Assembly (NCBI RefSeq): GCF_023100945.1
Contig: NZ_CP064689.1
Location: 5,190,001 to 5,254,000, forward strand
DNA length: 64,000 nt
Source of the DNA: Bradyrhizobium sp. 200
GTDB taxonomy: Bacteria; Pseudomonadota; Alphaproteobacteria; Rhizobiales; Xanthobacteraceae
Direction of reading: 5' to 3'
Part shown: positions 1 through 64,000 of the stretch, piece by piece
How positions within the stretch are numbered: position 1 is the stretch's first letter
Layout of the letters: each line of letters begins with the position of its first letter
Made by a program: the position numbers and the translations under genes
The notes under the pieces: generated by a model
Databases searched by the model: none
What the model was told of the DNA's origin: nothing
What the model saw: only the letters and a program-made list of their open reading frames with translations

Positions 1-1
1 A

Positions 2-865
2 CAAAAGCGCAGGTGGCTGCCCAAGATGGTCTCGGGCGAAGCGATCGGATCGCTCGGCATGACCGAACCTCATGCCGGCAGCGACCTCAAGGCGATCCGG
101 ACCCGCGCTGTGCGCGACGGCGACGATTTTGTCATCAACGGCCAGAAGGTCTTCATTTCCAACGGCCAGCTTTGCGACTTCGTCGTGCTCGCGACCAAGA
201 CCGACAGCCATGCCGGGGCAAAAGGAGTTACGCTGTTCATCGTCGAGAGCGACCGGCCCGGCTTCAAGCGCGGCCGGAATCTGGAAAAGCTCGGCATGAA
301 GGCGCAGGATACGTCGGAACTGTTCTTCGACAACGTCCGCATTCCCGCAAGCAACCTGCTCGGCAAGGAGGGCAAGGGCTTTGCCCAGATGATGACCAAG
401 CTGTCGCAGGAGCGCCTCGCCCAGGCGATCCGTTCGGCGACGGTCACCGAGACGGTCATCGACTGGACGTTGCGATATACCGCCGAGCGCAGCGCGTTCG
501 GTCAGAAGATTGCCGATTTCCAGAACACCCAGTTCAAGCTCGCCGATCTCAGGACCAAGGCAGCCGTCGCACGCGTCTTTACCGACAAATGCATCTCGCT
601 GTTCATGGAAGGCAAGCTCGATCCCGTGGACGCCGCAATGGCAAAAATGTTCACCTCCGAGCTTCACTGCGAGACGGTGGATGAATGCCTGCAGCTATTC
701 GGCGGCTGGGGATATATGTGGGAATATCCGATTGCGCGGGCCTATGCGGATGCGCGGATCGTAAAAATCGCCGGAGGTTCGATCGAGATCATGAAGACGA
801 TCATCGCGCGGCAGATGTATTCGCAGCACGGATTTGCGCTGCAGAAGAACGGCGCGGTCTCGTAA
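2..865 (+). CDS. Acyl-CoA dehydrogenase, 5' end outside window
   Basis: FAD-dependent alpha,beta-dehydrogenation of an acyl-CoA. The frame is open from base 2, so roughly the first 100 residues are missing; 287 are visible. Seen: TEPHAGSDLKAIRTRA (the conserved T-E-P-x-A-G-S-D block), NGQKVFISNG, LSQERLAQAIRS, RSAFGQKIADFQNTQFKLADL and FGGWGYMWEYPIARAYADARI. The C-terminal family motif, usually IYGGTSEIM, is IAGGSIEIM here. It precedes badH- and badI-like genes on the same strand, which suggests an AliB-like cyclohexanecarboxyl-CoA dehydrogenase role; that is inference from context. It resembles the dehydrogenase at 3530 (same SNGQ and QERL blocks), so the two may be paralogues. Confidence 0.9.
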   Translation, partial: QKRRWLPKMVSGEAIGSLGMTEPHAGSDLKAIRTRAVRDGDDFVINGQKVFISNGQLCDFVVLATKTDSHAGAKGVTLFIVESDRPGFKRGRNLEKLGMKAQDTSELFFDNVRIPASNLLGKEGKGFAQMMTKLSQERLAQAIRSATVTETVIDWTLRYTAERSAFGQKIADFQNTQFKLADLRTKAAVARVFTDKCISLFMEGKLDPVDAAMAKMFTSELHCETVDECLQLFGGWGYMWEYPIARAYADARIVKIAGGSIEIMKTIIARQMYSQHGFALQKNGAVS

Positions 866-962
866 GCTGAACGCTGCCAGTGCGCACTGCGACACCGGCA
901 GCGCATATTCCGGCTTGATCGAACCGTGTACGCCAACAACAATGACACAAGGGAGGTCTGCA

Positions 963-1721
963 TTGAAGGGCTTATCTGGAAAAGTCGCCGTGGTCACCGG
1001 CGGAGGACAGGGAATCGGGCGCGGGCTGACGCTGCGCCTGGCCGAAGAAGGCTGCAAGGTGGCGGTGTTCGACATCAACCCGCAAGCCGGCGAAGAAACA
1101 GCCAAACTCGCACCGCAAGCGGTCATCAAGACCTACACGGTGGATGTCGGAGATGCCGCCTCCGTCGGTGAAGCCGTTGCCAAGGTGGAAGCCGAGCTTG
1201 GTCCGATCTGGCTCCTGGTCAACAATGCCGGCTGGGATCGGCCGATGCCGTTCCTGAAGACCGACAAGGACCTCTGGGACAAGATCATCCGCATCAACCT
1301 CTATGGTCCCCTCAACACCCATAAGGCAGTTGCGCCCCTGATGGCCGAACGCGGCGGCGGGCGAATTGTCAACATCGCCTCCGATGCGGCGCGGGTCGGA
1401 ACCAGCGACGAAGCCGTCTACTCCGCCTGCAAGGGCGGGCTGATCTCCTTCACCAAATCGCTGGCGCGCGAACTGGCGCGCAAGAACGTCCTGCTCAATG
1501 CCATCTGCCCCGGCCCGACCAACACGCCGATGATGGCCACCGTCCTTGGCGAAGGCGAGCAAGCCGTCAAATGGAAGGATGCGATGGTTCGGGGAATCCC
1601 GCTGCGGCGGATGGGAGAGCCGGAAGACTATGGCGGGATCGTTGCCATGCTGGCCTCTGACGACGGAAAATACATCACCGGACAGACCATCTCCGTCTCC
1701 GGCGGAATGAACATGATCTAA
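963..1721 (+). CDS. badH: SDR dehydrogenase, BadH-like (2-hydroxycyclohexanecarboxyl-CoA dehydrogenase)
   Basis: Classical NAD(P)-dependent short-chain dehydrogenase of 252 residues. Seen: TGGGQGIGRG nucleotide-binding loop, LVNNAGWD, catalytic Ser in NIASDAARVG, then Y-S-A-C-K (Tyr-x3-Lys) and C-terminal ITGQTISVSGG. The NNAGWD and SDAARVG blocks match my recollection of Rhodopseudomonas BadH, which oxidises 2-hydroxycyclohexanecarboxyl-CoA to the 2-keto compound. The TTG at 963 is chosen because GGGAGG lies at 951-956, six bases upstream; an in-frame ATG at 942 has no such site. A BadI-like gene follows after 15 bases, supporting the assignment. Confidence 0.75.
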   Translation: MKGLSGKVAVVTGGGQGIGRGLTLRLAEEGCKVAVFDINPQAGEETAKLAPQAVIKTYTVDVGDAASVGEAVAKVEAELGPIWLLVNNAGWDRPMPFLKTDKDLWDKIIRINLYGPLNTHKAVAPLMAERGGGRIVNIASDAARVGTSDEAVYSACKGGLISFTKSLARELARKNVLLNAICPGPTNTPMMATVLGEGEQAVKWKDAMVRGIPLRRMGEPEDYGGIVAMLASDDGKYITGQTISVSGGMNMI

Positions 1722-1736
1722 GCGCGAGGAAATGCC

Positions 1737-2531
1737 ATGACCGATCCAAAGCAATTTACCGACGTCATCTATGAAGTTCGCGACCGCGCGGCGTGGATCA
1801 TCATCAACCGTCCGAAGGTTTACAACGCCTTCCGCGGACAAACGCTGGAGGAACTGATCCAGGCCTTCCATCTCGCAGCCAACGATCGGCAGGTGGCGAG
1901 CATCGTCCTGACCGGCGCCGGCGAAAAGGCGTTCTGTACCGGCGGCGATCAATCGGCGCATGAGGGCCAGTATGACGGCCGCGGCGTGGTGGGACTGCCG
2001 ATCGATGAACTGCAGGGTCTGATCCGCGATGTGCCGAAGCCGGTGATCGCCCGCGTCAATGGCTTTGCGATCGGCGGCGGCAATGTGCTCGCGACGCTCT
2101 GCGATCTCACCATTGCGGCCGACACCGCCCAGTTCGGACAGGTTGGTCCGAAAGTCGGATCGGTCGACGCCGGCTGGGGGACGGCCTTCCTGGCGCGTCA
2201 CGTCGGTGACAAGAAAGCCCGCGAGATCTGGTTCATCAACGATCGCTACACCGCCGAGCAGGCGCGCGAAATGGGCCTGGTCAACAAGGTGGTGCCGGCG
2301 GCGCAACTCGACGCTGCCGTGAAGGATTGGACCGACAAGCTGGCGCAGCGGTCGCCGACCGCCATCGCACTAGCGAAACGGTCCTTCAACGCTGATTCAG
2401 ACAACATCCGCGGCATCAGCAACTTCGCCCTTCACGCGGTGAAAATGTTCTATGACACGCCTGAGTCAAAGGAAGGCGTCTCGGCGTTCAACGAGAAGCG
2501 CGAACCGGACTTCCACAAGTTCGTGTCCTGA
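1737..2531 (+). CDS. badI: BadI-like 2-ketocyclohexanecarboxyl-CoA hydrolase (crotonase fold)
   Basis: Crotonase-family protein of 264 residues related to BadI and MenB. BadI hydrolytically opens the ring of 2-ketocyclohexanecarboxyl-CoA to give pimelyl-CoA. Seen: WIIINRPKVYNAFRG, the AFCTGGDQ oxyanion-hole block, DGRGVVGLPIDELQ, RVNGFAIGGGNVLATLCDLTIA, and GQVGPKVGSVDAGWGTAFLA, where BadI/MenB carry the catalytic Ser/Asp loop. The C-terminus EGVSAFNEKREPDFHKF is typical. RBS GAGGAA precedes the ATG. Adjacent BadH-like SDR and acyl-CoA dehydrogenase fit an alicyclic acid pathway. A MenB role is unlikely because no other menaquinone gene is present. Confidence 0.75.
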   Translation: MTDPKQFTDVIYEVRDRAAWIIINRPKVYNAFRGQTLEELIQAFHLAANDRQVASIVLTGAGEKAFCTGGDQSAHEGQYDGRGVVGLPIDELQGLIRDVPKPVIARVNGFAIGGGNVLATLCDLTIAADTAQFGQVGPKVGSVDAGWGTAFLARHVGDKKAREIWFINDRYTAEQAREMGLVNKVVPAAQLDAAVKDWTDKLAQRSPTAIALAKRSFNADSDNIRGISNFALHAVKMFYDTPESKEGVSAFNEKREPDFHKFVS

Positions 2532-2576
2532 CGGTCGCCGTCGGTCACGTCGGAATCGCAAGCTGAGAGAGGGATC

Positions 2577-3506
2577 ATGGCGTCGCACAAGGTCATCATT
2601 TCCTGCGCGGTTACCGGATCGATCCACACGCCCTCGATGTCGCCGCATCTGCCGGTGACGCCTGCCGAGATTGCCGAGTCAGCCCTCGGTGCCGCGGCAG
2701 CGGGGGCCGCGATCGTCCATCTCCACGCGCGCAATCCGGCCGACGGCCGGCCGGATCAATCGCCGGAAGCCTTCGAGCCGTTTCTGCGCGTCATCAAGCA
2801 GAGCTCCAACGTCGTCGTGAACCTGACGACCGGCGGCTCGCCCTATATGACCGTGGAGGAGCGCGTGCGACCGGCCGCGACCTGGAAGCCGGAGGTCGCG
2901 AGCCTCAACATGGGGTCGATGAATTTCGGCCTGTTCCCGATGCTGAAGCGCTACAAGTCGTTCAAGCACGACTGGGAGCCGCAGATGCTGGAGGGCTCCC
3001 ACGATCTCGTCTTCCGCAACTCGTTCAAGGATATCCGCTACGCGCTGGAGACACTGAACGGCTCGGGCGCGCGCTACGAGTTCGAATGTTACGACACCAG
3101 CCACCTCTATAGCCTGCACTATTTCTGGACCGAAGGCCTCGTCAAGGCACCCTTGTTCATCCAGACCTGCTTCGGGCTTCTCGGCGGCATCGGCTCGCAC
3201 CCGGACGACGTCATGCACATGAAGCGCACGGCCGACCGCCTGTTCGGCGACAACTACCGCTGGTCGGTTCTCGGCGCCGGCCGTGCCCAGATGCAGGTCG
3301 CCGCGATGGCTGCGGCAATGGGCGGTAACGTCCGGATCGGGCTCGAGGACAGTCTGTGGATCGGCGCGGGCCGCCTCGCCCAGACCAATGCCGAGCAGGT
3401 GACGCAGGTCCGCAAGATCATCGAAGGCCTTGGGCTCGAGATCGCGAGCCCGGACGAGGCAAGGGAAATTCTCCAGCTCAAGGGCGGCGACAAGGTCGCC
3501 TTCTAG
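2577..3506 (+). CDS. BKACE / DUF849 beta-keto acid cleavage enzyme
   Basis: 309 residues, the usual length of the 3-keto-5-aminohexanoate cleavage enzyme family. The family condenses a beta-keto acid with acetyl-CoA and cleaves it to acetoacetate plus a new acyl-CoA, using a Zn ion. Seen: GAAIVHLHARNPADGRPDQ (HxH metal pair), NLTTGGSP, LNMGSMNFG, FECYDTSHL, CFGLLGGIGSHPDDV, and VRIGLEDSLWIGAGRLAQTNAEQV, the usual C-terminal active-site region. ATG follows GAGAGGGA. It sits 45 bases after badI, so it probably acts on a product of the same route; the substrate cannot be read from the sequence. Confidence 0.85.
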   Translation: MASHKVIISCAVTGSIHTPSMSPHLPVTPAEIAESALGAAAAGAAIVHLHARNPADGRPDQSPEAFEPFLRVIKQSSNVVVNLTTGGSPYMTVEERVRPAATWKPEVASLNMGSMNFGLFPMLKRYKSFKHDWEPQMLEGSHDLVFRNSFKDIRYALETLNGSGARYEFECYDTSHLYSLHYFWTEGLVKAPLFIQTCFGLLGGIGSHPDDVMHMKRTADRLFGDNYRWSVLGAGRAQMQVAAMAAAMGGNVRIGLEDSLWIGAGRLAQTNAEQVTQVRKIIEGLGLEIASPDEAREILQLKGGDKVAF

Positions 3507-3529
3507 CTTCAACCGACGGCACAACAAAC

Positions 3530-4675
3530 ATGCTGCAAAATCGCCCGGTATTCGACGAAGAGCACGCCCTCTTACGCGAAAGCGTTCGCCGCTTTGCGGC
3601 AGCGAGGATACAGCCGCATTTTCAGGAATGGGAAAAAGCCGGGATCATTGACCGCTCCCTGTGGCCGGTAGCCGGCCAAGCCGGCCTGCTCTGCCCGCAG
3701 GTGCCGGAACAGTACGGCGGCATCGGCGGTGATTTCCGCCACAACGCCGTTGTGATCGAAGAGCTCGCCTATTCGGGTTTTGCGGGCCCGGCGACCGACT
3801 TTTCAGTACACAGCGACGTCTGCTGCGGCTATCTGCTGCACTACGGCACCGAGGAGCAGAAGAAAAAGTGGTTGCCGCGGATGGTCGCCGGCGAGGCCGT
3901 GTGCGCCATCGCGATGACCGAGCCCGGCACCGGCAGCGACCTGCAGGGCATTCGCACGCGCGCGATCCGTGAGGGCGATGAATACGTCATCTCCGGCCAG
4001 AAGACGTTCATCTCGAACGGCCAGATGTGCGACCTCGTGATCGCGGTCGTCAGGACCAACCCGGACGGCGGGTCGCGCGGCATGAGCCTCGTTCTGGTCG
4101 AGACCCAGCGCGAAGGCTTTCGCCACGGCCGCAACCTCGACAAGCTCGGCCATCTCTCCTCCGATACGTCGGAATTGTTCTTCGATCAGGTCCGCGTTCC
4201 CGTCAGCAACCTCCTTGGCTCGGAAGGCGGCGCGATGGCCGCGCTGATGAGCGAGTTGCCGCAGGAGCGGCTGACGATCGCGCTTCACTCGATCGCTGCC
4301 GCACAGAAAGCGTTCGACATCACCAAGGATTACGTCAGCGAACGCAAGGCGTTCGGGCAAGCTATCGGAACCTTTCAGAATACGCGCTTCAAGCTGGCCG
4401 ATCTAAAATCAGATCTTCTGGTTGGCTGGGCCTATCTCGATCAGTGCCTGGCCCAGCATGTCCGCGGCGAACTCACGACCTATGCGGCGTCGACCGCGAA
4501 ACTATGGACCACCGAGATGCACGGACGGCTGGTCGATCAGTGCCTGCAGTTCTTCGGCGGCTACGGTTTCATGCGCGAATACGAGATTTGTCGCCTGTTT
4601 GCGGATGCGCGGGTGCTGCGTATCTATGGCGGCACGTCGGAAATCATGCGCGAGTTGATCTCGCGCAGCCTCTGA
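3530..4675 (+). CDS. Acyl-CoA dehydrogenase
   Basis: Complete FAD acyl-CoA dehydrogenase of 381 residues. Seen: MTEPGTGSDLQGIRTRA, GQKTFISNGQMCDLV, LPQERLTIALHS, RKAFGQAIGTFQNTRFKLADL, FFGGYGFMREYEICRLFADARV and terminal IYGGTSEIMRELI. Start ATG at 3530 is 23 bases after the DUF849 stop; the frame is open further upstream inside that gene but has no better start, and the site before the ATG is weak. It is the last gene of the plus-strand unit and converges on the dehydrogenase ending at 4704. Similar in motif spelling to the partial dehydrogenase at the window start. Confidence 0.9.
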   Translation: MLQNRPVFDEEHALLRESVRRFAAARIQPHFQEWEKAGIIDRSLWPVAGQAGLLCPQVPEQYGGIGGDFRHNAVVIEELAYSGFAGPATDFSVHSDVCCGYLLHYGTEEQKKKWLPRMVAGEAVCAIAMTEPGTGSDLQGIRTRAIREGDEYVISGQKTFISNGQMCDLVIAVVRTNPDGGSRGMSLVLVETQREGFRHGRNLDKLGHLSSDTSELFFDQVRVPVSNLLGSEGGAMAALMSELPQERLTIALHSIAAAQKAFDITKDYVSERKAFGQAIGTFQNTRFKLADLKSDLLVGWAYLDQCLAQHVRGELTTYAASTAKLWTTEMHGRLVDQCLQFFGGYGFMREYEICRLFADARVLRIYGGTSEIMRELISRSL

Positions 4676-4689
4676 TGAATGGTGGAATT

Positions 4690-4712
4690 AGCTACGCCGC
4701 GAATCAGTAGCT
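4690..4712. terminator. Possible short convergent hairpin
   Basis: AGCTAC (4690-4695) and GTAGCT (4707-4712) form a 6-bp inverted repeat with an 11-base loop between two converging genes and over the minus-strand stop codon. There is no T tract on either side, so a role in termination is only suggested by position. Confidence 0.2.
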
Positions 4713-5888
4713 CTTCGGCAAGTCCAGTACCTTCTCGGCAATAAAACTCAGAATGAGCTGCTCCGTGATCGGCGCAAGGCGGGTGATCGCGACTTCGCGG
4801 AACAGCCGCTCGACGTGATACTCCTTGGCGTAGCCGAAGCCGCCATGCGTCATTATGGCCTGCCATGCAGCATCGTGACCGGCGCGTGCGCCCAGAAACT
4901 TTGCGCTATTGGCTTCGGCGCCGCAGGGCCTGCCGTTGTCGTACAACCAAGCGGCGCGCGTCGCCATCTGCCATGCCGCCTCCAGGTACATCCAGCGCTC
5001 AGCCAACGGATGTTGAATGCCCTGGTTCTGACCGATCGGACGGTCGAACACGATGCGTTCCCGCGCGTAACGCGCCGCCCGACGTAACGCATCCTGCCCA
5101 ATCCCGATCGCCTCGACCGCGACCAGTATCCTTTCAGGGTTGAGGCTGTGCAGGATGTAGGAGAATCCCTTCCCCTCCTCGCCGATCCGGTCCGCTTCCG
5201 GAATGAACAGGCCGTCGATGAAGATCGCATTGGAGTCCACCGCCTTGCGGCCCATCTTCGGAATGCGGCGGACTTCGATCTTCGAACGATCGAGATCGGT
5301 ATAGAAGATGGTGATGCCGTCGGTCGGCCGTTTACAATCCTCGAATTTGGTGGTCCGCGTCAGCAGCATGATCTTGTCGGCCACCTGCGCGGTCGAGGTC
5401 CAAACCTTCTGCCCGTGGACGCGGTAGCCGCCGGGCACCTTTTCGGCAAAGGTCTTGATGCGCGTAGTGTTCAGCCCGGCATCCGGTTCTGTGAAGCCGA
5501 AGCAGCATTGGTCTTCGCCTGAGACGAGGCGCGGAACCCAGCGCCGTTTCTGGTCGTCCGTTCCCTTCACGACAATCGGATGTGGCCCAAACAGATTGAT
5601 ATGCACGGCGGACGACGACGTCATGCCGCCGCCGTGGCTGGCCACCTCATGCATCATGATGGCGGCCTCGGTAACGCCAAGGCCGGACCCGCCATATTCC
5701 TCCGGCATGGTGATGCCGAGCCAGCCGGCATCCGCCATCGCGCGGTGGAATTGCCTCGGAAACTCGCCGTCCTCGTCGCGCGCCAGCCAGTACTCGTCAT
5801 CGAAGCGGGTGACGACGGCGCGGACGCCCTCGCGGATCGCGGCATGATCCTCGGCAACGTCGAGCGCATTGGAGAAGGATCTATCCAT
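4704..5888 (-). CDS. Acyl-CoA dehydrogenase
   Basis: 394-residue FAD acyl-CoA dehydrogenase. Seen: EEYGGSGLGVTEAAIMMHEVA, CCFGFTEPDAGLNTTRIKT, VHGQKVWTSTAQVADKIMLLTRT, LNPERILVAVEAIGIGQDAL, RIVFDRPIGQNQGIQHPLAE and THGGFGYAKEYHVERLFREV. The start at 5888 has GGGAGGG just upstream; an upstream frame extension has shadow-like composition. It overlaps the CitE-like gene by 8 bases, so they are translationally coupled. Third gene of a MaoC-CitE-dehydrogenase operon downstream of the palindrome at 7307-7322. Confidence 0.9.
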   Translation of the reverse strand: MDRSFSNALDVAEDHAAIREGVRAVVTRFDDEYWLARDEDGEFPRQFHRAMADAGWLGITMPEEYGGSGLGVTEAAIMMHEVASHGGGMTSSSAVHINLFGPHPIVVKGTDDQKRRWVPRLVSGEDQCCFGFTEPDAGLNTTRIKTFAEKVPGGYRVHGQKVWTSTAQVADKIMLLTRTTKFEDCKRPTDGITIFYTDLDRSKIEVRRIPKMGRKAVDSNAIFIDGLFIPEADRIGEEGKGFSYILHSLNPERILVAVEAIGIGQDALRRAARYARERIVFDRPIGQNQGIQHPLAERWMYLEAAWQMATRAAWLYDNGRPCGAEANSAKFLGARAGHDAAWQAIMTHGGFGYAKEYHVERLFREVAITRLAPITEQLILSFIAEKVLDLPKSY

Positions 5889-6762
5889 CGAAACCTCCCT
5901 CCCCGACCGAAGCCAACGTTCGACGCGCGGCGACCAGATGCGGCATGTCGTACATCTTGCCGTCGATCCCGACCGTTCCGATCTCGGGATTGGCGGCGAA
6001 TGCGGCGACGACACGGCGCGCATGTTCGAGATCGGCTTCCGACGGCGTGAAGCAGGTATTGATGGTTGCGACCTGGTCTGGATGGATCGCGATCCGGCCG
6101 ACAAATCCGTCACGGCGCGCGACCTTGCAGCTTTCCGCAAGTCCGTTCTGATCCTTGAAATCCGCATACAGGGTTTCAAGCGCCGCGGCGCCGGCAGCGC
6201 CGGCAGCGAACAGACATTGCGCCCGTGCCACCTGATAGGGGAACGTCCAGCTTCCGTCCGCTTCCTTGTTGGTGAGCGCGCCCAGCGCCGCGCCTAGATC
6301 CTCCGCGCCCCAGGTCATCGCCACCAGGCGCTTGTTCTTGCGCGCATAGCCGTTGAAACCAATCATCGCGGCTGGCGTTTCGGTCGCGACGACCAGCAGC
6401 TTGACGTGGCCGGGCGAGATGCCCGTGGCCACCTCAAGCACGTCGACATAGTGCGACACGAGATCGACATCCTCGATGCCGTTGACCTTGGGAACGAGAA
6501 TGCCGTCGAGGCCCGGGCGGACCACCGCCGCCAGATCTTCCAGCGTAAGGCCTGTGCCGAACGGGTTGATCCGGACCAGGAACGACCAGCCCCTCTCCCC
6601 GTCCCCCAGAAGCGCCTTGACAGCATCACGGGCAAAGGCCTTTCGGCCCGGCGCAACCGAATCCTCGAGGTCAAGGATCAGTGCGTCGGCGCCCACGCCG
6701 GTGGCCTTGGTGTATTTCCGTTCGCTGTCAGCCGGCACAAAGAGAAGCGAGCGCAGCTTCAT
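5881..6762 (-). CDS. HpcH/HpaI-family (CitE-like) CoA lyase
   Basis: 293 residues of the citrate lyase beta-subunit-like family (malyl-CoA, citramalyl-CoA and related beta-hydroxyacyl-CoA lyases or thioesterases). Seen: MKLRSLLFVPADSERKYTKA, ALILDLEDSVAPGRK (acid residues of the Mg site), LVRINPFGT, DGILVPKVN, LLVVATETPAAM, MTWGAEDLGAALG and GRIAIHPDQVATIN. These are Mg-dependent retro-aldol enzymes. Its position between MaoC hydratase and acyl-CoA dehydrogenase suggests it cleaves a hydroxyacyl-CoA made by the hydratase. It overlaps MaoC by 4 bases. The exact substrate is unknown. Confidence 0.85.
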   Translation of the reverse strand: MKLRSLLFVPADSERKYTKATGVGADALILDLEDSVAPGRKAFARDAVKALLGDGERGWSFLVRINPFGTGLTLEDLAAVVRPGLDGILVPKVNGIEDVDLVSHYVDVLEVATGISPGHVKLLVVATETPAAMIGFNGYARKNKRLVAMTWGAEDLGAALGALTNKEADGSWTFPYQVARAQCLFAAGAAGAAALETLYADFKDQNGLAESCKVARRDGFVGRIAIHPDQVATINTCFTPSEADLEHARRVVAAFAANPEIGTVGIDGKMYDMPHLVAARRTLASVGEGGFDG

Positions 6763-7211
6763 TTTGGTTGCCTCATCATCAACGCGTTCCTGCGGCAGTA
6801 GACCACTTCCTCATCGTGCTGATTGAACCCGCGATGCTCGAATGTCACGATGCCCTGCGTCGGACGCGATTTGCTTTCGCGCAATGATACCACCTTGGTT
6901 TCGGCGCGCAGCGTATCGCCGCCGAATACCGGACGGGGGAACTTCGTGTCCTCCATTCCCAAATTGCCGACGGTGGTTCCCAGCGTCGTATCCTGGACCG
7001 ACAGCCCGATGACCAAGCCGAGCGTGAAGATCGAATTCATCAGCGGCTTTCCGAACTCCGTGCCCTTGGCGTATTCGTGGTCGATATGCACCGCCGCCGG
7101 GTTGTAGGTCAGCGACGAGAACAGGATGTTGTCCATGTCCGTGACCGTGCGCCGGATTTCATGGACAAACGTCTGTCCGACGGAAAACTGTTCGAAAAAG
7201 AGCCCCGCCAT
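6759..7211 (-). CDS. MaoC-like (R)-specific enoyl-CoA hydratase
   Basis: Single hot-dog domain of 150 residues. Seen: FEQFSVGQTFVHEIRRTVTDMDNILFSSLTYN, then HIDHEYAK and GDTLRAETKVVSLRESKSRPTQGIVTFEHRGFNQ, typical of MaoC proteins acting on mesaconyl- or methylfumaryl-type CoA esters. The ATG at 7211 follows AGAGGA; a 25-codon upstream extension is not typical of the family. First gene of the operon with the CitE-like lyase and dehydrogenase. A hydratase beside a CitE homologue resembles methylaspartate/ethylmalonyl-type modules, but that comparison is inference. Confidence 0.85.
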   Translation of the reverse strand: MAGLFFEQFSVGQTFVHEIRRTVTDMDNILFSSLTYNPAAVHIDHEYAKGTEFGKPLMNSIFTLGLVIGLSVQDTTLGTTVGNLGMEDTKFPRPVFGGDTLRAETKVVSLRESKSRPTQGIVTFEHRGFNQHDEEVVYCRRNALMMRQPK

Positions 7212-7306
7212 CTGGTTTCCTCTTGCTGGATCCCGGGGTTGAATGCAGCGGCTTTCGCCGCAACGACTTCCTTGTCTCCCATCCATTTTCTATCGTATTG
7301 TGATAT

Positions 7307-7322
7307 CGTACACAAGTGTACG
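7307..7322. promoter_or_regulatory. MarR-type palindromic operator, copy A
   Basis: CGTACACAAGTGTACG: 7-bp perfect inverted arms around AA. It lies 18 bases upstream of the ATG at 7340 and 96 bases upstream of the divergent MaoC start, so it could control both. It shares the pattern RTACRCTRGTGTAC with copies at 9332, 11887, 13777, 13863 and 15524. The MarR protein encoded at 13924 is the obvious candidate binder (inference). Confidence 0.7.
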
Positions 7323-7339
7323 AATTGGGAGGATTGGCC

Positions 7340-8353
7340 ATGGGCGCCCTTGTGAACCGACAGGTGCGGCTCGTTTCGCGGCCGCGGGGAATACCGCAGG
7401 CCGAGCATTTTGCGCTGGCGACGGAGCCGATGCCCGCGCCCGGCAAGGGTGAAATCCTGATCAGGAACCGTTACCTCTCTGTCGATCCGGCCCAACGCGG
7501 ATGGGCCAATGATGAAGGGAACTACAGCGCGCCGGTGCCGCTCGACGCTCCCATGCGCGCGCTCGCCGTCGGTGAAATCATCGAGAGCAACACGCCCGAA
7601 TTTCGAACCGGCGAATTCGCGTATGGTTGGTTCGGCTGGCAGACCTACTGCGTTGCAACGCCGGGCGCCGTGCTACGCCGCGTTCAACCTTCAGCCCTGC
7701 CGCTCAGCGCCAATGTGAGCCTGCTCGGCATCAACGGCCTCACGGCCTATCTCGCCTTGCACGGTGTTGGCGACCCAAAACCTGGCGAACATGTTCTGGT
7801 ATCGACCGCGGCCGGCAGCGTGGGCAGTTTTGTTGGGCAACTCGCCCAGATCGCGGGTTGCCGCGCTGTCGGGCTTACCAGTTCGGCTGAGAAAGCTGCG
7901 CTCGCACAAGCCCGCTACGGCTATCAGGACATGATCAACTATCGCGAAATCGCCGACCTTGCGGCGGCGATCCGCAAGGCATGCCCTGACGGCAACGACA
8001 TCTTCTTCGACAACACCGGTGGCTCGATCGCCGATGCCGCCATCCGCTCCATGCGGCTGCGCGGAAGGATCATCCAGTGCGGCACGGCGGCCAACGCCTC
8101 CTGGACACCTGTTCCCACGGGCCCGCGTCCCGAGCGGGAAGTCCTGACCCGCCGCCTGCGATGGTCGGGCTTTATCATTTTCGATCACGTTGGCGAATTC
8201 GAAATCGCAGCAGCTCACCTGACGCAGTTCGCACTCGAGGGAAAGATCGTCTACGACGAGGAAATTATGCCGGGACTCGAACACGCACCCGGCGCCATTG
8301 CCCGGCTCTATCGGGGAGAAAACCACGGCAAGCTGATCATCGCGGTCGATTAG
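7340..8353 (+). CDS. MDR-family NADP-dependent oxidoreductase
   Basis: 337 residues of the zinc-independent medium-chain reductase group that includes prostaglandin/leukotriene B4 reductases and CurA; these reduce the double bond of alpha,beta-unsaturated carbonyls. Seen: LSVDPAQRGWANDEGNY, VGEIIESNTPEF, LGINGLTAYLALHGVGDPKPGEHVLVSTAAGSVGSFVGQLA (Rossmann region), GYQDMINYRE, DIFFDNTGGSIADAAIRSMRLRGRIIQCG. ATG at 7340 has GGGAGG at 7327-7332. It stands alone, divergent from the MaoC operon, with the MarR-type operator directly before the RBS. Confidence 0.85.
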   Translation: MGALVNRQVRLVSRPRGIPQAEHFALATEPMPAPGKGEILIRNRYLSVDPAQRGWANDEGNYSAPVPLDAPMRALAVGEIIESNTPEFRTGEFAYGWFGWQTYCVATPGAVLRRVQPSALPLSANVSLLGINGLTAYLALHGVGDPKPGEHVLVSTAAGSVGSFVGQLAQIAGCRAVGLTSSAEKAALAQARYGYQDMINYREIADLAAAIRKACPDGNDIFFDNTGGSIADAAIRSMRLRGRIIQCGTAANASWTPVPTGPRPEREVLTRRLRWSGFIIFDHVGEFEIAAAHLTQFALEGKIVYDEEIMPGLEHAPGAIARLYRGENHGKLIIAVD

Positions 8354-8364
8354 GCGACCGGCGG

Positions 8365-9240
8365 TTACGCGCTGGCCTTCCGCTTCATCACTTCGGGCAG
8401 CGTTGAGCGGTGGAAGCCTTCGAACGGCACGCTGCGGTTATGCGGTTCCAGTTTCCATGTCGTGCGTGCATTCGGCGTTCCGCCGTCGACGCGGAGGCAG
8501 GAGCCGGTGATATAAGCGCCCGCCGGCGAAAGCAGGAAGGTGATGGCCGCGGATATTTCCGCTTCCGTTCCAAAGCGCTGCAGCGGCACGCGCTCGGTGA
8601 AGTCATGCAGCTTCGCCTGCATTTCCGGCGTGTAGGTGTCGAAGCCGCTCGACACGATGCCGCCTGGCGCCACCGCATTGACGCGCACGCCCGATCCCGA
8701 CCATTCGCAAGCGGCCGTTTCGGTCAGGGTCAGCATGCCGCCGCGGGCGGCTGCCGAGTGGCCGAATTCGGGCCAGCCATGCCAGATGTCGGCGATGATG
8801 TTCACGATCGCACCGCCATTGGCCTCCATCCAGCGGTTATAAACCTCGCGCATGAAGATGAAGCCGCCGGTCAGATTGTTGCGAACGACCGCCTCGAACC
8901 CTTTGGTGGAGATCGCCTTCAACGGCGAGCGAAACTGGCCGCCGGCGTTGTTGACGAGACCGTCGATGCGACCGTATTTCGCGAGCACCGCCTCGATGGC
9001 GGCCACAACCATGGCGTCATCGCGGATGTCGCAGGCGTGGCTCATCACCTGTCCGCCATCCTCCTCGATCTCCCGCTGTACCTCGTTGAGCTTTTCCACC
9101 GTCCGGCCAAGGATAGCCACGTTCGCACCGAGTGCCGCCAGCTCGTGGGCGGCACAGCGTCCGATTCCGCTCCCACCGCCGGTCACGATGATCGTCTGCC
9201 CCTTGAACAGATCCGGCCTGAACACTGACTGATATGGCAT
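8365..9240 (-). CDS. SDR, dienoyl/enoyl-CoA reductase-like
   Basis: 291-residue short-chain dehydrogenase. Seen: TGGGSGIGRCAAHELAALG, LVNNAGGQF, IVNIIADIWHGWPEFGHSAAARGGM, VRVNAVAPGGIVSSGFD and ITGSCLRVDGGTP. The usual Tyr-x3-Lys is replaced: His lies where Tyr is expected and no Lys follows, as in the peroxisomal 2,4-dienoyl-CoA and trans-2-enoyl-CoA reductase branch. Start chosen at MPYQSVF; an ATG five codons upstream is possible. Divergent from the crotonase at 9383, with operator copy E between them. Substrate unknown. Confidence 0.8.
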   Translation of the reverse strand: MPYQSVFRPDLFKGQTIIVTGGGSGIGRCAAHELAALGANVAILGRTVEKLNEVQREIEEDGGQVMSHACDIRDDAMVVAAIEAVLAKYGRIDGLVNNAGGQFRSPLKAISTKGFEAVVRNNLTGGFIFMREVYNRWMEANGGAIVNIIADIWHGWPEFGHSAAARGGMLTLTETAACEWSGSGVRVNAVAPGGIVSSGFDTYTPEMQAKLHDFTERVPLQRFGTEAEISAAITFLLSPAGAYITGSCLRVDGGTPNARTTWKLEPHNRSVPFEGFHRSTLPEVMKRKASA

Positions 9241-9331
9241 TTCGGGGTCTCCCAAATGTCTTGTTGCCGGCCCTTGCGGCTTCAGTTGCCCGGCGTTGCC
9301 GGCAGCGCTATGAGCATTGCGCCCGATTATG

Positions 9332-9345
9332 GTACACTATATTAC
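9332..9345. promoter_or_regulatory. MarR-type operator, copy E (degenerate right arm)
   Basis: GTACACTATATTAC. The left half matches the six-site consensus RTACRCTRGTGTAC fully; three of the six right-half bases differ. It lies 38 bases upstream of the crotonase GTG at 9383 and 92 bases upstream of the divergent SDR start. The weakest of the six copies. Confidence 0.5.
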
Positions 9346-9382
9346 TATCTAACGGAAAACAATGAACGATGGGAGGCTAATC

Positions 9383-10186
9383 GTGACGGAGCCGAAAACG
9401 ATCACTGTCGAAAGCCGCGGCGCGATCGAGATCCTGACATTGGATCGCCCTGCCCAGCGAAACGCGGTCACGCCGGAAATGATCGCAGATTTGACCGGCT
9501 ATTTCGCTGATCTTCACGAGCGGCCGACGACGCGCGTCGTGATCCTGCGCGGCAACGGATCGGAATTTTCGGCCGGCGCCGAACTCGGATCGGATGCGTT
9601 TGCCGCGCCCGGCAAGGGACGGCCACAGCGTCAGCTCAGGATGCAACAAAACTATTCCGGCGTGATCCGCTTGATGCGGTCCTGCCCGCAGCCGATCATA
9701 GGCCTTGTCCATGGCGCCGCGTGCGGCGCCGGCTTTTCCTTCCTGCTGGCCTGCGACGTCCGCTTTGCCGCGCCGGATGCACGGATGAACGCCGCCTATA
9801 TCCGCATCGGCGTCGGCGGCTGCGACATGGGCTCGGGCTACCTCCTGCCCCGGCTGGTAGGCCTTTCCGTCACGTCGGAACTGTTGCTCACGGGCCGCTT
9901 CCTCAAGGCCGAGCGGGCAAAGGAGATCGGGCTGGTCAGCGATATCGTTCCCGCAGATGAACTGCTCGCGACGGGGCTCGAATTCGCTTCCGAAATGCTG
10001 CGTGTTTCTCCGATGGGACTGCGGCTGACAAAGCAGGCGCTCAACGTCCTCATCGACGCCCCGAGCCTTGATGCGGCGCTCTTGATGGAAGACCGGCAGC
10101 AGGTGATCCTGCTGGAGACGAATGACCATGCGGAGGCCGTCGCGGCATTCCGCGAACGGCGGGATCCGTCCTACTCCGATCAATGA
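9383..10186 (+). CDS. Enoyl-CoA hydratase/isomerase (crotonase family)
   Basis: 267-residue crotonase. Seen: ILTLDRPAQRNAVTPEM, GNGSEFSAGAELGSD (oxyanion-hole strand), IGLVHGAACGAGFSFLLACDVRFAA, GVGGCDMGSGYLLPRLVG and AKEIGLVSDIVPADEL, ending AVAAFRERRDPSY. The canonical catalytic Glu positions are not obvious: the loop reads GVGGCDMGSG, so the reaction may not be simple hydration. The GTG at 9383 has GGGAGG at 9371-9376; the ATG at 9362 overlaps that RBS and is less likely. Monocistronic, behind operator copy E. Confidence 0.85.
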   Translation: MTEPKTITVESRGAIEILTLDRPAQRNAVTPEMIADLTGYFADLHERPTTRVVILRGNGSEFSAGAELGSDAFAAPGKGRPQRQLRMQQNYSGVIRLMRSCPQPIIGLVHGAACGAGFSFLLACDVRFAAPDARMNAAYIRIGVGGCDMGSGYLLPRLVGLSVTSELLLTGRFLKAERAKEIGLVSDIVPADELLATGLEFASEMLRVSPMGLRLTKQALNVLIDAPSLDAALLMEDRQQVILLETNDHAEAVAAFRERRDPSYSDQ

Positions 10187-10210
10187 CCAGGGACGGATGC
10201 CGCCGCTGCG

Positions 10211-11836
10211 CTACTTCGTTTCGGCAAACGCCGCAGCGATCTCCTTCAACTTGAATTTCTGGATCTTGCCGCTGGCGGTGCGAGGAAGGTCGGCTATGGC
10301 CTCAACGCGCTCCGGCCAGAATTGCTTCGCCATCTTGCAGTCGCGTAGATAGGCCTGCACCGCAGCCAGATCGATGTCGCTCCCCGCGCGGGGAACGATG
10401 AAGGCGCAGCCTCGCTCGCCGAGCCGTGCATCAGGAAAACCGACCAAAGCGACCGCGGCGACGGCCGGATGCTTATAGAGCAAGTTCTCGACCTCGACGA
10501 CCGGCACGTTTTCCCCGCCCCTGATCAGGATGTCCTTCACCCGGCCCGAGATGCGGATGTAACCATCCTCGTCCATATAGGCGAGATCGCCGGAATCGAA
10601 CCATCCCTCGCTGTCGAAGGTCTGCAGCTCCGGCCGCTTGTAGTAACCCTTGAACATCTGGGCGCCGCGAACGAGCAACCGTCCCGATTGGCCTGCGGGC
10701 ACCGGCCCGCCCTCGAGATCGACAATCCGGACTTCCATCCCATCCTGCGCCCGACCATCCGTGGTCGCCGACTTCTCCCCTGCCCGCAAAGGTTCGGTGA
10801 GCGTGCCCGACAGAATCTCGGTCATGCCCCAGAGAGAGCAGACCTTAAGGCCGAGTTCGTTGGCCGCCCGCTCGATCAGGACGGACGGAATCGGCGCGCC
10901 GCCGCACAGGAACGAGCGCAGATCTTTCGGATGGGGAGCGCCTGCCTTCACGGCCTCGCAGATGTCGCTCAGGAATGGCGTCGAGGCGGCGGTGTAGGTA
11001 ACACCTTCACTCGCCATGAGGCTGACGCCGTGTTTGGCTTCCCACACGTCCTGAAGGATCATCGTGCCGCCAAGATAGACCGAAAGCAGAACGATTGCGG
11101 CATATCCCGTCATGTGACCAACCGGCGAGGCTACCAGCAGGACATCGCTGGAATCGAGGCCGAACCTGCCCGACAACGCCTTGCAGCAGGCAATGAGTGA
11201 GTTCGAGGTATGCATGACGCCCTTCGGCTCGCCCGTCGTGCCCGAGGTGAACATCAGGACCGAAATGTCATCCGGGGCCAGGCCTGCGGGAAGTTCTCCG
11301 GGATCGGACGCCAGCAGCGTTCGCTCGAAACTGTCAGGACCACCGCCGTCGACGACGATCACGTGCTGGAGATCGGGCAGATCGCCGCGCATGCCCTGCG
11401 CCATCGCTGCGTAGTCGAAGCCACGATAGGTCTTCGGAACGATGAAAACCTTGGCCTTGCAGAAATTCAGGATGTAGACCAGCTCGCGTTCCCGCAGGAT
11501 CGGCATCACCGGATTCATCACAGCGCCGATCTTGCTGCAGGCAAAGGCAGTGACGACGAACTCCCACCAATTCGGAAGTTGCACGGTGACGATGTCGCCG
11601 CGCCCGACGCCGAGCCGCAGCAGCGAGGTGGCAGCGCGATTAGCGCGGCTTTCCAGCTCCCTGTAGGTCAAACGAAGCGCCTGCTCGCGATCGGCGCGAT
11701 CGGCGACGATCGACACCTTGTCGGGCGTCTTGGCCACCGCCTCGGTCAGAAGCTGATCAACGGTCTTGTCGAGCCAGTATCCGGCCTCCCGGAAACTGGC
11801 GGGAGAAGTCTCTCGCTTGGCAGCGGCTGCGGTCAT
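10211..11836 (-). CDS. AMP-dependent acyl-CoA ligase, AliA-like
   Basis: 541-residue ANL-superfamily ligase that activates a carboxylic acid through an acyl-adenylate. Seen: the phosphate-binding motif MFTSGTTGEPKGVMHT near residue 195, CGGAPIPSVLIE, SLWGMTEILSGTL, GWFDSGDLAYMDEDGYIRISGRVKDILIRGGENV and the C-terminal catalytic Lys in RTASGKIQKFKL. The N-terminus ASFREAGYWLDKT resembles proteins annotated as cyclohexanecarboxylate-CoA ligase (AliA), from memory only. RBS AGGAGGG. Operator copy B lies 51 bases upstream. Probably the entry step of the MarR-controlled pathway. Confidence 0.85.
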   Translation of the reverse strand: MTAAAAKRETSPASFREAGYWLDKTVDQLLTEAVAKTPDKVSIVADRADREQALRLTYRELESRANRAATSLLRLGVGRGDIVTVQLPNWWEFVVTAFACSKIGAVMNPVMPILRERELVYILNFCKAKVFIVPKTYRGFDYAAMAQGMRGDLPDLQHVIVVDGGGPDSFERTLLASDPGELPAGLAPDDISVLMFTSGTTGEPKGVMHTSNSLIACCKALSGRFGLDSSDVLLVASPVGHMTGYAAIVLLSVYLGGTMILQDVWEAKHGVSLMASEGVTYTAASTPFLSDICEAVKAGAPHPKDLRSFLCGGAPIPSVLIERAANELGLKVCSLWGMTEILSGTLTEPLRAGEKSATTDGRAQDGMEVRIVDLEGGPVPAGQSGRLLVRGAQMFKGYYKRPELQTFDSEGWFDSGDLAYMDEDGYIRISGRVKDILIRGGENVPVVEVENLLYKHPAVAAVALVGFPDARLGERGCAFIVPRAGSDIDLAAVQAYLRDCKMAKQFWPERVEAIADLPRTASGKIQKFKLKEIAAAFAETK

Positions 11837-11886
11837 CTTTCCCTCCTGCGGCGGATTTTTCCGAATTCTACGTTCGGATTGATATC

Positions 11887-11900
11887 GTTCACTAGTGTAC
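11887..11900. promoter_or_regulatory. MarR-type operator, copy B
   Basis: GTTCACTAGTGTAC, with perfect core palindrome CACTAGTG. It lies 51 bases upstream of the CoA ligase start at 11836 and follows GATATC, as does copy A. One mismatch to the shared pattern RTACRCTRGTGTAC. Confidence 0.7.
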
Positions 11901-11970
11901 CTTATTCTGAGTTACGATAATTTGCAACCGGTCAGGATTGTCGCTCCTGCGGCATGTCGCAAAGCGGAGT

Positions 11971-12771
11971 TCACCGCCCAACGAACACGGGCTTTCGCTT
12001 TTCGACGAATGATTTGACGCCTTCGCGCGCGTCAGCCGTCCGCGAAATGGCGGCGAGCGTTTGCGCCTCCTCCTCCAGTTGGCTTTCCAGCGACCGGTCC
12101 AGCGTCTGTGAAAACAGGCGCTTGATCGCGCCATAGGCCTCGGTGGGACCGGCGGCCAGTTCCCGCGCTATTAGTTCCGCCTCGCGCTGCACTTCGCCAT
12201 CGGGAACGACAATGTCGACGAGGCCGAGCGACAGGGCCGTCGCAGCGTCCAGCGTCTCGGCGAGCAGGAAAAATCGTCTCGCGCGCGCCACGCCGATCCG
12301 GCGTGTGATAGTCGTCGTCGAGCCGCTGTCTGGACTGAATCCAATCTTTGCGAAGGCCGACGAGATGCGCGCCGATTCCGCGATGACGACCAGATCCGCG
12401 GCCGCCATCAACGATACGCTTCCGCCTGCGACGTTGCCGTGCACGGCGGCAATAACGGGCGCCCGCATGCGGACCATTCTTGCAATCGCCGCATGCAAGT
12501 CCACCGTCCAGGCCTTGATCGTTCGGGGCAGCGCGTCCCCCTGCTTCACCAGCGACATCAAGTCGCCGCCGACGCTGAACAGCCGGCCGCGCGCGGAGAT
12601 CAGCACCGATCGCACATCGGCCCGTTCGCTGATTTCGGCGACGCACAGGCTGAATTCGCGGCAAAATTCGCCGTCGATCGGATTGCCGCGCTCCGCTTGA
12701 TTGAGAACGATGTGGGCGAGGCCATTGTCGATGGTGCAAGCAAAGCTCTTGGTCGACATCGCAAGATCCAT
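11971..12771 (-). CDS. Enoyl-CoA hydratase/isomerase (crotonase family)
   Basis: 266-residue crotonase. Seen: IVLNQAERGNPIDGEF, ARGRLFSVGGDLMSLV, VIAAVHGNVAGGSVSLMAAADLVVIAE, FAKIGFSPDSGSTTTITRRIGVARA and LGLVDIVVPDGE, ending EGVKSFVEKRKPVFVGR. The SPDSGST loop carries Asp where classical hydratases have Glu. Start at 12771 (MDLAMSTKSF) follows GGGAGAGG; the long open frame further upstream runs antiphase to the SDR gene and is a shadow. It lies 41 bases after the SDR at 12813 and is likely cotranscribed with it from the promoter at copy C. Confidence 0.85.
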   Translation of the reverse strand: MDLAMSTKSFACTIDNGLAHIVLNQAERGNPIDGEFCREFSLCVAEISERADVRSVLISARGRLFSVGGDLMSLVKQGDALPRTIKAWTVDLHAAIARMVRMRAPVIAAVHGNVAGGSVSLMAAADLVVIAESARISSAFAKIGFSPDSGSTTTITRRIGVARARRFFLLAETLDAATALSLGLVDIVVPDGEVQREAELIARELAAGPTEAYGAIKRLFSQTLDRSLESQLEEEAQTLAAISRTADAREGVKSFVEKRKPVFVGR

Positions 12772-12812
12772 CGGCGCCTCTCCCTCTTCGTGCCGTTTTC
12801 GCTGCCGATGCG

Positions 12813-13694
12813 TCAGATCGACCGCGTTTCCTTTTCCTTGCGCACCGAGGCCTGAATGGCCTCGCGGGCGCGCTGCCAGTCGGCCGGCGACAGTTTTGCG
12901 AGGCCGGCGAAAGTGCTGGGCGCCGCCAGATGATGGCCGCCGTCGATGCTGATCGTGTCGCCGGTGATATAGCTGCAGCCGTCCGACATCAGGAAGATCA
13001 GGAGATTGCGCAGCTCGTCCATCTTGCCGAAACGGCGCAACGGCACCTCGTCCGCCTGCGTCGCGCCGACGCCGGTTTCCGCCAATGGATTGAGCTTGTC
13101 CCACGCGCCTTCGGTCGGAAACGGGCCCGGCGCGATCGCATTGACGCGAATGCCTTTGGGCCCCCACTCGACCGCCAGCGACATGGTCATGGCATGCACC
13201 GCCGCTTTCGCCATGGCCGCCGGCACCACATAGGCCGATCCGGTCCAGACCCAGGTGACGAGATTGCTGATGATGACGCCGGGCAGACCCGCCGCAATCC
13301 ACCGCCTGCCGCAGGCGACCGATGCATAAAAGGAACCGTCCATCACCGTCGACCGGATCGCCTCGTAACCCCGCGGTGACAGGCTCTCAGTGGGCGCCAG
13401 GAAATTGGCTCCGGCATTGTTGACGAGGCCGGTGAGCGGGCCGTCCGCCCATATCGCAGTCATCATCGCCTCGATGCTGTCGGGATCGCGAACGTTGGCG
13501 ATGAAGGCGTCGGCTTGCCCGCGCGATCGCTCGCGGATCTCGGCCGCAGCCAGATCCAGCACCTCCTTGCGCCGCCCGCATATATAGACATGCGCGCCAT
13601 GGGCCGCGAACCCCACCGCCATTTCCTTGCCGAGCCCGGTGCCTCCGCCCGTAACCAGGATCCGCTTGCCTTGAAGCAGGGCGGCGTCGAACAT
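12813..13694 (-). CDS. SDR, 2,4-dienoyl-CoA reductase-like
   Basis: 293-residue short-chain dehydrogenase. Seen: LVTGGGTGLGKEMAVGFAAHG, GLVNNAGANF, IISNLVTWVWTGSAYVVP, AAMAKAAVHAMTMSLAVEWG, IRVNAIAPGPFPTEGAWDKL and ITGDTISIDGGHHLA. The AAMAKAAV helix and APGPFPTEGAW segment match the 2,4-dienoyl-CoA reductase subgroup rather than classical Tyr-x3-Lys SDRs. GGAAGGAAGA precedes the ATG at 13694. Operator copy C is 83 bases upstream. First gene of a two-gene unit with the crotonase at 11971; the C-terminal 40 residues beyond the SDR fold (FAGLAKLSPADWQRAREAI) are extra. Confidence 0.85.
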   Translation of the reverse strand: MFDAALLQGKRILVTGGGTGLGKEMAVGFAAHGAHVYICGRRKEVLDLAAAEIRERSRGQADAFIANVRDPDSIEAMMTAIWADGPLTGLVNNAGANFLAPTESLSPRGYEAIRSTVMDGSFYASVACGRRWIAAGLPGVIISNLVTWVWTGSAYVVPAAMAKAAVHAMTMSLAVEWGPKGIRVNAIAPGPFPTEGAWDKLNPLAETGVGATQADEVPLRRFGKMDELRNLLIFLMSDGCSYITGDTISIDGGHHLAAPSTFAGLAKLSPADWQRAREAIQASVRKEKETRSI

Positions 13695-13776
13695 GGTGTC
13701 TTCCTTCCCTGCGGCCGTTTTAGATCGCGTTTGATCGCGCTTCGCTGTTCCCGGCCAGAAATCCGTACCACAATTC

Positions 13777-13790
13777 ATACACTAGCGTAC
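13777..13790. promoter_or_regulatory. MarR-type operator, copy C
   Basis: ATACACTAGCGTAC, one mismatch to RTACRCTRGTGTAC. It is 83 bases upstream of the SDR start at 13694 on the minus strand and 73 bases from copy D, within the divergent region before the MarR gene. Confidence 0.65.
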
Positions 13791-13862
13791 TTCTTTTGTA
13801 AACTGGTTGACGGCTGGTTAGGACCCTCAGTTTGAGCCAGAAATCGCGATACGCCCTTTAAA

Positions 13863-13876
13863 ATACGCTGGTGTAT
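13863..13876. promoter_or_regulatory. MarR-type operator, copy D (autoregulatory position)
   Basis: ATACGCTGGTGTAT, 48 bases upstream of the MarR ATG at 13924. Its arms pair as ATAC/GTAT with a central GCTGGT. An operator directly before the regulator gene is the usual autoregulation arrangement in the MarR family (established for the family; inferred here). Confidence 0.65.
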
Positions 13877-13923
13877 GGTATTAGTTGAGGACCTGCCCCG
13901 ACTCGGCCTCAAGGGAAATATCA

Positions 13924-14448
13924 ATGGTTGATCAGCCCGATTGGGATCTCCGGCTTGGATATCTCATCCACGACGTGTCGAGGCTCAGAAGGATGATGTT
14001 CGACCGCGCCCTGGCGCCGCTCGGAATCACCCGCTCGCAATGGTGGGTGCTTGCGTTCATTTCGCGCAAGGACGGCCTGCCCCAGACCCAGCTTGCCAAC
14101 GAGCTCGACGTCGGAAAGGTTGCCGTGGGGGCGCTGGTCGACCGCCTGGAGTCGTCCGGCTTCGTGATACGCCAGGCCGATCCGGTCGACCGGCGCGTCA
14201 AGCGCGTCTACGTCACCAAGCAGGCGCGCGGTTTCCTCGAGAAGCTCCGCAAGGAAACCGACAAGTTCAACGCCATGATCGTCAACGGGATCGATCGCAA
14301 ACAGCTCGAAGGCGCTTCGGATGCGCTGCTGGCCATGAAGCACAATCTGCTCGCCATGTCGGACGGCACGCTGCCCGAGGGCCAGAAGGAGAGCGAAGAG
14401 ACAGAAGCGCCGCGTGCCAAGACCCGCAAGCGACGGCGGGCGGCCTGA
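13924..14448 (+). CDS. MarR-family transcriptional regulator
   Basis: 174 residues with a central winged helix-turn-helix. Seen: YLIHDVSRLRRMMFDRALAPLGITRSQWWVLAFISRKDGLPQTQLANELDVGKVAVGALVDRLESSGFV (dimer helix, HTH and recognition helix) followed by the wing IRQADPVDRRVKRVYVT. MarR proteins are usually repressors released by a small aromatic or CoA ligand. The C-terminus is unusually basic (ARAKTRKRRRAA-type tail). ATG at 13924 follows AGGGAA. It lies in the middle of six palindromic sites, so it is the likely regulator of the flanking CoA genes, perhaps a functional counterpart of R. palustris BadR. Confidence 0.9.
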   Translation: MVDQPDWDLRLGYLIHDVSRLRRMMFDRALAPLGITRSQWWVLAFISRKDGLPQTQLANELDVGKVAVGALVDRLESSGFVIRQADPVDRRVKRVYVTKQARGFLEKLRKETDKFNAMIVNGIDRKQLEGASDALLAMKHNLLAMSDGTLPEGQKESEETEAPRAKTRKRRRAA

Positions 14449-14490
14449 GGTTAGCAACCTTCCGATACGCTATCCTCGGTGGCCGGCGGA

Positions 14491-15456
14491 TCATTTCTTC
14501 TCGATTTTCGCGATCGCAACGATCTCCGCCCAACGCTTGCTGTCCGCCGCCTGAAACGCCCCGAGTTCCTCGGGGGTCGCGCGAAACGGCTTTGCGCCGA
14601 CCGATTCCAGGTACGTTTTCGTCTCCTCGCGCATGACGAAGGCGGTCGTGAGTTCATTGAGCCTTGCAATGACGTCGGCGGGCGTGCCCGCCCGCACGAA
14701 GACGCCGACCCATGCGGTCACTTCCGATCCAGGCAGCCCGGCTTCCGCGATGGTCGGAACGGCCGGCATGGTCGCCAATCGCTCGCTGCTGGTCACCGCC
14801 AACACACGCAACCGCCCATCCTGCACCAACCCTTGCGCGCTGGCCGGATCGGCGAACACGCAATCGATCTCGCCGGAAAGAACGTCGGTCAGGGCCTGGG
14901 GCATTCCACGATAGGGAACGTGCTGCATCCCTATTCCAGCGCGAGAGCGGAAGAGTTCGGCAGCTCCCCGGCTCGACGTGTTGCCGCTGCCAAACGACAC
15001 TGGCTTTTCGCGCGCCTTTGCCAGCGCGATGAACTCAGCCACGCTGCGGGCGGGAAACTCCGCCTTCACCGTCAGCATCATCGGAATGGTCATGATGCCG
15101 GCAACCGGCGCAAAATCGCGGGCGGGATCATAAGGCATCGAATAGAAAAGATTGACGTTGGCTGATTGCGTCGAGTTGGTGGTCACAAAGATCGTGTATC
15201 CGTCGGCCTCGGCCTTCAGGACGGAAAGCGCGGCAAGGTTGCCGTCGGCACCCGGCTTGTTCTCGACCACCACGGTCGCGTTTGTGGCAGACCCGATGCT
15301 CTCGGCTAGGCGCCGGGTCACGGCGTCGGTGGCGCTGCCGGCCGGGAACGGCACGACGAGATTGATCCGCCGCGACGGATAGGACGCGGCATCCGCCACG
15401 TCCATCCCGCGCAAGGCAATAAACAGGCCGAACGCAATGATCAGGCACGCACGCAT
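14491..15456 (-). CDS. Bug/TctC-family periplasmic solute-binding protein
   Basis: 321 residues. The N-terminus MRACLIIAFGLFIALRGM is a Sec signal peptide ending near DVADA-ASYPSR. Seen: INLVVPFPAGSATDAVTRRLAE, VVENKPGADGNLAALSVLKAEADGYT, GSGNTSSRGAAELF, HVPYRGMPQALTDVLSGEIDCVFAD and VPTIAEAGLPG, all family hallmarks. Bug receptors bind carboxylates for tripartite TctAB transporters, but no tctA/tctB is nearby, so it is an orphan receptor. GAGGAA precedes the ATG. Operator copy F is 68 bases upstream, which links it to the CoA pathway as a possible substrate receptor. Confidence 0.9.
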   Translation of the reverse strand: MRACLIIAFGLFIALRGMDVADAASYPSRRINLVVPFPAGSATDAVTRRLAESIGSATNATVVVENKPGADGNLAALSVLKAEADGYTIFVTTNSTQSANVNLFYSMPYDPARDFAPVAGIMTIPMMLTVKAEFPARSVAEFIALAKAREKPVSFGSGNTSSRGAAELFRSRAGIGMQHVPYRGMPQALTDVLSGEIDCVFADPASAQGLVQDGRLRVLAVTSSERLATMPAVPTIAEAGLPGSEVTAWVGVFVRAGTPADVIARLNELTTAFVMREETKTYLESVGAKPFRATPEELGAFQAADSKRWAEIVAIAKIEKK

Positions 15457-15523
15457 GAAACGTTCCTCAACATCAACGGGTTGCCGCCATCGGCAGGAGA
15501 CGGTCCTCGATTTGTTCTTACTT

Positions 15524-15537
15524 GTACGCTGGTTTAC
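15524..15537. promoter_or_regulatory. MarR-type operator, copy F
   Basis: GTACGCTGGTTTAC, one mismatch to RTACRCTRGTGTAC, 68 bases upstream of the Bug receptor start at 15456. Its left half and centre resemble copy D most closely. Confidence 0.6.
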
Positions 15538-15624
15538 TATCCATGAGGAACATTTTGTTACAAGCAGTCCAGCCGGTTTATCGATGCGGCACCGCAACGC
15601 CTGCCAATGCGGATGCGTTGGACG

Positions 15625-16104
15625 CTACTTGCAAGGTTCCGATTCACCGCTCGTCCCGGCCAGCTCAATTCGGTCGATCTTGGCGAAGAGATTATCCGCC
15701 ATGGCGAGATCCGTCACGAAATGCATGGGATCAGCATGGCCGCAGATCACATCGGGGAAATGCCAGTCCGCCGTTGCCAAAACCTTTTCTTTCGCCAGGA
15801 TCGCGACCTTCAAGGGATATCTCTTGCCGATGCCGCGCTCACTCTGATAGCCGTCGGCAATGCAATAGAGTTCCAACCTCACCTTGCCTTCGGCGACATG
15901 CTGCACTGATACCTCGATCTCGCAAAAGCCGAACGCGGGATCATCGCTCGAGCCCTCCATGTAGAAATAGAAAGCGCCGATCTTGCCATGCGCACATGCG
16001 CCGAGCGCCCTGTCGCGCGGCACTTGCGGATCAGGACGGGCCGGCGTGCGCGGCGGCAGCGGCCCAAGCGAACAAAATTGCGGATAGGAATAGCACGTAC
16101 CCAG
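15625..16104 (-). CDS. Hypothetical protein, probable CTG start
   Basis: I do not recognise the family. The frame has coding-like composition from about 16110 down: GTCYSYPQFCSLGPLPP, GKIGAFYFYMEGSSDDPAFGFCEIEVSVQHV, RLELYCIADGYQSERGIG, KRYPLKVAILAKEKVLATADWHFPDVICGHADPMHFVTDLAMADNLFAKIDRIEL. No signal peptide or membrane segment. No ATG fits: the only start with a good site is CTG at 16104, six bases after GAGGGAGG; an in-frame ATG lies inside at YMEGSSDD. It begins 13 bases after the amidohydrolase stop, so the two are probably cotranscribed. Length would be 159 residues. Confidence 0.55.
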   Translation of the reverse strand: MGTCYSYPQFCSLGPLPPRTPARPDPQVPRDRALGACAHGKIGAFYFYMEGSSDDPAFGFCEIEVSVQHVAEGKVRLELYCIADGYQSERGIGKRYPLKVAILAKEKVLATADWHFPDVICGHADPMHFVTDLAMADNLFAKIDRIELAGTSGESEPCK

Positions 16105-16117
16105 GGCAACCTCCCTC

Positions 16118-17125
16118 TCAATCGGCGCGGCGCACAGTCGGCCTCGTTTCGAGGCCAAGCAGGCTTCGCGCATTGTCGGCGAATGTTTCGCGCGCCATGC
16201 CCAGCGCTGCTTCTGCGAACTCCGCCGGACGGTCCTGCTTGATGGTAAACGGATAGTCCGACCCCACCACCAACCGCTGCTTGCCGACCTTTGTGACGAG
16301 ATAGTCCAGGGCTGCGCGATCATAGAGGATGGTGTCGTAGTAAAACGTCGTTGCCATCTTGCCGGGATCGCGCGGAAACAGCTTGTCCAGCGGCGGTCCG
16401 ATCGTTCGCGCGTGCCGCAACCGCGGCAAGATCCAGGGCAGCGCGCCGCCTCCATGGCTGAGCAAGAATCGCAAGTTCGGAAACTTTTCGACAATGCCAT
16501 TCGTCATCAGGGACACCGCCGCGAAAGCAGTCTCCAATGGAAATGCAGCAACGGCGGCGAGTTCGGGCCGTCCGCCCATGCGATCGAGGCCGAGCGGATG
16601 CAGCGGGTGGACCATCACCATAAGGCCTACCTGTTCAGCCGCAGCATAGACCTCGCGCAGCCGCGCATCGCCGAGCGGGATACCATTGATATGGGTGCCG
16701 ATCTCGATGCCGCGCAGGCCGAGCGAGCTGACTTCCTCCAACCGCCTGGCCGCAAGCGCCACATCCTGCATCGGCACCATTCCGATGCCGACGAAATGCC
16801 CGGGATGCGCGCGGCACAGTTCCGCGATCCCCTCGTTGACATGCCGGCAGAGCGCATCCGCATCAGCGGCAGGAAACCAGTGCGACAACAACTCCGGCAT
16901 CGGTGAGACGACCTGCACGTCGACGTCATCTGCCACCATGTCGACAATCCGGCGTTCCGCATGCCAGCTTCTGGAATCGATGATGCGAAATATCTTGCCG
17001 CCGACGATGACCGCTGCAGCGTCGCTCCCCCCGATCTCGATCGACGGCCAGAGCGGATTGCGCCCCGTTTCCAACGGGATGCTGCGCGGAACGAAATGAG
17101 TATGGATGTCGATGGCCTCGGCCAA
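16118..17125 (-). CDS. ACMSD-like amidohydrolase (amidohydrolase 2 family)
   Basis: 335 residues, TIM-barrel metal hydrolase/decarboxylase of the aminocarboxymuconate-semialdehyde decarboxylase group. Ligands seen: IDIHTHFVP (HxH, residues 8 and 10), VMVHPLHPLG near 170, FLLSHGGGALPW near 228 and VVGSDYPF near 295. Members perform non-oxidative decarboxylation of ring-cleavage products or dihydroxybenzoates, or hydrolysis. The start is TTG at 17125 after GAGGAA; no ATG suits. Divergent from the dioxygenase operon at 17301, so a decarboxylase or hydrolase step in that aromatic pathway is a reasonable inference. Confidence 0.85.
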   Translation of the reverse strand: MAEAIDIHTHFVPRSIPLETGRNPLWPSIEIGGSDAAAVIVGGKIFRIIDSRSWHAERRIVDMVADDVDVQVVSPMPELLSHWFPAADADALCRHVNEGIAELCRAHPGHFVGIGMVPMQDVALAARRLEEVSSLGLRGIEIGTHINGIPLGDARLREVYAAAEQVGLMVMVHPLHPLGLDRMGGRPELAAVAAFPLETAFAAVSLMTNGIVEKFPNLRFLLSHGGGALPWILPRLRHARTIGPPLDKLFPRDPGKMATTFYYDTILYDRAALDYLVTKVGKQRLVVGSDYPFTIKQDRPAEFAEAALGMARETFADNARSLLGLETRPTVRRAD

Positions 17126-17198
17126 AGCGCTTCCTCGTTCTCGTTATGCACCGAAACGTGTCGAGCCCAACATTTCGCAGGCGTCTCGGCGATCTTAC

Positions 17199-17228
17199 TT
17201 TACAAGCAGGTTGTACTGTTTTTAATAT
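17199..17228 (+). promoter_or_regulatory. Candidate sigma70 promoter with TACAA-N5-TTGTA dyad
   Basis: TTTACA (17199-17204) and TAATAT (17223-17228) are separated by 18 bases and point to the ferredoxin reductase at 17301. A dyad TACAA/TTGTA (17201-17205 and 17211-17215) overlaps the -35 box and spacer, where a repressor such as the TetR protein at 21424 could act. Sequence pattern only. Confidence 0.4.
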
Positions 17229-17300
17229 GCTTGCAATCGAAGAATAAATGTCGGCCGCGGCAATCGCGCCGGGGGAGCGGAAACGGACGAGAACCGAACA

Positions 17301-18512
17301 TTGTCGGCGCAGATCGAAAATATCGTGATTGCAGGCGCGGGCCAGGCTGGCGGCCGGGCCGCGGAAGCCTTGCGTGCGAAGGGCTTTCGGGGCGCTATCA
17401 CGATGCTCGGCGAAGAACCGCATCCGCCCTATGAGCGGCCACAGCTTTCGAAGGAGATGCTTCACGCGCCGGACACGCCCATCGCCTATATCAAGCAGGC
17501 CGGCGACTGGCACGACAAGTTGGGAGTTCGGCTCGAAACCGGTGCGGCCGTAACCGATTGCGACGCCGATCGCCGGACCGTGTCGACCGCGGACGGCCGC
17601 TCGTTCGCTTTCGACCGCTTGCTGATCGCGACCGGCACACGCCCTCGCCGCTTTGCCGCAATCGAGCACTGCGGGCTTGACGTTCAATACCTCCGCAATG
17701 TCGAGGATGCGCTGCGCTTCCGCAAGTCGATCCAGCACAAGTCACGAATCGTGATCGTCGGCGGCGGCGTGATCGGTCTGGAAGCAGCCTGCGCAGCGGC
17801 AACGATGGGGTGCGTGGTCACCGTGATCGAAAGCGAGCAGCGTCTGCTGGCGCGCGCGTTTCCGACTCTTGTCAGCGATCTCGTCGCGGCAAAGCACCGG
17901 AGCCACGGCGTTGAGTTCATTTTCGGCACGACGGTCAGCGGTGCCACCGCAAGCGGCGTGACGCTCCGCGACGGCCGCGAGATCGCCGCCGATCTCGTGC
18001 TGGTCGGCATCGGCGTCGAATCGGTGCCGACAGTCGCCGATAGCCTTGGGTTGCCGTCAGCCGCGGGCATTGCGGTAGATGCTAACGGCCGTACCGCGGC
18101 GCCCGGCGTGTTTTGCGCAGGAGACGCGGCGCTGCAATGGAGCCGGTGTCACGGTCGCGCAATCCGGGTCGAAACCTGGGCCAATGCGCAAAACCAGGCG
18201 ATCTCGGTCGCTGCCAACATGATCGGTGAGGCAAGCGAATATAACGACCCGCCCTGGTTCTGGACCGATCAATACGACCTGAACATCCAGGTCGCCGGCG
18301 ACATGCTCGACAGCGATCATATCGTTCGTGGCGACGCGCGTTCGGGAAAGTTCTCGGTGGTCGCGATGCGCGGTTCGGATGTGGTCGGCGCGCTGTCGGT
18401 CAATACCGCCAAGGAGATGGCCATGCTACGCCGCGTGATCGCGGCAAACAAGCGCCCTGCCCGCGCTGATTTGGAGTCACCAGCCTACGATCTGCGGACC
18501 GTCTTGAAATGA
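17301..18512 (+). CDS. Ferredoxin reductase component of aromatic dioxygenase
   Basis: 403-residue FAD/NAD(P) reductase of the BphA4/CmtAa/rhodocoxin-reductase type that passes electrons from NADH to a Rieske ferredoxin. Seen: IVIAGAGQAGGRAAEALRAKGF (FAD site), PPYERPQLSKEML, LLIATGTRPRRF, IVIVGGGVIGLEAACAAATMGC (NADH site), and GVFCAGDAALQWSR followed by RVETWANAQNQA, the second FAD motif. TTG start at 17301 is the only start near the conserved N-terminus and has a weak RBS. First gene of the 17.3-24.7 kb dioxygenase operon. Confidence 0.88.
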   Translation: MSAQIENIVIAGAGQAGGRAAEALRAKGFRGAITMLGEEPHPPYERPQLSKEMLHAPDTPIAYIKQAGDWHDKLGVRLETGAAVTDCDADRRTVSTADGRSFAFDRLLIATGTRPRRFAAIEHCGLDVQYLRNVEDALRFRKSIQHKSRIVIVGGGVIGLEAACAAATMGCVVTVIESEQRLLARAFPTLVSDLVAAKHRSHGVEFIFGTTVSGATASGVTLRDGREIAADLVLVGIGVESVPTVADSLGLPSAAGIAVDANGRTAAPGVFCAGDAALQWSRCHGRAIRVETWANAQNQAISVAANMIGEASEYNDPPWFWTDQYDLNIQVAGDMLDSDHIVRGDARSGKFSVVAMRGSDVVGALSVNTAKEMAMLRRVIAANKRPARADLESPAYDLRTVLK

Positions 18513-18546
18513 AAACAAGCAAAGAACCTTTTGGGGAGAGACAGCA

Positions 18547-19818
18547 ATGAACGCGTTCCAGCGGATGAACACCGCGCTCATGATCGACGAATCCAGAAAG
18601 ATCTTCAAGGTTTCGCGCCAGGCCTTTGTCGACCCCGATATTCTGGAAGCCGAACGAACGCAGATATTCGACAAATGCTGGCTTTACCTCGGCCATAGTT
18701 CCGAACTCGCCAAGCCCGGCGATTTCGTCACCCGTCAGGTGGGCGGCCGAAATATCCTCTTCGCACGCGACGGCAAGGGCAATCTCAAGGCGATGCTGAA
18801 CACCTGCCCGCATCGCGGGGCGCAAGTCTGCCGCGAAAAGCACGGCAGCGCCAAATCCTTCCAGTGCTTCTATCACGGCTGGGTGTTCGGGCTGGACGGA
18901 ACGCTGCGCAGCCAACCCGGAGAGACGTCTTACGCCGAGGATTTCAAGGAGCGTTCGACCTCCAACATGCAGCAGGTTCCGCGCTTCGAGAGTTACCGCG
19001 ACTTCAACTTCATCTGCTTCGACAAGGGCGTCGAAAGCCTCTCGGACTATCTCGGCCCGGTCAGGGAATATCTCGACGTAGTCTGCGACCAGGCCGAAGC
19101 CGGGATGACCATCGTCGGCGGCACGCAGGAATATTCGATGCGCGCCAACTGGAAGCTTTTGACCGAAAACAGCATCGACGGTTATCACGCACTGACGACG
19201 CACGCGACTTATCTGGACTATCTGAAGTCGGCGACTGGAGCGCTCGCTCAGGTCGCGTTCGAAGGGTCGGCCCGCGACCTTGGCAAGGGGCATGCCGTGC
19301 TCGAATACAAGGCTCCTTGGGGTCGCCCTGTAGCGCAGTGGATTCCGTCCTGGGGCGAGGAAGGCAAGCGCGAGCTTGCGCGCCTCTATGATGGTCTACT
19401 CAAGCGGTTCGGAAAGGAACGAGCCGACCGCATCGCCACCTTCAATCGCAACCTCTTCATCTTCCCCAATCTGGTGATCAACGACATCATGGCGGTTACG
19501 GTGCGGACCTATTATCCCGCAGCGCCCGATTTCATGAATATCAGCGCCTGGGCTCTCGCCCCCAGGGAGGAAACCGAATGGGCGCGAAAATACCGGCTGT
19601 TCAACTTCCTCGAATTCCTCGGTCCCGGGGGATTTGCGACGCCCGACGACGTCGAGGCGCTCGAACAGTGTCAGCGCGGCTTTCGCAACTCCGCCGAGGC
19701 TCAGTGGAACGACATCTCAAAGGGCATGGGCAAGGAAAACCCGTCCTACGACGACGAATTGCAGATGCGCGCGTTCTGGTCGAACTGGAACGAACACGTT
19801 TTCAGGGTGCCGGCATGA
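18547..19818 (+). CDS. Rieske aromatic-ring-hydroxylating dioxygenase, alpha subunit
   Basis: 423 residues. Rieske 2Fe-2S ligands: CPHRG (C87, H89) and CFYHGW (C107, H110). Mononuclear iron ligands: D211-G-Y-H214 and H219 in ENSIDGYHALTTHA; D211 is the bridging Asp position. It dihydroxylates an aromatic ring with O2 and electrons from the ferredoxin at 21107. Neighbouring reductase, beta subunit, dihydrodiol dehydrogenase, ferredoxin and extradiol genes match the p-cumate (cmt) or biphenyl type of pathway; p-cumate or another aromatic carboxylate is a guess. Starts 34 bases after the reductase with RBS GGGGAG. Confidence 0.92.
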   Translation: MNAFQRMNTALMIDESRKIFKVSRQAFVDPDILEAERTQIFDKCWLYLGHSSELAKPGDFVTRQVGGRNILFARDGKGNLKAMLNTCPHRGAQVCREKHGSAKSFQCFYHGWVFGLDGTLRSQPGETSYAEDFKERSTSNMQQVPRFESYRDFNFICFDKGVESLSDYLGPVREYLDVVCDQAEAGMTIVGGTQEYSMRANWKLLTENSIDGYHALTTHATYLDYLKSATGALAQVAFEGSARDLGKGHAVLEYKAPWGRPVAQWIPSWGEEGKRELARLYDGLLKRFGKERADRIATFNRNLFIFPNLVINDIMAVTVRTYYPAAPDFMNISAWALAPREETEWARKYRLFNFLEFLGPGGFATPDDVEALEQCQRGFRNSAEAQWNDISKGMGKENPSYDDELQMRAFWSNWNEHVFRVPA

Positions 19819-20321
19819 GCGACGGAGTAACGATCATGCAAGCCATAGCTCGCACGGAAGTCGAAGATTTCCTGTTCGCCGAAGCCGAACTCCTTGACGA
19901 ATGGCGCCTGCCGGAATGGCTGGAACTGTTCACGGACGACGCGATCTACTACGTTCCGGCGACCGATCTCGCCGTCGATGCCTCGCCTGACAACAATTTG
20001 TTCTATGTCGCCGATGACCGCTTCCGGCTCAGCGAGCGGGTCAAGCGCTTGATGAAGCGAACCGCGCACGCCGAATTCCCGCATTCGAGGACACGTCACC
20101 TCGTCAGCAACGTGCGAATCCGAAAACAGATCGGCGACGATCTGGAGGTCAGTTCGGCATTCATCACCTATCGCACCAAGGACGGCGTGACCGATACCTA
20201 TTTCGGCAGCAATCGGTATCGCCTGGTGCCCGGCAACGGCACGTTCCGGATCAAGGAAAAGCGCTGCCTTCTGGACAGCGAAGGCCTGCGCGCCCAGGGC
20301 CGCGTCAGCATCATTCTCTGA
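19815..20321 (+). CDS. Aromatic-ring-hydroxylating dioxygenase, beta subunit
   Basis: 168 residues, NTF2-like cone fold typical of the structural beta subunit of alpha3beta3 oxygenases. Seen: VEDFLFAEAELLDEWRLPEWLELFTDDAIYYVPATD, RLMKRTAHAEFPHSRTRHLVSNVRI and FGSNRYRLVPGNGTFRIKEKRCLLDSE. ATG at 19815 overlaps the alpha stop by four bases (ATGA), so translation is coupled; the longer open frame upstream is out of phase with alpha. Confidence 0.92.
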   Translation: MSDGVTIMQAIARTEVEDFLFAEAELLDEWRLPEWLELFTDDAIYYVPATDLAVDASPDNNLFYVADDRFRLSERVKRLMKRTAHAEFPHSRTRHLVSNVRIRKQIGDDLEVSSAFITYRTKDGVTDTYFGSNRYRLVPGNGTFRIKEKRCLLDSEGLRAQGRVSIIL

Positions 20322-20325
20322 AGAA

Positions 20326-21096
20326 ATGACGGAAATGGACAGGAAACTCAGGGATAACGTTGCCATTGTCACCGGCGCCGCGAAAGGCATCGGCCTTGCG
20401 ATCGCCGAGCGGCTGGCAAGGGATGGCGCCAAGTTGGTGCTTGCCGATCTCGACGAGAGCGGACTGCAACAGGCCACCGCGCATCTCACCAAGGCGTTCG
20501 GCGCGGAGGTCGCCAGCCATGCCGGCGATCTCTCCAATCAGGACGTAGCCGAAAGGACCGTCAATCTGGCGAGCGAGCGGTTCGGCCGCCTCGACATTCT
20601 CGTCAACAACGCCGGTGGCGGCATCATCAAGGCTTTTGCCGAGCATTCGCCGGAAACGCTGAAGACCACGATCGATCGCAATCTTTGGACCGTCTTGTGG
20701 TGCTCCTGGCACGCGGTTCCCAGGATGCGCGCACGAGGGTACGGCCGTATCATCAATCTCGGCGCTGACTCCGTCCGTAATGGCTTGTGGGATCACGCCG
20801 CCTATAACGCCGCCAAGGGCGGCGTTCACGGTCTCACGACCGGCATGGCGCGCGAATTTGCCAAGGACGGCATCACCGTGAACACCGTCGCCCCCTGCGC
20901 GGTGAACACGCCGCAGATGATGGCGATCACGAAGAGCAATCCCGCTCTTGCGGCCAAATTCGTCAGCGTCATCCCCATGGGCCGTCCGGCCGAAATGGAG
21001 GAAGTCGCCTCGATGGTCTCCTATCTCGCTTCCGCCGAAGCCTCGTTCGTGACCGGACAGGTCATCAGCGTCAACGGCGGCAGCACCATGCTCTAG
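20326..21096 (+). CDS. SDR, likely cis-dihydrodiol dehydrogenase
   Basis: 256-residue classical short-chain dehydrogenase. Seen: IVTGAAKGIGLAIAERLARDG, DILVNNAGGG, IINLGADSVRNGLWDHAAYNAAKGGVHGL (Ser, Tyr-x3-Lys), VNTVAPCAVNTPQMM and VTGQVISVNGGSTML. Placed four bases after the oxygenase beta subunit and before the ferredoxin, the expected position for the enzyme that rearomatises the cis-dihydrodiol to a catechol (CmtB/BenD-like role, inferred from context). Confidence 0.85.
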   Translation: MTEMDRKLRDNVAIVTGAAKGIGLAIAERLARDGAKLVLADLDESGLQQATAHLTKAFGAEVASHAGDLSNQDVAERTVNLASERFGRLDILVNNAGGGIIKAFAEHSPETLKTTIDRNLWTVLWCSWHAVPRMRARGYGRIINLGADSVRNGLWDHAAYNAAKGGVHGLTTGMAREFAKDGITVNTVAPCAVNTPQMMAITKSNPALAAKFVSVIPMGRPAEMEEVASMVSYLASAEASFVTGQVISVNGGSTML

Positions 21097-21106
21097 GTTC
21101 GATGCG

Positions 21107-21421
21107 ATGGCTGAAACAGTTGTTCTATGCGCCGCCGATGAGGTGGTCGAAGGTGAAATCAAGCAGGCTCCCCTGCCCGATGGCTCCAATGTCGCGCTCT
21201 ATCGGGTCGAAGGTGCGATCTACGCCACGGCCGACATGTGCACGCATGGCGAAGCTTCGCTCGCGGAGGAAGGCATCATCAGCGGGAAGATCGTGGAATG
21301 CACCTTCCATTTCGGTACGTTCGACGTCACCACCGGCAAGCCGACCGGAATGCCCTGCGAGGTCGCATTGAAAACATATCCCGTCACAATCGTTGACGGG
21401 CAAGTTCAGATCGAGGTGTGA
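21107..21421 (+). CDS. Rieske-type ferredoxin component
   Basis: 104 residues. Rieske ligands C45/H47 in DMCTHGEASL and C65/H68 in VECTFHFGTFD. It carries electrons from the reductase at 17301 to the oxygenase at 18547. The C-terminus ALKTYPVTIVDGQVQIEV is typical of the biphenyl/cumate ferredoxins. Ten bases after the dihydrodiol dehydrogenase. Confidence 0.93.
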   Translation: MAETVVLCAADEVVEGEIKQAPLPDGSNVALYRVEGAIYATADMCTHGEASLAEEGIISGKIVECTFHFGTFDVTTGKPTGMPCEVALKTYPVTIVDGQVQIEV

Positions 21422-21423
21422 AA

Positions 21424-22107
21424 ATGCCGAACCGTCCCGACCGTGCCGCCGCCACGCAAAAAACTGCGCGCCGATCGCTCGGCACCGCCCGGCGACGAAC
21501 CCAGGCCGAACGCACCGAGGAAACGCGGACGCGAATTTTGAAGGCGGCCTCGGAACTCATTCGCCGGCGCGGCTACGCCCGTTTTCGAACCGCCGACGTC
21601 GCCGCCGAGGCCGGTCTGTCGCGGGGGGCGCAACTTCACCATTTCCCGACAAAGGATTCGCTCGTCGTCGCCACGCTGGAATATGTGTTCGAGCAGGCCC
21701 AGATTCTCAGCCGCCGCCGCGCCGCCGCCATCAACCGGCCGCGCGACCTGATTGAAGCTGTCATCGAAGATGCCCGCGAATTCTTCTTCAGCGAGCACTT
21801 CATGGTGGCGATCGATATCGTGCTATCGACCTCGACCGACCAAGCCGTACGCAAGCAGATCCTCGACATCTCCCGCAAGGCCCGCCGGCCGGTCGAGACA
21901 GCCTGGACCGAGGCCTTGGCGTCGAGCGGCGTCCCGGCCGCAGTTGCAGCCGACATCGTGGCGCTGACGCTCAGCGTCGTCCGCGGCATGGCGCTACGCA
22001 CACTGTGGGACAATGATCCAAAATGGTTCGACGAACTGTTCGCAGTCTGGCGGCGGATGATCAAGATTTTCCTCGAGCACCAGCATCCGAAGGCGCGGAC
22101 GCGATGA
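21424..22107 (+). CDS. TetR/AcrR-family regulator
   Basis: 227 residues. N-terminal 30 residues are basic and variable; the HTH is at RILKAASELIRRRGYARFRTADVAAEAGLSRGAQLHHFPTKDSLVVATLEYVF. The C-terminal helical domain is a ligand pocket. ATG at 21424 is 8 bases after GAGG; a GTG at 21418 is possible. It sits inside the catabolic operon, between ferredoxin and ring-cleavage genes, overlapping the latter by four bases, so it is made together with the enzymes and probably controls them, perhaps through the dyad at 17201-17215. Confidence 0.9.
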   Translation: MPNRPDRAAATQKTARRSLGTARRRTQAERTEETRTRILKAASELIRRRGYARFRTADVAAEAGLSRGAQLHHFPTKDSLVVATLEYVFEQAQILSRRRAAAINRPRDLIEAVIEDAREFFFSEHFMVAIDIVLSTSTDQAVRKQILDISRKARRPVETAWTEALASSGVPAAVAADIVALTLSVVRGMALRTLWDNDPKWFDELFAVWRRMIKIFLEHQHPKARTR

Positions 22108-22982
22108 ACAATGGCCGTGCGATACCGCTGATCAATTCGGTCTGCTACGTCCGCCTCGCCGTCGGCGAGCCCGGCGCCAGCGCGCGCTTTGTATCCGACA
22201 TCTTCGGGCTGCAGCGCGTCGCCGACCTGGATGGTGAGATTGCCTTCCGTTCCGACGATCGCTTTCGCACGGTAAGCCTCGGCCGCAAGGCCCCGGACGG
22301 TGCAAGCATTGGAATAGAAGTCTGGGACGATGATGCACTGAAGGAAATCGGCCGGCGGCTACGTGAGGCCGGCTTTACGGCCAGGGAGGCGACCGCCGAC
22401 GAGTGCCGACGCCGCTACGTGCAATCGGCGCTGCTGGCCGCGGATGCATCGGGCAACCGGATTGATCTGGTGGTCCGACCGACACGGAGTGGACGACGCT
22501 ATTTTCCTGCGCGCGATGCCGGGATCGTCGAATTTCACGGTGTTGGCCTCCGTACCACCGATCACGCTCGCGACCTCGCGTTCTGGCGTGCGCTCGGCGC
22601 CGAGGTCAGCGACTGGGTCGGTGATATCGCCTATTTGAGGATCGACGGGCTGCATCATCGCGTTACGCTCTATCCCTCGAAACGCAACGGGATTCTCTAT
22701 GCGGCATTCGAGGTCGAGGCGCTCGATCAGATCATGCAGAACAGCTATTTCATGCAGGAAAGCCAGATCAGGATCGTTCAGGGCCCGGGCCGCGAACCGG
22801 CCTCGCGCCAGATGTTTCTGCATGTCGAGGGACCCGACGGTCTGATCTTCTCTTATGTCAACGGCATGGCGAAGCTCGATGAGAAGCCACGGCTGGCGCG
22901 GCAGTTTCCGCTCACCGCTACCTCGCTCTGCGACTGGGGTAGCGAAAGCAAGGATGTACCGGAACTGGGCGCACCGGCGTAG
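22104..22982 (+). CDS. Extradiol dioxygenase-like VOC protein lacking metal ligands
   Basis: 292 residues, two vicinal-oxygen-chelate modules as in type I extradiol dioxygenases (BphC/CmtC class). Aligned by eye with its neighbour at 23000, three active-site residues are replaced: the first metal His is G146 (EFHGVGL versus FSHIGL), the catalytic His is a Tyr near 199 (GILYAAFEV versus GIQHINHQV) and the metal Glu is S250 (GLIFSYVNG versus GMIFEYSVG). The second His pair (H184-H185) remains. It overlaps the TetR stop by ATGA. Likely non-catalytic partner or altered function rather than an active dioxygenase. Confidence 0.85.
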   Translation: MNNGRAIPLINSVCYVRLAVGEPGASARFVSDIFGLQRVADLDGEIAFRSDDRFRTVSLGRKAPDGASIGIEVWDDDALKEIGRRLREAGFTAREATADECRRRYVQSALLAADASGNRIDLVVRPTRSGRRYFPARDAGIVEFHGVGLRTTDHARDLAFWRALGAEVSDWVGDIAYLRIDGLHHRVTLYPSKRNGILYAAFEVEALDQIMQNSYFMQESQIRIVQGPGREPASRQMFLHVEGPDGLIFSYVNGMAKLDEKPRLARQFPLTATSLCDWGSESKDVPELGAPA

Positions 22983-22999
22983 ATGGACAGGAGAGCAAC

Positions 23000-23860
23000 A
23001 TGATTCAGCTAAAGGACGTCAGCTACGTTCGCCTCGGCTCGCCCGACCTCGAATCTGCCGAGAATTTTGCCACGACCTGTCTCGGGCTGCAGATTGCCGA
23101 ACGCGGCAAGAAAGACCTCTATCTCCGCTCCGACGCGCGCGCGCATACGCTGTGCTATTCCGAAGGCGATCCCGGCGATCAGACCGTCGGCTTCGAGGTC
23201 GAGGATGAGGCGAGCTTACAGGAAGCGGCTTCAACGCTGGAGTCGCTCGGCCACGCCGTCCACGCAGGCTCCGCACATGAGGCGGAGCAGCGCAAGGTCA
23301 AGGCCTTCATCGGATTTCGCGATCCGACCGGCAACCACGTTGAACTCGTGGTGCGGCCCGAACGAAGCGGCCGCCGCTATTTTGCCAGCCGCGACGCCGG
23401 GATCACCGGCTTCAGCCACATTGGACTGAACTCCACCGATCCCGGTCGCGACGAACGGTTCTGGACCCAGGTGTGCAACGCCCGCGTCAGCGACCGCATC
23501 GGCGACATCCCGTTGATGCGCGTCAACGCGATCCATCACACGATTGCGCTTGTGCGGGCGCCGAAGGCCGGCATCCAGCACATCAATCATCAAGTGGAGA
23601 GCAGCGACGATGTGCTGCGCTCCTATTATTTCCTCAGCGGACGCCGCGTTCCGATCGTGTTCGGCCCGGGACGGCATCCGACGTCAGGCGCGCGCTTTCT
23701 CTACTTCAAGGGCCCCGACGGCATGATCTTCGAATATTCCGTCGGCGTCGACGAAATCGAGGATGAAGCCACGCACCGGCCCCGGCAATTCGGCTTCGAG
23801 CCCACGAGCTTCTGCATGTGGGGAGCCAAGCCCGCCGGCATGGCCTTGCCGAACAACTAA
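23000..23860 (+). CDS. Extradiol ring-cleavage dioxygenase (type I, VOC)
   Basis: 286 residues with intact Fe(II) ligands by family comparison: H140 in FSHIGLNSTD, the H179-H180 pair in AIHHTIALV, and E245 in GPDGMIFEYSVG; the acid-base His is H194 in GIQHINHQV. It would open the catechol formed by the dioxygenase and dihydrodiol dehydrogenase by meta cleavage. RBS AGGAGAG precedes the ATG. It follows the degenerate paralogue at 22104 by 17 bases and shares most of its motifs, so the pair probably arose by duplication. Confidence 0.9.
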   Translation: MIQLKDVSYVRLGSPDLESAENFATTCLGLQIAERGKKDLYLRSDARAHTLCYSEGDPGDQTVGFEVEDEASLQEAASTLESLGHAVHAGSAHEAEQRKVKAFIGFRDPTGNHVELVVRPERSGRRYFASRDAGITGFSHIGLNSTDPGRDERFWTQVCNARVSDRIGDIPLMRVNAIHHTIALVRAPKAGIQHINHQVESSDDVLRSYYFLSGRRVPIVFGPGRHPTSGARFLYFKGPDGMIFEYSVGVDEIEDEATHRPRQFGFEPTSFCMWGAKPAGMALPNN

Positions 23861-23901
23861 ACGCAGCGACGACCGCGCGAAGTAGAACAAGACGAGGACG
23901 C

Positions 23902-24681
23902 ATGGATCTGGGATTGAAGGGGCGCACGGCAATCGTGTGCGCGGCAAGTCAGGGCCTTGGCAAGGCCAGTGCAATGTCTCTTGCCCGCGAGGGCGTCAAT
24001 ATGATCATCGCCGCCCGGCGCGGCGACGTGCTGGAAAGCGCAGCCGACGAAATCGCCGCTGCAACAGGAAATCGACCGAAAACGGTCATTGCCGACGTAA
24101 CCACCAAAGAAGGCCGTGACGCCATTCTCACCGCCTGTCCTGCCCCCGACATTCTCGTCAACAATGCCGGTGGCCCGCCACCCGGCGATTTCCGGAAGTT
24201 CGAGCGTGAAGACTGGATCAAGGCGCTCGATGGCAACATGCTGGCGCCGATCGCCCTGATCAAGGCGACGCTGGACGGCATGATCGCACGCCGGTTCGGC
24301 CGCATCGTCAATGTGACGTCGCATGCCGTGAAGGCGCCGGTCGCGATGCTGGCGCTTTCCAACGGCGCCCGTGCCGGTCTCACCGGCTTCGTCGCGGGCC
24401 TCGCGCGCTCGGTTGCCGAGCACAATGTGACGATCAACAACCTGCTGCCCGGCACCTTTGACACCGACCGGCTGAAATCGAATCTGGCAGCACTGGCGAG
24501 GAATTCGGCGCGCGAAGTTGGCACAGTCACCGAGGAGATCAGGACAGCAAACCCGACAAAACGGTTCGGGCACCCGAATGAATTCGGCGCGACCTGCGCG
24601 TTCCTGTGCTCGGCGCAGGCCGGCTACATCACCGGGCAAAACCTCCTGATCGATGGCGGCGCCTATCCCGGCACATTCTGA
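23902..24681 (+). CDS. SDR-like protein without Tyr-x3-Lys
   Basis: 259 residues, annotated in most genomes as 3-oxoacyl-ACP reductase. Seen: AIVCAASQGLGKASAMSLAREG (the glycine loop is A-A-S-Q-G rather than T-G-G), ILVNNAGGPPPG, IVNVTSHAVKAPVAMLALSNGARAGLTGFVAGLAR and ITGQNLLIDGGAYPG. Where Y-x3-K should be, the sequence is L-S-N-G-A-R, as in a known SDR-like subgroup with an imperfect catalytic tetrad. Last gene of the dioxygenase operon, 41 bases after the extradiol gene; function unknown. Confidence 0.8.
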   Translation: MDLGLKGRTAIVCAASQGLGKASAMSLAREGVNMIIAARRGDVLESAADEIAAATGNRPKTVIADVTTKEGRDAILTACPAPDILVNNAGGPPPGDFRKFEREDWIKALDGNMLAPIALIKATLDGMIARRFGRIVNVTSHAVKAPVAMLALSNGARAGLTGFVAGLARSVAEHNVTINNLLPGTFDTDRLKSNLAALARNSAREVGTVTEEIRTANPTKRFGHPNEFGATCAFLCSAQAGYITGQNLLIDGGAYPGTF

Positions 24682-24757
24682 TCGCGGTGCCACCGGCCAT
24701 CCGTCTTCCCGGTTCGACCATATTGGGTGACGACGACGTCAATGCCTCTGTCGCGGA

Positions 24758-25393
24758 CTAGGTCTTTTCCCGGCGGTTCGCCGTGGCAGGCTTGGCGGCC
24801 GCACCGGGCGCAAACCCATGCAGGAACAATTCGACCGCCATATCGGCGAATTCCTGCGGACCGATCCCGCCCTCGGGATCGTACCAGGTGTAGGTGTAGT
24901 TGATGATGCCGAACAGGATCATCGTGTAGATCTTCTTGGTACGCCTGATGATCCGCCCCTCGGCATCGAGCCTGACGAGAAGATCGGTGACGATGTCGAC
25001 AAGCTGACGCTCGAGATTCTTGATGGTCTGCTGCTCGTCCTCGTTCAGAAACGACAGGTCGTGAATCAGCACGCGTTGCTCATGCGGCGACTTGGCGTTG
25101 ACCTCCACGATCGTACGAATGACATTCTGGAACTGCGTCAGCGTCGGGCCGCCCGCCGCGATAGCGGCCTCGACGCGCTCGATCATCTCCCGAATATGGG
25201 CATCCAGGATCGCAAACAGGATCGCTTCCTTGGAGTCGAAATAATGATAGAGCGCGCCGCGCGACAGCTTGCAGGCATCGGCAAGGTCGGCGATCGAGGC
25301 GCGCATGTAACCTTGAGACGAAAACAACCGCGCGGCATTGGTCAGTATGCCGAGATGGATGCCGTCGTAATTCTCAGAGCGTGTTCGCGCCAT
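24758..25393 (-). CDS. TetR/AcrR-family regulator (PaaR-like type)
   Basis: 211 residues. HTH at GILTNAARLFSSQGYMRASIADLADACKLSRGALYHYFDSKEAILFAIL; the N-terminus MARTRSENYDG and the long ligand domain resemble TetR regulators of phenylacetate and acyl-CoA catabolism. It is divergent from the FAD oxidoreductase/LIV operon; a 26-bp element between them (25547-25572) recurs in front of the Rieske operon at 39159. It is the likely repressor of both units, with an acyl- or aryl-CoA as a plausible inducer (inference). Confidence 0.9.
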   Translation of the reverse strand: MARTRSENYDGIHLGILTNAARLFSSQGYMRASIADLADACKLSRGALYHYFDSKEAILFAILDAHIREMIERVEAAIAAGGPTLTQFQNVIRTIVEVNAKSPHEQRVLIHDLSFLNEDEQQTIKNLERQLVDIVTDLLVRLDAEGRIIRRTKKIYTMILFGIINYTYTWYDPEGGIGPQEFADMAVELFLHGFAPGAAAKPATANRREKT

Positions 25394-25546
25394 CAGATGT
25401 TGCCCACTTCAATTCAGCTTTAGCTCGTATTCCCAAGGACATGCTTAGCTGATTCAGCCGCCTGTTTTCAGGTATCGACGCTGCGCCCCGCCGCCGGTCT
25501 GGCCCGGACCTGCGGCCGATCGACCATATCGTCCTTATCGCAAAAA

Positions 25547-25580
25547 ATTATTTGAACGGCCAGTCGGATTATAATATACA
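25547..25580 (+). promoter_or_regulatory. Promoter with TetR-type operator, copy T1
   Basis: An imperfect dyad centred on TTGAACGGCCAGTCGGATT (25552-25570) matches, in the same orientation to the downstream gene, the element at 39220-39245: 24 of 26 positions are identical. TTGAAC (25552-25557) and TATACA (25575-25580), 17 bases apart, make a sigma70-like promoter for the operon starting at 25641, with the dyad covering -35 and spacer. That layout suits repression. Confidence 0.65.
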
Positions 25581-25640
25581 GATTGGAATTGCTGGAGATA
25601 CCAGCCGGGTCAACCGCGCGGCATGCTTTGGGAGGTCGAA

Positions 25641-26954
25641 TTGACGGTCGTTCGTGCGGATGCTGTCGTGATCGGGGCCGGCGCGGGCGGACTTTGCGCC
25701 GCCGCGCGCCTTTCTCATGCCGGGCTTCATACCCTCGTCGTCGATGACAAGGAGCGGATCGGCGGGCGGGCCTCGGCCGAACAGATTGACGGCTTTACCG
25801 TCAATATCGGCGCGATCGCGATCGAACTGGGCGGGGTATTCGAGGAGACCTTCAATACCGTCGGTGCGCCGCTCGATATCCGCACGCCGGAGCCCGCCAG
25901 TTCCTTCTTTATCGACGGCAAGCTGATCGACGTCGGCCGCGGCGGCTGGTCGCTGCTGCTCGGGCAACTGACCAAACAGGCCTCGCGTATCCTGGAGAAA
26001 TTCGCCGACGCCCGCTCCGGCAACCTTCCCGACGGGCGGCAATCGACCGAGGACTGGCTCAAGACCTACACCAGCAACGCCTCGGTGCACGCCATCTTCC
26101 GCAACCTTTGCGCCGCGATCTTCGCCTGCAACGCCGCCGAACTGCCAGCGCGGGCTTTCCTGACCTATTTTACGAGCAAAGGCGCCTTCAAGCGCTTTGG
26201 CTTTTGCCCGCAAGGCACGATCGGCGTCTGGAATGCGCTCGGAACCGCGATCAAGCGTAATGGCGATATCTGGCTGTCGACCCCGGCTGTACAGATCCAC
26301 TCGACCGGCGGCCGTGTCGACGGCGTGACCGTCCTGCGCGATGGTCAAAGGGTACGGATCGAAACCGATCTCGTCATCAGCAATGCCGGCCCGAAGGCCA
26401 CCGTTGAACTCGGTGGTGAAGCCGCCTTCCCGCCCGCCTATGTAGAGCAGGTGCGCAACGGACTACGCCCCACCGCCAACATCGTCGTCAACATCGCAAG
26501 CCGCGAGCCGCTGATCTCCCATCCCGGCATTGTGACCTTCGGCAAGACGCGTCGGCTGTGCAACATGGCAAACCTAACGGCCACCTGCCCCGAACTCGCG
26601 CCACCTGGTTGGCATCTCTATGTCGCTTATGCGGTGCCGATCCCGGCGCTCGGCGATTTCGATTCCGACGCTGAGGTCGAACTCGCGCTGATGGATTTGC
26701 GCGAGCAGTTCCCGAACTTTGCCCAGGCTAAAATCCTGTCGATCCGCGTCATGCGCGACGACTGGCCGGCGCAACGTAGCTGCGCCGGATACGACCTGCC
26801 GCGCGAGACCGGCATCGACGGCCTGTGGTGCGTTGGTGACGCTGTGAAGCAATACGGCAATGGCGGTACGCAGGCCTGCGCCGAAACCGCGAAAATCGTC
26901 ACCGATGCGATCCTCGCGCAGCGGCCGCGCGTACCCCAGGCCGGTCGGGTGTGA
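25641..26954 (+). CDS. FAD-dependent oxidoreductase, phytoene-desaturase/amine-oxidase-like
   Basis: 437 residues. N-terminal Rossmann motif AVVIGAGAGGLCAAARLSHAG followed by VVDDKERIGGRAS, then C-terminal IDGLWCVGDAVKQYGNGGTQACAETAKIV, the second FAD motif of the phytoene desaturase/amine oxidase group. No transmembrane segment is evident. The TTG at 25641 is chosen because GGGAGG lies at 25630-25635; an ATG at 25623 precedes that site. First gene of an operon with livFG, acyl-CoA synthetase, livHM and a binding protein; a redox step on an imported acid is likely but the substrate is unknown. Confidence 0.8.
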   Translation: MTVVRADAVVIGAGAGGLCAAARLSHAGLHTLVVDDKERIGGRASAEQIDGFTVNIGAIAIELGGVFEETFNTVGAPLDIRTPEPASSFFIDGKLIDVGRGGWSLLLGQLTKQASRILEKFADARSGNLPDGRQSTEDWLKTYTSNASVHAIFRNLCAAIFACNAAELPARAFLTYFTSKGAFKRFGFCPQGTIGVWNALGTAIKRNGDIWLSTPAVQIHSTGGRVDGVTVLRDGQRVRIETDLVISNAGPKATVELGGEAAFPPAYVEQVRNGLRPTANIVVNIASREPLISHPGIVTFGKTRRLCNMANLTATCPELAPPGWHLYVAYAVPIPALGDFDSDAEVELALMDLREQFPNFAQAKILSIRVMRDDWPAQRSCAGYDLPRETGIDGLWCVGDAVKQYGNGGTQACAETAKIVTDAILAQRPRVPQAGRV

Positions 26955-26959
26955 GAGCG

Positions 26960-27814
26960 ATGCCAACAACGCTCCCGACAAAAGCGACATTTGAGAGCGC
27001 GCAGTCAGCACCTGACCCGTCATGCCTGCTCGAATTCCGCAACATCCGCATCGTCTATGACAACGCTATTGAGGCGATCCGCGACGTCAGCATTGCGGTT
27101 CCCGAAGGCGGCATCGTCGCTCTGCTCGGCTCCAACGGCGCCGGCAAGTCGACATTGCTGAAGGCGATGTCCGGAATTCTCTACACCGAGGAAGGTGCGA
27201 TCGAGAACGGCTCGATCCGGTTCCGAAATGAGGACGTCCACCATCTAGCGCCCGATGAGTTGGTGCGGCGCGGCATCGTGAAGGTGCCCGAAGGCCGCCG
27301 CGTATTTCCGGCGCTGACCATTGACGAAAACCTGCAGATGGGCGGCTACACCAGGACCACAGCCGAAGCGCGTGAGCGGCGCGAAAAAGTGTTCGCGCTG
27401 TTCCCGCGCCTGTTCGAACGGCGCGACCAGATCGCAGGCTACATGTCCGGCGGCGAGCAGCAGATGCTGGCGATCGGCCGCGCCCTGATGACCGATCCCG
27501 TGCTGCTGGCGCTCGATGAGCCGTCGTTGGGCCTCGCGCCGCTCATCATCGACCGGATCTATGAGGTGATCGCCAAGCTCCGTGACGAGATGAAGATGAC
27601 CGTGCTGCTGGTCGAGCAGAATGCGCAGCGAGCGCTCGATATCGCAGACTACGGGTACATCCTCGAGACCGGGCGCGTCGTTCTCGACGGCTCGGCGAAA
27701 AAGCTCGCCGCGAACGAGGACGTGCAGGAATTCTATCTCGGCGTCTCCAATTCAGGGCGCAAGAGCCTGCGCGACGTCAAGCATTACAAGCGGCGCAAGC
27801 GGTGGCTGTCGTGA
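26960..27814 (+). CDS. livF: LIV-type ABC transporter ATPase LivF
   Basis: 284 residues, ATPase of a branched-chain amino acid/carboxylate-type importer. Walker A GSNGAGKST, signature YMSGGEQQMLAIGRAL, Walker B LLALDEPSLGLAP, H-loop region VLLVEQNAQRAL. The tail after YLGVSNSG (RKSLRDVKHYKRRKRWLS) is a basic extension. ATG at 26960; a GTG at 26951 overlaps the preceding stop and is an alternative. In this setting LIV-type systems commonly import aromatic or dicarboxylic acids. Confidence 0.9.
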   Translation: MPTTLPTKATFESAQSAPDPSCLLEFRNIRIVYDNAIEAIRDVSIAVPEGGIVALLGSNGAGKSTLLKAMSGILYTEEGAIENGSIRFRNEDVHHLAPDELVRRGIVKVPEGRRVFPALTIDENLQMGGYTRTTAEARERREKVFALFPRLFERRDQIAGYMSGGEQQMLAIGRALMTDPVLLALDEPSLGLAPLIIDRIYEVIAKLRDEMKMTVLLVEQNAQRALDIADYGYILETGRVVLDGSAKKLAANEDVQEFYLGVSNSGRKSLRDVKHYKRRKRWLS

Positions 27815-28605
27815 CACCCCTGCTCAGGATAGAAAACCTCAGCAAGCGTTTTGGCGGCCTGCAGGCGGTCGCCGATGTCAGCCTTGCCGTAACATCAGGC
27901 GAAATCTGCAGCGTGATCGGTCCGAACGGCGCCGGCAAGACCACGCTGTTCAACATGATCTCCGGCGTGCTGCGGCCAAGCGGCGGCCGCATCCTGTTCG
28001 ACGGCATCGATCTTGCGGCCGTCTCGCCGTCGCGGTTCGCGGGAATCGGGATCGGGCGGACGTTTCAGAACCTCGCGCTGTTCAAACACGGCACGGTGGT
28101 CGAGAACATCCTGACCGGCCGGCACACGCATCTGCGCTCCAACGTGCTGGATGCCGTGATCTTCTTCGGCCGAACCCGGCGCGAGGAGATCGCGGCACGA
28201 CAGCGCGTCGAGCACATCGTCGAATTCCTCGAGATCGAGCATATCCGTGACGCCATCGTCGGAACGCTGTCCTACGGCCAGCAAAAGCGCGTCGAACTGG
28301 CGCGGGCACTCGCCTGCGAGCCGAAACTGCTGCTGCTCGACGAAATGGTGTCTGGCATGAATCAGGAAGAGACCGAGGACATCGCGCGCTTTGTCTTGGA
28401 CATCCGCGACGAACTCGGCATCACCGTATTGATGATCGAGCACGAGATGCGGATCGTGATGGATATCTCCGACCGCGTTCATGTCCTGAATTTCGGGCGC
28501 AAGATCGCCGAAGGCGCGCCGGCCGAAGTGCGGCGCGACCCTGCGGTGACGGAAGCCTATCTCGGCGGCCATCGCGCGGAACCCGTAGCACAGGCGGAGG
28601 CGTGA
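27802..28605 (+). CDS. livG: LIV-type ABC transporter ATPase LivG
   Basis: 267 residues. Walker A GPNGAGKTT, LFNMISGVLRPSGG, GRTFQNLALF, signature TLSYGQQKRVELARAL, Walker B LLLLDEMVSGMNQEE and LMIEHEMRIVMDISDRVHVLNFG. GTG start at 27802 overlaps livF; a GTG at 27811 would give a four-base GTGA overlap. It pairs with LivF on the cytoplasmic side of LivHM (30536, 31410). Confidence 0.9.
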   Translation: MAVVTPLLRIENLSKRFGGLQAVADVSLAVTSGEICSVIGPNGAGKTTLFNMISGVLRPSGGRILFDGIDLAAVSPSRFAGIGIGRTFQNLALFKHGTVVENILTGRHTHLRSNVLDAVIFFGRTRREEIAARQRVEHIVEFLEIEHIRDAIVGTLSYGQQKRVELARALACEPKLLLLDEMVSGMNQEETEDIARFVLDIRDELGITVLMIEHEMRIVMDISDRVHVLNFGRKIAEGAPAEVRRDPAVTEAYLGGHRAEPVAQAEA

Positions 28606-30536
28606 TGTCGGCACTCGAGAGCCTGCGCACCGAGCATCCACCGATGCAATCGAGCTCCACGCGTACGTCGTCTGCGTCCGCCGGATCGCTGCGGACCGCG
28701 CTGAAGAACGCCGCGATCACCATTCCCCAACTGCTTCGCCAGCGCGCCGCGATGCACGGCGACCAGCTCGCGCTGCGCGAAAAGGAATACGGCATCTGGA
28801 ATCCCTATTCCTGGAGTCACTATTACGAGACTTCGCGTTCCGTTGCCCTCGGCCTGCTCGCGCTCGGCCTCAAGCCGGGCGACCGCGTCGCCATCGCCGG
28901 CGAGAACACGCCGGAATGGTTTTACGCCGATCTCGGCGTCCAGATGATCGGTGCGGTCGCGGTCGGCATCTATCCGACCAATCCCTGGGTCGAGCTGCAA
29001 TACATCGTCCGTCACTCCGGCGCGCGGGTCGTCATATCAGGCGATCAGGAACAGACCGACAAGGTACTCGACGCGCTGGCCAATAATGGCGGCCTGCCGG
29101 CGCTCGAAGCCATCGTCTGCGTCGACATGAAGGGCCTCCGGCACTACCGGCAATCGGAACTGATGTCGTTCGAAGCGCTTTGCCAACGCGGCAGAGCCTA
29201 TGCACTCCAAAAACCCGATGCCAATGCGACTCTCGATCGGCTGATTTCGCAGGCGTCGCCCGACGACGTCTCCATCCTGGTCTATACGTCAGGCACGACC
29301 GGCCCACCCAAGGGCGCGATGCTGACGCACCGCAACCTGGTCTATGCCGCCTACATCTACGCCGAAGCCGTCGCGATCGCCGACAAGCCGTTCGAGGCCG
29401 TGAGCTACCTGCCGCTGTGTCACGTGGCCGAGCGCTGCTATGGCGAGGTGACGCATCTGGTGCTCGGCGGCACCGTCAGCTTTGCGGAATCGATCGACAC
29501 CGTCGCGCTCAATATCCGCGAAATCGCGCCGACGTTCTTCGTCGGTGTTCCCCGCATCTACGAAAAGCTCCAGCAGGGTTTTCTGTTCCGGCTCGGCGAA
29601 AGCGGCAGGCTGCGCCAGCGCTTCGTCAAGACCTGCTTTGCCTGGGGCCGCAAGCTGTCGGACCGTCGGCAGGCCGGGACCACGACATGGCTCGACCGCC
29701 TAAGCTATGCGCTGCTCTATGTTCTCCTGTTTCGCAACATCCAGCGTCACCTCGGCTTCGCCCGCAGCCGTCACCGCCTCTGTGCCGGGGCGTCGATCTC
29801 GCCGGAGACGCTACGTTTCTTCGACATCGTTGGCCGCCCGGTCTCGCAGGGTTATGGGCTGACCGAGAGCGGCGGGGTTGCCTTTATCCAGACCGAAAGC
29901 CATCACCGGCTCGGCGGCTGCGGCCTGCCCCTGCTCCACACCGAATGGAAGATCGACAGCGATGGCGAGATCCTGCTGCGCAATCCAGGCGTCTTCAAAG
30001 GTTATTTCCTCGACGAAAAGGCTTCGGCCGCAACGCTCGATTCCGCCGGCTGGCTGCGCACCGGCGATATCGTCGAGGTTCTGGACAATGGCGAGATCAC
30101 CGTGGTCGACCGCAAGAAGGCGATCATCATCACCGCCGGCGGCAAGAACATCGCGCCTTCAGAGATCGAGAACGCGCTGAAGGACTCTGAGTTCCTCAAG
30201 GAAGCGATCGTGGTCGGAGAGGCCAAGAAATATCTCGGCGCAATCATCCAGGTCGACTTCGACAATGTCGGGCGCTGGGCGCGCGACAAGGCCTTGCCCT
30301 ATACCAATTACAAGTCGCTATCGCAGCTCCCCGAAGTGCACGAGTTGGTCGAGCGCATCGTCAACGAGACCAACAAGCGCTTCGCCCGCGTCGAAAACAT
30401 TCGCCGTTTCGCCATCCTCGAAAAGGAGCTCGATCACGACGACGGCGAGCTGACCGCCACGCAAAAGGTGCGCCGCGCCATGATCGAGAAGAAGTTCGCG
30501 CGCGAACTCGCCATCATCTACCAGGCGGAGGGCTGA
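28605..30536 (+). CDS. Long-chain-type acyl-CoA synthetase
   Basis: 643 residues, AMP-forming synthetase of the eukaryote-like/FadD15 type. Seen: ILVYTSGTTGPPKGAMLTHRN (phosphate loop near residue 220), YLPLCHVAER, FFVGVPRIYEKL, SQGYGLTESGGVAF, GWLRTGDIVEVLDNGEI and DRKKAIIITAGGKNIAPSEIEN. It sits between livG and livH with a one-base overlap to livH, so uptake and CoA activation are produced together. ATG at 28605 overlaps the livG stop (TGATG). Substrate not predictable; aromatic or branched acids are as likely as fatty acids here. Confidence 0.88.
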   Translation: MSALESLRTEHPPMQSSSTRTSSASAGSLRTALKNAAITIPQLLRQRAAMHGDQLALREKEYGIWNPYSWSHYYETSRSVALGLLALGLKPGDRVAIAGENTPEWFYADLGVQMIGAVAVGIYPTNPWVELQYIVRHSGARVVISGDQEQTDKVLDALANNGGLPALEAIVCVDMKGLRHYRQSELMSFEALCQRGRAYALQKPDANATLDRLISQASPDDVSILVYTSGTTGPPKGAMLTHRNLVYAAYIYAEAVAIADKPFEAVSYLPLCHVAERCYGEVTHLVLGGTVSFAESIDTVALNIREIAPTFFVGVPRIYEKLQQGFLFRLGESGRLRQRFVKTCFAWGRKLSDRRQAGTTTWLDRLSYALLYVLLFRNIQRHLGFARSRHRLCAGASISPETLRFFDIVGRPVSQGYGLTESGGVAFIQTESHHRLGGCGLPLLHTEWKIDSDGEILLRNPGVFKGYFLDEKASAATLDSAGWLRTGDIVEVLDNGEITVVDRKKAIIITAGGKNIAPSEIENALKDSEFLKEAIVVGEAKKYLGAIIQVDFDNVGRWARDKALPYTNYKSLSQLPEVHELVERIVNETNKRFARVENIRRFAILEKELDHDDGELTATQKVRRAMIEKKFARELAIIYQAEG

Positions 30537-31408
30537 TGCAGTATTTCATCCAGCTCATAATATCCGGCCTTGCGATCGGCGCCATCTATGGCCTGATCGC
30601 GATGGGCTTTGCGGTGATCTACAAATCCACCGGCCTGGTCAATTTCGCGCAAGGCGAAATGACCATGATCACGGCCTATATCGCCTGGACCATTTCGACC
30701 ACGGTCAGCGGCAATGTGTTTGTCGTGGCGCTCGGCGCTATCCTCGCGGCTGTTATGCTCGGCCTCGTCATCGAGCGCGTGGTGATGCGTCCGATGCTGG
30801 GCGAACCGGTCTTTGCCATCGTCATGGTAACCATCGGCCTGGCAGTGATCCTGCGCTCGTCGATCAATTTTATCTGGGACGCCTATCCGCATGGTCTCGA
30901 CGTTGGCTTCGGCCGCACCATTGTGCGTATCGGCACAATCGGGGTGCGGACGGGGCAAATTGCGGTCATCGTCACACTTCTGGCGCTGCTCGCCGCGATC
31001 TGGGCGTTCTTTCGTTACAGCAAGATCGGCGTCGCGATGCGCGCCGTCGCCGCCGACGATCGCACCGCGCTCCTGATGGGCATCAGCGCCACCAGGGTTC
31101 ATGCCCTCGCCTGGGCAGCTTCATCCGTCATCGCCGGAATCGGCGGCGTGTTCTTTGCGCTGTCCTACGATCTCTCGCCGGCGATGTTCCAGCTCGGGCT
31201 GAAGGCGTTTCCGGCGACCATCCTGGGCGGCCTCGACGCCGTGCTCGGATCCGGCCTCGGCGGCCTCCTGATCGGCATCACCGAAAATCTCGCCGGCGGC
31301 TATGTCGGCTCCGGCATGAAGGAGGTCGCGGGCTTTGCGATGATCATCGTGGTGCTGATGATCCGCCCGTTTGGCATCTTCGGCGAACGCGATATCGAGA
31401 GGGTTTGA
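30536..31408 (+). CDS. livH: LIV-type ABC transporter permease LivH
   Basis: 290 residues, about eight hydrophobic segments. Seen: GLAIGAIYGLIAMGFAVIYKSTGLVNFAQGEM (family N-terminal block), VTIGLAVILRS, SKIGVAMRAVAADDRTALLMGI (cytoplasmic coupling loop) and KAFPATILGGLDAVLGSGLGGLLIGI. Start overlaps the synthetase stop (TGATG). Confidence 0.92.
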   Translation: MQYFIQLIISGLAIGAIYGLIAMGFAVIYKSTGLVNFAQGEMTMITAYIAWTISTTVSGNVFVVALGAILAAVMLGLVIERVVMRPMLGEPVFAIVMVTIGLAVILRSSINFIWDAYPHGLDVGFGRTIVRIGTIGVRTGQIAVIVTLLALLAAIWAFFRYSKIGVAMRAVAADDRTALLMGISATRVHALAWAASSVIAGIGGVFFALSYDLSPAMFQLGLKAFPATILGGLDAVLGSGLGGLLIGITENLAGGYVGSGMKEVAGFAMIIVVLMIRPFGIFGERDIERV

Positions 31409-31409
31409 G

Positions 31410-32456
31410 ATGCGCACCGGAGATTTCAAGCAAACCTACGGCGAACTCGTAACCCTCGTTGACTCTCCGCCGGTCTGGCTATGGTCGGCGCTGCTGGTCG
31501 CAGGCCTGATCGCAGCGCCCTTCGTGCTGAACTCCTATGCACTGTCGTTCCTGATGATCATCATGATTACGGTGGTCGGCGCGCTAGGCTTGAACATCCT
31601 GACCGGCTACACCGGCCTGATCTCGCTCGGCCATGTCGGCTTTCTCGTCACTGGCGCTTACGCCTATGCGGTGCTGGTTTCCAAATATCAGATGCATCCG
31701 CTGGTCGGCTTCCTTGGCGCGGGCGTGGTACCGGCGCTCGCCAGCCTCATCGTCGGCGCGCCGTCGCTGCGGCTGAAGGGGCTTTATCTCGCGATCACCA
31801 CGCTGGCGTTTTCCTTCATCATCAACACCGTGATCCTGGAAGCGCGGTGGCTGACCAACGGCGCCCGTGGCATTTCGGTGCAGCGGCCGGAGATTTTCGG
31901 CCTCAGCTTCGAGGGCGATGCCGCCTTCACCTATCTTTGCCTCGGCTTTGCCGTGTTCACGCTGTTTGCCACGCTCAACATCCGTCGCAGCCGCGTCGGC
32001 CGCGCCTTTGTCGCGATTCGCGATAACGACACCGCCGCCCGGGTCATGGGCATCAATCTGCACGCCTACAAGCTGTTCGCCTTCGTCACCTCCGCCTTCA
32101 TCACCGGCCTTTCGGGCGCGCTTTACGGCATCTATTTGTCCTTTGTCAGCGTCGAAGGCTTTCCGTTCCTGCTCTCTATCGAGGCGCTGGCGATCCTGAT
32201 CGTCGGCGGGCTCGGCTCAGCGCTCGGCGCCGTACTCGGCACCATCCTGATCGTGCTGCTGCCAGAAGCGACGCGGCTGGTATTCAGCCTGTTCAGCGCT
32301 CAGATGGACGCGATGTTCACGACCGGTGCGCAGGAGCTGAAGAGCATGCTCTATGGCCTCGTCATCATCATGTTCCTGCGCTTCCAGCCGCGCGGCCTGG
32401 TCGGCGCCTGGCACGACATCCGGCGAATATGGGTGAACTGGCCGCTTCGTTACTAA
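31410..32456 (+). CDS. livM: LIV-type ABC transporter permease LivM
   Basis: 348 residues, multiple membrane segments. Seen: LGLNILTGYTGLISLGHVGFLVTGAYAYAVL (family signature), GLYLAITTLAFSFIINTVI, SRVGRAFVAIRDNDTAARVMGINLHAYKLFAFVTSAFI and EALAILIVGGLGSALGAVLGT. ATG at 31410, immediately after the livH stop. Forms the channel with LivH. Confidence 0.92.
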   Translation: MRTGDFKQTYGELVTLVDSPPVWLWSALLVAGLIAAPFVLNSYALSFLMIIMITVVGALGLNILTGYTGLISLGHVGFLVTGAYAYAVLVSKYQMHPLVGFLGAGVVPALASLIVGAPSLRLKGLYLAITTLAFSFIINTVILEARWLTNGARGISVQRPEIFGLSFEGDAAFTYLCLGFAVFTLFATLNIRRSRVGRAFVAIRDNDTAARVMGINLHAYKLFAFVTSAFITGLSGALYGIYLSFVSVEGFPFLLSIEALAILIVGGLGSALGAVLGTILIVLLPEATRLVFSLFSAQMDAMFTTGAQELKSMLYGLVIIMFLRFQPRGLVGAWHDIRRIWVNWPLRY

Positions 32457-32488
32457 CCAGAAAAGAAATCAAGCAGGAGGAGGAAACA

Positions 32489-33649
32489 ATGATCAAATAT
32501 CTGGCGACCGCGTCGCTGTTACTCGCGGGCACGTATCTTTCGACCGGCCCAGCGCTGGCCGCCGACCCTGGAATCACCGACACCGAAATCGTGATCGGAG
32601 ACGTCGAGCCCCTGACCGGTCCGCCGGCACTGCTCGGCGTCGCCGCATCGATCGGCCACAAGATCGCGATTGCCGAAGCCAATGCCGCCGGTGGCATCAA
32701 CGGCCGCAAGATAAAATATGTGCTGGAAGACGACGGCTATGTCACGGCCCGCACCATCCAGGGCGTCAAGAAGGTAACCGACGTCGACAAGGCCTTCGCG
32801 TTGCTCGGCATCTCAGGCTCGGGACAGTCCATCGCCGTGATGCCGCTATTGGAAAAGGCCGGCATCCCCACCGTGATCGACGTGGCGCCGGTCAAATTCC
32901 TCTGGGAGCCGCCACGCAAGAACGTGTTCGTGGTCGGGCAATCCTATGAGGAAGGCATCATCCACCTTGTCAATTATCTCGCCGACAAGAACCCCGGCAA
33001 GAAATGGGGCCTGATCACCCAGGACGATGATTACGGCATCACCGTGCGCGACGGCTTCGATACCGTCGTCAAGGCCAAGAAGCTCAACGTGGTCTACAGC
33101 GGCAACTACAAGAAGGGCCAGCAAGATTTCTCGTCCGACATGCTGCAATTGAAGGATTCCGGCGCCGAAGTGTTTCTGGCCGGCGGCATCATCGGTGAGA
33201 ACATCGCGATGATGAAGGAGCTGGAGAAGCTCAACATCAAGCCGGTGGTCGGTATCTTCTGGCCCGGACGGGTCGAGCCGGTGCTGAAACTGATGGGACC
33301 GGCCGGCGACGGCATCTATGCGGTCGACTATGTCGAGCCGTTCGCAGGCGCCGCCGGCAAGGCCTTCCTCGAAAAGGCCAAGGGACTGCTGCCGGAAGCC
33401 GAGATGAAAGGCGTTAACCGCTATTCGATGACCGGCTATGCCGCCGCCAAGGTCTTGATCTCCGCGATCGAACGCTGCGGCAAGCAGCCGACGTGGGCCT
33501 GCACCATCACTGAACTGGAAAAGACCAAGAATGTCGAAACCGGCATCATGGCGCCGATCAGCTTCGGACCCGGGGTCCGCTTCTCGAACCAGAAACTGCA
33601 GATCATGCAGTCCGAGTTCTCGACGCTGAGCTTCAAGCCGGTGAATTGA
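32489..33649 (+). CDS. LIV-type ABC transporter substrate-binding protein
   Basis: 386 residues, periplasmic binding protein type I. Signal peptide MIKYLATASLLLAGTYLSTG with likely cleavage after PALA. Seen: PGITDTEIVIGDVEPLTGPP, AEANAAGGINGRKIKYVLEDDGY, VFVVGQSYEEG, DDDYGITVRDGFD and AEVFLAGGIIGENIAMMKEL. A strong GGAGGAGGAA site precedes the ATG. Last gene of the operon starting at 25641; ligand class probably a hydrophobic or aromatic carboxylate judging by neighbours. Confidence 0.92.
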   Translation: MIKYLATASLLLAGTYLSTGPALAADPGITDTEIVIGDVEPLTGPPALLGVAASIGHKIAIAEANAAGGINGRKIKYVLEDDGYVTARTIQGVKKVTDVDKAFALLGISGSGQSIAVMPLLEKAGIPTVIDVAPVKFLWEPPRKNVFVVGQSYEEGIIHLVNYLADKNPGKKWGLITQDDDYGITVRDGFDTVVKAKKLNVVYSGNYKKGQQDFSSDMLQLKDSGAEVFLAGGIIGENIAMMKELEKLNIKPVVGIFWPGRVEPVLKLMGPAGDGIYAVDYVEPFAGAAGKAFLEKAKGLLPEAEMKGVNRYSMTGYAAAKVLISAIERCGKQPTWACTITELEKTKNVETGIMAPISFGPGVRFSNQKLQIMQSEFSTLSFKPVN

Positions 33650-33653
33650 ACAA

Positions 33654-33668
33654 CCAGCGCGATGCTGG
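33654..33668. terminator. Possible hairpin between converging operons
   Basis: CCAGC (33654-33658) and GCTGG (33664-33668) form a 5-bp stem with a 5-base loop just after the binding-protein stop and before the converging dehydrogenase stop at 33697. No T tract follows; low confidence. Confidence 0.25.
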
Positions 33669-33696
33669 CCGGCACCCGACGCACCGGTCAGCCGCC

Positions 33697-34890
33697 TCAC
33701 ATCCGCTTGGCGACTTCCTCCAGCATCACCTCGGTGGCGCCGCCACCGATGGTCAGTACCCGCGCGTCACGCACCATCCGCTCGATTGGCGTGCCGCGCA
33801 TGAAACCGGTGCCGCCGTGCAGTTGCAGACAACCATGCACCACCTCGTGCAGCACTTCCGGCGACAGCGCCTTCACCATCGACACCTCGCGAGCAGCCGA
33901 TTGGCCGGCCTCCACCAGCTCCGCCGCATGGTAAGCGAGCGCACGGGCAGCCGCCGCCTTGGCTGCGAGTGACGCCAGCTTGAGCCGTACCGCCTGCTGG
34001 TTCCACAGCGGCCCGCCAAACGCCTGCCGGCCCTTCACATAGTTGGTGGTGAGTTCGATCGCCTTGGCCGACTCGCCGGCGCAGATGCCGCCGATGCAGA
34101 TCCGTTCATTCTCGAAGGTTTCCATGATGCCATAGAAGCCGCGGTTTTCTTCGCCGAGCAGGTTTTCGAGGGGAACGCGCACGTCCTGGAACGCGATCTC
34201 GGCCGTGTCGGAGCAGAGCCAGCCATGCTTGTCGAGCTTGGTCGCGGAGATGCCGGGCGTCCTCCGCTCGACAATGAACAGCGAAATGCCGCGGCTGCCC
34301 TTTGCCGCGGGATCGGTACGCGCTGCAACGATCAGGATGTCGCCATAGACCGCGTTGGTGATGAACATCTTTGAGCCGTTGATCACCCAGGAATCGCCGT
34401 CGCGGCGAGCGCGCGTCTTCAGTCCGGCGACGTCGGAGCCCGCATCGGGTTCAGTCACCGCGATCGAGCAGATCGTCTCGCCGCGGATGATCGCGGGTAG
34501 ATATTTCTGCTTTTGCTCCGGCGTGCCGCGCAAGGTGATGTGGACCGCCGACATGTCGGTATGCACCAGCACCGACGAGGTGAAGCCGCCGAAGGTCGAA
34601 CGTCCCAGTTCCTCAGCCCACACCATTGAGGCCAACGGTCCCATGTCGGTGCCGCCATAATCGGCCGCGTGGCGCATGCCGAGAAAGCCGAGCGCGCCCA
34701 TGCGGCGGTAGATTTCGCGCGGAATCTTGCCGTCGCGCTCCCACTGCTCGCCATGCGGCACCACTTCCTTCTCGACGAAACGGCGAACCTGCTCGCGCAG
34801 CATCCGCAACTCCTCGGAAAGCTGCGGCTGCTCCGAGAAATGGAATTCGCTGTCGGAGTGACTGCGCGGATCGGCGGGCCTGACGTTCAT
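33697..34890 (-). CDS. Acyl-CoA dehydrogenase
   Basis: 397 residues. Seen: EKEVVPHGEQWERDGKIPREIY, SIAVTEPDAGSDVAGLKTRA, INGSKMFITNAVYGDILIVAART, TFENERICIGGICAGE, RQAFGGPLWNQQAVRLKLA, QLHGGTGFMRGTPIERMVRDARVLTIGGGATEVM. A standard FAD dehydrogenase of acyl-CoA thioesters. Last gene of the six-gene operon driven from 39159; its ATG overlaps the esterase stop by four bases. A CoA-ester dehydrogenase in an operon headed by a Rieske oxygenase is unusual. Confidence 0.9.
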   Translation of the reverse strand: MNVRPADPRSHSDSEFHFSEQPQLSEELRMLREQVRRFVEKEVVPHGEQWERDGKIPREIYRRMGALGFLGMRHAADYGGTDMGPLASMVWAEELGRSTFGGFTSSVLVHTDMSAVHITLRGTPEQKQKYLPAIIRGETICSIAVTEPDAGSDVAGLKTRARRDGDSWVINGSKMFITNAVYGDILIVAARTDPAAKGSRGISLFIVERRTPGISATKLDKHGWLCSDTAEIAFQDVRVPLENLLGEENRGFYGIMETFENERICIGGICAGESAKAIELTTNYVKGRQAFGGPLWNQQAVRLKLASLAAKAAAARALAYHAAELVEAGQSAAREVSMVKALSPEVLHEVVHGCLQLHGGTGFMRGTPIERMVRDARVLTIGGGATEVMLEEVAKRM

Positions 34891-35804
34891 GATGATGCCC
34901 TCTCGGCCTTGATGTGAAGGTGCCGGTTGAGAAATTGCGCGATCGATACGATGGCCTGATGCGCCTCGGGAAGCTCCGCGCCGAACATCTGGAAGACGTG
35001 GATCATACCATCCCAGACCTCCAGGTTAACATCGATGCCGGCAGCGCGCGCTATCTCGGCAAACATGACGGAATCGTCCAGCACGGTTTCGCGGTCGCCG
35101 ACCTGGATCAATAGCGGCGGCAAGCCCCCGAGGTCGGCATACAGCGGTGATACCAGGGGATCATAGGGATCGCCCTGCCCGCCCAGATAATTCTTTGCCA
35201 GCGCCAGGATCATCGCGCGCTGATGGATCGGGTCCGCTTCGGCCCGGCTGACGTAACTCGCACCGGTCGCCACCAAATCGGTCCATGGCGACATCAGCAC
35301 GGCCGATGCGGGCAGCGGAAGCCTCCGTTCGCGCAAGGCCAGCATGGCTGCGAGCACGAGATTGCCGCCGGCAGAATCCCCGGCAAGAGCGATGTTGGCC
35401 GACTTCAGGCCGCGGTCGAGCATCCAGCGATAGGCTGCGACGGCGTTGTCCAGCGCGGCCGGAAAGCGATGTTCCGGTGCGAGGCGGTAGTTGATGGCGA
35501 GCACGCGGCAGCCGCTGGCGAGTGCGATCTGCGCAATCAGGTCGCGGTGCGAGGCCACAGAGCCGATGCGAAAGCCGCCGCCATGGAAATAAAGAATGGC
35601 CTTGTCCTCCGGTGCATCGTCCGGCGATATCCATTCGCCGTCGACACCACCGGCGGAGACGCATTCGCATGTGACCGGCGCGGTGCTGCCTCCGAAGGCC
35701 GCATCCCAATCGCTGCGCATCTGGGTTACGGAGGTTTCGCGATTCCAGCTCCGGTAGACCGCGCGTATGCGTTCGATCGCAAGATCGATCGGAGTTGCTG
35801 CCAT
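34887..35804 (-). CDS. Alpha/beta hydrolase, hormone-sensitive lipase family
   Basis: 305 residues. Oxyanion motif ILYFHGGGFRIGS, nucleophile elbow ALAGDSAGGNLVLAAML, catalytic Asp/His region near DRETVLDDSVMFAE and EVWDGMIHVFQMF. Members hydrolyse short-chain and aromatic esters or amides. Start chosen at MAATPIDLAIE (35804); an in-frame ATG at 35825, one base after the SDR stop, would add seven residues. It lies between an SDR and an acyl-CoA dehydrogenase in one operon. Confidence 0.85.
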   Translation of the reverse strand: MAATPIDLAIERIRAVYRSWNRETSVTQMRSDWDAAFGGSTAPVTCECVSAGGVDGEWISPDDAPEDKAILYFHGGGFRIGSVASHRDLIAQIALASGCRVLAINYRLAPEHRFPAALDNAVAAYRWMLDRGLKSANIALAGDSAGGNLVLAAMLALRERRLPLPASAVLMSPWTDLVATGASYVSRAEADPIHQRAMILALAKNYLGGQGDPYDPLVSPLYADLGGLPPLLIQVGDRETVLDDSVMFAEIARAAGIDVNLEVWDGMIHVFQMFGAELPEAHQAIVSIAQFLNRHLHIKAERASS

Positions 35805-35826
35805 ATTCTCGCCCGCGCGCCCCATA

Positions 35827-36585
35827 TCAGCCACCCAACCCCATGCCACCCGACACCCCAATCGTCTCGCCGGTGATATAGCCCGCCTGATCGGAGGCCA
35901 GAAACAATACGGCCGCGGCGATCTCTTCGGGTTCGCCGAGGCGCCGCAACAAGGTGGCATCGGTCATCGCGCGCAAGATCTTGTCGCCCCCCTTGGCGAC
36001 GGCGGCTTCCAGCATCGGCGTGCGGACCGGCCCAGGCGCGATTGAATTGGCGGTAATCCCGAAGCGCGCATTTTCGCGCGCAATGCTTTTGGTGAAGGCG
36101 ATTACACCTCCCTTCGCGGCCGAATAGACCGCACCGCCCTTCGAGCCCAACCGTGCCGCTTCCGAGGTGATGTTGATGATGCGCCCGAAGCCGGCCGCCT
36201 GCATCGCCGGAAGCGCGGCGTGGGTGCACGCAAAAGCCGACACCAGATTTACCGCTAGCAGCCTGGCCCAATCTTCTGCCGTCGTATCGGTGAAAAACGC
36301 ATGCTGGTCGACGCCGGCATTGTTGACAACGATATCGAACGGCCCGTGCTGCGACATGGTCGCCTGCACCATGCCGGTGTCGCCGACATCGAGGTGGACC
36401 GCCGTCGCACCAACCTGCCCGGCCAGAGCGGACGCCCCGGCGATATCGAGATCAACGATCACGATATGAGCGCCGGCATCGGCAAAGCTTCGCACGATCG
36501 CCGCACCAATGCCCTGCGCGCCGCCCGAGACGAAGGCGCGGCGGCCGTCGAGCCGTCCGAAAGCCCGAGTGCCGGGCGCCGGCAC
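35827..36585 (-). CDS. SDR dehydrogenase, BadH-like
   Basis: 252-residue classical SDR. Seen: FVSGGAQGIGAAIVRSFADAG, DIVVNNAGVDQ, IINITSEAARLGSKGGAVYSAAKGGVIAF (Ser and Tyr-x3-Lys), ITANSIAPGPVRTPMLEAA and ITGETIGVSGGMGLGG. The S-E-A-A-R-L-G and AVYSAAKGG blocks resemble BadH and the SDR at 963, suggesting oxidation of a hydroxyacyl-CoA. Three bases after the crotonase stop, in the same operon. Confidence 0.85.
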   Translation of the reverse strand: MPAPGTRAFGRLDGRRAFVSGGAQGIGAAIVRSFADAGAHIVIVDLDIAGASALAGQVGATAVHLDVGDTGMVQATMSQHGPFDIVVNNAGVDQHAFFTDTTAEDWARLLAVNLVSAFACTHAALPAMQAAGFGRIINITSEAARLGSKGGAVYSAAKGGVIAFTKSIARENARFGITANSIAPGPVRTPMLEAAVAKGGDKILRAMTDATLLRRLGEPEEIAAAVLFLASDQAGYITGETIGVSGGMGLGG

Positions 36586-36588
36586 TAG

Positions 36589-37383
36589 CTAGCGTCCCGT
36601 AAAGATGGGTTTGCGCCGTTCGATGACGGCCGCGAGCCCTTCCCGCGCGTCGGCCATCCCCGACAGCTCGGACACGGTGCGCGCTTCTTCCGAGAGGCAT
36701 TGCTCGACGCTGGTGCCGGTTCCCGCCCAGACCAGCCGCTTGGTCGCCGCCAGCGCCTTCGGCGCACCGGCCGCCAGTTCCCGTGCGAAGGCGAGCGACG
36801 CCTCGCCCAATTCGGTATCGGGAACAACTTTGGTGACGATGCCCATCTCCAGCGCCTCAGTCGCCGATATCACCGGATTTGTAAGAAGGATCGACATTGC
36901 GCGGCGCAAGCCGACCAACCGCGACAGCGTGACGGAGACACCGGCGTCAGGCGCCATGGCGACACGCGTCGCACCCGCGAGGAATTTTGCGGATTCGCCG
37001 GCGATGACGATATCGGAAGCGCAGACGAGCCCAAAGCCGCCGCCACCTGCGGCAAAGCCCTGAACGGAAGTGATGACGGGCGCCTCCAACCGCAAAAGCC
37101 CCGTCACCGCATTCTGCAGATAGGCCGTTGCCTGCCGGATGTAGTCAGGCAGCTTCTCGCCCTTCGACGCAAAGGCGCGCACGTCGCCGCCCGCGCAAAA
37201 GTTCGTCCCCTCGCCGCTCAGCAGCAGCACGCGCAGGTCCGGCTGACCGTGGCAAACCATGATGGCGTCGCACAGCGCGTTCAGGAGTTCGGCGCTCATG
37301 CCGTTGGCGGCGTCGGGGCGGTTGAGCCGCAGCCGCGCGATGCCGTCGGCGATGTCGAGCAGAACGGGTCCCTTGTCAATCAT
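36589..37383 (-). CDS. Enoyl-CoA hydratase/isomerase (crotonase family)
   Basis: 264 residues. Seen: RLRLNRPDAANGMSAELLN, GEGTNFCAGGDVRAFAS, VITSVQGFAAGGGGFGLVCASDIVIAG, GATRVAMAPDAGVSVTLSRLVG and EMGIVTKVVPDTEL, ending EGLAAVIERRKPIFTGR. The APDAGVS loop has Asp where typical hydratases place Glu. It follows the oxygenase beta subunit by 22 bases and precedes a BadH-like SDR, suggesting a hydratase-dehydrogenase pair on a CoA ester. Confidence 0.87.
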   Translation of the reverse strand: MIDKGPVLLDIADGIARLRLNRPDAANGMSAELLNALCDAIMVCHGQPDLRVLLLSGEGTNFCAGGDVRAFASKGEKLPDYIRQATAYLQNAVTGLLRLEAPVITSVQGFAAGGGGFGLVCASDIVIAGESAKFLAGATRVAMAPDAGVSVTLSRLVGLRRAMSILLTNPVISATEALEMGIVTKVVPDTELGEASLAFARELAAGAPKALAATKRLVWAGTGTSVEQCLSEEARTVSELSGMADAREGLAAVIERRKPIFTGR

Positions 37384-37405
37384 TGCAAGCTTTCTACCTT
37401 CAAGG

Positions 37406-37903
37406 CTAAATCAGGAACGAGAGCGTGAACAAGGCCTTCTCGTTGTTGACGAGCGTCACCTTCTTGTACGCCATTCGCAGCTCGCCATCGACATGGCGCA
37501 GCCGGTATTCGTTGCGGGCGGCCCAGATGGTGTCGTCGCGAAGGCTGGATTCAAACACCAGACTATTGCAGGCGACCGAGATATCGCCGCCCGGCTGCTC
37601 GTCCAGAAGCTCAATGTTGGATACCAGCCGTCGCAGCCGCGACTGCGGCGTCTGGGTGTGGCGTTTGCCGGTCAGCAATTGCTTGATGCGGAGCGAAATG
37701 CGCGAACGGTTGTCGTAAATGATCGACATTTCCTTTTCGGGATCGATATCGTCGCCGTTGGCTGGCACCCAATAGACCCCATCATCGGTCCAGAGCGCTT
37801 CCCAGGCTTCATACCGGTGCTCGTCCTGGAGCCGCGCCTCCTTGTAGATGAAGGCCGTCACGGCACTCATCAATGTAGCGCTGCTTTCGCGCGACAGCAT
37901 CAC
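37406..37903 (-). CDS. Aromatic-ring-hydroxylating dioxygenase, beta subunit
   Basis: 165 residues, NTF2-like. Seen: VTAFIYKEARLQDEHRYEAWEALWTDDGVYWVPANGDDIDPE, SIIYDNRSRISLRIKQLLTGKRHTQTPQSRLRRLVSNIEL and WAARNEYRLRHVDGELRMAYKKVTLVNNE. It overlaps the alpha-subunit stop by four bases (ATGA). No reductase or ferredoxin gene is adjacent; the nearest isolated Rieske ferredoxin is at 60592. Confidence 0.9.
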   Translation of the reverse strand: MMLSRESSATLMSAVTAFIYKEARLQDEHRYEAWEALWTDDGVYWVPANGDDIDPEKEMSIIYDNRSRISLRIKQLLTGKRHTQTPQSRLRRLVSNIELLDEQPGGDISVACNSLVFESSLRDDTIWAARNEYRLRHVDGELRMAYKKVTLVNNEKALFTLSFLI

Positions 37904-39159
37904 ACCGTCTCCATCAGGCTGCGATAATGACGCCAGATGCCGCGCGACGGAATCTCGTCAGTGACGTGACCGACCTTGAAGCCAAGATCGTCGCGGCGCT
38001 CACGCTTCTCGCCGCGGCCGAGAAAAATCCATTCGGGGTTACGCGCCAGCACGCCGCGATGGCAGCGCTCGTACATTTCCGAATCGTCGGCCAGCAACAG
38101 TCCGGCGGGGCCGACCGAGCCCATGGTCTGCTGGCGCAGACGCCGGTTCATGTCGGGCGCGCCCTTGAACTGCAATGCAGTGACATGCTGCACGCTGTCG
38201 TCGACGGCGAGCGGCTGGATCACGAACATCTGGATTTCGGCGATGAACAGGTTCGGGAAGATCATCACATGCGGCGTGCCGTCGATCATGATCTCGCGCG
38301 CCTTCTGGTCGCCATAGGCGGCCTTCATTCGCGCCGTATAATCCGGCAACCGCGCTTCCGTGGTGCCGAACCAGCTCATCGGCGCGTCGCGCTTGCGGAA
38401 CTCGGGCCGCAGGTCGATCTCGGTATGGCCGTTGCCATAGTCGCGCGTCACCGCAGTCGATGCGCCGCCATAGAGCTTGCCGATTGCGCTGTCGGCGACA
38501 CCGAAGATCGAGGAATGCACGAAGGCCGGGTGATAGCCGTCACATTCGTTTTCCAGAATGAATTTCCAGTTGGCCTTGACGCGGTGCTTGAGGAAGCCCG
38601 CTGTCACCTCGACCTCGCCTTTCGGCGAGAAGCGAACCAGGCGGTCGATGGTTTCGGCGGCACCGCCGAGATGCTCTTCCAGAGTCGGGCCCTCTGCCGC
38701 AAACGAGCCGAACACAAAACCGCGATAGGATTGCACCCGTGTCACGCGGCCGAGCGAAAGCTTTGACTTGTCCTGGCCTTCGTAGCCGTCCGGGAAGGCA
38801 TAGCCGACCAGACGGCCGTCATTGGCAAAGGTCCAGGAATGGAAAGGACACGTGAAAGAGCGTGCGTTGCCTTTATCGTAAGAGCAGACTTGGTTGCCGC
38901 GGTGCGAGCATCGGTTCAGCAGCAGATTGACCTTGCCCTGCTCGTCGCGGGTCATGATGATGGATTGCGGCCCGATCGATTTGACGACGTAATCGTTCGC
39001 TTTCGGCACCTCGCTTTCGTGCCCGACATAGACCCAGGTGCGGTACCAGATGTTCTGCAATTCCGCTTCGAAGATCGCGGGATCGCTGTAGAGCGAGCCG
39101 TGCACCCGGTCCGGCCGGATCAATTCGCCCCACCGTGACGCGCGCGGCACAACGTTCAT
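37900..39159 (-). CDS. Rieske aromatic-ring-hydroxylating dioxygenase, alpha subunit
   Basis: 419 residues. Rieske ligands CSHRG (C84, H86) and CPFHSW (C104, H107); iron site ENECDGYHPAFVH (D207, H210, H215). Start at 39159 (MNVVPRASRW) follows GGGAG by 8 bases; an ATG five codons upstream is less well placed. First gene of an operon continuing with beta subunit, crotonase, SDR, esterase and acyl-CoA dehydrogenase. The TetR-type element at 39220-39245 sits 61 bases upstream. Its substrate is unknown; neighbours suggest an aromatic acid or its CoA ester. Confidence 0.92.
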   Translation of the reverse strand: MNVVPRASRWGELIRPDRVHGSLYSDPAIFEAELQNIWYRTWVYVGHESEVPKANDYVVKSIGPQSIIMTRDEQGKVNLLLNRCSHRGNQVCSYDKGNARSFTCPFHSWTFANDGRLVGYAFPDGYEGQDKSKLSLGRVTRVQSYRGFVFGSFAAEGPTLEEHLGGAAETIDRLVRFSPKGEVEVTAGFLKHRVKANWKFILENECDGYHPAFVHSSIFGVADSAIGKLYGGASTAVTRDYGNGHTEIDLRPEFRKRDAPMSWFGTTEARLPDYTARMKAAYGDQKAREIMIDGTPHVMIFPNLFIAEIQMFVIQPLAVDDSVQHVTALQFKGAPDMNRRLRQQTMGSVGPAGLLLADDSEMYERCHRGVLARNPEWIFLGRGEKRERRDDLGFKVGHVTDEIPSRGIWRHYRSLMETV

Positions 39160-39219
39160 CGCTGCATCTCCCATGGCTGGCCCGGGCTCTCTTGCGGAAA
39201 CCTGCGGCTTGGGCTAAAA

Positions 39220-39245
39220 ATAATCCGACTGACCGTTCGAATAAT
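39220..39245 (-). promoter_or_regulatory. TetR-type operator, copy T2
   Basis: A 26-bp element with core CCGACTGACCGTTCG (39225-39239), an imperfect dyad. Read toward the Rieske operon it has the same orientation and nearly the same distance to the start (61 bases) as copy T1 has to its gene (69 bases), with only two mismatches. The TetR protein at 24758 is the expected binder. The NTF2-crotonase gene at 39363 is transcribed away from the same region. Confidence 0.65.
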
Positions 39246-39362
39246 AGCACCAGCGTTTGGCGGCTTCAAGGGGATTTTCCCGATCGACGCCGTCTCGCAT
39301 CGCAGCGGCGGCTTCGAGATGCCGGCCGTTGATAACAGCGGGTTCGAAAAAGGGAGTTTTGG

Positions 39363-40550
39363 ATGGGAAGCCGCAGTTCTGCCGATCTCGCCCGCGCGCT
39401 CTACGCCGCGCTTGCCGCCGGCGACCGCGCGCAGCTCGACGCGCTGCTGCATCCGCAATTTACCGGGCGCACCGCCGAGGGCATGCCGTTCGGCATCGGT
39501 GGCGAGCATACCGGACCGGCAGCGATGCGGCGGAACGGTTGGGGCGCGATCGCCCGGCATTTCGAGGCGCGCGCCGAGCCGGAACGATTTCTCGATCTCG
39601 CCGATGGCCGCCTGCTGGTCACAGGCCGGTATCGCGGCCACGGCAAACAAGGCGGCGCCGCTCTCGAGGCTGACTTTGCGCATTTGATCGCGATCGACCA
39701 GGGGCGCATCAAGTCGCTTGAGCAATTTACAGACACAGCGCGCTGGCACGCCGCCGCGGGGCCGCTGCGAACCGTGCTGCTCGATTTCGAGGGTGGCATT
39801 GCGACCTTGCGGCTGAACCGGCCAGACAAGGGCAACGCCATCGATACCGAGATGGCCGCCGATCTCGTCGAGGCAGCAACGCAGATTGCAGAACGGTCGG
39901 ACATCCGCGCCGTCCTGATCGCTGGCAGCGGACCGAACTTCACCGTTGGTGGCGACCTCGGCTTGTTTGCGGGCACCGCTCGCGAGCAGTTGCCGAACCG
40001 GCTGCGCCGCATGATCGACAGCTATCATCTGGCGATCGAGCGGCTGACCAGCATCGATGCGCCGGTCGTCGCTGCGGTGCGTGGCGGCGCAGGCGGCGGC
40101 GGATTGGGCCTGCTCTACGCCGCCGACATTGTCGTGGCGGCCGATGATGCGCGTTTCGCGTTGGGCTATGGCGCGCTCGGCCTGACGGCGGATGGCGGCA
40201 ATACCTGGTTTCTGCCGCGCATGGTCGGGATGCGACGCGCGCAAGAACTCTTCCTGCTCAACCGCCGCCTCACCGCCCAGGAGGCGTTCGACTTCGGACT
40301 GGTGTCGCGCCTGGTGCCAAGCGATACCGTCGAGAGCGAAGCAGCCACCCTCGCCGGCACGCTGGCCGCAGGCCCGACGCGCGCCTTCGGCGCCGTCCGC
40401 CGAATGCTGAGGCAATCATTCGAAACCGGCCTGTCCGATCAGCTCGACGCCGAAAAAGACTCTATCGTCGTCGCCAGCAGCACCGATGACGCGCAAGAAG
40501 GAATAGCCGCCTTCGTCGCCAAGCGCCGTCCGCAATTCCACGGAAGTTGA
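39363..40550 (+). CDS. NTF2/SnoaL-like domain fused to crotonase
   Basis: 395 residues in one continuous frame. Residues 1-125 look like a SnoaL/NTF2-like polyketide-cyclase fold (ALYAALAAGDRAQLDALLHPQFTG, GRTAEGMPFGIGGEHTGPAAM, LVTGRYRGHGKQG, HLIAIDQGRIKSLEQFTDTARWHAA). Residues 130-395 are a complete crotonase (ATLRLNRPDKGNAIDTEMA, GSGPNFTVGGDLGLFA, VVAAVRGGAGGGGLGLLYAADIVVA, GLTADGGNTWFLPRMVG, AFVAKRRPQFHGS). The frame reads through without a start or RBS between the parts. ATG follows AGGGAG. Divergent from the Rieske operon, probably sharing its TetR control. Confidence 0.85.
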   Translation: MGSRSSADLARALYAALAAGDRAQLDALLHPQFTGRTAEGMPFGIGGEHTGPAAMRRNGWGAIARHFEARAEPERFLDLADGRLLVTGRYRGHGKQGGAALEADFAHLIAIDQGRIKSLEQFTDTARWHAAAGPLRTVLLDFEGGIATLRLNRPDKGNAIDTEMAADLVEAATQIAERSDIRAVLIAGSGPNFTVGGDLGLFAGTAREQLPNRLRRMIDSYHLAIERLTSIDAPVVAAVRGGAGGGGLGLLYAADIVVAADDARFALGYGALGLTADGGNTWFLPRMVGMRRAQELFLLNRRLTAQEAFDFGLVSRLVPSDTVESEAATLAGTLAAGPTRAFGAVRRMLRQSFETGLSDQLDAEKDSIVVASSTDDAQEGIAAFVAKRRPQFHGS

Positions 40551-40578
40551 GCGGGCCGAGTCCATCCGCGTGCGGCGG

Positions 40579-42075
40579 CTAATCCCAGGACCAGGCGGAG
40601 AAGTCGTTCTCGAATTGCGGGACTTCCTTCCACACGCCCTTCAGCTTCTTGTTCGCAACGGTGATCCATTGCGGCTGGAACAGGAACCCGGCGACCGCGT
40701 CGGTTGCCAGCATGCGCTGTGCGTCGCCGAGCAGCTTGGCGCGCTCGGCCTCCGCCGATGTTGCCCTGATCTGCTGGTAGAGCGCGTTGAAGGCCGCGTT
40801 GTTATAGCCGAGATAGTAGTCCGGCTCGGTTATCTTCACGAGATCGAACGGCTCGACATGCGAGACGATGGTGAGATCGAAATTGTGCGGGCCGTTACCG
40901 GCAAACACCTGCGACAGCCACTGCGCCCATTCGACGTTCTCGATCTTGGCGATGATGCCTACCTTGGCGAGCTGGGCTGCGAGGACTTCGCCGCCCTGCC
41001 GCGCGTAAGGCGGCGGCGGCAGCTTGAGGCTGAGCTCAAGCGGCGTCTTCACGCCCGCTTCCGCCAGCAGCTTCTTGGCCTTTTCGGGGTCGTAGGGATT
41101 GATGCCGGTGGTGTCGACATAGCCCAGCGATCCCGGCGTATAGAAGCTGCCGATCGGCGTGCCAAAGCCATCGACCGCGCCGTCAATCATCGCCTTGCGA
41201 TCGATGGCAGCGAGGATGGCGCGGCGAACCCGCACGTCGTCGAGCGGCTTCTTCCGTTCGTTGATGCCGACGATGGTCTTGGCCCTGGAGCCGCCGATCA
41301 ACACATTGAAACGCGGATCGGCCTTGAACTGCGCCACGCTGCGCGCCACTGCGGCGCGCGGAAACGTGTCGACGTCGCCCGACAGCAGCGCCGCGACCTG
41401 CGCGGCGGGATCGCCGATGAAGCGGATGGTCACCTTGGAAAGCTTGATCGCGGCGGCGTTGCGATAGTCCGGCCATTTGGTCAGGGTGATCGACGATCCC
41501 TTGGCCCAGGCGCCGAGCGTAAAGGGCCCGGTGCCGACCGGCTGCGTCGCATTGGTCGGCGCGCTCTTCGGCTCGACGATCGAGCCGCCTGCCTGCCCCA
41601 GCAGGAACGGCAGGTTCGGTTCGGAATATTTGAGTACGACCACGATCGTCTCCGCATCGGGCGCGGTGACTGATTCAAACGCCTGGTACAGGCTCTTGTC
41701 CTTGTTGGTGCTGGTCGGCGCCGCGTTGCGATCATAGGAAAACTTTACCGCTGCGGAATCGAACGGCTCGCCGTTATGGAACTTGACACCCTTGCGGAGC
41801 TTGAACGTATAGGTCTTCAGGTCGGCCGACGCCTGCCAGCTCTCGGCGAGCAACGGCGATACCGAACCGTCCTCGTTGATCTTGGTCAACGTCTCATAGA
41901 GGTTATAGAGCGTGACCTCGGCGATCGCCGCAGCGGCGGCGTTGGTGGGATCGAGCCCCGGCGGCTCCAGCGTCATGCCCATGACGACGCTGTCCTTCTT
42001 GCCCTGCGCCAGGCTCGGCAGCGGCGTTGCGGCGAACGCGGCGGCTACTGCGATAATGATCAGTTTCTTCAGCAT
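40579..42075 (-). CDS. Dpp/Opp-type ABC substrate-binding protein
   Basis: 498 residues, SBP family 5. Signal peptide MLKKLIIIAVAAAFAATPLPSLAQ. Seen: TLEPPGLDPTNAAAAAIAEVTLYNLYETL, LAESWQASADLKTYTFKLRKGVKFHNGEPFDS, VGTGPFTLGAW, VRRAILAAIDRKAMIDG and YDPEKAKKLLAEAGV. GGGGGAG precedes the ATG. It is the last gene of the amidase-dppBCDF operon; with an amidase upstream the ligand may be an amide or peptide-like compound. Confidence 0.92.
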   Translation of the reverse strand: MLKKLIIIAVAAAFAATPLPSLAQGKKDSVVMGMTLEPPGLDPTNAAAAAIAEVTLYNLYETLTKINEDGSVSPLLAESWQASADLKTYTFKLRKGVKFHNGEPFDSAAVKFSYDRNAAPTSTNKDKSLYQAFESVTAPDAETIVVVLKYSEPNLPFLLGQAGGSIVEPKSAPTNATQPVGTGPFTLGAWAKGSSITLTKWPDYRNAAAIKLSKVTIRFIGDPAAQVAALLSGDVDTFPRAAVARSVAQFKADPRFNVLIGGSRAKTIVGINERKKPLDDVRVRRAILAAIDRKAMIDGAVDGFGTPIGSFYTPGSLGYVDTTGINPYDPEKAKKLLAEAGVKTPLELSLKLPPPPYARQGGEVLAAQLAKVGIIAKIENVEWAQWLSQVFAGNGPHNFDLTIVSHVEPFDLVKITEPDYYLGYNNAAFNALYQQIRATSAEAERAKLLGDAQRMLATDAVAGFLFQPQWITVANKKLKGVWKEVPQFENDFSAWSWD

Positions 42076-42128
42076 ATTTGCTCCCCCGACGTATTTTCAG
42101 ACAATCTAGTGCAGTCCCGTCCAAAAGG

Positions 42129-43160
42129 CTAACCCTCCGCCGACACCGGCGGCAGCGCCATCACGGCCTCGGCACGGTGGCATGCGGCAAGGTGCGTTGT
42201 GCCGACGTTGCGTAGCGCCGGCGCGGTGTCGCGGCAATGCTGGTCGGCCAGCGGACAGCGCGACGCGTAGGCGCATCCTGTCGCGCCGGTCGACTGCGAA
42301 GCGATCTGTTGGGCGCCGCGGCGGCGACGTACCCCGCCGGCGCAGGCGCGCGGCACGGCCTCGAGCAGCGCGCGCGTATAAGGATGAGCGCAATGTGCGA
42401 ACAGATCCTCAGGGCTTCCCTGCTCGACGATCCGGCCGAGATACATCACCGCGATCTCGTCGCAGAGATAATCCACCACCGCGAGATCGTGGCTGATCAG
42501 GATATAGCTCAACCCGAACTCGTCCTGCAGGTCCTGCAGGAGATTGAGCACCTGCGCCTGCACGGAGACGTCCAGCGCGCTGACCGGCTCGTCGGCGACA
42601 ATCAGTTTCGGCTGGGTGATCAGCGCGCGTGCGATCGCGATGCGCTGGCGCTGGCCGCCGGAGAATTCATGCGGGAACTTGTCCATGTCGGCGTCGCGCA
42701 GCCCGACCTGCCGCAGCACGCCGGCAACGCGTTGACGCAGTGTGGCGCGATCCATACGTCCAAGCGCGGTCAAAGGCTCCGCGACGATGCGCGCAATGGT
42801 CTGCCGCGGGTCCAGCGAGCCATAGGGATCCTGAAACACCATCTGGAAATCGCGCCGGGCGCGGCGTAACTCGTCGGCCGGCATCCGGTGCAGATCACGC
42901 CCCATCATCGATACCGACCCCGACGACGGCTGTTCCAGCGCCATCACCAGCCTCGCGAAGGTCGACTTGCCCGATCCGGACTCGCCGACCACGCCGAGGC
43001 TTCGGCCTGCCATCACCTGCGCAGTGACGCCGTTGAGCGCATGCACCTGCCCCGCCGCCTTGAACACGCTTTCGCGCGGCAGCGTGTAGCGCTGGACCAG
43101 ATCTTTGACATCGAGCAGCGGCTGCTCGGCGGGTGACCGCGTCTGCTCAAGCATGGTCAT
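42129..43160 (-). CDS. dppF: Dpp/Opp-type ABC transporter ATPase (F subunit)
   Basis: 343 residues. Walker A GESGSGKST, Q-loop FQMVFQDPYGSLDPRQTI, signature [15 protein letters not shown], Walker B LIVADEPVSALDVSVQAQ, LISHDLAVVDYLCD. C-terminal Cys-rich oligopeptide-ABC domain: CAYASRCPLADQHC. The stretch AGGVRRRRGAQQIAS before that domain is unusually basic. Overlaps the preceding ATPase gene by four bases. Confidence 0.9.
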   Translation of the reverse strand: MTMLEQTRSPAEQPLLDVKDLVQRYTLPRESVFKAAGQVHALNGVTAQVMAGRSLGVVGESGSGKSTFARLVMALEQPSSGSVSMMGRDLHRMPADELRRARRDFQMVFQDPYGSLDPRQTIARIVAEPLTALGRMDRATLRQRVAGVLRQVGLRDADMDKFPHEFSGGQRQRIAIARALITQPKLIVADEPVSALDVSVQAQVLNLLQDLQDEFGLSYILISHDLAVVDYLCDEIAVMYLGRIVEQGSPEDLFAHCAHPYTRALLEAVPRACAGGVRRRRGAQQIASQSTGATGCAYASRCPLADQHCRDTAPALRNVGTTHLAACHRAEAVMALPPVSAEG

Positions 43161-44170
43161 GCGCTCAACGCTCCGACCGCCTCAGCCATTGAAACATCGG
43201 TCCTGAGGCAGCGCACGCCATGACCGGCGCCGACGTCAACTGCTGCCGGCAGCGCCATGCGACAGCGGTCCTCGACGATCGCGCAGCGGTCGGCGAAGGT
43301 GCAGCCGGCGGGCAGATCAGCAAGTTCGGGCACGGTGCCGGCGATGGTCGTCAGCCGGGTGCCTTTCCGCGCACCAAGACGCGGGCGAGCGCGAAACAGA
43401 CCCTGCGTATAGGGATGTCCCATGCGCGTGAAAACAGCATTGGTCGCGCCGCTTTCGACGACAGTGCCGCCATACATTACCATCATACGCTGCACATTCT
43501 CGGCGATGACGCCGAGGTCGTGCGAGATCAGAATCATCGACATGCCGCGCTCGGCAACGAGGTCCGCGATCAGATCGAGGATCTGTCCCTGGATGGTGAC
43601 GTCGAGCGCCGTGGTCGGCTCATCGGCGATCAGCACGTCGGGCTGGCAAGCCAACGCCATGGCTATGGTGACGCGCTGCCGCTGGCCGCCGGAAAACTGG
43701 TGCGGATAGGCATCGACGCGTTTCGCCGCGTCGGGAAGCCCGACGCGATCGAGCAAGGCGATGGCTTCCCTGCGTGCCTCTGCCGCCGAGCAATTGGTGT
43801 GGCGCCGCAATGGCTCGGCCACCTGACGGCCGATCGTGTGCATCGGATTGAGCGCGGTCATCGGCTCCTGGAAGATCATGCTGATGCGATTGCCGCGCAG
43901 CTTGCAGTAGTTCGCATCCGACAGGTCCACGAGTTCGCTGCCGTCGAGGCGGATGCTGCCGCTGATGACGGCGCTGTCGGGCAGCAGGCCCATCAGCGCG
44001 AGCGCGGTGACAGATTTGCCGCATCCGGATTCGCCGACGAGACCCAGGGTTTCGCCGCGCTTCAGCGCGAAGCTGACGCCGCGAACGGCTTGCGCGGGAC
44101 CGCGGCTGGTGTTGAGCCGGACGCCGAGATCCCTGACTTCGATCAAAGGCGCATTGGCGGACCCGCTCAT
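43157..44170 (-). CDS. dppD: Dpp/Opp-type ABC transporter ATPase (D subunit)
   Basis: 337 residues. Walker [28 protein letters not shown], signature [16 protein letters not shown], Walker [34 protein letters not shown], and the oligopeptide C-terminal domain [17 protein letters not shown] at 44170 ([16 protein letters not shown]) comes just after the dppC stop; the longer open frame upstream is antiphase to dppC. Confidence 0.9.
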
Positions 44171-44172
44171 GT

Positions 44173-45069
44173 TCAACGCTCCCGCGCCAGCCGAGGATCG
44201 AGCAGATCGCGCAACCCGTCGCCGAGCAGATTGAGGCCAAGCACGGCGACTGCGATCGCCGCGCCCGGATAGACCGCGAGCATCGGCGACTGGAACAGCA
44301 GCGTCTGCGCGTCGTTCAGCATGCGGCCCCAGGACGGCTGCGGCGGCTGCGTGCCGAGCCCGAGATAGGACAGTGCCGCTTCGGCCAGGATCGCGAGTGC
44401 GAACTGGATCGTCGACTGCACGATCAGAATCGGCAGGACGTTCGGCAGCACATGCTCGATGGTGATGCGGAAGCCGCCCTTGCCGGAGGCGCGCGCTGCC
44501 AGCACAAACTCCCGCGCCCAGATCGCATTGGCCGATCCACGGGTTAGCCGGACGAGGGTTGGAATCTGGAAGATGCCGATGGCGATGATCGAGGTCACCA
44601 TGCCCGGGCCGACGACGGCCGCCAGCATGATCGCCGAGAGCACCGCGGGAAACGCGAAGGTGAAGTCGCTCATCCGCATGATGAACTCTTCGGTCCAGCC
44701 CTTGCGCGCGGCGGCGAGCAGCCCGAGGCACACCCCGAAGGTGAGACCGATCCCGACCGCGATGACGCCGACCATGATGGTGGAGCGGGCGCCTACCAGC
44801 AGCAACGAGACGATATCGCGGCCAAGCACGTCCGTGCCGAGCCAATGCGCGGCCGACGGCGATCGCAGCTTGGAGGCGACGTCGATTTCATAGGCGGACC
44901 ACGGCGTCCATACGAGCGACAGCAAGGCGGCACAGAGCACCATCAGGCTGAGCGTGCCGCCCGCAACAAAGCTGCGATGGCGCAGCGCACGGCGCCAGAA
45001 GCCGGTCGCGAGTGGCGGACGCGCGGTGGCGGCCCCAACCTCGGCTGAAACGCTCAGCGGGGTGCTCAT
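44173..45069 (-). CDS. dppC: Dpp/Opp-type ABC transporter permease (C subunit)
   Basis: 298 residues, about six membrane spans. N-terminal cytoplasmic stretch, then SFVAGGTLSLMVLCAALLSLVW; HWLGTDVLGRDIVSLLLVGARSTIMVG (family hallmark), EFVLAARASGKGGFRITIEHVLPNVLPILIV (EAA loop) and LSYLGLGTQPPQPSWGRML. ATG overlaps the dppB stop by four bases. Confidence 0.92.
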   Translation of the reverse strand: MSTPLSVSAEVGAATARPPLATGFWRRALRHRSFVAGGTLSLMVLCAALLSLVWTPWSAYEIDVASKLRSPSAAHWLGTDVLGRDIVSLLLVGARSTIMVGVIAVGIGLTFGVCLGLLAAARKGWTEEFIMRMSDFTFAFPAVLSAIMLAAVVGPGMVTSIIAIGIFQIPTLVRLTRGSANAIWAREFVLAARASGKGGFRITIEHVLPNVLPILIVQSTIQFALAILAEAALSYLGLGTQPPQPSWGRMLNDAQTLLFQSPMLAVYPGAAIAVAVLGLNLLGDGLRDLLDPRLARER

Positions 45070-46016
45070 AGGTTGTGTACCTTGATGCGCGGATCGATGA
45101 ATGCATAGAGCACGTCGACCACGAAGTTGACGATGACGACCACGGCCGCCAGCAGCATCACGCAGTTGCGCACCACGATCAGGTCGCGATTGGCGATCGA
45201 CTGGAAGATCAGCCGGCCGAGACCCGGCAGATAGAACACGTTCTCGATCACGATCGTCCCCGCCAGCAGGTTGGCGAACTGAAGGCCCATGATCGTCATC
45301 ACCGGGATCATCGCATTGCGCAGCACATGCCGCCACAACACGTCGCGCCTGCTCAAACCCTTGGCGCGTGCAGTGCGCACGAAATCCTCACGCAACACCT
45401 CAAGCACCGCGGAACGCGTGACGCGCGCAAGGATCGCCGCCTGCACCGCCGATAGCGAGATCGCAGGCAACAGCAGCGACTTGATCCCGGCAATGATGCT
45501 TTCGTCCCATCCAGCAAATCCGCCGGCCGAAAGCCATTGCAGCTTCACCGAGAACAGCAGGATCAGCAGAATGGCGAACCAGAAGTTTGGAAGCGCTATG
45601 CCGAACTGCGTCAGCGACATCACACCAACATCGCCGAGCTTGTTGTGATTTGCCGCCGTATAGATGCCGGCAGCCAGGGCCAGCACGACCGTCATGGACA
45701 TGGACATGATTGCCAATGGAATTGTCAGCGTGAGACGCTCCGCAATTAATGCTGCAACAGGCGTGCCATAGGCATAGCTGTTGCCGAGATCGCCCGTCAG
45801 CATCCCCGCGATCCAATGGAGGTACCGATAGTGCAGCGGTTGATCCAACCCGAGCTTGACCGTCAGCGCCCGGACCGCATCAGGCGAGGCATCCGCGCCC
45901 ATCAGCATCTGCGCGGCGTTGCCGGGCAAGGCATCCAGAACAAGGAAGATAATCAGCGACGCGCCGACCAGCGTCGCTATCAGCGTCAGAAAACGGCGGA
46001 AAATGAAGACACTCAA
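45066..46016 (-). CDS. dppB: Dpp/Opp-type ABC transporter permease (B subunit)
   Basis: 316 residues, N-terminal span FLTLIATLVGASLIIFLVLD, then DALPGNAAQMLMG, LDQPLHYRYLHWIAGMLTGDLGNSYAYGTPVAALI, DFVRTARAKGLSRRDVLWRHVLRNAMIPVMTI (EAA loop) and VFYLPGLGRLIFQSIANRDLIVV. Starts 76 bases after the amidase stop; that gap holds no gene. Confidence 0.92.
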   Translation of the reverse strand: MSVFIFRRFLTLIATLVGASLIIFLVLDALPGNAAQMLMGADASPDAVRALTVKLGLDQPLHYRYLHWIAGMLTGDLGNSYAYGTPVAALIAERLTLTIPLAIMSMSMTVVLALAAGIYTAANHNKLGDVGVMSLTQFGIALPNFWFAILLILLFSVKLQWLSAGGFAGWDESIIAGIKSLLLPAISLSAVQAAILARVTRSAVLEVLREDFVRTARAKGLSRRDVLWRHVLRNAMIPVMTIMGLQFANLLAGTIVIENVFYLPGLGRLIFQSIANRDLIVVRNCVMLLAAVVVIVNFVVDVLYAFIDPRIKVHNL

Positions 46017-46092
46017 GTCCCGATTCCCTTGTTAGCGGCCAGTCCCTTGTTAGCGATCAGGTGTGGTAGCAGCCGCATTTTCGCTTCGCCGG

Positions 46093-47514
46093 TTAGCTCG
46101 GCCACCGGCCGAGAAGATCTTGCGCGGCCTCAAACAGCGCGCTGACGCGCAGCAATTCGATGTCTCCGCGGAATTTGCCGACGAATTGAATGCCGATCGG
46201 CAGGCCGTCCGCGCCAAAACCACAGGGCAGACTGACCGCCGGATGGCCGGTCATGTTGAAAGGCATCGTCCAGGGAAACCAACTCGGCCGCACGTCGCTG
46301 AATACCCGCCCGTCGATTTCTATCGTGCCGAACAGGTCCTGATCGATCGGAAGCGCGGTGCGGGTGATGGTTGGCATCGCGAGAATATCGACCCTCTGCA
46401 ACAATGTCTGTATCCGCCGGAACAGAGACGTACGGTCGAACATCGCCCGCTGATAGTCAACACCGCTGACCTTCGTGGCCAGCGCCAATTGCTTCATGAA
46501 AGTCTCGCTCAGCACGTCGCCATGATCGGCCGCAAGCTTCTCAAACCGCGCGCGCCAGGCGGTGTGATTGATGGCGCGCCAGATTGGCTCCACCTCAAAT
46601 CCGTCGGCGGACATTTCCTCGACCTCGGCCCCAAGGGCTTCCAGCCTGGCAAGCGCGACCTTGAATGCAGCGACGACATCGGCCGCGACTGGCCGGCCGA
46701 GCGGCGCGAGGCAGAATGCAATCTTGCGCCCGCGCAGATCGCCGTTTGGAGCCGATCCCTCGACAAAATTCCACTGCGGGAATCCCATCGACCACGGATC
46801 AGAAGCGTCTTCTCCCGACATGGCCTGCATCATCAAGGCGGTGTCTGCGACGGTGCGCGTCGTCGGGGTCACATAGGTTTGGTTGCCAAACGCGTCCTGC
46901 ACCTGGCTGTGGGGAATAACGCCGTTGCTTTGCTTCAGCCCGACAACGCCGTTGCAGGCTGCCGGAATCCGCGTCGAGCCACCGCCATCCGTCGCGATCG
47001 CAAGAGGCGCGATGCCGCTGGCAACGGCAACCGCCGCTCCCCCGCTCGAACCGCCGCTCGAGCGCGCGCCACTCCAGGCATTGCGCGTGCGGCCAAACAA
47101 CGGCGAATCCGTCAGGCACTTGGTGCCGAACTCCGGCGTCGTGGTCTTGCCCACGAGGATGGCACCCGCTGCCCGCATTCGCGCCACGGCGACCGCGTCA
47201 TGGTCAGGAACGTTGTCCTTGTATGGGACCGCTCCGAAGGTCGTTCGCACCCCCTTGGTGTTGACAATATCCTTCACGGTGAACGGAATGCCGTGAAGAA
47301 GGCCCAGCGGCCCCCCGGCCACGATCTCACGCTCCGCATTCTTCGCCTGGGCTATGGCCTCATCGCCGCACAGCGTGATGAAGCAGTTCAGCTCGGGCTG
47401 CATTCGCTCGGCACGCGCCAGGACGGCACGCGTAATTTCGACCGGCGAAATGTCCTTGCGGACAACCCGCGCGCGGAGTTCGGTCGCAGGCAGGAAGCAC
47501 AGTTCATCGCTCAT
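46093..47514 (-). CDS. Amidase signature family hydrolase
   Basis: 473 residues. Catalytic Lys in HGIPFTVKDIVNTKG, Ser-rich motif GARSSGGSSGGAAVAVASGIAPLAIATDGGGSTRIPA containing the cis-Ser and nucleophile Ser, and GFGADGLPIGIQFVGKF near the end. Hydrolyses a carboxamide to acid and ammonia. Start at MSDELCFLPA (47514) fits the family N-terminus; open frame upstream is poorly coding. First gene of an operon with dppBCDF and a binding protein, so the importer probably delivers the amide. Divergent LysR at 47619. Confidence 0.9.
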   Translation of the reverse strand: MSDELCFLPATELRARVVRKDISPVEITRAVLARAERMQPELNCFITLCGDEAIAQAKNAEREIVAGGPLGLLHGIPFTVKDIVNTKGVRTTFGAVPYKDNVPDHDAVAVARMRAAGAILVGKTTTPEFGTKCLTDSPLFGRTRNAWSGARSSGGSSGGAAVAVASGIAPLAIATDGGGSTRIPAACNGVVGLKQSNGVIPHSQVQDAFGNQTYVTPTTRTVADTALMMQAMSGEDASDPWSMGFPQWNFVEGSAPNGDLRGRKIAFCLAPLGRPVAADVVAAFKVALARLEALGAEVEEMSADGFEVEPIWRAINHTAWRARFEKLAADHGDVLSETFMKQLALATKVSGVDYQRAMFDRTSLFRRIQTLLQRVDILAMPTITRTALPIDQDLFGTIEIDGRVFSDVRPSWFPWTMPFNMTGHPAVSLPCGFGADGLPIGIQFVGKFRGDIELLRVSALFEAAQDLLGRWPS

Positions 47515-47596
47515 CGCGCTAAAGTCCCAAGGGTCGAATGACGCAAAGATGACATTCACATTGACTTCAGGTCCAATACCATCGCACAACTGACCC

Positions 47597-47611
47597 ATAC
47601 GATTTCGGTAT
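47597..47611. promoter_or_regulatory. LysR-type box between amidase and LysR
   Basis: ATACGATTTCGGTAT: inverted arms ATAC/GTAT with the T-N11-A spacing typical of LysR recognition sites. It lies 8 bases before the LysR ATG and 83 bases upstream of the amidase start, the usual place for autorepression and activation of the divergent target. Confidence 0.55.
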
Positions 47612-47618
47612 AGCAAAA

Positions 47619-48506
47619 ATGGACCTCCGGCGTCTCCGCTATTTCGTTGCCGTCGCAGAAGAACGCAGCGTTGGCCGGGCCGCCGTCCGCCTGCGCATGG
47701 CGCAGCCGCCACTGTCAGTCCAGATCCGCAAACTGGAATCGGAAGTAGGAACCTCGCTGTTTCGTCGAGGCACGCGTGGAATGGAGCTGACAGCGGCCGG
47801 TCGCGCCTTGCTGTCGCGCGCGCGTGAAGCGCTGGCCCTGACGGCTGAAGGCTTCGAGGCGGCCCGCGCGGTGGCGGCGGGGCGCCGGGGAAGATTGTCG
47901 GTCGGATACATGTTTGTGCTGGCCCACGCCGTACTGCCACGGCTCGTTCCGGAACTTCGAAGGTCGCTTCCCAAAGTCGATCTGGAGTTCATCGAACTGA
48001 GTGCATCGACGCGTGAGGCGCGGCTGCTGGATCACAGCGTGACGGTCGCGCTCTGCATGCCCGCCATTCGCCACAGCGAGATCGAGGTCTCCACGATCGG
48101 AAAGCAGCGATTGATGCTGGCCATGCCGGCCGGTTCGCAGCTCGCGCGCTCGGCGGCCGTGCCGGTGAGAAAGCTGCAGGGCCGCCCGCTGATAAGTTTG
48201 CCCGGGCCTGCCGAGGATCCGGCGACTTCCGTTGTGACGTCGCTGCTCCGGCGGCATCAAGTCAGCATGCCGGTCGCGAACCGGGTCGAGACGGCGCACT
48301 CGGCGCTCAGCCTCGTTCTTGCCGGAGAGGGCATGGCGATCCTTCCCGCCTGCTCCCGGCTCGGATGCCCGACCGGCGTCGTGTTCAGGCCCTTCCTCGA
48401 CGCCGACGATGCCATCGACGTCGCGGTGTGCTGGCGCCGGGATGCTCTCAATCCGCTGGTCCGGAATTTCCTCAAATGCGCGGAGAAGGTGATCCGTCAG
48501 GTCTGA
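47619..48506 (+). CDS. LysR-family transcriptional regulator
   Basis: 295 residues, normal family length. HTH: MDLRRLRYFVAVAEERSVGRAAVRLRMAQPPLSVQIRKLESEVGTSLFRRGTRGMELT. Effector domain begins GRLSVGYMFVLAHAVLPRLV and includes VALCMPAI and LAGEGMAILPA. Divergent from the amidase-dpp operon, which is its probable target through the box at 47597-47611. Confidence 0.9.
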   Translation: MDLRRLRYFVAVAEERSVGRAAVRLRMAQPPLSVQIRKLESEVGTSLFRRGTRGMELTAAGRALLSRAREALALTAEGFEAARAVAAGRRGRLSVGYMFVLAHAVLPRLVPELRRSLPKVDLEFIELSASTREARLLDHSVTVALCMPAIRHSEIEVSTIGKQRLMLAMPAGSQLARSAAVPVRKLQGRPLISLPGPAEDPATSVVTSLLRRHQVSMPVANRVETAHSALSLVLAGEGMAILPACSRLGCPTGVVFRPFLDADDAIDVAVCWRRDALNPLVRNFLKCAEKVIRQV

Positions 48507-48905
48507 TCGTTGGCAGGGTTGAAGCTCTCATCAACTAATCAGGCTGTCCCTCTAACCAATGGAAAAGCTAGACTCTCGGTCCAATCCGTCATTGGGGGCA
48601 CGGAGAAAGCGATAGTCTTGATACTTCAGTACTTTACATCGCGCTTTTAATGAAGTGAACCATGAACGCGCACACGCCCAATCAGGCGCAATTGCAGAGC
48701 CTTGCACCCCGTTTTGACCGTTCGGTGCACGCTCCGGCATCCAACCAATTGAAAGAATTCAATTCTCGTTGCATCGGCGCTTGCGGAAAAATCCTCCGCC
48801 GGTCGCAGCAGACGCCACGCCTCTTTTGTCGGCACCGGCGCCCTACGCTCGTTTCCAAGCACGAAAATTGCATGACACCATTCAGCCTGCACAGCGAGCA
48901 ACGCC
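48507..48905. other. 399-base intergenic region between two LysR genes
   Basis: No convincing gene: the open frame from ATG 48662 runs out of phase into the next LysR gene and has no family resemblance. It is more AT-rich than its surroundings around 48540-48660. It holds the inverted repeat at 48747-48764 and a GACCGTTCGG segment near 48716 that shares ten bases (TGACCGTTCG) with the TetR element at 39220, probably by chance. Confidence 0.6.
48747..48764. promoter_or_regulatory. LysR-type inverted repeat
   Basis: AATTGAA and TTCAATT, perfect 7-bp arms separated by AGAA, containing T-N11-A spacing. It lies 142 bases upstream of the LysR gene at 48906 and may be its own binding site; equally it could be recognised by another factor. 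Confidence 0.4.
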
Positions 48906-50024
48906 ATGAACCTGATCAATCTGGACATCCGTATGCTGCGCTCGCTGATGTCGGTCGTCGAAACCGGCAGCATCACCGAGACCGCTCGGCGGCTTGGCCG
49001 CACCCAACCCGCGATTACCCTTCAGCTACAGCGGCTGGAGGAACTCACTGGAAAGGCAATCTTCATCCACGAAGGCCGCCGGCTGTTTCTGACGGCGGAG
49101 GGCGAAACGGTGCTCAGTTACGCGCGATCGATCATCGGTTTTCACGACGAGATGTTGTCGCAGCTCGCTTCGCCGGACATCGAAGGCCACGTCGTGCTCG
49201 GCACCCCCGACCTCTATGCCGCCTTCATGCTGCCCTCGATCCTGAGGATTTTCCGCAAAGCCTTTCCGCGCGTTCAGTTGGAGCTGAACTGCTCTCTCTC
49301 GACACCGCTTGTCGGATGCGTGAAGCGCGGCGAGGTCGATATCGCGCTGGTGACCCGCATGAACGATTTCACCGGCGGACAGGTGGTGCGGCAGGAGCAA
49401 TTGATCTGGATGATCGGGGAGCAATCCACGGCGCATAACGAAAAGCCGATTCCCTTGGCGCTGCTGCCGCCGGGCAATATCTTTCGCGACCATGCGATCG
49501 AGCGGCTGGAAGCCTCAAGGCTGCGATGGCGCATTGCCTGCGTCAGTCCGAGCGTCGGCGGTTTGCAGGCCGCCGCTTTCGCCGGCATGGCGGTCACTGT
49601 CCTCGGCCGCTCCGCGCTGGTACGCAACATGCGCGAGATCGGCGACAATGAGGGGCTGCCGCCGCTGCCGAAGGTTGATCTTCTGCTGTACAAATCGCCG
49701 ACCGCGACATCAAAGGCCGCGAGCGCCCTGCACGACTATCTGGCGCACTATCTCAATCTCGACGACGAACTCCTGCTGGGCAAGGAGCTGCCTTTATCCA
49801 CCGGTGACAGCGACGAACCCCGCTCAGGACATGCGGGGACGAAACTGGCTCCAGGGCCGCGCACACTCGAACGCGGCAGCGATACGCACAATCAAACCCT
49901 CGTCGAGCCAAGGCGCAACAATCTGAAGTCCAATCGGAAGCCCGTCGGCATCGAAGCCACAGGGAATCGTGGCAGCCGGCAGCCCGGTCAGATTTATCGG
50001 CCAAGAGAACGGCGACCAACCTAG
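48906..50024 (+). CDS. LysR-family regulator with antisense C-terminal extension
   Basis: 372 residues, about 65 longer than family norm. HTH: LDIRMLRSLMSVVETGSITETARRLGRTQPAITLQLQRLEELTGKAIFIHEGRRLFLT; effector domain from HVVLGTPDLYAAFMLPSILRIF to LHDYLAHYLNLDDELLLG. Beyond about residue 306 the frame is antisense to the end of the amidase gene at 49824 and has no LysR similarity (low complexity, basic). Either the natural stop was lost or the reading frame simply continues. Likely regulates the converging amidase/molybdenum hydroxylase operon. Confidence 0.85.
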   Translation: MNLINLDIRMLRSLMSVVETGSITETARRLGRTQPAITLQLQRLEELTGKAIFIHEGRRLFLTAEGETVLSYARSIIGFHDEMLSQLASPDIEGHVVLGTPDLYAAFMLPSILRIFRKAFPRVQLELNCSLSTPLVGCVKRGEVDIALVTRMNDFTGGQVVRQEQLIWMIGEQSTAHNEKPIPLALLPPGNIFRDHAIERLEASRLRWRIACVSPSVGGLQAAAFAGMAVTVLGRSALVRNMREIGDNEGLPPLPKVDLLLYKSPTATSKAASALHDYLAHYLNLDDELLLGKELPLSTGDSDEPRSGHAGTKLAPGPRTLERGSDTHNQTLVEPRRNNLKSNRKPVGIEATGNRGSRQPGQIYRPRERRPT

Positions 50025-51293
50025 ATGACGGTCGACGGCGACGCCGTCGATCTCGTCAACGCCAAGCGCGCCCGCAGGAAACGCCGTCACCGCGACCGTC
50101 GGGGTGACGATCGCATCGACCTTCCCGAATATTTCCAGGAACGACATGCGCAGGCTGTTGCGACGATAGCCGGCCTCGACATAGTCGATGCCGCTATAGG
50201 ACGCGCCCTTCGCCACCACATCGCGGTAGTCGCGGTCGGAGGCCATCAGCGCCTCGGCACCGCGGGCCGAGGCGGCCGCCGCCTGCTCGGTATAAGCGAT
50301 CGGTTTCAAGATCCGCTCGAGCATGTCGGGTTCAAATTGAACGCAATCGGGAACGATGCTGGCGCCAAGTGAACCGAGAGTCTCAACCGCCGACCGAAAT
50401 GCCTTGCGGACATCAGGCGCCACCGCCGCATGGCCGAAGTCGGCACTGCTGCCGATCCTGATCCCGTCGAGCTTCGCCGGTGTCGCGTCAAAGCTACGCG
50501 CCGGCGCCGGCAGACTGGCGGCATCGCGCAGATCGTGGATCGCTACCGCCTCCAGAAGAAGGGCGGCGTCGGCAACCGTGCGCGCGATTGGGCCGGTGTG
50601 CGCCAGCGAAGCCCACGACGGCGGCGTAAAGCCGGGCGATCTCGGGACCAGTCCGAAGGTCGGCTTGATACCGACCACGCCACAGAATGCGGACGGGACA
50701 CGGATCGAGCCGACACCATCGGTGCCGATCGCAAGCGGGCCGCATCCGGCGGCGATCGAAGCCGCGGCACCGCCGCTCGATCCGCCACTGGTCCGATCGC
50801 GCTTCCAGGGGTTGCGGGTGATGCCGGACACCGGGCTGTCGGCGGTCAATTTGTAACCGGACTCGCAAGTTGTGGTCTTGCAGGTGACGATCGCGCCCGC
50901 CAATTTAAGCGCCGAAACCACCGCCGCATCGACACTCGGCACCAGATCCTTGTTGGCGGGCGCGCCGCCCAGCGCCGGTAACCCGGCGACGTAGACGAGA
51001 TCCTTGATGCTGACGGGCACTCCGGTCAGTTTGCCCTGCGGCTGTCCAGAGGACCAGGCCAGCGTGGCGCGGTCAGCGGCGGCGCGCGCCTGATCGTACG
51101 CCGGGGTCACGACCACATTGCAGGCAGTGTTGGTCAGCTCTAGCGCCGATATCACGTCCTCGATGACGTCGCGCGGCGTGAATCGCCGTGTGCGATAGCC
51201 CTCCAGCAATTCAACGGCCGAAAGCCTGGCCAATTCGTTGGCCTCGGCAACACCGTCGGCGCGGACGCTTTCCACTTTCACCACGCGCCTCAC
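49824..51293 (-). CDS. Amidase signature family hydrolase
   Basis: 489 residues. Catalytic Lys in GVPVSIKDLVYVAG, Ser motif DRTSGGSSGGAAASIAAGCGPLAIGTDGVGSIRVPSAFCG, and PCGFDADGLPIGLQIVAPW at the C-terminus. GTG start overlaps the preceding stop by four bases, so it is coupled to the FAD subunit of the molybdenum hydroxylase and is the last gene of the 59.3-49.8 kb operon. It probably hydrolyses an amide or lactam-derived intermediate. The last 67 codons overlap the opposite LysR frame. Confidence 0.9.
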   Translation of the reverse strand: MRRVVKVESVRADGVAEANELARLSAVELLEGYRTRRFTPRDVIEDVISALELTNTACNVVVTPAYDQARAAADRATLAWSSGQPQGKLTGVPVSIKDLVYVAGLPALGGAPANKDLVPSVDAAVVSALKLAGAIVTCKTTTCESGYKLTADSPVSGITRNPWKRDRTSGGSSGGAAASIAAGCGPLAIGTDGVGSIRVPSAFCGVVGIKPTFGLVPRSPGFTPPSWASLAHTGPIARTVADAALLLEAVAIHDLRDAASLPAPARSFDATPAKLDGIRIGSSADFGHAAVAPDVRKAFRSAVETLGSLGASIVPDCVQFEPDMLERILKPIAYTEQAAAASARGAEALMASDRDYRDVVAKGASYSGIDYVEAGYRRNSLRMSFLEIFGKVDAIVTPTVAVTAFPAGALGVDEIDGVAVDRHLGWSPFSWPINLTGLPAATIPCGFDADGLPIGLQIVAPWLDEGLIVRIAAAFECARPWSQFRPRMS

Positions 51294-52093
51294 GATGTTT
51301 GAAGGGCTGACATCACGGCCTTTTTCGCCATGACGGTCACGAGATGAGCGCGGTATTCCGCATCCGCGTGGATATCGGAACTCAGGTTTTCAGCACCCAG
51401 CTTGATCGCCGCGACCGCGTCAGGCGTGAACGCACGCTCCAGCGCGGCTTCCATTGCAGCGACCCGAAACACGCCAGGGCCGGCCCCGGTTACCGCGACA
51501 CGAACCTTTTCGGCTTTCTTCGCCACGCACACCCCGACCAACGCATAGCGCGACGCCGGCGATTTGAATTTGGCATAGCCTCCGGCAGACGGCACCAGGA
51601 AGCGCAAGGCAGTGATGATCTCGCCCGGATCGAGGGCCGTTTCGAACAATCCCCGGAAGAACGCGTCGGCGGCGATCTCCCGGCGGTCGGTCACAACCGT
51701 AGCATCGAGCGCGAGCACCGCGGCCGGATAGTCGGCCGAGGGATCGTTGTTGGCGACCGAACCGCCGATCGTGCCGCGGTTGCGAACCGCGGGATCGCCG
51801 ATGCCGGCTGCAAGGCTGGCAAGCAGCGGTATCTTGCTGCGAACCAGTTTCGACTCCGCGACGTCGACATGGCGGGTCATTGCACCGACCGTCAGGATGT
51901 CGCCTTGAGCCGAAATTCCGGATAGCTGCGGGATCTTCGACAGGTCGATCAGCGCCGCAGGCGCCGCCAGCCGCTGCTTGATGGTCGGCAGCAACGTCAT
52001 CCCGCCGGCCAGCGGCAGGCTGTCGGCAACACCGCCAAGCAGCGCCGACGTTTCATACAGGGTGGTCGGTCTGTGAAATGCAAATGACCTCAT
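51290..52093 (-). CDS. Molybdenum hydroxylase, FAD subunit (CoxM-like)
   Basis: 267 residues, medium subunit of the xanthine dehydrogenase family. FAD-binding motifs LPLAGGMTLLP and RNRGTIGGSVANNDPSADYPA are intact; C-terminal domain VAVTGAGPGVFRVAAMEAALE. Transfers electrons from the 2Fe-2S subunit to NAD or another acceptor. Cotranscribed with the subunits at 52106 and 54496. Confidence 0.92.
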   Translation of the reverse strand: MRSFAFHRPTTLYETSALLGGVADSLPLAGGMTLLPTIKQRLAAPAALIDLSKIPQLSGISAQGDILTVGAMTRHVDVAESKLVRSKIPLLASLAAGIGDPAVRNRGTIGGSVANNDPSADYPAAVLALDATVVTDRREIAADAFFRGLFETALDPGEIITALRFLVPSAGGYAKFKSPASRYALVGVCVAKKAEKVRVAVTGAGPGVFRVAAMEAALERAFTPDAVAAIKLGAENLSSDIHADAEYRAHLVTVMAKKAVMSALQTS

Positions 52094-52105
52094 CTTCGCC
52101 TTCTC

Positions 52106-54493
52106 CTACTCTGCGGCGCGCGGCATCGTGGCGTTCTGAATGACACGCCAGATCCGGTTCGGCGTCGCCGGCATGTCGACGTGAAGAACGCCAAGATGGG
52201 ACAATGCGTCGACGACGGAGTTGATGACGGCCGCCGGCGATCCGATCGTGCCGACCTCGCCGCATCCTTTCACGCCCATCGGTGTGTGCGTGCAAAGCGT
52301 GGAATGGGTCTTGATCGTCATGTTCGGCAGGTGATCGGCGCGCGGCATAGTGTAATCCATGAGCGAACCTGATAGAAGCTGTCCCGAGACGTCGTCATAG
52401 ACGGCGCTTTCGTACAACGCCTGGCCGACGCCCTGAACGATGCCGCCGTGCAACTGTCCTTCGACAATCATCGGATTGATGACGGTACCGACGTCGTCGA
52501 CCGCGGTGTATTTCACCAGCGTCACGGTCCCCGTCTCCGGATCGATTTCAACTTCGGCGATGTGACAGCCGCCCGGATAAGTGAAATTGACCGGATCGTA
52601 ATAGGCCTGCTCCTCCAGCCCAGGCTCGAGGATTTCGAGCGGATAGTCGTGCGGCACATAGGCAGCACCCGCGATTTCCTGGAATGTCTTGCTGCGGTCG
52701 GTACCCGCAACCGAAAAGACGCCGGCCTCGAACTGAATGTCGTGCTCGCTTGCCTCGAGCAGATGCGCCGCAATCTTCTTGCCCTTCAGGACGACCTTGT
52801 CACTCGCCTTCGAGAGCGCGGCGCCACCGACGACCAGCGATCGCGAGCCGTAGGTGCCCATGCCGAACTGCACGCGGTCGGTATCGCCGAACACGATGTC
52901 GACGTTATCGAAGGCGACGCCGAGCTTTTCCGACACGATCTGTGCAAAGGTGGTCTCGTGCCCCTGCCCATGATTGTGGGTACCGATCAACACCGTCACC
53001 TGCCCGGTCGGATGCACCCGGACGGTGGCGCTTTCGTAGAGACCGCCGCGGGCGCCGAGGCGTCCGGCAAACCGTGACGGCGCGAGACCGCAGGCCTCGA
53101 CATAAGTCGAATAGCCGAGACCGCGGAACTTGCCGTCACGTTCCGACGCCGCCTTGCGTTCTGCAAAGCCTGCAACATCCGCTGCTGCAAGCGCGCCTTC
53201 GAGGCAGCCCATCGGATCGCCGGAATCATATTCGACGAGCACGGGCGTCTGGTACGGATAGGCTTCCTTGGCAATGATATTGCGACGGCGCAATTCGACG
53301 CGATCGATGCCCATTTCCTTGGCTGCGACGTCGACGAGGCGTTCGACCACGAACGTCGCTTCCGGCCGACCGGCGCCGCGATATGCGTCGACCGGCACCG
53401 TGTTGGTGAAGATCACCTTCACGTTGCAGTAGATCGCAGGCGTCGTGTAGACGCCGCTCAACAACGGCCCATAGAGATTGGTCGGGATGTTGGGGCCGAA
53501 GGTGGAGAGATAGCCGCCCATGTTGGCCAGTGTGACGACCCTCAGCGCGAGGAATTTTCCATTCTGGTCCAGCGCCAGTTCGGCCTCGGTGACGTGGTCG
53601 CGGCCGTGTCGGTCGGAGATGAAACCCTCCGAACGGTCCGCCACCCATTTGATGGGACGACCGACTCGCCTTGCCGCCCAGGTGATCACGGCTTCCTCGC
53701 CGTAGTGGAATTGCTTGACGCCGAAGCCGCCGCCGACATCGGGCGCCACCACGCGCATTTTCTGTTCGGGAATCTTGAGCACCAGGGCGCTCATCAGGAA
53801 CCGCACCACATGCGGAAACTGGCTCGTGGTCCACAGCGTATAATAGCCGGTCCCGCCGTTATACTCGGCGACCGCTGCGCGCGGCTCCATCGGATTGCCG
53901 ATCAGCCGATTGTTGACGAGGCTGAGACGCGCCACATGCGCCGCCTTCTTGAACGCCGTCGCGACGGCGGCCTTGTCGCCGAGTTCCCAGTCGCAGCAGA
54001 GATTGCTGGGCACGTCGTCGAACAGTTGCGGCGCGCCCGGACGAACGGCTTCGAGCACGCCGACGACGGATGGCAGCACTTCATAATCAATTGCCACCGC
54101 TTCTGCGGCCGCGCGCGCAAGCTCCAGTGTATCGGCCACCACAAAGGCAACCATGTCGCCGACGAAGCGCACCTTGCCCTGCGCCAGCATCGGAAACGGC
54201 GGCTCCTTCATCGGCAGGCCATCCGAGCCATGAATGCCCCAGCCGCAAGGCAGCGAGCCGAGGCCGTCGGCCGCGACATCGTCACCGGTCAGCACGGCCT
54301 GGACGCCCGGCAGCGCCAGTGCGGCCGCCTTGTCGATGCCACGGATCATTGCATGGCCATGCGGCGAACGAATGAATACGCCGAATGCCATATCGGCCCG
54401 CTTGAGGTCGGCGACATAATTGCCGCGGCCGGTCAGAAAGCGGAAGTCCTCCTTGCGGCGTGGTGCAGCGCCAATTCCGATCACATTCGACAT
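52106..54493 (-). CDS. Molybdenum hydroxylase, large Mo-pterin subunit (form II CoxL-like)
   Basis: 795 residues. N-terminal RRKEDFRFLTGRGNYVADL, pterin-binding VVAPDVGGGFGVKQ, active-site loop AYRGAGRPEA and catalytic Glu in GCGEVGTIGSPAAV. The loop is AYRGAGR (form II), not AYRCSFR, so this is not the classical CO dehydrogenase; such enzymes hydroxylate N-heterocycles, aldehydes or similar substrates. Encoded between the 2Fe-2S and FAD subunits. No sulfurase or insertion chaperone is visible in the window. Confidence 0.92.
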   Translation of the reverse strand: MSNVIGIGAAPRRKEDFRFLTGRGNYVADLKRADMAFGVFIRSPHGHAMIRGIDKAAALALPGVQAVLTGDDVAADGLGSLPCGWGIHGSDGLPMKEPPFPMLAQGKVRFVGDMVAFVVADTLELARAAAEAVAIDYEVLPSVVGVLEAVRPGAPQLFDDVPSNLCCDWELGDKAAVATAFKKAAHVARLSLVNNRLIGNPMEPRAAVAEYNGGTGYYTLWTTSQFPHVVRFLMSALVLKIPEQKMRVVAPDVGGGFGVKQFHYGEEAVITWAARRVGRPIKWVADRSEGFISDRHGRDHVTEAELALDQNGKFLALRVVTLANMGGYLSTFGPNIPTNLYGPLLSGVYTTPAIYCNVKVIFTNTVPVDAYRGAGRPEATFVVERLVDVAAKEMGIDRVELRRRNIIAKEAYPYQTPVLVEYDSGDPMGCLEGALAAADVAGFAERKAASERDGKFRGLGYSTYVEACGLAPSRFAGRLGARGGLYESATVRVHPTGQVTVLIGTHNHGQGHETTFAQIVSEKLGVAFDNVDIVFGDTDRVQFGMGTYGSRSLVVGGAALSKASDKVVLKGKKIAAHLLEASEHDIQFEAGVFSVAGTDRSKTFQEIAGAAYVPHDYPLEILEPGLEEQAYYDPVNFTYPGGCHIAEVEIDPETGTVTLVKYTAVDDVGTVINPMIVEGQLHGGIVQGVGQALYESAVYDDVSGQLLSGSLMDYTMPRADHLPNMTIKTHSTLCTHTPMGVKGCGEVGTIGSPAAVINSVVDALSHLGVLHVDMPATPNRIWRVIQNATMPRAAE

Positions 54494-54495
54494 GG

Positions 54496-55008
<513 letters not shown>

Positions 55009-55033
55009 GGATGACCTCCCGTCATGAGCGACA

Positions 55034-56140
55034 TCAGGCGAGAACACGGGCGCGGCCCGCCGACCAGGTGGCCAGCAGCACGTCGCCGACATTGAAGGGA
55101 TCGCGGAAAAAGGTTCGCTCCGGAACGTAGGCGACAAAATCCTCGTCGGACACCGTGTCGAGCATCACCTTGACGAACGAGCCCTGATATTCGATCGCGG
55201 TCACCCGGCTCGGCAACGCCGTCGCGCCGTCATCGGGGCTTCCGGCATCGGCGCGCACCAGTTCGATATCGTCGCGCCGCACCGCCAGATCGATGCGGTC
55301 ACCCACGGCCACCCGTGCCTCGGCCTCCAAACGGACCTGGATTCCGCTGCGGTTCGGCTGCGACAACACCACGAGCCCCTCGCCAACCTTCTCGACCTTG
55401 CCCGACAGCACATTCTGCCCGCCCAAAAACTCCGCAACGTAGCGGTCGCGCGGATAGGCGTAGACGTCACGCGCCGGCCCGGATTGCTTGATTTTGCCTT
55501 TTTCCATCACCACAACGACGTCGGCGAGCGCAATCGCCTCGAGCTGCGTATGGGTGACGTGAACGAAGGTGATCCCGAGCTCGCGCTGCATTCGCCGCAA
55601 TTCCTGCCGCATCTGCACCCGAAGCTGCTCATCCAGTGCCGACAGCGGCTCGTCGAGCAACAGCACCCGCGGCTCGGTAATCGCCGCGCGCGCCAACGCC
55701 ACACGCTGCTGCTGGCCGCCCGACAAATTGGCCGGCAGGCGGTCCGCCAGCTCAGTCAGGCGCACCTTTTCCATCATCCTGTCGGCGGCCTTGTAGCGCT
55801 CCGCTTTCGACTGTCCGCGCACCCGCAGCGCAAAAGCGATGTTGTCGCGGACGGTCAGATGCGGAAACAGCGCGTAGGACTGGAACATCATCGCGGTGCG
55901 CCGCTCGACCGGCGCCATTCCTGCGACATTCTCGCCGCCGATTACGATCTCGCCGGCCGTCGGCTCCTCGTGCCCGGCGATCATCCGCAGGATCGTCGTC
56001 TTGCCGCAGCCGGATGGCCCGAGAAAGCAGCAATAGGCTCCGTCGGGAATCCTGAGATTGACGCCATCGACCACGTTGGTGACGCCGTCATAGCTCTTGC
56101 AGAGACCTGCCAATTCGATATCGCCAGCGCCCGTGCGCAT
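55034..56140 (-). CDS. Pot-type ABC transporter ATPase (PotA-like)
   Basis: 368 residues. Walker A GPSGCGKTT, MMFQSYALFPHLTVRDNIAFALRVRG, signature LSGGQQQRVALARAA, Walker B VLLLDEPLSALDEQL, then a C-terminal TOBE domain (LPSRVTAIEYQGSFVKVML). Start at 56140 (MRTGAGDIELAGL) follows the permease stop at 56151 by 10 bases. ATPase of a polyamine/Fe/opine-type importer; real substrate unknown. Confidence 0.9.
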   Translation of the reverse strand: MRTGAGDIELAGLCKSYDGVTNVVDGVNLRIPDGAYCCFLGPSGCGKTTILRMIAGHEEPTAGEIVIGGENVAGMAPVERRTAMMFQSYALFPHLTVRDNIAFALRVRGQSKAERYKAADRMMEKVRLTELADRLPANLSGGQQQRVALARAAITEPRVLLLDEPLSALDEQLRVQMRQELRRMQRELGITFVHVTHTQLEAIALADVVVVMEKGKIKQSGPARDVYAYPRDRYVAEFLGGQNVLSGKVEKVGEGLVVLSQPNRSGIQVRLEAEARVAVGDRIDLAVRRDDIELVRADAGSPDDGATALPSRVTAIEYQGSFVKVMLDTVSDEDFVAYVPERTFFRDPFNVGDVLLATWSAGRARVLA

Positions 56141-56150
56141 TCCCAAGACC

Positions 56151-57044
56151 TCAATGACCCGTCGCGCGCATGCCGCGGCGCTTGTTGATGACAATGATGG
56201 CGCCGATGCAGGCGCCGATGATGATGAACGATACGATCGTGGTGACGGTGCCGAGCGCATATAGCGACGGCGACGTCACATTGAGGGTCATGCTCCATAT
56301 CTCGAGCGGTAGGGTATTGAGCGAGCCGGCGGTCTGCAGCGTGCGGGCGAATTCGTCGTAGGAGAGCGTGAAGCCGAACAGCGCGACCGCGACAAGGCCC
56401 GGCGCCAGCACGGGAATCACGACCAGATGGATGGTTTGCCAACGGCTGGCTCCAAGATCCCGTGCCGCCTCCTCCCACACGCTGTTGAAGCGGGACATCA
56501 CGGCGAACATCACGAGCACGCCAAACGGCAGCGTCCAGGACAATTGCGCACCAAGCGCCGAGGTGTACCAGCTCGCGCTGATGCCGATCCATTGGAACAA
56601 CAGGCCAATGCCGAGGCCGAGCACCAGCCCGGGTGCCACAAGGCTGCCGATCATCAGGTAGAACACGAACGTATCGCCGAAAAAGCGGCGGCGAAACGCC
56701 AGCCCCGCCATCAGCGAGACCACGAGCGTGATCATCGTGACCAGCGCCGCAAGCTTGATCGAGCGATCGAACGACCCCCTGACGTCGCCGGTACGAACCT
56801 GCGTGAACAGATCGATGAACCAGTGCAGCGAATGACCCTTCATCGGAAACACCAGCCCGCCCCGGATATCCTGGAACGACAGGATGTAGATACAGATCAT
56901 CGGCCCGTAGAGGGCGGCGACGTAGAGCATGAAAACCGTCGCGAGCGCGTAGAAGGTCCAGGGGCGGCGGTCGCCGCGCGCGACCCTGGAAATGCGACGG
57001 GTTCTGATCATGGGCAAATCGGCCTCGCCAAGAGCGACCGTCAT
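56151..57044 (-). CDS. Pot-type ABC transporter permease (PotC-like)
   Basis: 297 residues, about six spans. Seen: WTFYALATVFMLYVAALYGPMICIYILSFQD, ASWYTSALGAQLSWTLPFGVLVMFAVMSRF, and EEAARDLGASRWQTIHLVVIPVLAPGLVAVALFGFTLSYDEF (EAA loop). ATG overlaps the PotB-like stop by four bases. Confidence 0.92.
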   Translation of the reverse strand: MTVALGEADLPMIRTRRISRVARGDRRPWTFYALATVFMLYVAALYGPMICIYILSFQDIRGGLVFPMKGHSLHWFIDLFTQVRTGDVRGSFDRSIKLAALVTMITLVVSLMAGLAFRRRFFGDTFVFYLMIGSLVAPGLVLGLGIGLLFQWIGISASWYTSALGAQLSWTLPFGVLVMFAVMSRFNSVWEEAARDLGASRWQTIHLVVIPVLAPGLVAVALFGFTLSYDEFARTLQTAGSLNTLPLEIWSMTLNVTSPSLYALGTVTTIVSFIIIGACIGAIIVINKRRGMRATGH

Positions 57045-57946
57045 TGCGTGATCTCCCGGCGAATATCGACGACACGCAGGATAAGAGCGATCATGACAAT
57101 GAGAACGAGGGTGAGCAGCACGGCGCTCGCCGCCGCGATCGGATATTGCAGCACGCCGACATTTTCGTAGAACGCGCTGACCACCGAGGCGGAACCGCCG
57201 CCGGACATCACCTTGACCACGAAGAAGTCACCCATCACGATCGAGATCACGAAGGTCGATCCAAGCGCAATGCCGCTTTTTGACATCGGAATGATGATGT
57301 ACCGCATCACGTCGAGCCGGCTGGCGCCGGCATCGAGCGCCGCCTCCACCACCCGCTTGTCGATACGCGCCAGCGAATTGAAGATCGGCACCACCATGAA
57401 GATCGTTAGCTGGTGGACATAGGCGATGACAACCGCAAGCCCGGAATACAGCAGCACCTCAAGCGGCTCCCGGATCACACCGATGCCGAGCAGCGTCGAG
57501 TTGACCAGCCCTTCCTTTCCCAGCAGCGGAATCCAGGAAATCATCCGGATGATGTTCGACGTCCAGAACGGGATCGTGCAGATCAGAAACAGGCCGATCG
57601 CGAGCAACTGGTTCTTGACGTGAAAGACAAGAAAATATGCGACCAGGAACCCGATGATCAGCGTGAAAAACCAGGTCAGGATCGCAAATTTGAGCGTCGT
57701 CACATACAGCAGGAGCGTCTGCGTCGATGTGAGCACGTCGAGGTAGTTCGCTAGCGTAAACGTCGGCAGCAGCCCACCGAAACCATCAGTCTCGAAGAAG
57801 CTCGCGACCAGCACGACAAGGGTCGGCAGCAGGAAAAACGGGATCAGCACCAGCATCAGCGGCGTCACGTACAGCCATGCACTCAAATTTGGTCGCTGCA
57901 TTACCTGGCCCGACTGGACTTCATTCTGAATCTTTCGGAACGGCAT
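57041..57946 (-). CDS. Pot-type ABC transporter permease (PotB-like)
   Basis: 301 residues, six spans. Seen: AWLYVTPLMLVLIPFFLLPTLVVLVASF, FWTSNIIRMISWIPLLGKEGLVN, and VVEAALDAGASRLDVMRYIIIPMSKSGIALGSTFV (EAA loop) followed by GDFFVVKVMSGGG. Starts 46 bases after the binding-protein stop. Forms the channel with the PotC-like permease. Confidence 0.92.
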   Translation of the reverse strand: MPFRKIQNEVQSGQVMQRPNLSAWLYVTPLMLVLIPFFLLPTLVVLVASFFETDGFGGLLPTFTLANYLDVLTSTQTLLLYVTTLKFAILTWFFTLIIGFLVAYFLVFHVKNQLLAIGLFLICTIPFWTSNIIRMISWIPLLGKEGLVNSTLLGIGVIREPLEVLLYSGLAVVIAYVHQLTIFMVVPIFNSLARIDKRVVEAALDAGASRLDVMRYIIIPMSKSGIALGSTFVISIVMGDFFVVKVMSGGGSASVVSAFYENVGVLQYPIAAASAVLLTLVLIVMIALILRVVDIRREITQ

Positions 57947-57992
57947 TTTTCGGCCTGCCGATGCCCATCCGGCGCCGGCAGGCCAGTTCGCC

Positions 57993-59339
57993 TCAAGCGA
58001 TCTTGAAATCGTTCCAGCGCTTGTTCATGTAGGCCGCTTCATCCATCAGCGTATTCCAACAGGAGATGTTCTTGACCCGATCGAGGAACGAACCGCCGTC
58101 CCGCTTGGTGCCGGCCTTCTCCATCGGCACGCCATAGGGATCGTTGATGACCGAGGGCGCGGGCTTGCCGTCGTACCAGAAGTCCCACTCCGCCGCGGTC
58201 AGGAACTTCTTCGCCGTCGACGGCACCGGACTGTAATAGCCGTAACGGCCGACGAAGCCGCCCTGCCAGCCCGATAGATACCAGTTGAGATATTCGTAGG
58301 CCGCGTCGAGCTTCTTGCCGGACAGGTGCTTCATCAGGCCCATGCCGTTGCACCAGCCGCGATAGCCTTCCTTGCCGTTCTTGACGTTGACCGGCGCGTA
58401 GACGCAAGGGATTTCCTTGACGCGGACCGCGGCGACCGCCGGTGACCACATCGACTGGATCACGACCTCACCTGCGGCCATCAACTGCACGGACTGGTCG
58501 AAGGTAGTCCAGGTCGCGCGGAACTGGCCCGCCTTCTTCAGTTCGATCAGCTTGTCGCAGGTGAAATCGATCTCCTGCTTGGTCATGTTGCCCTTGTTGC
58601 CATACTTGATCAGGCCGGCGCTTTCGAAGCAGAGCGCGGCGTCCATGATGCCGATCGCGGGAACGTCGAGGATCGCCGCCTTGCCCTTGAATTTGGGGTC
58701 GATCAGATGCTTCCATTCGGTCACCTCGTGCCCGACGAGATCGGGGCGATAGCCGATCGAGTCCGCGTTATAGACCTGCGGCAGGAAGGTCGCCCATTCG
58801 GTGACGCCATCATGCAGCTCAGTCGCGTTGGGCTTTGCGATATACATCGCCTCATAGGGGGAAATGCCCTGCCGCGGAATTTTGTGACCATCAATCTCGC
58901 CCTTGGTGAAGATCGGCAGGATGTTGCCGAATTCCTTGATCTTCTTGACCTCAATGCCCTGGATCACGCCGCGCTTGGCGGCCAGCTTGGCCTGCCACCC
59001 CTCAAGGTCGGCGATATCGACCGAGTCGGGCTGGCTGATGAAGCGGTTGATCGAAGCCGACGTATCGAGGTTCTGCATCGTGACCTTGAAGCCGAGGTCC
59101 TTTGCGGCCTGGTCTCCGATCGCCTTGACCACCGAATAGGAGACGCCGACATGGCGCAGTTCGATGTCCTTGATCTCCTGGGCCCAGATCGTCGGAAATC
59201 CACCGATAGCGTCCGAGCCGATTGCTGCGCCGGTTGCAGCCGCGCCGGCCTTGAGAACGGCGCGTCTTGAAATGCCTTTCGTCTTCGCCGGAGGCCTGGG
59301 TAAAGCGCCTTTCGCATCACCATAGTCATCACTAGACAT
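57993..59339 (-). CDS. Pot-type ABC substrate-binding protein, Tat-exported
   Basis: 448 residues, PotD-like extracellular binding protein. N-terminus carries a twin-arginine signal: KGISRRAVLKAGAAATGAAIG. Mature part: IELRHVGVSYSVVKAIGDQAAKDLGF, PDSVDIADLEGWQAKLAAK, VYNADSIGYRPDLVG, GWCNGMGLMKHLSGKKLDAAYEYLNWYLSGWQGGFVGRYGYYSPVP. Start at MSSDDYGD (59339) follows GGAGAG. First gene of the importer/molybdenum hydroxylase/amidase operon. Ligand probably a cationic or nitrogenous small molecule (inference). Confidence 0.9.
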   Translation of the reverse strand: MSSDDYGDAKGALPRPPAKTKGISRRAVLKAGAAATGAAIGSDAIGGFPTIWAQEIKDIELRHVGVSYSVVKAIGDQAAKDLGFKVTMQNLDTSASINRFISQPDSVDIADLEGWQAKLAAKRGVIQGIEVKKIKEFGNILPIFTKGEIDGHKIPRQGISPYEAMYIAKPNATELHDGVTEWATFLPQVYNADSIGYRPDLVGHEVTEWKHLIDPKFKGKAAILDVPAIGIMDAALCFESAGLIKYGNKGNMTKQEIDFTCDKLIELKKAGQFRATWTTFDQSVQLMAAGEVVIQSMWSPAVAAVRVKEIPCVYAPVNVKNGKEGYRGWCNGMGLMKHLSGKKLDAAYEYLNWYLSGWQGGFVGRYGYYSPVPSTAKKFLTAAEWDFWYDGKPAPSVINDPYGVPMEKAGTKRDGGSFLDRVKNISCWNTLMDEAAYMNKRWNDFKIA

Positions 59340-59725
59340 CGTTCTCTCCGTCCGCGGATTGATGGGACCAGCCTGCTCATCCAACCGGCTCGTTCGTTTC
59401 GCGACCGTGTTGATGATGAAGCGTAGCGACGGAGAAATCGGATTGTAAAATCGGAAGTTAAAATGCCACGTATAAGGACGACTAATGGAAATCGCAGCCT
59501 GCTCAATGCGGCAGCATGCCGATCTATAATTTGACCTTTACTTTGAGAGAACGACCGGCGGCAAGCTCCGATCCTGACTGCCCGTGCCTGCCATTTTTCG
59601 AAGATCTGGAGGCGCTCTTGGTCGCGCGTTCTTCTTTCGATTGCAGGGATTGGTAGCACCAATATACTGGTTGTCGTCGCTCAGCGACTTCAATAACAAC
59701 GAATGCTCCCGCAGGAGTGACGTGC
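59340..59725. other. 386-base divergent intergenic region
   Basis: AT-richer stretch between the Pot-type operon and the alpha/beta hydrolase; it must carry both promoters. No convincing small gene: the open frames here have shadow-like composition. It contains the dyad at 59658-59671. I could not assign -35/-10 boxes with confidence. Confidence 0.6.
59658..59671. promoter_or_regulatory. Dyad ACCAATATACTGGT
   Basis: Arms match at 12 of 14 positions. It lies 54 bases upstream of the hydrolase start and in the divergent promoter region of the importer/molybdenum hydroxylase operon. A regulator binding site is a reasonable guess; no second copy was found. Confidence 0.35.
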
Positions 59726-60586
59726 GTGACTGATATCTCGTCGACGAAGAATAGGCATTCGGATCCCCGGTTGAACTGGGCCACGCTTTCCCAAGCGGAG
59801 CGCGATGCTGCCTATGACAACAATGCGGCGGTAAAAAACAGCGCAGCGCTGATCGCTGAAAGAAACCAGATGTCCGAAGCGCTGCGCGCCAGCCGCAAAT
59901 CGTTTCTGGATATGCCGTATGGCGACCGCGAAAAGACGAAGATCGATCTCTATCCGGCCGCCGAGAAGGCAGCCCCCTGCCTGGTGTTCCTGCACGGCGG
60001 TTACTGGCAGCGCAATTCGCGCGAATTGTTTGCCATGCTGGTCGAAGGCGTCGCAGCGCATAGCTGGTCGGTCGCTATTCCCGGATATTCGCTGGCTCCG
60101 GACGCGTCGCTGACGGAGGTCGTGACGGAGATATCCCAGTCGCTCGATTGGCTGGCCCAAAACGGAGCCTCGTACGGTATCTCCGGGCCCGTCGTGCTCT
60201 CGGGCTGGTCGGCCGGCGCTCACCTCGTCGCAATGGCACTCGATCACCCGCGCGTCGCCGCGGGGCTGGCGATTTCCGGCGTGTACGATCTTGGACCCAT
60301 CCGCGATACGGGCCTTAACAATGCGCTGAAGCTAACCAGCGCGGAAGTCGCGGCATTATCGCCACTTCGCCTGCCCGCCGTCCACAAGCGGCTCGACATT
60401 GTCTACGGCACGGCCGAGCTGCCGGCGCTGGTTTTCGATTCAATCAAGCTTCATGAATTGCGCACCGCCGCTGGCGCGCCGGGCAATCTTTTCCCGATCG
60501 AAGGTGCAGACCATTTCAGCATTCTCAGCGAGCTACGTCGTCCTGACGGTGCGCTTGTCGATATCGCCCGAAAGCTCGTCGGATAA
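59726..60586 (+). CDS. Alpha/beta hydrolase, arylformamidase-like
   Basis: 286 residues. Oxyanion motif LVFLHGGYWQRNSRE (HGGYW is typical of bacterial kynurenine formamidase-like hydrolases), nucleophile elbow VVLSGWSAGAHLVAMAL, and catalytic His in EGADHFSILSEL. GTG at 59726 is 8 bases after AGGAG; GTG at 59717 is also possible. N-terminus SDPRLNWATLSQAERDAAYDNNAAVKN is usual for this group. Divergent from the Pot/molybdenum hydroxylase/amidase operon, so hydrolysis of a formamide or ester released by that pathway is conceivable. Confidence 0.85.
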   Translation: MTDISSTKNRHSDPRLNWATLSQAERDAAYDNNAAVKNSAALIAERNQMSEALRASRKSFLDMPYGDREKTKIDLYPAAEKAAPCLVFLHGGYWQRNSRELFAMLVEGVAAHSWSVAIPGYSLAPDASLTEVVTEISQSLDWLAQNGASYGISGPVVLSGWSAGAHLVAMALDHPRVAAGLAISGVYDLGPIRDTGLNNALKLTSAEVAALSPLRLPAVHKRLDIVYGTAELPALVFDSIKLHELRTAAGAPGNLFPIEGADHFSILSELRRPDGALVDIARKLVG

Positions 60587-60591
60587 CAGTC

Positions 60592-60960
60592 TTAGGTCGC
60601 CGGCGCCTTGAACGCGCCTGCGTCGATCCAGACCTGATCGTCGCTGATCCGGACCGGATATAGCCGCAACGGCCGGCTCGGCCAGCCGTAGGAAATCCGG
60701 CCACTACGGAGATCGAACGAGGCCGCGTGACGGGGACAGAACAAGCGTCCTCCCGACAGGTGTCCGAGACTGAGGTCAGCCTGTTCGTGCGGGCACATCC
60801 GCTCGCAGGCCACCGCGCGTCCTTCGCTCCAGACCAGGATCAAATCGACGCCGGTCACGCGGACACAGACGATCGTTTGCGAAATCAGCCGGCTGAGCCC
60901 GCAGGCCGGCATCCATTGCCCGTCGCCCGATAACGCCGTCGCAGGCTGCTCATCCGCCAA
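60592..60960 (-). CDS. Rieske 2Fe-2S ferredoxin-like protein
   Basis: 122 residues. Rieske ligands C56/H58 in ERMCPHEQADL and C75/H78 in LFCPRHAASFDLRSG. Likely an electron carrier or small Rieske subunit. It overlaps the livF gene by 11 bases and is the last gene of the LIV operon, an unusual place. It could serve the Rieske oxygenase at 37900, which lacks its own ferredoxin; this is speculation. Confidence 0.88.
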   Translation of the reverse strand: MADEQPATALSGDGQWMPACGLSRLISQTIVCVRVTGVDLILVWSEGRAVACERMCPHEQADLSLGHLSGGRLFCPRHAASFDLRSGRISYGWPSRPLRLYPVRISDDQVWIDAGAFKAPAT

Positions 60961-61654
60961 GATAGGCCTTTCGCACGTGCTCGTTCTCGATCATATCGGC
61001 GCCCGGTCCGGACAGAACGATGCGGCCGCCTTCCAGCAGATAGGCGTGGTCGCACATCTCGAGCGCCGCAAACGCGTTCTGCTCCACCAGCAGGACCGTC
61101 GTTCCGGCATCGCGGATGCTGCGGATGATCGCGAAAGTTCGCTCGACGATGTTGGGTGCGAGTCCAAGGGAAGGCTCGTCGAACATGATCAAGCGCGGCC
61201 GCGACATCAGCGCCCGGCCGATCGCCAGCATTTGTTGTTCGCCGCCCGACAACGTGCCGGCCGCCTGCCGCTTGCGGTCCGCCAGGCGCGGAAACTCGGC
61301 ATAGATCCGATCGCGGTCCACAGCGATCTCGGCAGCACTGCTACGCAGATAGGCCCCCATGTCGAGATTTTCCTCGACCGTCATGTGCGGAAATACCCGC
61401 CGTCCTTCCGGACAATGCGCGATCCCGCTCGCCACCACGCGCGGCGGCCTGGCGCCCGCAATGTCCTTGCCCTCGAACAGCATCGACCCCGAGCGTGGCG
61501 CAACGAGCCCGGAGATCGCGCGCAGCGTGGTGCTCTTGCCGGCGCCATTGGCGCCGATCAGGGCGACGAGTTGCCCGGCCTTGACCTCCAGCGAAATGCC
61601 GCGCAACGCCGTGACACCGCCATAGCCACACACCATATCGCGGATCTCAAGCAC
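60950..61654 (-). CDS. livF: LIV-type ABC transporter ATPase LivF
   Basis: 234 residues. Walker A GANGAGKST, CPEGRRVFPHMTVEENLDMG, signature LSGGEQQMLAIGRAL, Walker B LIMFDEPSLGLAPN, VLLVEQNAFAAL. Overlaps livG by 8 bases. Member of a second LIV system, distinct from that at 26960-33649. Confidence 0.92.
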   Translation of the reverse strand: MLEIRDMVCGYGGVTALRGISLEVKAGQLVALIGANGAGKSTTLRAISGLVAPRSGSMLFEGKDIAGARPPRVVASGIAHCPEGRRVFPHMTVEENLDMGAYLRSSAAEIAVDRDRIYAEFPRLADRKRQAAGTLSGGEQQMLAIGRALMSRPRLIMFDEPSLGLAPNIVERTFAIIRSIRDAGTTVLLVEQNAFAALEMCDHAYLLEGGRIVLSGPGADMIENEHVRKAYLGG

Positions 61655-62429
61655 GTGTCGCTCCCTGCCCGAGATAGGCCTCGATAACGGCCGGGTCGTT
61701 CCGGATGACGTCCGGCGGGCCCTCGGCGATGATCCGACCGTAGTTCAGCACTACTATCCTATCCGAGACACTCATCACCATCGGCATGTCGTGCTCGACG
61801 AGCAGGATGGTGACGCCGCGATCCCGGATGCTGCGGACCAACTCCACGAAGGTGTGTGTTTCCGAGGCGTTCATGCCGGAGACCGGCTCGTCGAGCAGCA
61901 GCATCGACGGCTGCGCGGCCAGCGCCAGCGCCACGCCGACAAGCCGCTGCTCGCCGTAGGACAGCGAGCCGGCAGGATCCTGGGCACGGCGTTCGAGGCC
62001 GACCCGTTCGACCAGTTCGCTGGCGCGCTCCCGCAAACGCCGCTGCGACGACCGGGCGCGCGGCAGGCCCAGAATGGCCTCGAGCAGGCTCACCCTGCCC
62101 TGGCGATGCAGGCCGACCAGCAGATTGTCGTAAACGGTGTCGTTCGGAAACACGCTGGTGCGCTGGAAGGTGCGGATCAGTCCCAGATCGGCGATCTGAT
62201 GCGGCTTCAGTCCGTTGAGTGCCGTCCCACGATAGCTCACGGCGCCATGGGTCGGATCCAGGAAGCCGGTAACGACGTTGAACGCCGTCGTCTTGCCGGC
62301 GCCGTTAGGCCCGATCAGGCTGACGATCTCGCCCTCGCCGACCGTGAAATTCATGTCCGAGAGTGCGACGAGCCCGCCAAAATGCACGGCTACCTTTTCC
62401 ACCCTCAGTGCCGTCGCTGGAGCTGTCAT
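61647..62429 (-). CDS. livG: LIV-type ABC transporter ATPase LivG
   Basis: 260 residues. Walker A GPNGAGKTT, FNVVTGFLDPTHG, IRTFQRTSVFPNDTVYDNLL, signature SLSYGEQRLVGVALALA, Walker B MLLLDEPVSGMNASE, LLVEHDMPMVMSVSDRIVVLNYG. ATG at 62429 overlaps the livM stop (TGATG); a GTG one codon upstream is an alternative. Confidence 0.92.
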   Translation of the reverse strand: MTAPATALRVEKVAVHFGGLVALSDMNFTVGEGEIVSLIGPNGAGKTTAFNVVTGFLDPTHGAVSYRGTALNGLKPHQIADLGLIRTFQRTSVFPNDTVYDNLLVGLHRQGRVSLLEAILGLPRARSSQRRLRERASELVERVGLERRAQDPAGSLSYGEQRLVGVALALAAQPSMLLLDEPVSGMNASETHTFVELVRSIRDRGVTILLVEHDMPMVMSVSDRIVVLNYGRIIAEGPPDVIRNDPAVIEAYLGQGATRA

Positions 62430-63475
62430 CACGCATGCTCCTTCGCGTCACGTTCGGAGAAAGCGATCGGAGCAACCGTTTCGACTCGTTTCCGCCGTCT
62501 TGCAAATCGCAGCGCCAGCGACGGCACGATGCCGCGCGGCAATACGAACAGGATGACAATCAGCACGCCGCCATACGCGATCCATTGCGCTTCCGGCGCC
62601 ATGATCGGGCGCAGGAACACGGGCAACAGCCCGAAGATCATGCCGCCGACGACAGGACCGGCGAGCGAGCCCTTGCCGCCAGTGATGACCATGATCACCA
62701 TCGTCACGGTATTGATGAAGGCGAACACTTCGGGATCGATGATCCGGATGTAGTGTGCATAAAGACTGCCGGCCGCGCCTGCGATCCCGGCCGAGATCAC
62801 CGCCGCCAGCGTGAGCGTCCTTGTCACGTCGATGCCGACGGATACCGCGAGCGTTTCGTTTTCCATCAGCCCGCGCATCGCGCGGCCGAAATGCGAATGG
62901 ACCAGGCGCGAGATCAGCACATAGGTGACAACAGCGACGGCAAGCACGAGGTAGTAGTTCTGCAGCTTGGTGCGGAGGGTCAGATCTCCAAGACCTGGCA
63001 ATCCGATGGTAATCGAGGGAATGTTGGTCAGCGCCAGCGGACCCTGCGTCAGTTCGACCCAGTTCAGCGCCACCAAGCGAACCACTTCGGCAAAGGAAAT
63101 CGTCACGATCACGAAATAGGCGCCGCGCACGCGAAACGACAGCAGCCCCACGAGATATCCGCACAGCCCCGCAACGACGATGGCCAACACGAAGCCTACG
63201 ATCGGCGGCCAGGGAACGTGAACGATGCGAAAGCCGAAGGGCAGGCCCACGTCGAAACCAAGCGAAGTCAACGCACTGACATAGGCGCCGATGCCGAAGA
63301 ACGCGATGTGACCGAGGCTGAGCTGGCCGGTGAACCCAAGCAGCAGATTGAGGCTCATCGCGCCGATGATGAAGATGCCGGTCGTGATCAGCGCGTTCAT
63401 CAGATACGGATCGCGCAGCCAGAGCGGCACCGATGCGAACGCGAAGACCGTGAGAATGGCGACCCCTGATTTCAT
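62429..63475 (-). CDS. livM: LIV-type ABC transporter permease LivM
   Basis: 348 residues, multiple spans. Seen: MSLNLLLGFTGQLSLGHIAFFGIGAYVSAL (signature), RGAYFVIVTISFAEVVRLVALN, SHFGRAMRGLMENETLAVSVGIDVTRTLTLAAVISAGIAG and MVIMVITGGKGSLAGPVVGG. The C-terminal tail is long and charged. Overlaps livH by four bases. Confidence 0.92.
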   Translation of the reverse strand: MKSGVAILTVFAFASVPLWLRDPYLMNALITTGIFIIGAMSLNLLLGFTGQLSLGHIAFFGIGAYVSALTSLGFDVGLPFGFRIVHVPWPPIVGFVLAIVVAGLCGYLVGLLSFRVRGAYFVIVTISFAEVVRLVALNWVELTQGPLALTNIPSITIGLPGLGDLTLRTKLQNYYLVLAVAVVTYVLISRLVHSHFGRAMRGLMENETLAVSVGIDVTRTLTLAAVISAGIAGAAGSLYAHYIRIIDPEVFAFINTVTMVIMVITGGKGSLAGPVVGGMIFGLLPVFLRPIMAPEAQWIAYGGVLIVILFVLPRGIVPSLALRFARRRKRVETVAPIAFSERDAKEHA

Positions 63476-64000
63476 CCGACGCGCTCCGAGCGCGCGAAAA
63501 GTCCGGTCGGCTTGAAGATCAGAACCGCGATAATGATCAAAAAGCCCATGGCGTCGCGGTATCCCGACGAAACATAGCCGGCGCCCAGCTCCTCCGCCAA
63601 TGCCAGAATGAAGCCGCCAATGACCGCGCCGGTGATGTTGCCGAGCCCGCCGAGGATCACGATTGCGAACGCCTTGACGGCGGCGAGATCGCCCATTTGC
63701 GGGAAGATCACGTAAACTGGACCGAGCAGCGCGCCTGCCGCGGCGGCAAGGCTCGAACCGATCGCAAACGTCGAGGTGTAGATCAGGTCGACATTGACGC
63801 CCATCAGCGAGGCGGTGTCCTGATCCTGAAACGTCGCCCGCATCGCGCAGCCGAGTTTTGTCCTGTTGATCAGGAGATAGGTGACGACGATCAGCATCGC
63901 CGCCGCGGCGAGCACGAACAGCCGCAACCAGGACACCGAGACCGGACCCAGCACTAGCGGCACCTCGGGGAACGGCGTGCTCACCGATTTCGCCACGCCG
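63472..64000 (-). CDS. livH: LIV-type ABC transporter permease LivH, 5' end outside window
   Basis: About 175 C-terminal residues are visible; the frame continues past the window edge. Seen: TKLGCAMRATFQDQDTASLMGVNVDLIYTSTFAIGSSLAAAAGALLG (coupling loop and following spans), KAFAIVILGGLGNITGAVIGGFILALAEEL and SSGYRDAMGFLIIIAVLIFKPTGLF. First visible gene of the minus-strand LIV operon; its binding protein is not in the window. Confidence 0.9.
   Translation of the reverse strand, partial: GVAKSVSTPFPEVPLVLGPVSVSWLRLFVLAAAAMLIVVTYLLINRTKLGCAMRATFQDQDTASLMGVNVDLIYTSTFAIGSSLAAAAGALLGPVYVIFPQMGDLAAVKAFAIVILGGLGNITGAVIGGFILALAEELGAGYVSSGYRDAMGFLIIIAVLIFKPTGLFARSERVG

What the first reader, a model, noticed from the sequence alone, without database searches (positions are those of the whole stretch)
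25547..39245. A 26-bp element shared by two operons 13.6 kb apart
Bases 25547-25572 and 39220-39245 match at 24 of 26 positions, in the same orientation and at similar distance (69 and 61 bases) to the downstream start. One precedes an uptake and CoA-activation operon, the other a Rieske oxygenase/CoA-catabolic operon. The TetR gene at 24758 is adjacent to the first. This predicts that the two operons form one pathway: import, CoA ligation, ring oxygenation, then beta-oxidation-like steps.
Basis: partly seen in the sequence, partly recalled or inferred. Interest (0 to 1): 0.75.

Follow-up and report, generated by a model that had tools for sequence, protein, structure and literature searches.

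The report
Shared repressor switch for two operons
Two neighbouring gene sets in a Bradyrhizobium-type soil bacterium, one for taking up and activating an organic acid and one for breaking it down, carry the same short DNA switch, very probably the landing site of the repressor encoded next door; this looks like an undescribed example of a well-known kind of gene control.

Summary
Bases 25547-25572 (+) and 39220-39245 (- strand) match at 24 of 26 positions, co-oriented with the operons they precede; no other window site lies within 3 mismatches, and no third genome site comes within 1 mismatch of the degenerate forms searched. Each copy is an imperfect palindrome overlapping a predicted promoter. 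In 146 genomes of the genus (own included), element and TetR orthologue occur together in 36, each alone in 1, neither in 108. In G126, TetR lies beside the Rieske operon, the uptake operon's first gene was not found, and one element remains, between TetR and Rieske. In Chelatococcus and Rhodoblastus the two gene sets form one co-directional run, with both elements. Related sites head other pathway units in further genera carrying the TetR. Best reading: operators of the TetR at 24758-25393, repressing one regulon for uptake, CoA activation and Rieske/beta-oxidation-like breakdown of an unknown carboxylic acid. Not shown: DNA binding, inducer, substrate, reaction order. A known kind of system.

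The parts
25547..25572 (+). Element 1: 26-bp imperfect palindrome (8 of 13 symmetric pairs), predicted TetR operator of the uptake/ligase operon
   Evidence: conserved in 30 of 30 TetR loci scanned; 23 of 26 columns at least 90% conserved in an alignment anchored on the TetR start
39220..39245 (-). Element 2: same 26-bp palindrome (8 of 13 symmetric pairs), predicted TetR operator of the Rieske operon
   Evidence: conserved upstream of the Rieske alpha orthologue in the same 30 of 30 genomes
25552..25580 (+). Predicted promoter 1: TTGAAC (-35, inside element 1), 17 bp, TATACA (-10)
   Evidence: read by eye from conserved columns; not called by the consensus scan
39241..39269 (-). Predicted promoter 2: TTGAAG, 17 bp, TATTAT with upstream TG; -10 overlaps the left end of element 2
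   Evidence: consensus scan (1 found, 0.1 expected); strict TTGNNN-16/18-TANNNT form in 12 of 25 relatives, 2 of them at another position
24758..25393 (-). TetR-family regulator, 211 aa; predicted repressor that binds both elements
   Evidence: PF00440 and PF17932; co-occurs with the element
25641..26954 (+). FAD-dependent oxidoreductase (amine oxidase / phytoene desaturase-like), first gene of operon A
   Evidence: PF01593
26951..27814 (+). LivF-type ABC ATPase
27802..28605 (+). LivG-type ABC ATPase
28602..30536 (+). Acyl-CoA ligase (AMP-binding, long-chain/FadD11-like), 644 aa
   Evidence: PF00501, PF23562; NF038343 346 bits, below its cut-off of 950
30536..31408 (+). LivH-type permease
31371..32456 (+). 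LivM-type permease
32429..33649 (+). LivK-type periplasmic binding protein, last gene of operon A
   Evidence: PF13458
33697..34890 (-). Acyl-CoA dehydrogenase, last gene of operon B
34887..35960 (-). HSL-type alpha/beta hydrolase (the 5' part of this ORF overlaps the SDR gene)
   Evidence: PF07859
35827..36585 (-). Short-chain dehydrogenase (BadH/FabG-like)
36589..37383 (-). Enoyl-CoA hydratase/isomerase family protein
   Evidence: PF00378
37406..37903 (-). Rieske oxygenase beta subunit
   Evidence: PF00866
37900..39159 (-). Rieske oxygenase alpha subunit, first gene of operon B; 2Fe-2S motif present, D/H/H iron ligands inferred from the alignment
   Evidence: PF00355, PF00848; alignment to solved oxygenases; start supported
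39363..40550 (+). SnoaL plus enoyl-CoA hydratase fusion, divergent from operon B; possible third target of element 2
   Evidence: homologue placed between ACAD and LivK in L064, L071, L077 and L087

Best explanation
The two 26-bp elements are operators of the TetR-family protein encoded at 24758-25393. The protein binds each palindrome and blocks RNA polymerase: element 1 covers the -35 and spacer of the promoter of operon A (FAD oxidoreductase, Liv-type ABC importer, acyl-CoA ligase; 25641-33649), and element 2 starts at the -10 and runs downstream in the promoter of operon B (Rieske oxygenase alpha/beta, enoyl-CoA hydratase, SDR, alpha/beta hydrolase, acyl-CoA dehydrogenase; 39159-33697). 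A pathway compound, plausibly a CoA thioester made by the ligase, releases the repressor and switches on both converging operons, which import a carboxylic acid, activate it to CoA, oxygenate it and break it down by beta-oxidation-like steps. Shown by computation: the elements, their palindromy, conservation and co-occurrence with the TetR and the operons. Predicted from sequence: the promoters and their overlap with the elements. Inferred: binding by this TetR, repression, inducer, substrate and reaction order.
For: Both elements in 30 of 30 relatives scanned (TetR homologue found in 35 of 35 genomes searched, 2 of 37 handles not held). In 146 genomes of the genus: element and TetR 36, TetR only 1 (G100: 49% identity over residues 30-206, with a stop), element only 1 (G007), neither 108; the 34 genomes with a close Rieske alpha (76% or more) are all among the 36. 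Elements stand out in variable intergenic DNA: upstream of Rieske alpha and, anchored on the TetR start, 23 of 26 element columns are at least 90% conserved against 58 of 274 others, which include the start of the FAD gene. Rearrangements: TetR and Rieske directly divergent with one element between (L096, G126) where the FAD gene was not found; element 1 kept at the FAD gene although TetR is about 7 kb away (G145); both gene sets in one run with both elements (L094, L097). Outside the training set, 22 of 22 loci with a TetR homologue have an operator-like site of 9 bits or more within 350 bp upstream of Rieske alpha, against 5 of 22 without one in the locus. Those 22 loci hold 51 sites at 13 bits or more, against 7 in reversed and 1 in shuffled sequence. 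The TetR paralogues carry a different recognition helix and their operons a different half-site.
Against: No binding, expression or metabolite data. Palindromy is moderate (8 of 13 pairs; about 1.1% of all 26-mers in the window reach this). Loci are related, so counts overstate independence, and some genomes recur under two handles between calls. The weight matrix was trained on the Bradyrhizobium-group sites and the score thresholds were set by me. 5 of 22 loci without a TetR in view still reach 9 bits (L099, L112, L119, L120, L130), which may mean a TetR outside the locus or another regulator with a similar site. Promoter 1 was not called by the automatic scan, and the strict form of promoter 2 is found in 12 of 25 relatives only. 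In L098 no second site appears at 9 bits or more. No structure of the TetR could be predicted.
Confidence: 0.83

Rival explanations
1. The elements are operators of a different regulator, such as the second TetR in the window (21418-22107) or an unlinked global regulator.
For: A second TetR lies about 2.7 kb from the first; 5 of 22 loci without the TetR in view have a site at 9 bits or more.
Against: The second TetR was not found on the far side of the TetR in any of 20 relatives' regions, 10-17 kb each (it matched 91% in L065 on the other side of the Rieske gene, and 42% in L121). Only two genome sites at 0 or 1 mismatch, so no sign of a global regulon. Co-occurrence is with the 24758 TetR.
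Confidence: 0.07
2. The two operons share a regulator but serve separate pathways with a common inducer, so the uptake/ligase operon does not feed the Rieske enzymes.
For: The Rieske core occurs with TetR but without the FAD gene in G126 and G052, and no Liv or ligase homologue was matched within the loci L101-L105 and L107 (some of these loci are short).
Against: Co-directional single run in Chelatococcus and Rhodoblastus; the genes on the far side of the TetR differ in 20 relatives while the block stays; an independent paralogous locus again joins Liv uptake, a CoA ligase and a Rieske operon under similar sites.
Confidence: 0.1
3. The similarity comes from shared promoter sequence or a dispersed repeat, not from a regulator site.
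For: Both copies overlap predicted promoters; other near-identical 26-mers exist in the window.
Against: The predicted promoter hexamers lie at different places in the two elements, so shared promoter sequence would not align them; only two genome copies; the other window pairs are coding; most intergenic columns outside the elements vary among relatives.
Confidence: 0.02

Closest known systems
TetR-family regulators of CoA-linked degradation regulons in Proteobacteria (FadP, LiuQ, PsrA as listed in PMC5343134, passages read)
   Same: TetR protein, multi-gene regulon of one degradation pathway, sites found by comparative genomics
   Different: Different pathway and lineage; FadP and LiuQ are reported there as unique to betaproteobacteria. 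No pathway in the table rows shown in the passages concerns a Rieske oxygenase. Their motifs were not compared here.
ipfABDEF ibuprofen pathway of Sphingomonas Ibu-2 (PMC6063337, passages read), represented here by plasmid pIBU218 (L174)
   Same: Rieske alpha/beta acting, as proposed by its authors, on a CoA thioester made by a dedicated ligase; alpha 42% and beta 47% identical over the aligned parts
   Different: ipf uses a sterol-carrier-protein-X thiolase and removes the acyl-CoA side chain; no thiolase was found among the genes scanned here, and the ligase here had no match of at least half its length in L174. Identification of L174 as ipf rests on gene order, plasmid name and recall, not on a stated gene name.
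iadDE indole-3-acetate dioxygenase (PMC9613470, passages read); PDB 7yls/8h2t linked to it from memory only
   Same: Alpha/beta ring-hydroxylating pair; 7yls is among the two best sequence matches in the PDB
   Different: the iad loci of that paper are MarR-regulated; here the adjacent regulator is TetR; whole gene sets were not compared
PDB 3ccy, putative TetR regulator
   Same: Best sequence match of the TetR in the PDB, 144 bits over residues 1-195
   Different: No function recorded in the listing

Membership tests
TetR family of regulators | N-terminal TetR HTH domain | tested here: met
   PF00440 58.7 bits, cut-off 24; PF17932 77.5 bits, cut-off 26.4
TetR family of regulators | Palindromic operator overlapping the target promoter | tested here: inconclusive
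   8 of 13 symmetric pairs in each copy; promoter 2 called by scan, promoter 1 by eye only; use as operator not tested
TetR family of regulators | Ligand-released DNA binding | not testable with these tools
   needs gel shift and ligand assay; structure prediction not obtained
Alpha/beta Rieske ring-hydroxylating oxygenases | Rieske domain, catalytic domain and beta subunit | tested here: met
   PF00355, PF00848, PF00866 above cut-off; C-x-H-x17-C-x2-H visible
Benzoate, anthranilate or 3-phenylpropionate dioxygenase (curated equivalogs) | Score above NCBIfam cut-off | tested here: not met
   202.7 of 780.95, 185.4 of 671.9, 190.3 of 830 bits
ipf-type ibuprofen pathway | Rieske alpha/beta of IpfAB type | tested here: inconclusive
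   42% and 47% identity to the pIBU218 pair; relatives in other contexts are closer
ipf-type ibuprofen pathway | SCP-x thiolase (ipfD) and ipfE in the cluster | tested here: not met
   no thiolase or OB-fold family among the 18 proteins between 24758 and 44845 scanned with Pfam
iad auxin degradation locus | MarR regulator | tested here: not met
   the adjacent regulator is TetR; whole iad gene set not compared
Cyclohexanecarboxylate/benzoate CoA pathway enzymes (BadH, AliB type) | Score above NCBIfam cut-off | tested here: not met
   SDR 212.1 of 431.2 for BadH; ACAD 249.2 of 575.35 for cyclohexanecarboxyl-CoA dehydrogenase

The most novel reading that the evidence does not exclude
The window holds one lineage version of a widespread, undescribed regulon, mainly of Alphaproteobacteria, in which a TetR subfamily, sensing an acyl-CoA, controls a CoA-dependent Rieske pathway: the oxygenase works on a CoA thioester rather than the free acid, and duplicated copies of the whole system in one cell are kept apart by co-evolved recognition helices (SRGAL-type against SKSRL-type) and half-sites.
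Probability: 0.35. Interest if true: 0.6.

Novelty: new member of a known kind. Interest (0 to 1): 0.42.

Why it matters
It turns a neighbourhood of generically named genes into one testable regulon with a named candidate switch, a promoter pair and a defined gene set, and does so for many species at once. The operator can be used as a reporter to find the unknown substrate by screening acids. The paralogous locus in the same genome gives a natural pair for studying how duplicated TetR systems avoid cross-talk.

Tried and rejected
Whole-genome scan for further regulon members: none beyond the two sites; hits at 2-3 mismatches are near control level. Short core pattern: not significant in the window. 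Idea that the neighbouring Rieske/extradiol cluster 17301-24681 belongs to the same pathway and supplies ferredoxin and reductase: beside the TetR in 20 relatives' regions only scattered matches of 24-36% identity were found; several of its genes lie near the TetR homologue in Rhodopseudomonas L121, so it is not excluded. Benzoate, anthranilate, phenylpropionate and cyclohexanecarboxylate assignments fail curated cut-offs. Indole-3-acetate: weak sequence link and another regulator type. First alignment of the FAD side was cut around the element itself and so favoured it; it was repeated anchored on the TetR start, with the same result. A claim that promoter 2 is generally conserved was cut back after a strict count of 12 of 25. 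Literature: searches listed no paper that I recognised as describing this regulon; absence is only for those term sets in that library.
Full report
CHECK OF THE OBSERVATION. They are inverted on the + strand and co-oriented relative to the operons. Distances of 69 and 61 bases hold for starts at 25641 (TTG) and 39159 (ATG), both backed by conserved ribosome-binding sequence. No other match lies within 3 mismatches in the window, and 0 were seen in 100 shuffles. In the whole genome (9,494,728 bases, one contig) a 23-base degenerate form has 2 perfect places, none at 1 mismatch, and a total within 3 mismatches of 234 against 184 for the reversed pattern; a 19-base form gave 13 places within 2 mismatches against 8, again 2 perfect and none at 1. 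Non-overlapping near-identical 26-mer pairs in the window fall at 4 places, and the other three are paralogous coding sequence.

ANATOMY. Each copy is an imperfect palindrome with 8 of 13 symmetric pairs, a level reached by about 1.1% of the window's 26-mers. Aligning the window and 25 chosen loci upstream of Rieske alpha, anchored on its start, shows the element as the main conserved block. A first alignment of the FAD side was cut around the element itself and was biased; repeated on 31 sequences anchored on the TetR start, 23 of 26 element columns are at least 90% conserved, against 58 of 274 others, which include the start of the FAD gene. In front of the Rieske gene the scan calls TTGAAG-17-TATTAT with a TG before the -10, the -10 overlapping the left end of the element; a strict form of it is found in 12 of 25 relatives, in 2 of them at another position. 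In front of the FAD gene, TTGAAC inside the element followed 17 bases later by TATACA was read by eye; the scan did not call it. If both are right, the same palindrome sits at two different places relative to its promoter, which fits a repressor site better than shared promoter sequence. No terminator was called between the convergent operon ends.

GENES. TetR; operon A: FAD oxidoreductase, LivF, LivG, acyl-CoA ligase, LivH, LivM, LivK; operon B: Rieske alpha and beta, enoyl-CoA hydratase, SDR, alpha/beta hydrolase, acyl-CoA dehydrogenase. The Rieske centre motif is intact; the D/H/H iron ligands are inferred from the alignment and recalled naphthalene dioxygenase residues. No ferredoxin or ferredoxin reductase family was found among the genes of operons A and B.

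CONSERVATION. 80 loci carrying a relative of Rieske alpha were fetched from the genome collection (142 found, best 80 kept). For 37 of them I asked for the TetR in the parent genome: 35 were held and 35 of 35 had a homologue at E 1e-25 or better (identity 45-92%). Thirty TetR loci were returned, and 30 of 30 have the element beside the TetR (22-26 of 26 consensus positions) and also upstream of Rieske alpha (19-26). Of the other 5, G050, G052 and G053 were seen through L094, L096 and L097, L098 (G054) shows only the site at Rieske alpha at 9 bits or more, and the TetR side of G031 was not scanned. In 146 genomes of the genus, own included, a strict pattern occurs in 37, the TetR (E at most 1e-50) in 37, and a Rieske alpha of 76% or more identity in 34 (36 matched; G080 and G187 have only the 68% paralogue). 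The overlap of pattern and TetR is 36; exceptions are G007 (pattern only) and G100 (49% match over residues 30-206 with a stop, no pattern). All 34 Rieske genomes have both TetR and pattern; 33 of 34 have at least two pattern sites, and G126, with one, had no FAD gene match. The TetR of G126 is an intact 198-residue frame; the stop counted is its end. Genomes with TetR but no Rieske hit besides G100 are G133 and G140, which are 87% and 75% complete. These genomes are related, so no p-value is claimed.

REARRANGEMENTS. In L096 and G126 the TetR lies directly divergent to Rieske alpha with a single element between, and the FAD gene was not found in either genome (Liv and ligase genes not searched there). 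In G145 the element stays at the FAD gene although the TetR is about 7 kb away. In Chelatococcus (L094) and Rhodoblastus (L097) the order is FAD, LivF, LivG, ligase, LivH, LivM, LivK, Rieske alpha, beta, hydratase, SDR in one direction, each with a site before FAD and a site before Rieske alpha (the L094 and L096 Rieske sites were part of the matrix training set, L097 was not). Of 20 regions on the far side of the TetR, none shares genes 17301-24681 as a set. The conserved block is therefore close to 24758-39174, with element 2 at its Rieske end.

WIDER FAMILY. A symmetric weight matrix from 66 sites (39 distinct) was applied to 44 loci outside the training set. All 22 with a TetR homologue in the locus have a site of 9 bits or more within 350 bp upstream of Rieske alpha; 5 of 22 without one do (at 13 bits 19 against 4, at 15 bits 15 against 2). 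The thresholds were set by me, the TetR list was entered by hand, it includes distant homologues of 31-37%, and the loci are related. Over whole loci, the 22 with TetR hold 51 sites of 13 bits or more against 7 in reversed and 1 in shuffled sequence; the other 22 hold 8 against 1 and 2. In L125 sites stand before LivF (two), between TetR and FAD, before ACAD and before Rieske alpha.

PARALOGUE. The same genome has a second system at 7.60-7.62 Mb: TetR 38%, Rieske alpha 68%, beta 58%, hydratase 60%, SDR 57%, hydrolase 45%, with a Liv-type operon and a divergent ligase whose C-terminal domain is PF14535. Sites with a different half-site, scoring 12-16 bits on this matrix, lie before Rieske alpha, before its TetR and between the Liv operon and the ligase. 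Recognition helices differ (SRGAL against SKSRL). This repeats the uptake, ligase, Rieske logic.

FUNCTION. The best-supported account is a TetR repressor with two operators controlling one catabolic regulon. Sensing of a CoA thioester and oxygenation at the CoA stage are inference; the precedent is the ipf pathway, for which its authors proposed CoA ligation before dihydroxylation (PMC6063337, passages read). The substrate is unknown; curated families for benzoate, anthranilate, phenylpropionate and cyclohexanecarboxylate enzymes are not met.

NOVELTY. TetR control of CoA-linked catabolic regulons is well known (FadP, LiuQ, PsrA in PMC5343134, passages read). This regulon was not recognised in the listings of searches. 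It is a new member of a known kind.

Noticed in passing
17301-24681: A separate, complete-looking Rieske dioxygenase system: ferredoxin reductase, alpha, beta, SDR, Rieske ferredoxin, a second TetR, two extradiol-dioxygenase-like proteins and another SDR. Not conserved as a set beside the TetR in 20 relatives' regions; several of the genes are near the TetR homologue in Rhodopseudomonas locus L121.
   Followed up: partly
L189 (own genome 7598000-7617000): Paralogous TetR/Rieske/Liv/ligase system with its own palindromic sites of a different half-site.
   Followed up: partly
39363-40550: SnoaL and enoyl-CoA hydratase fusion divergent from the Rieske operon; in L064, L071, L077 and L087 its homologue lies between ACAD and LivK instead, so it may belong to the pathway.
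   Followed up: partly
40579-45336: Peptide-type ABC transporter genes (SBP_bac_5, two ATPase genes, permease) beyond element 2; only low-identity matches in the relatives' loci.
   Followed up: no
60950-62432: A second pair of Liv-type ABC ATPase genes in the window, source of two of the near-identical 26-mer pairs.
   Followed up: no
L074, L080, L088 near position 6600: A further palindromic site of the same general type about 3.3 kb upstream of Rieske alpha; gene context not examined.
   Followed up: no
L038 (G007:C89:1-2116): Partial TetR match (60% over residues 118-207) in a genome with one stray element-like site and no TetR orthologue at E 1e-50.
   Followed up: no
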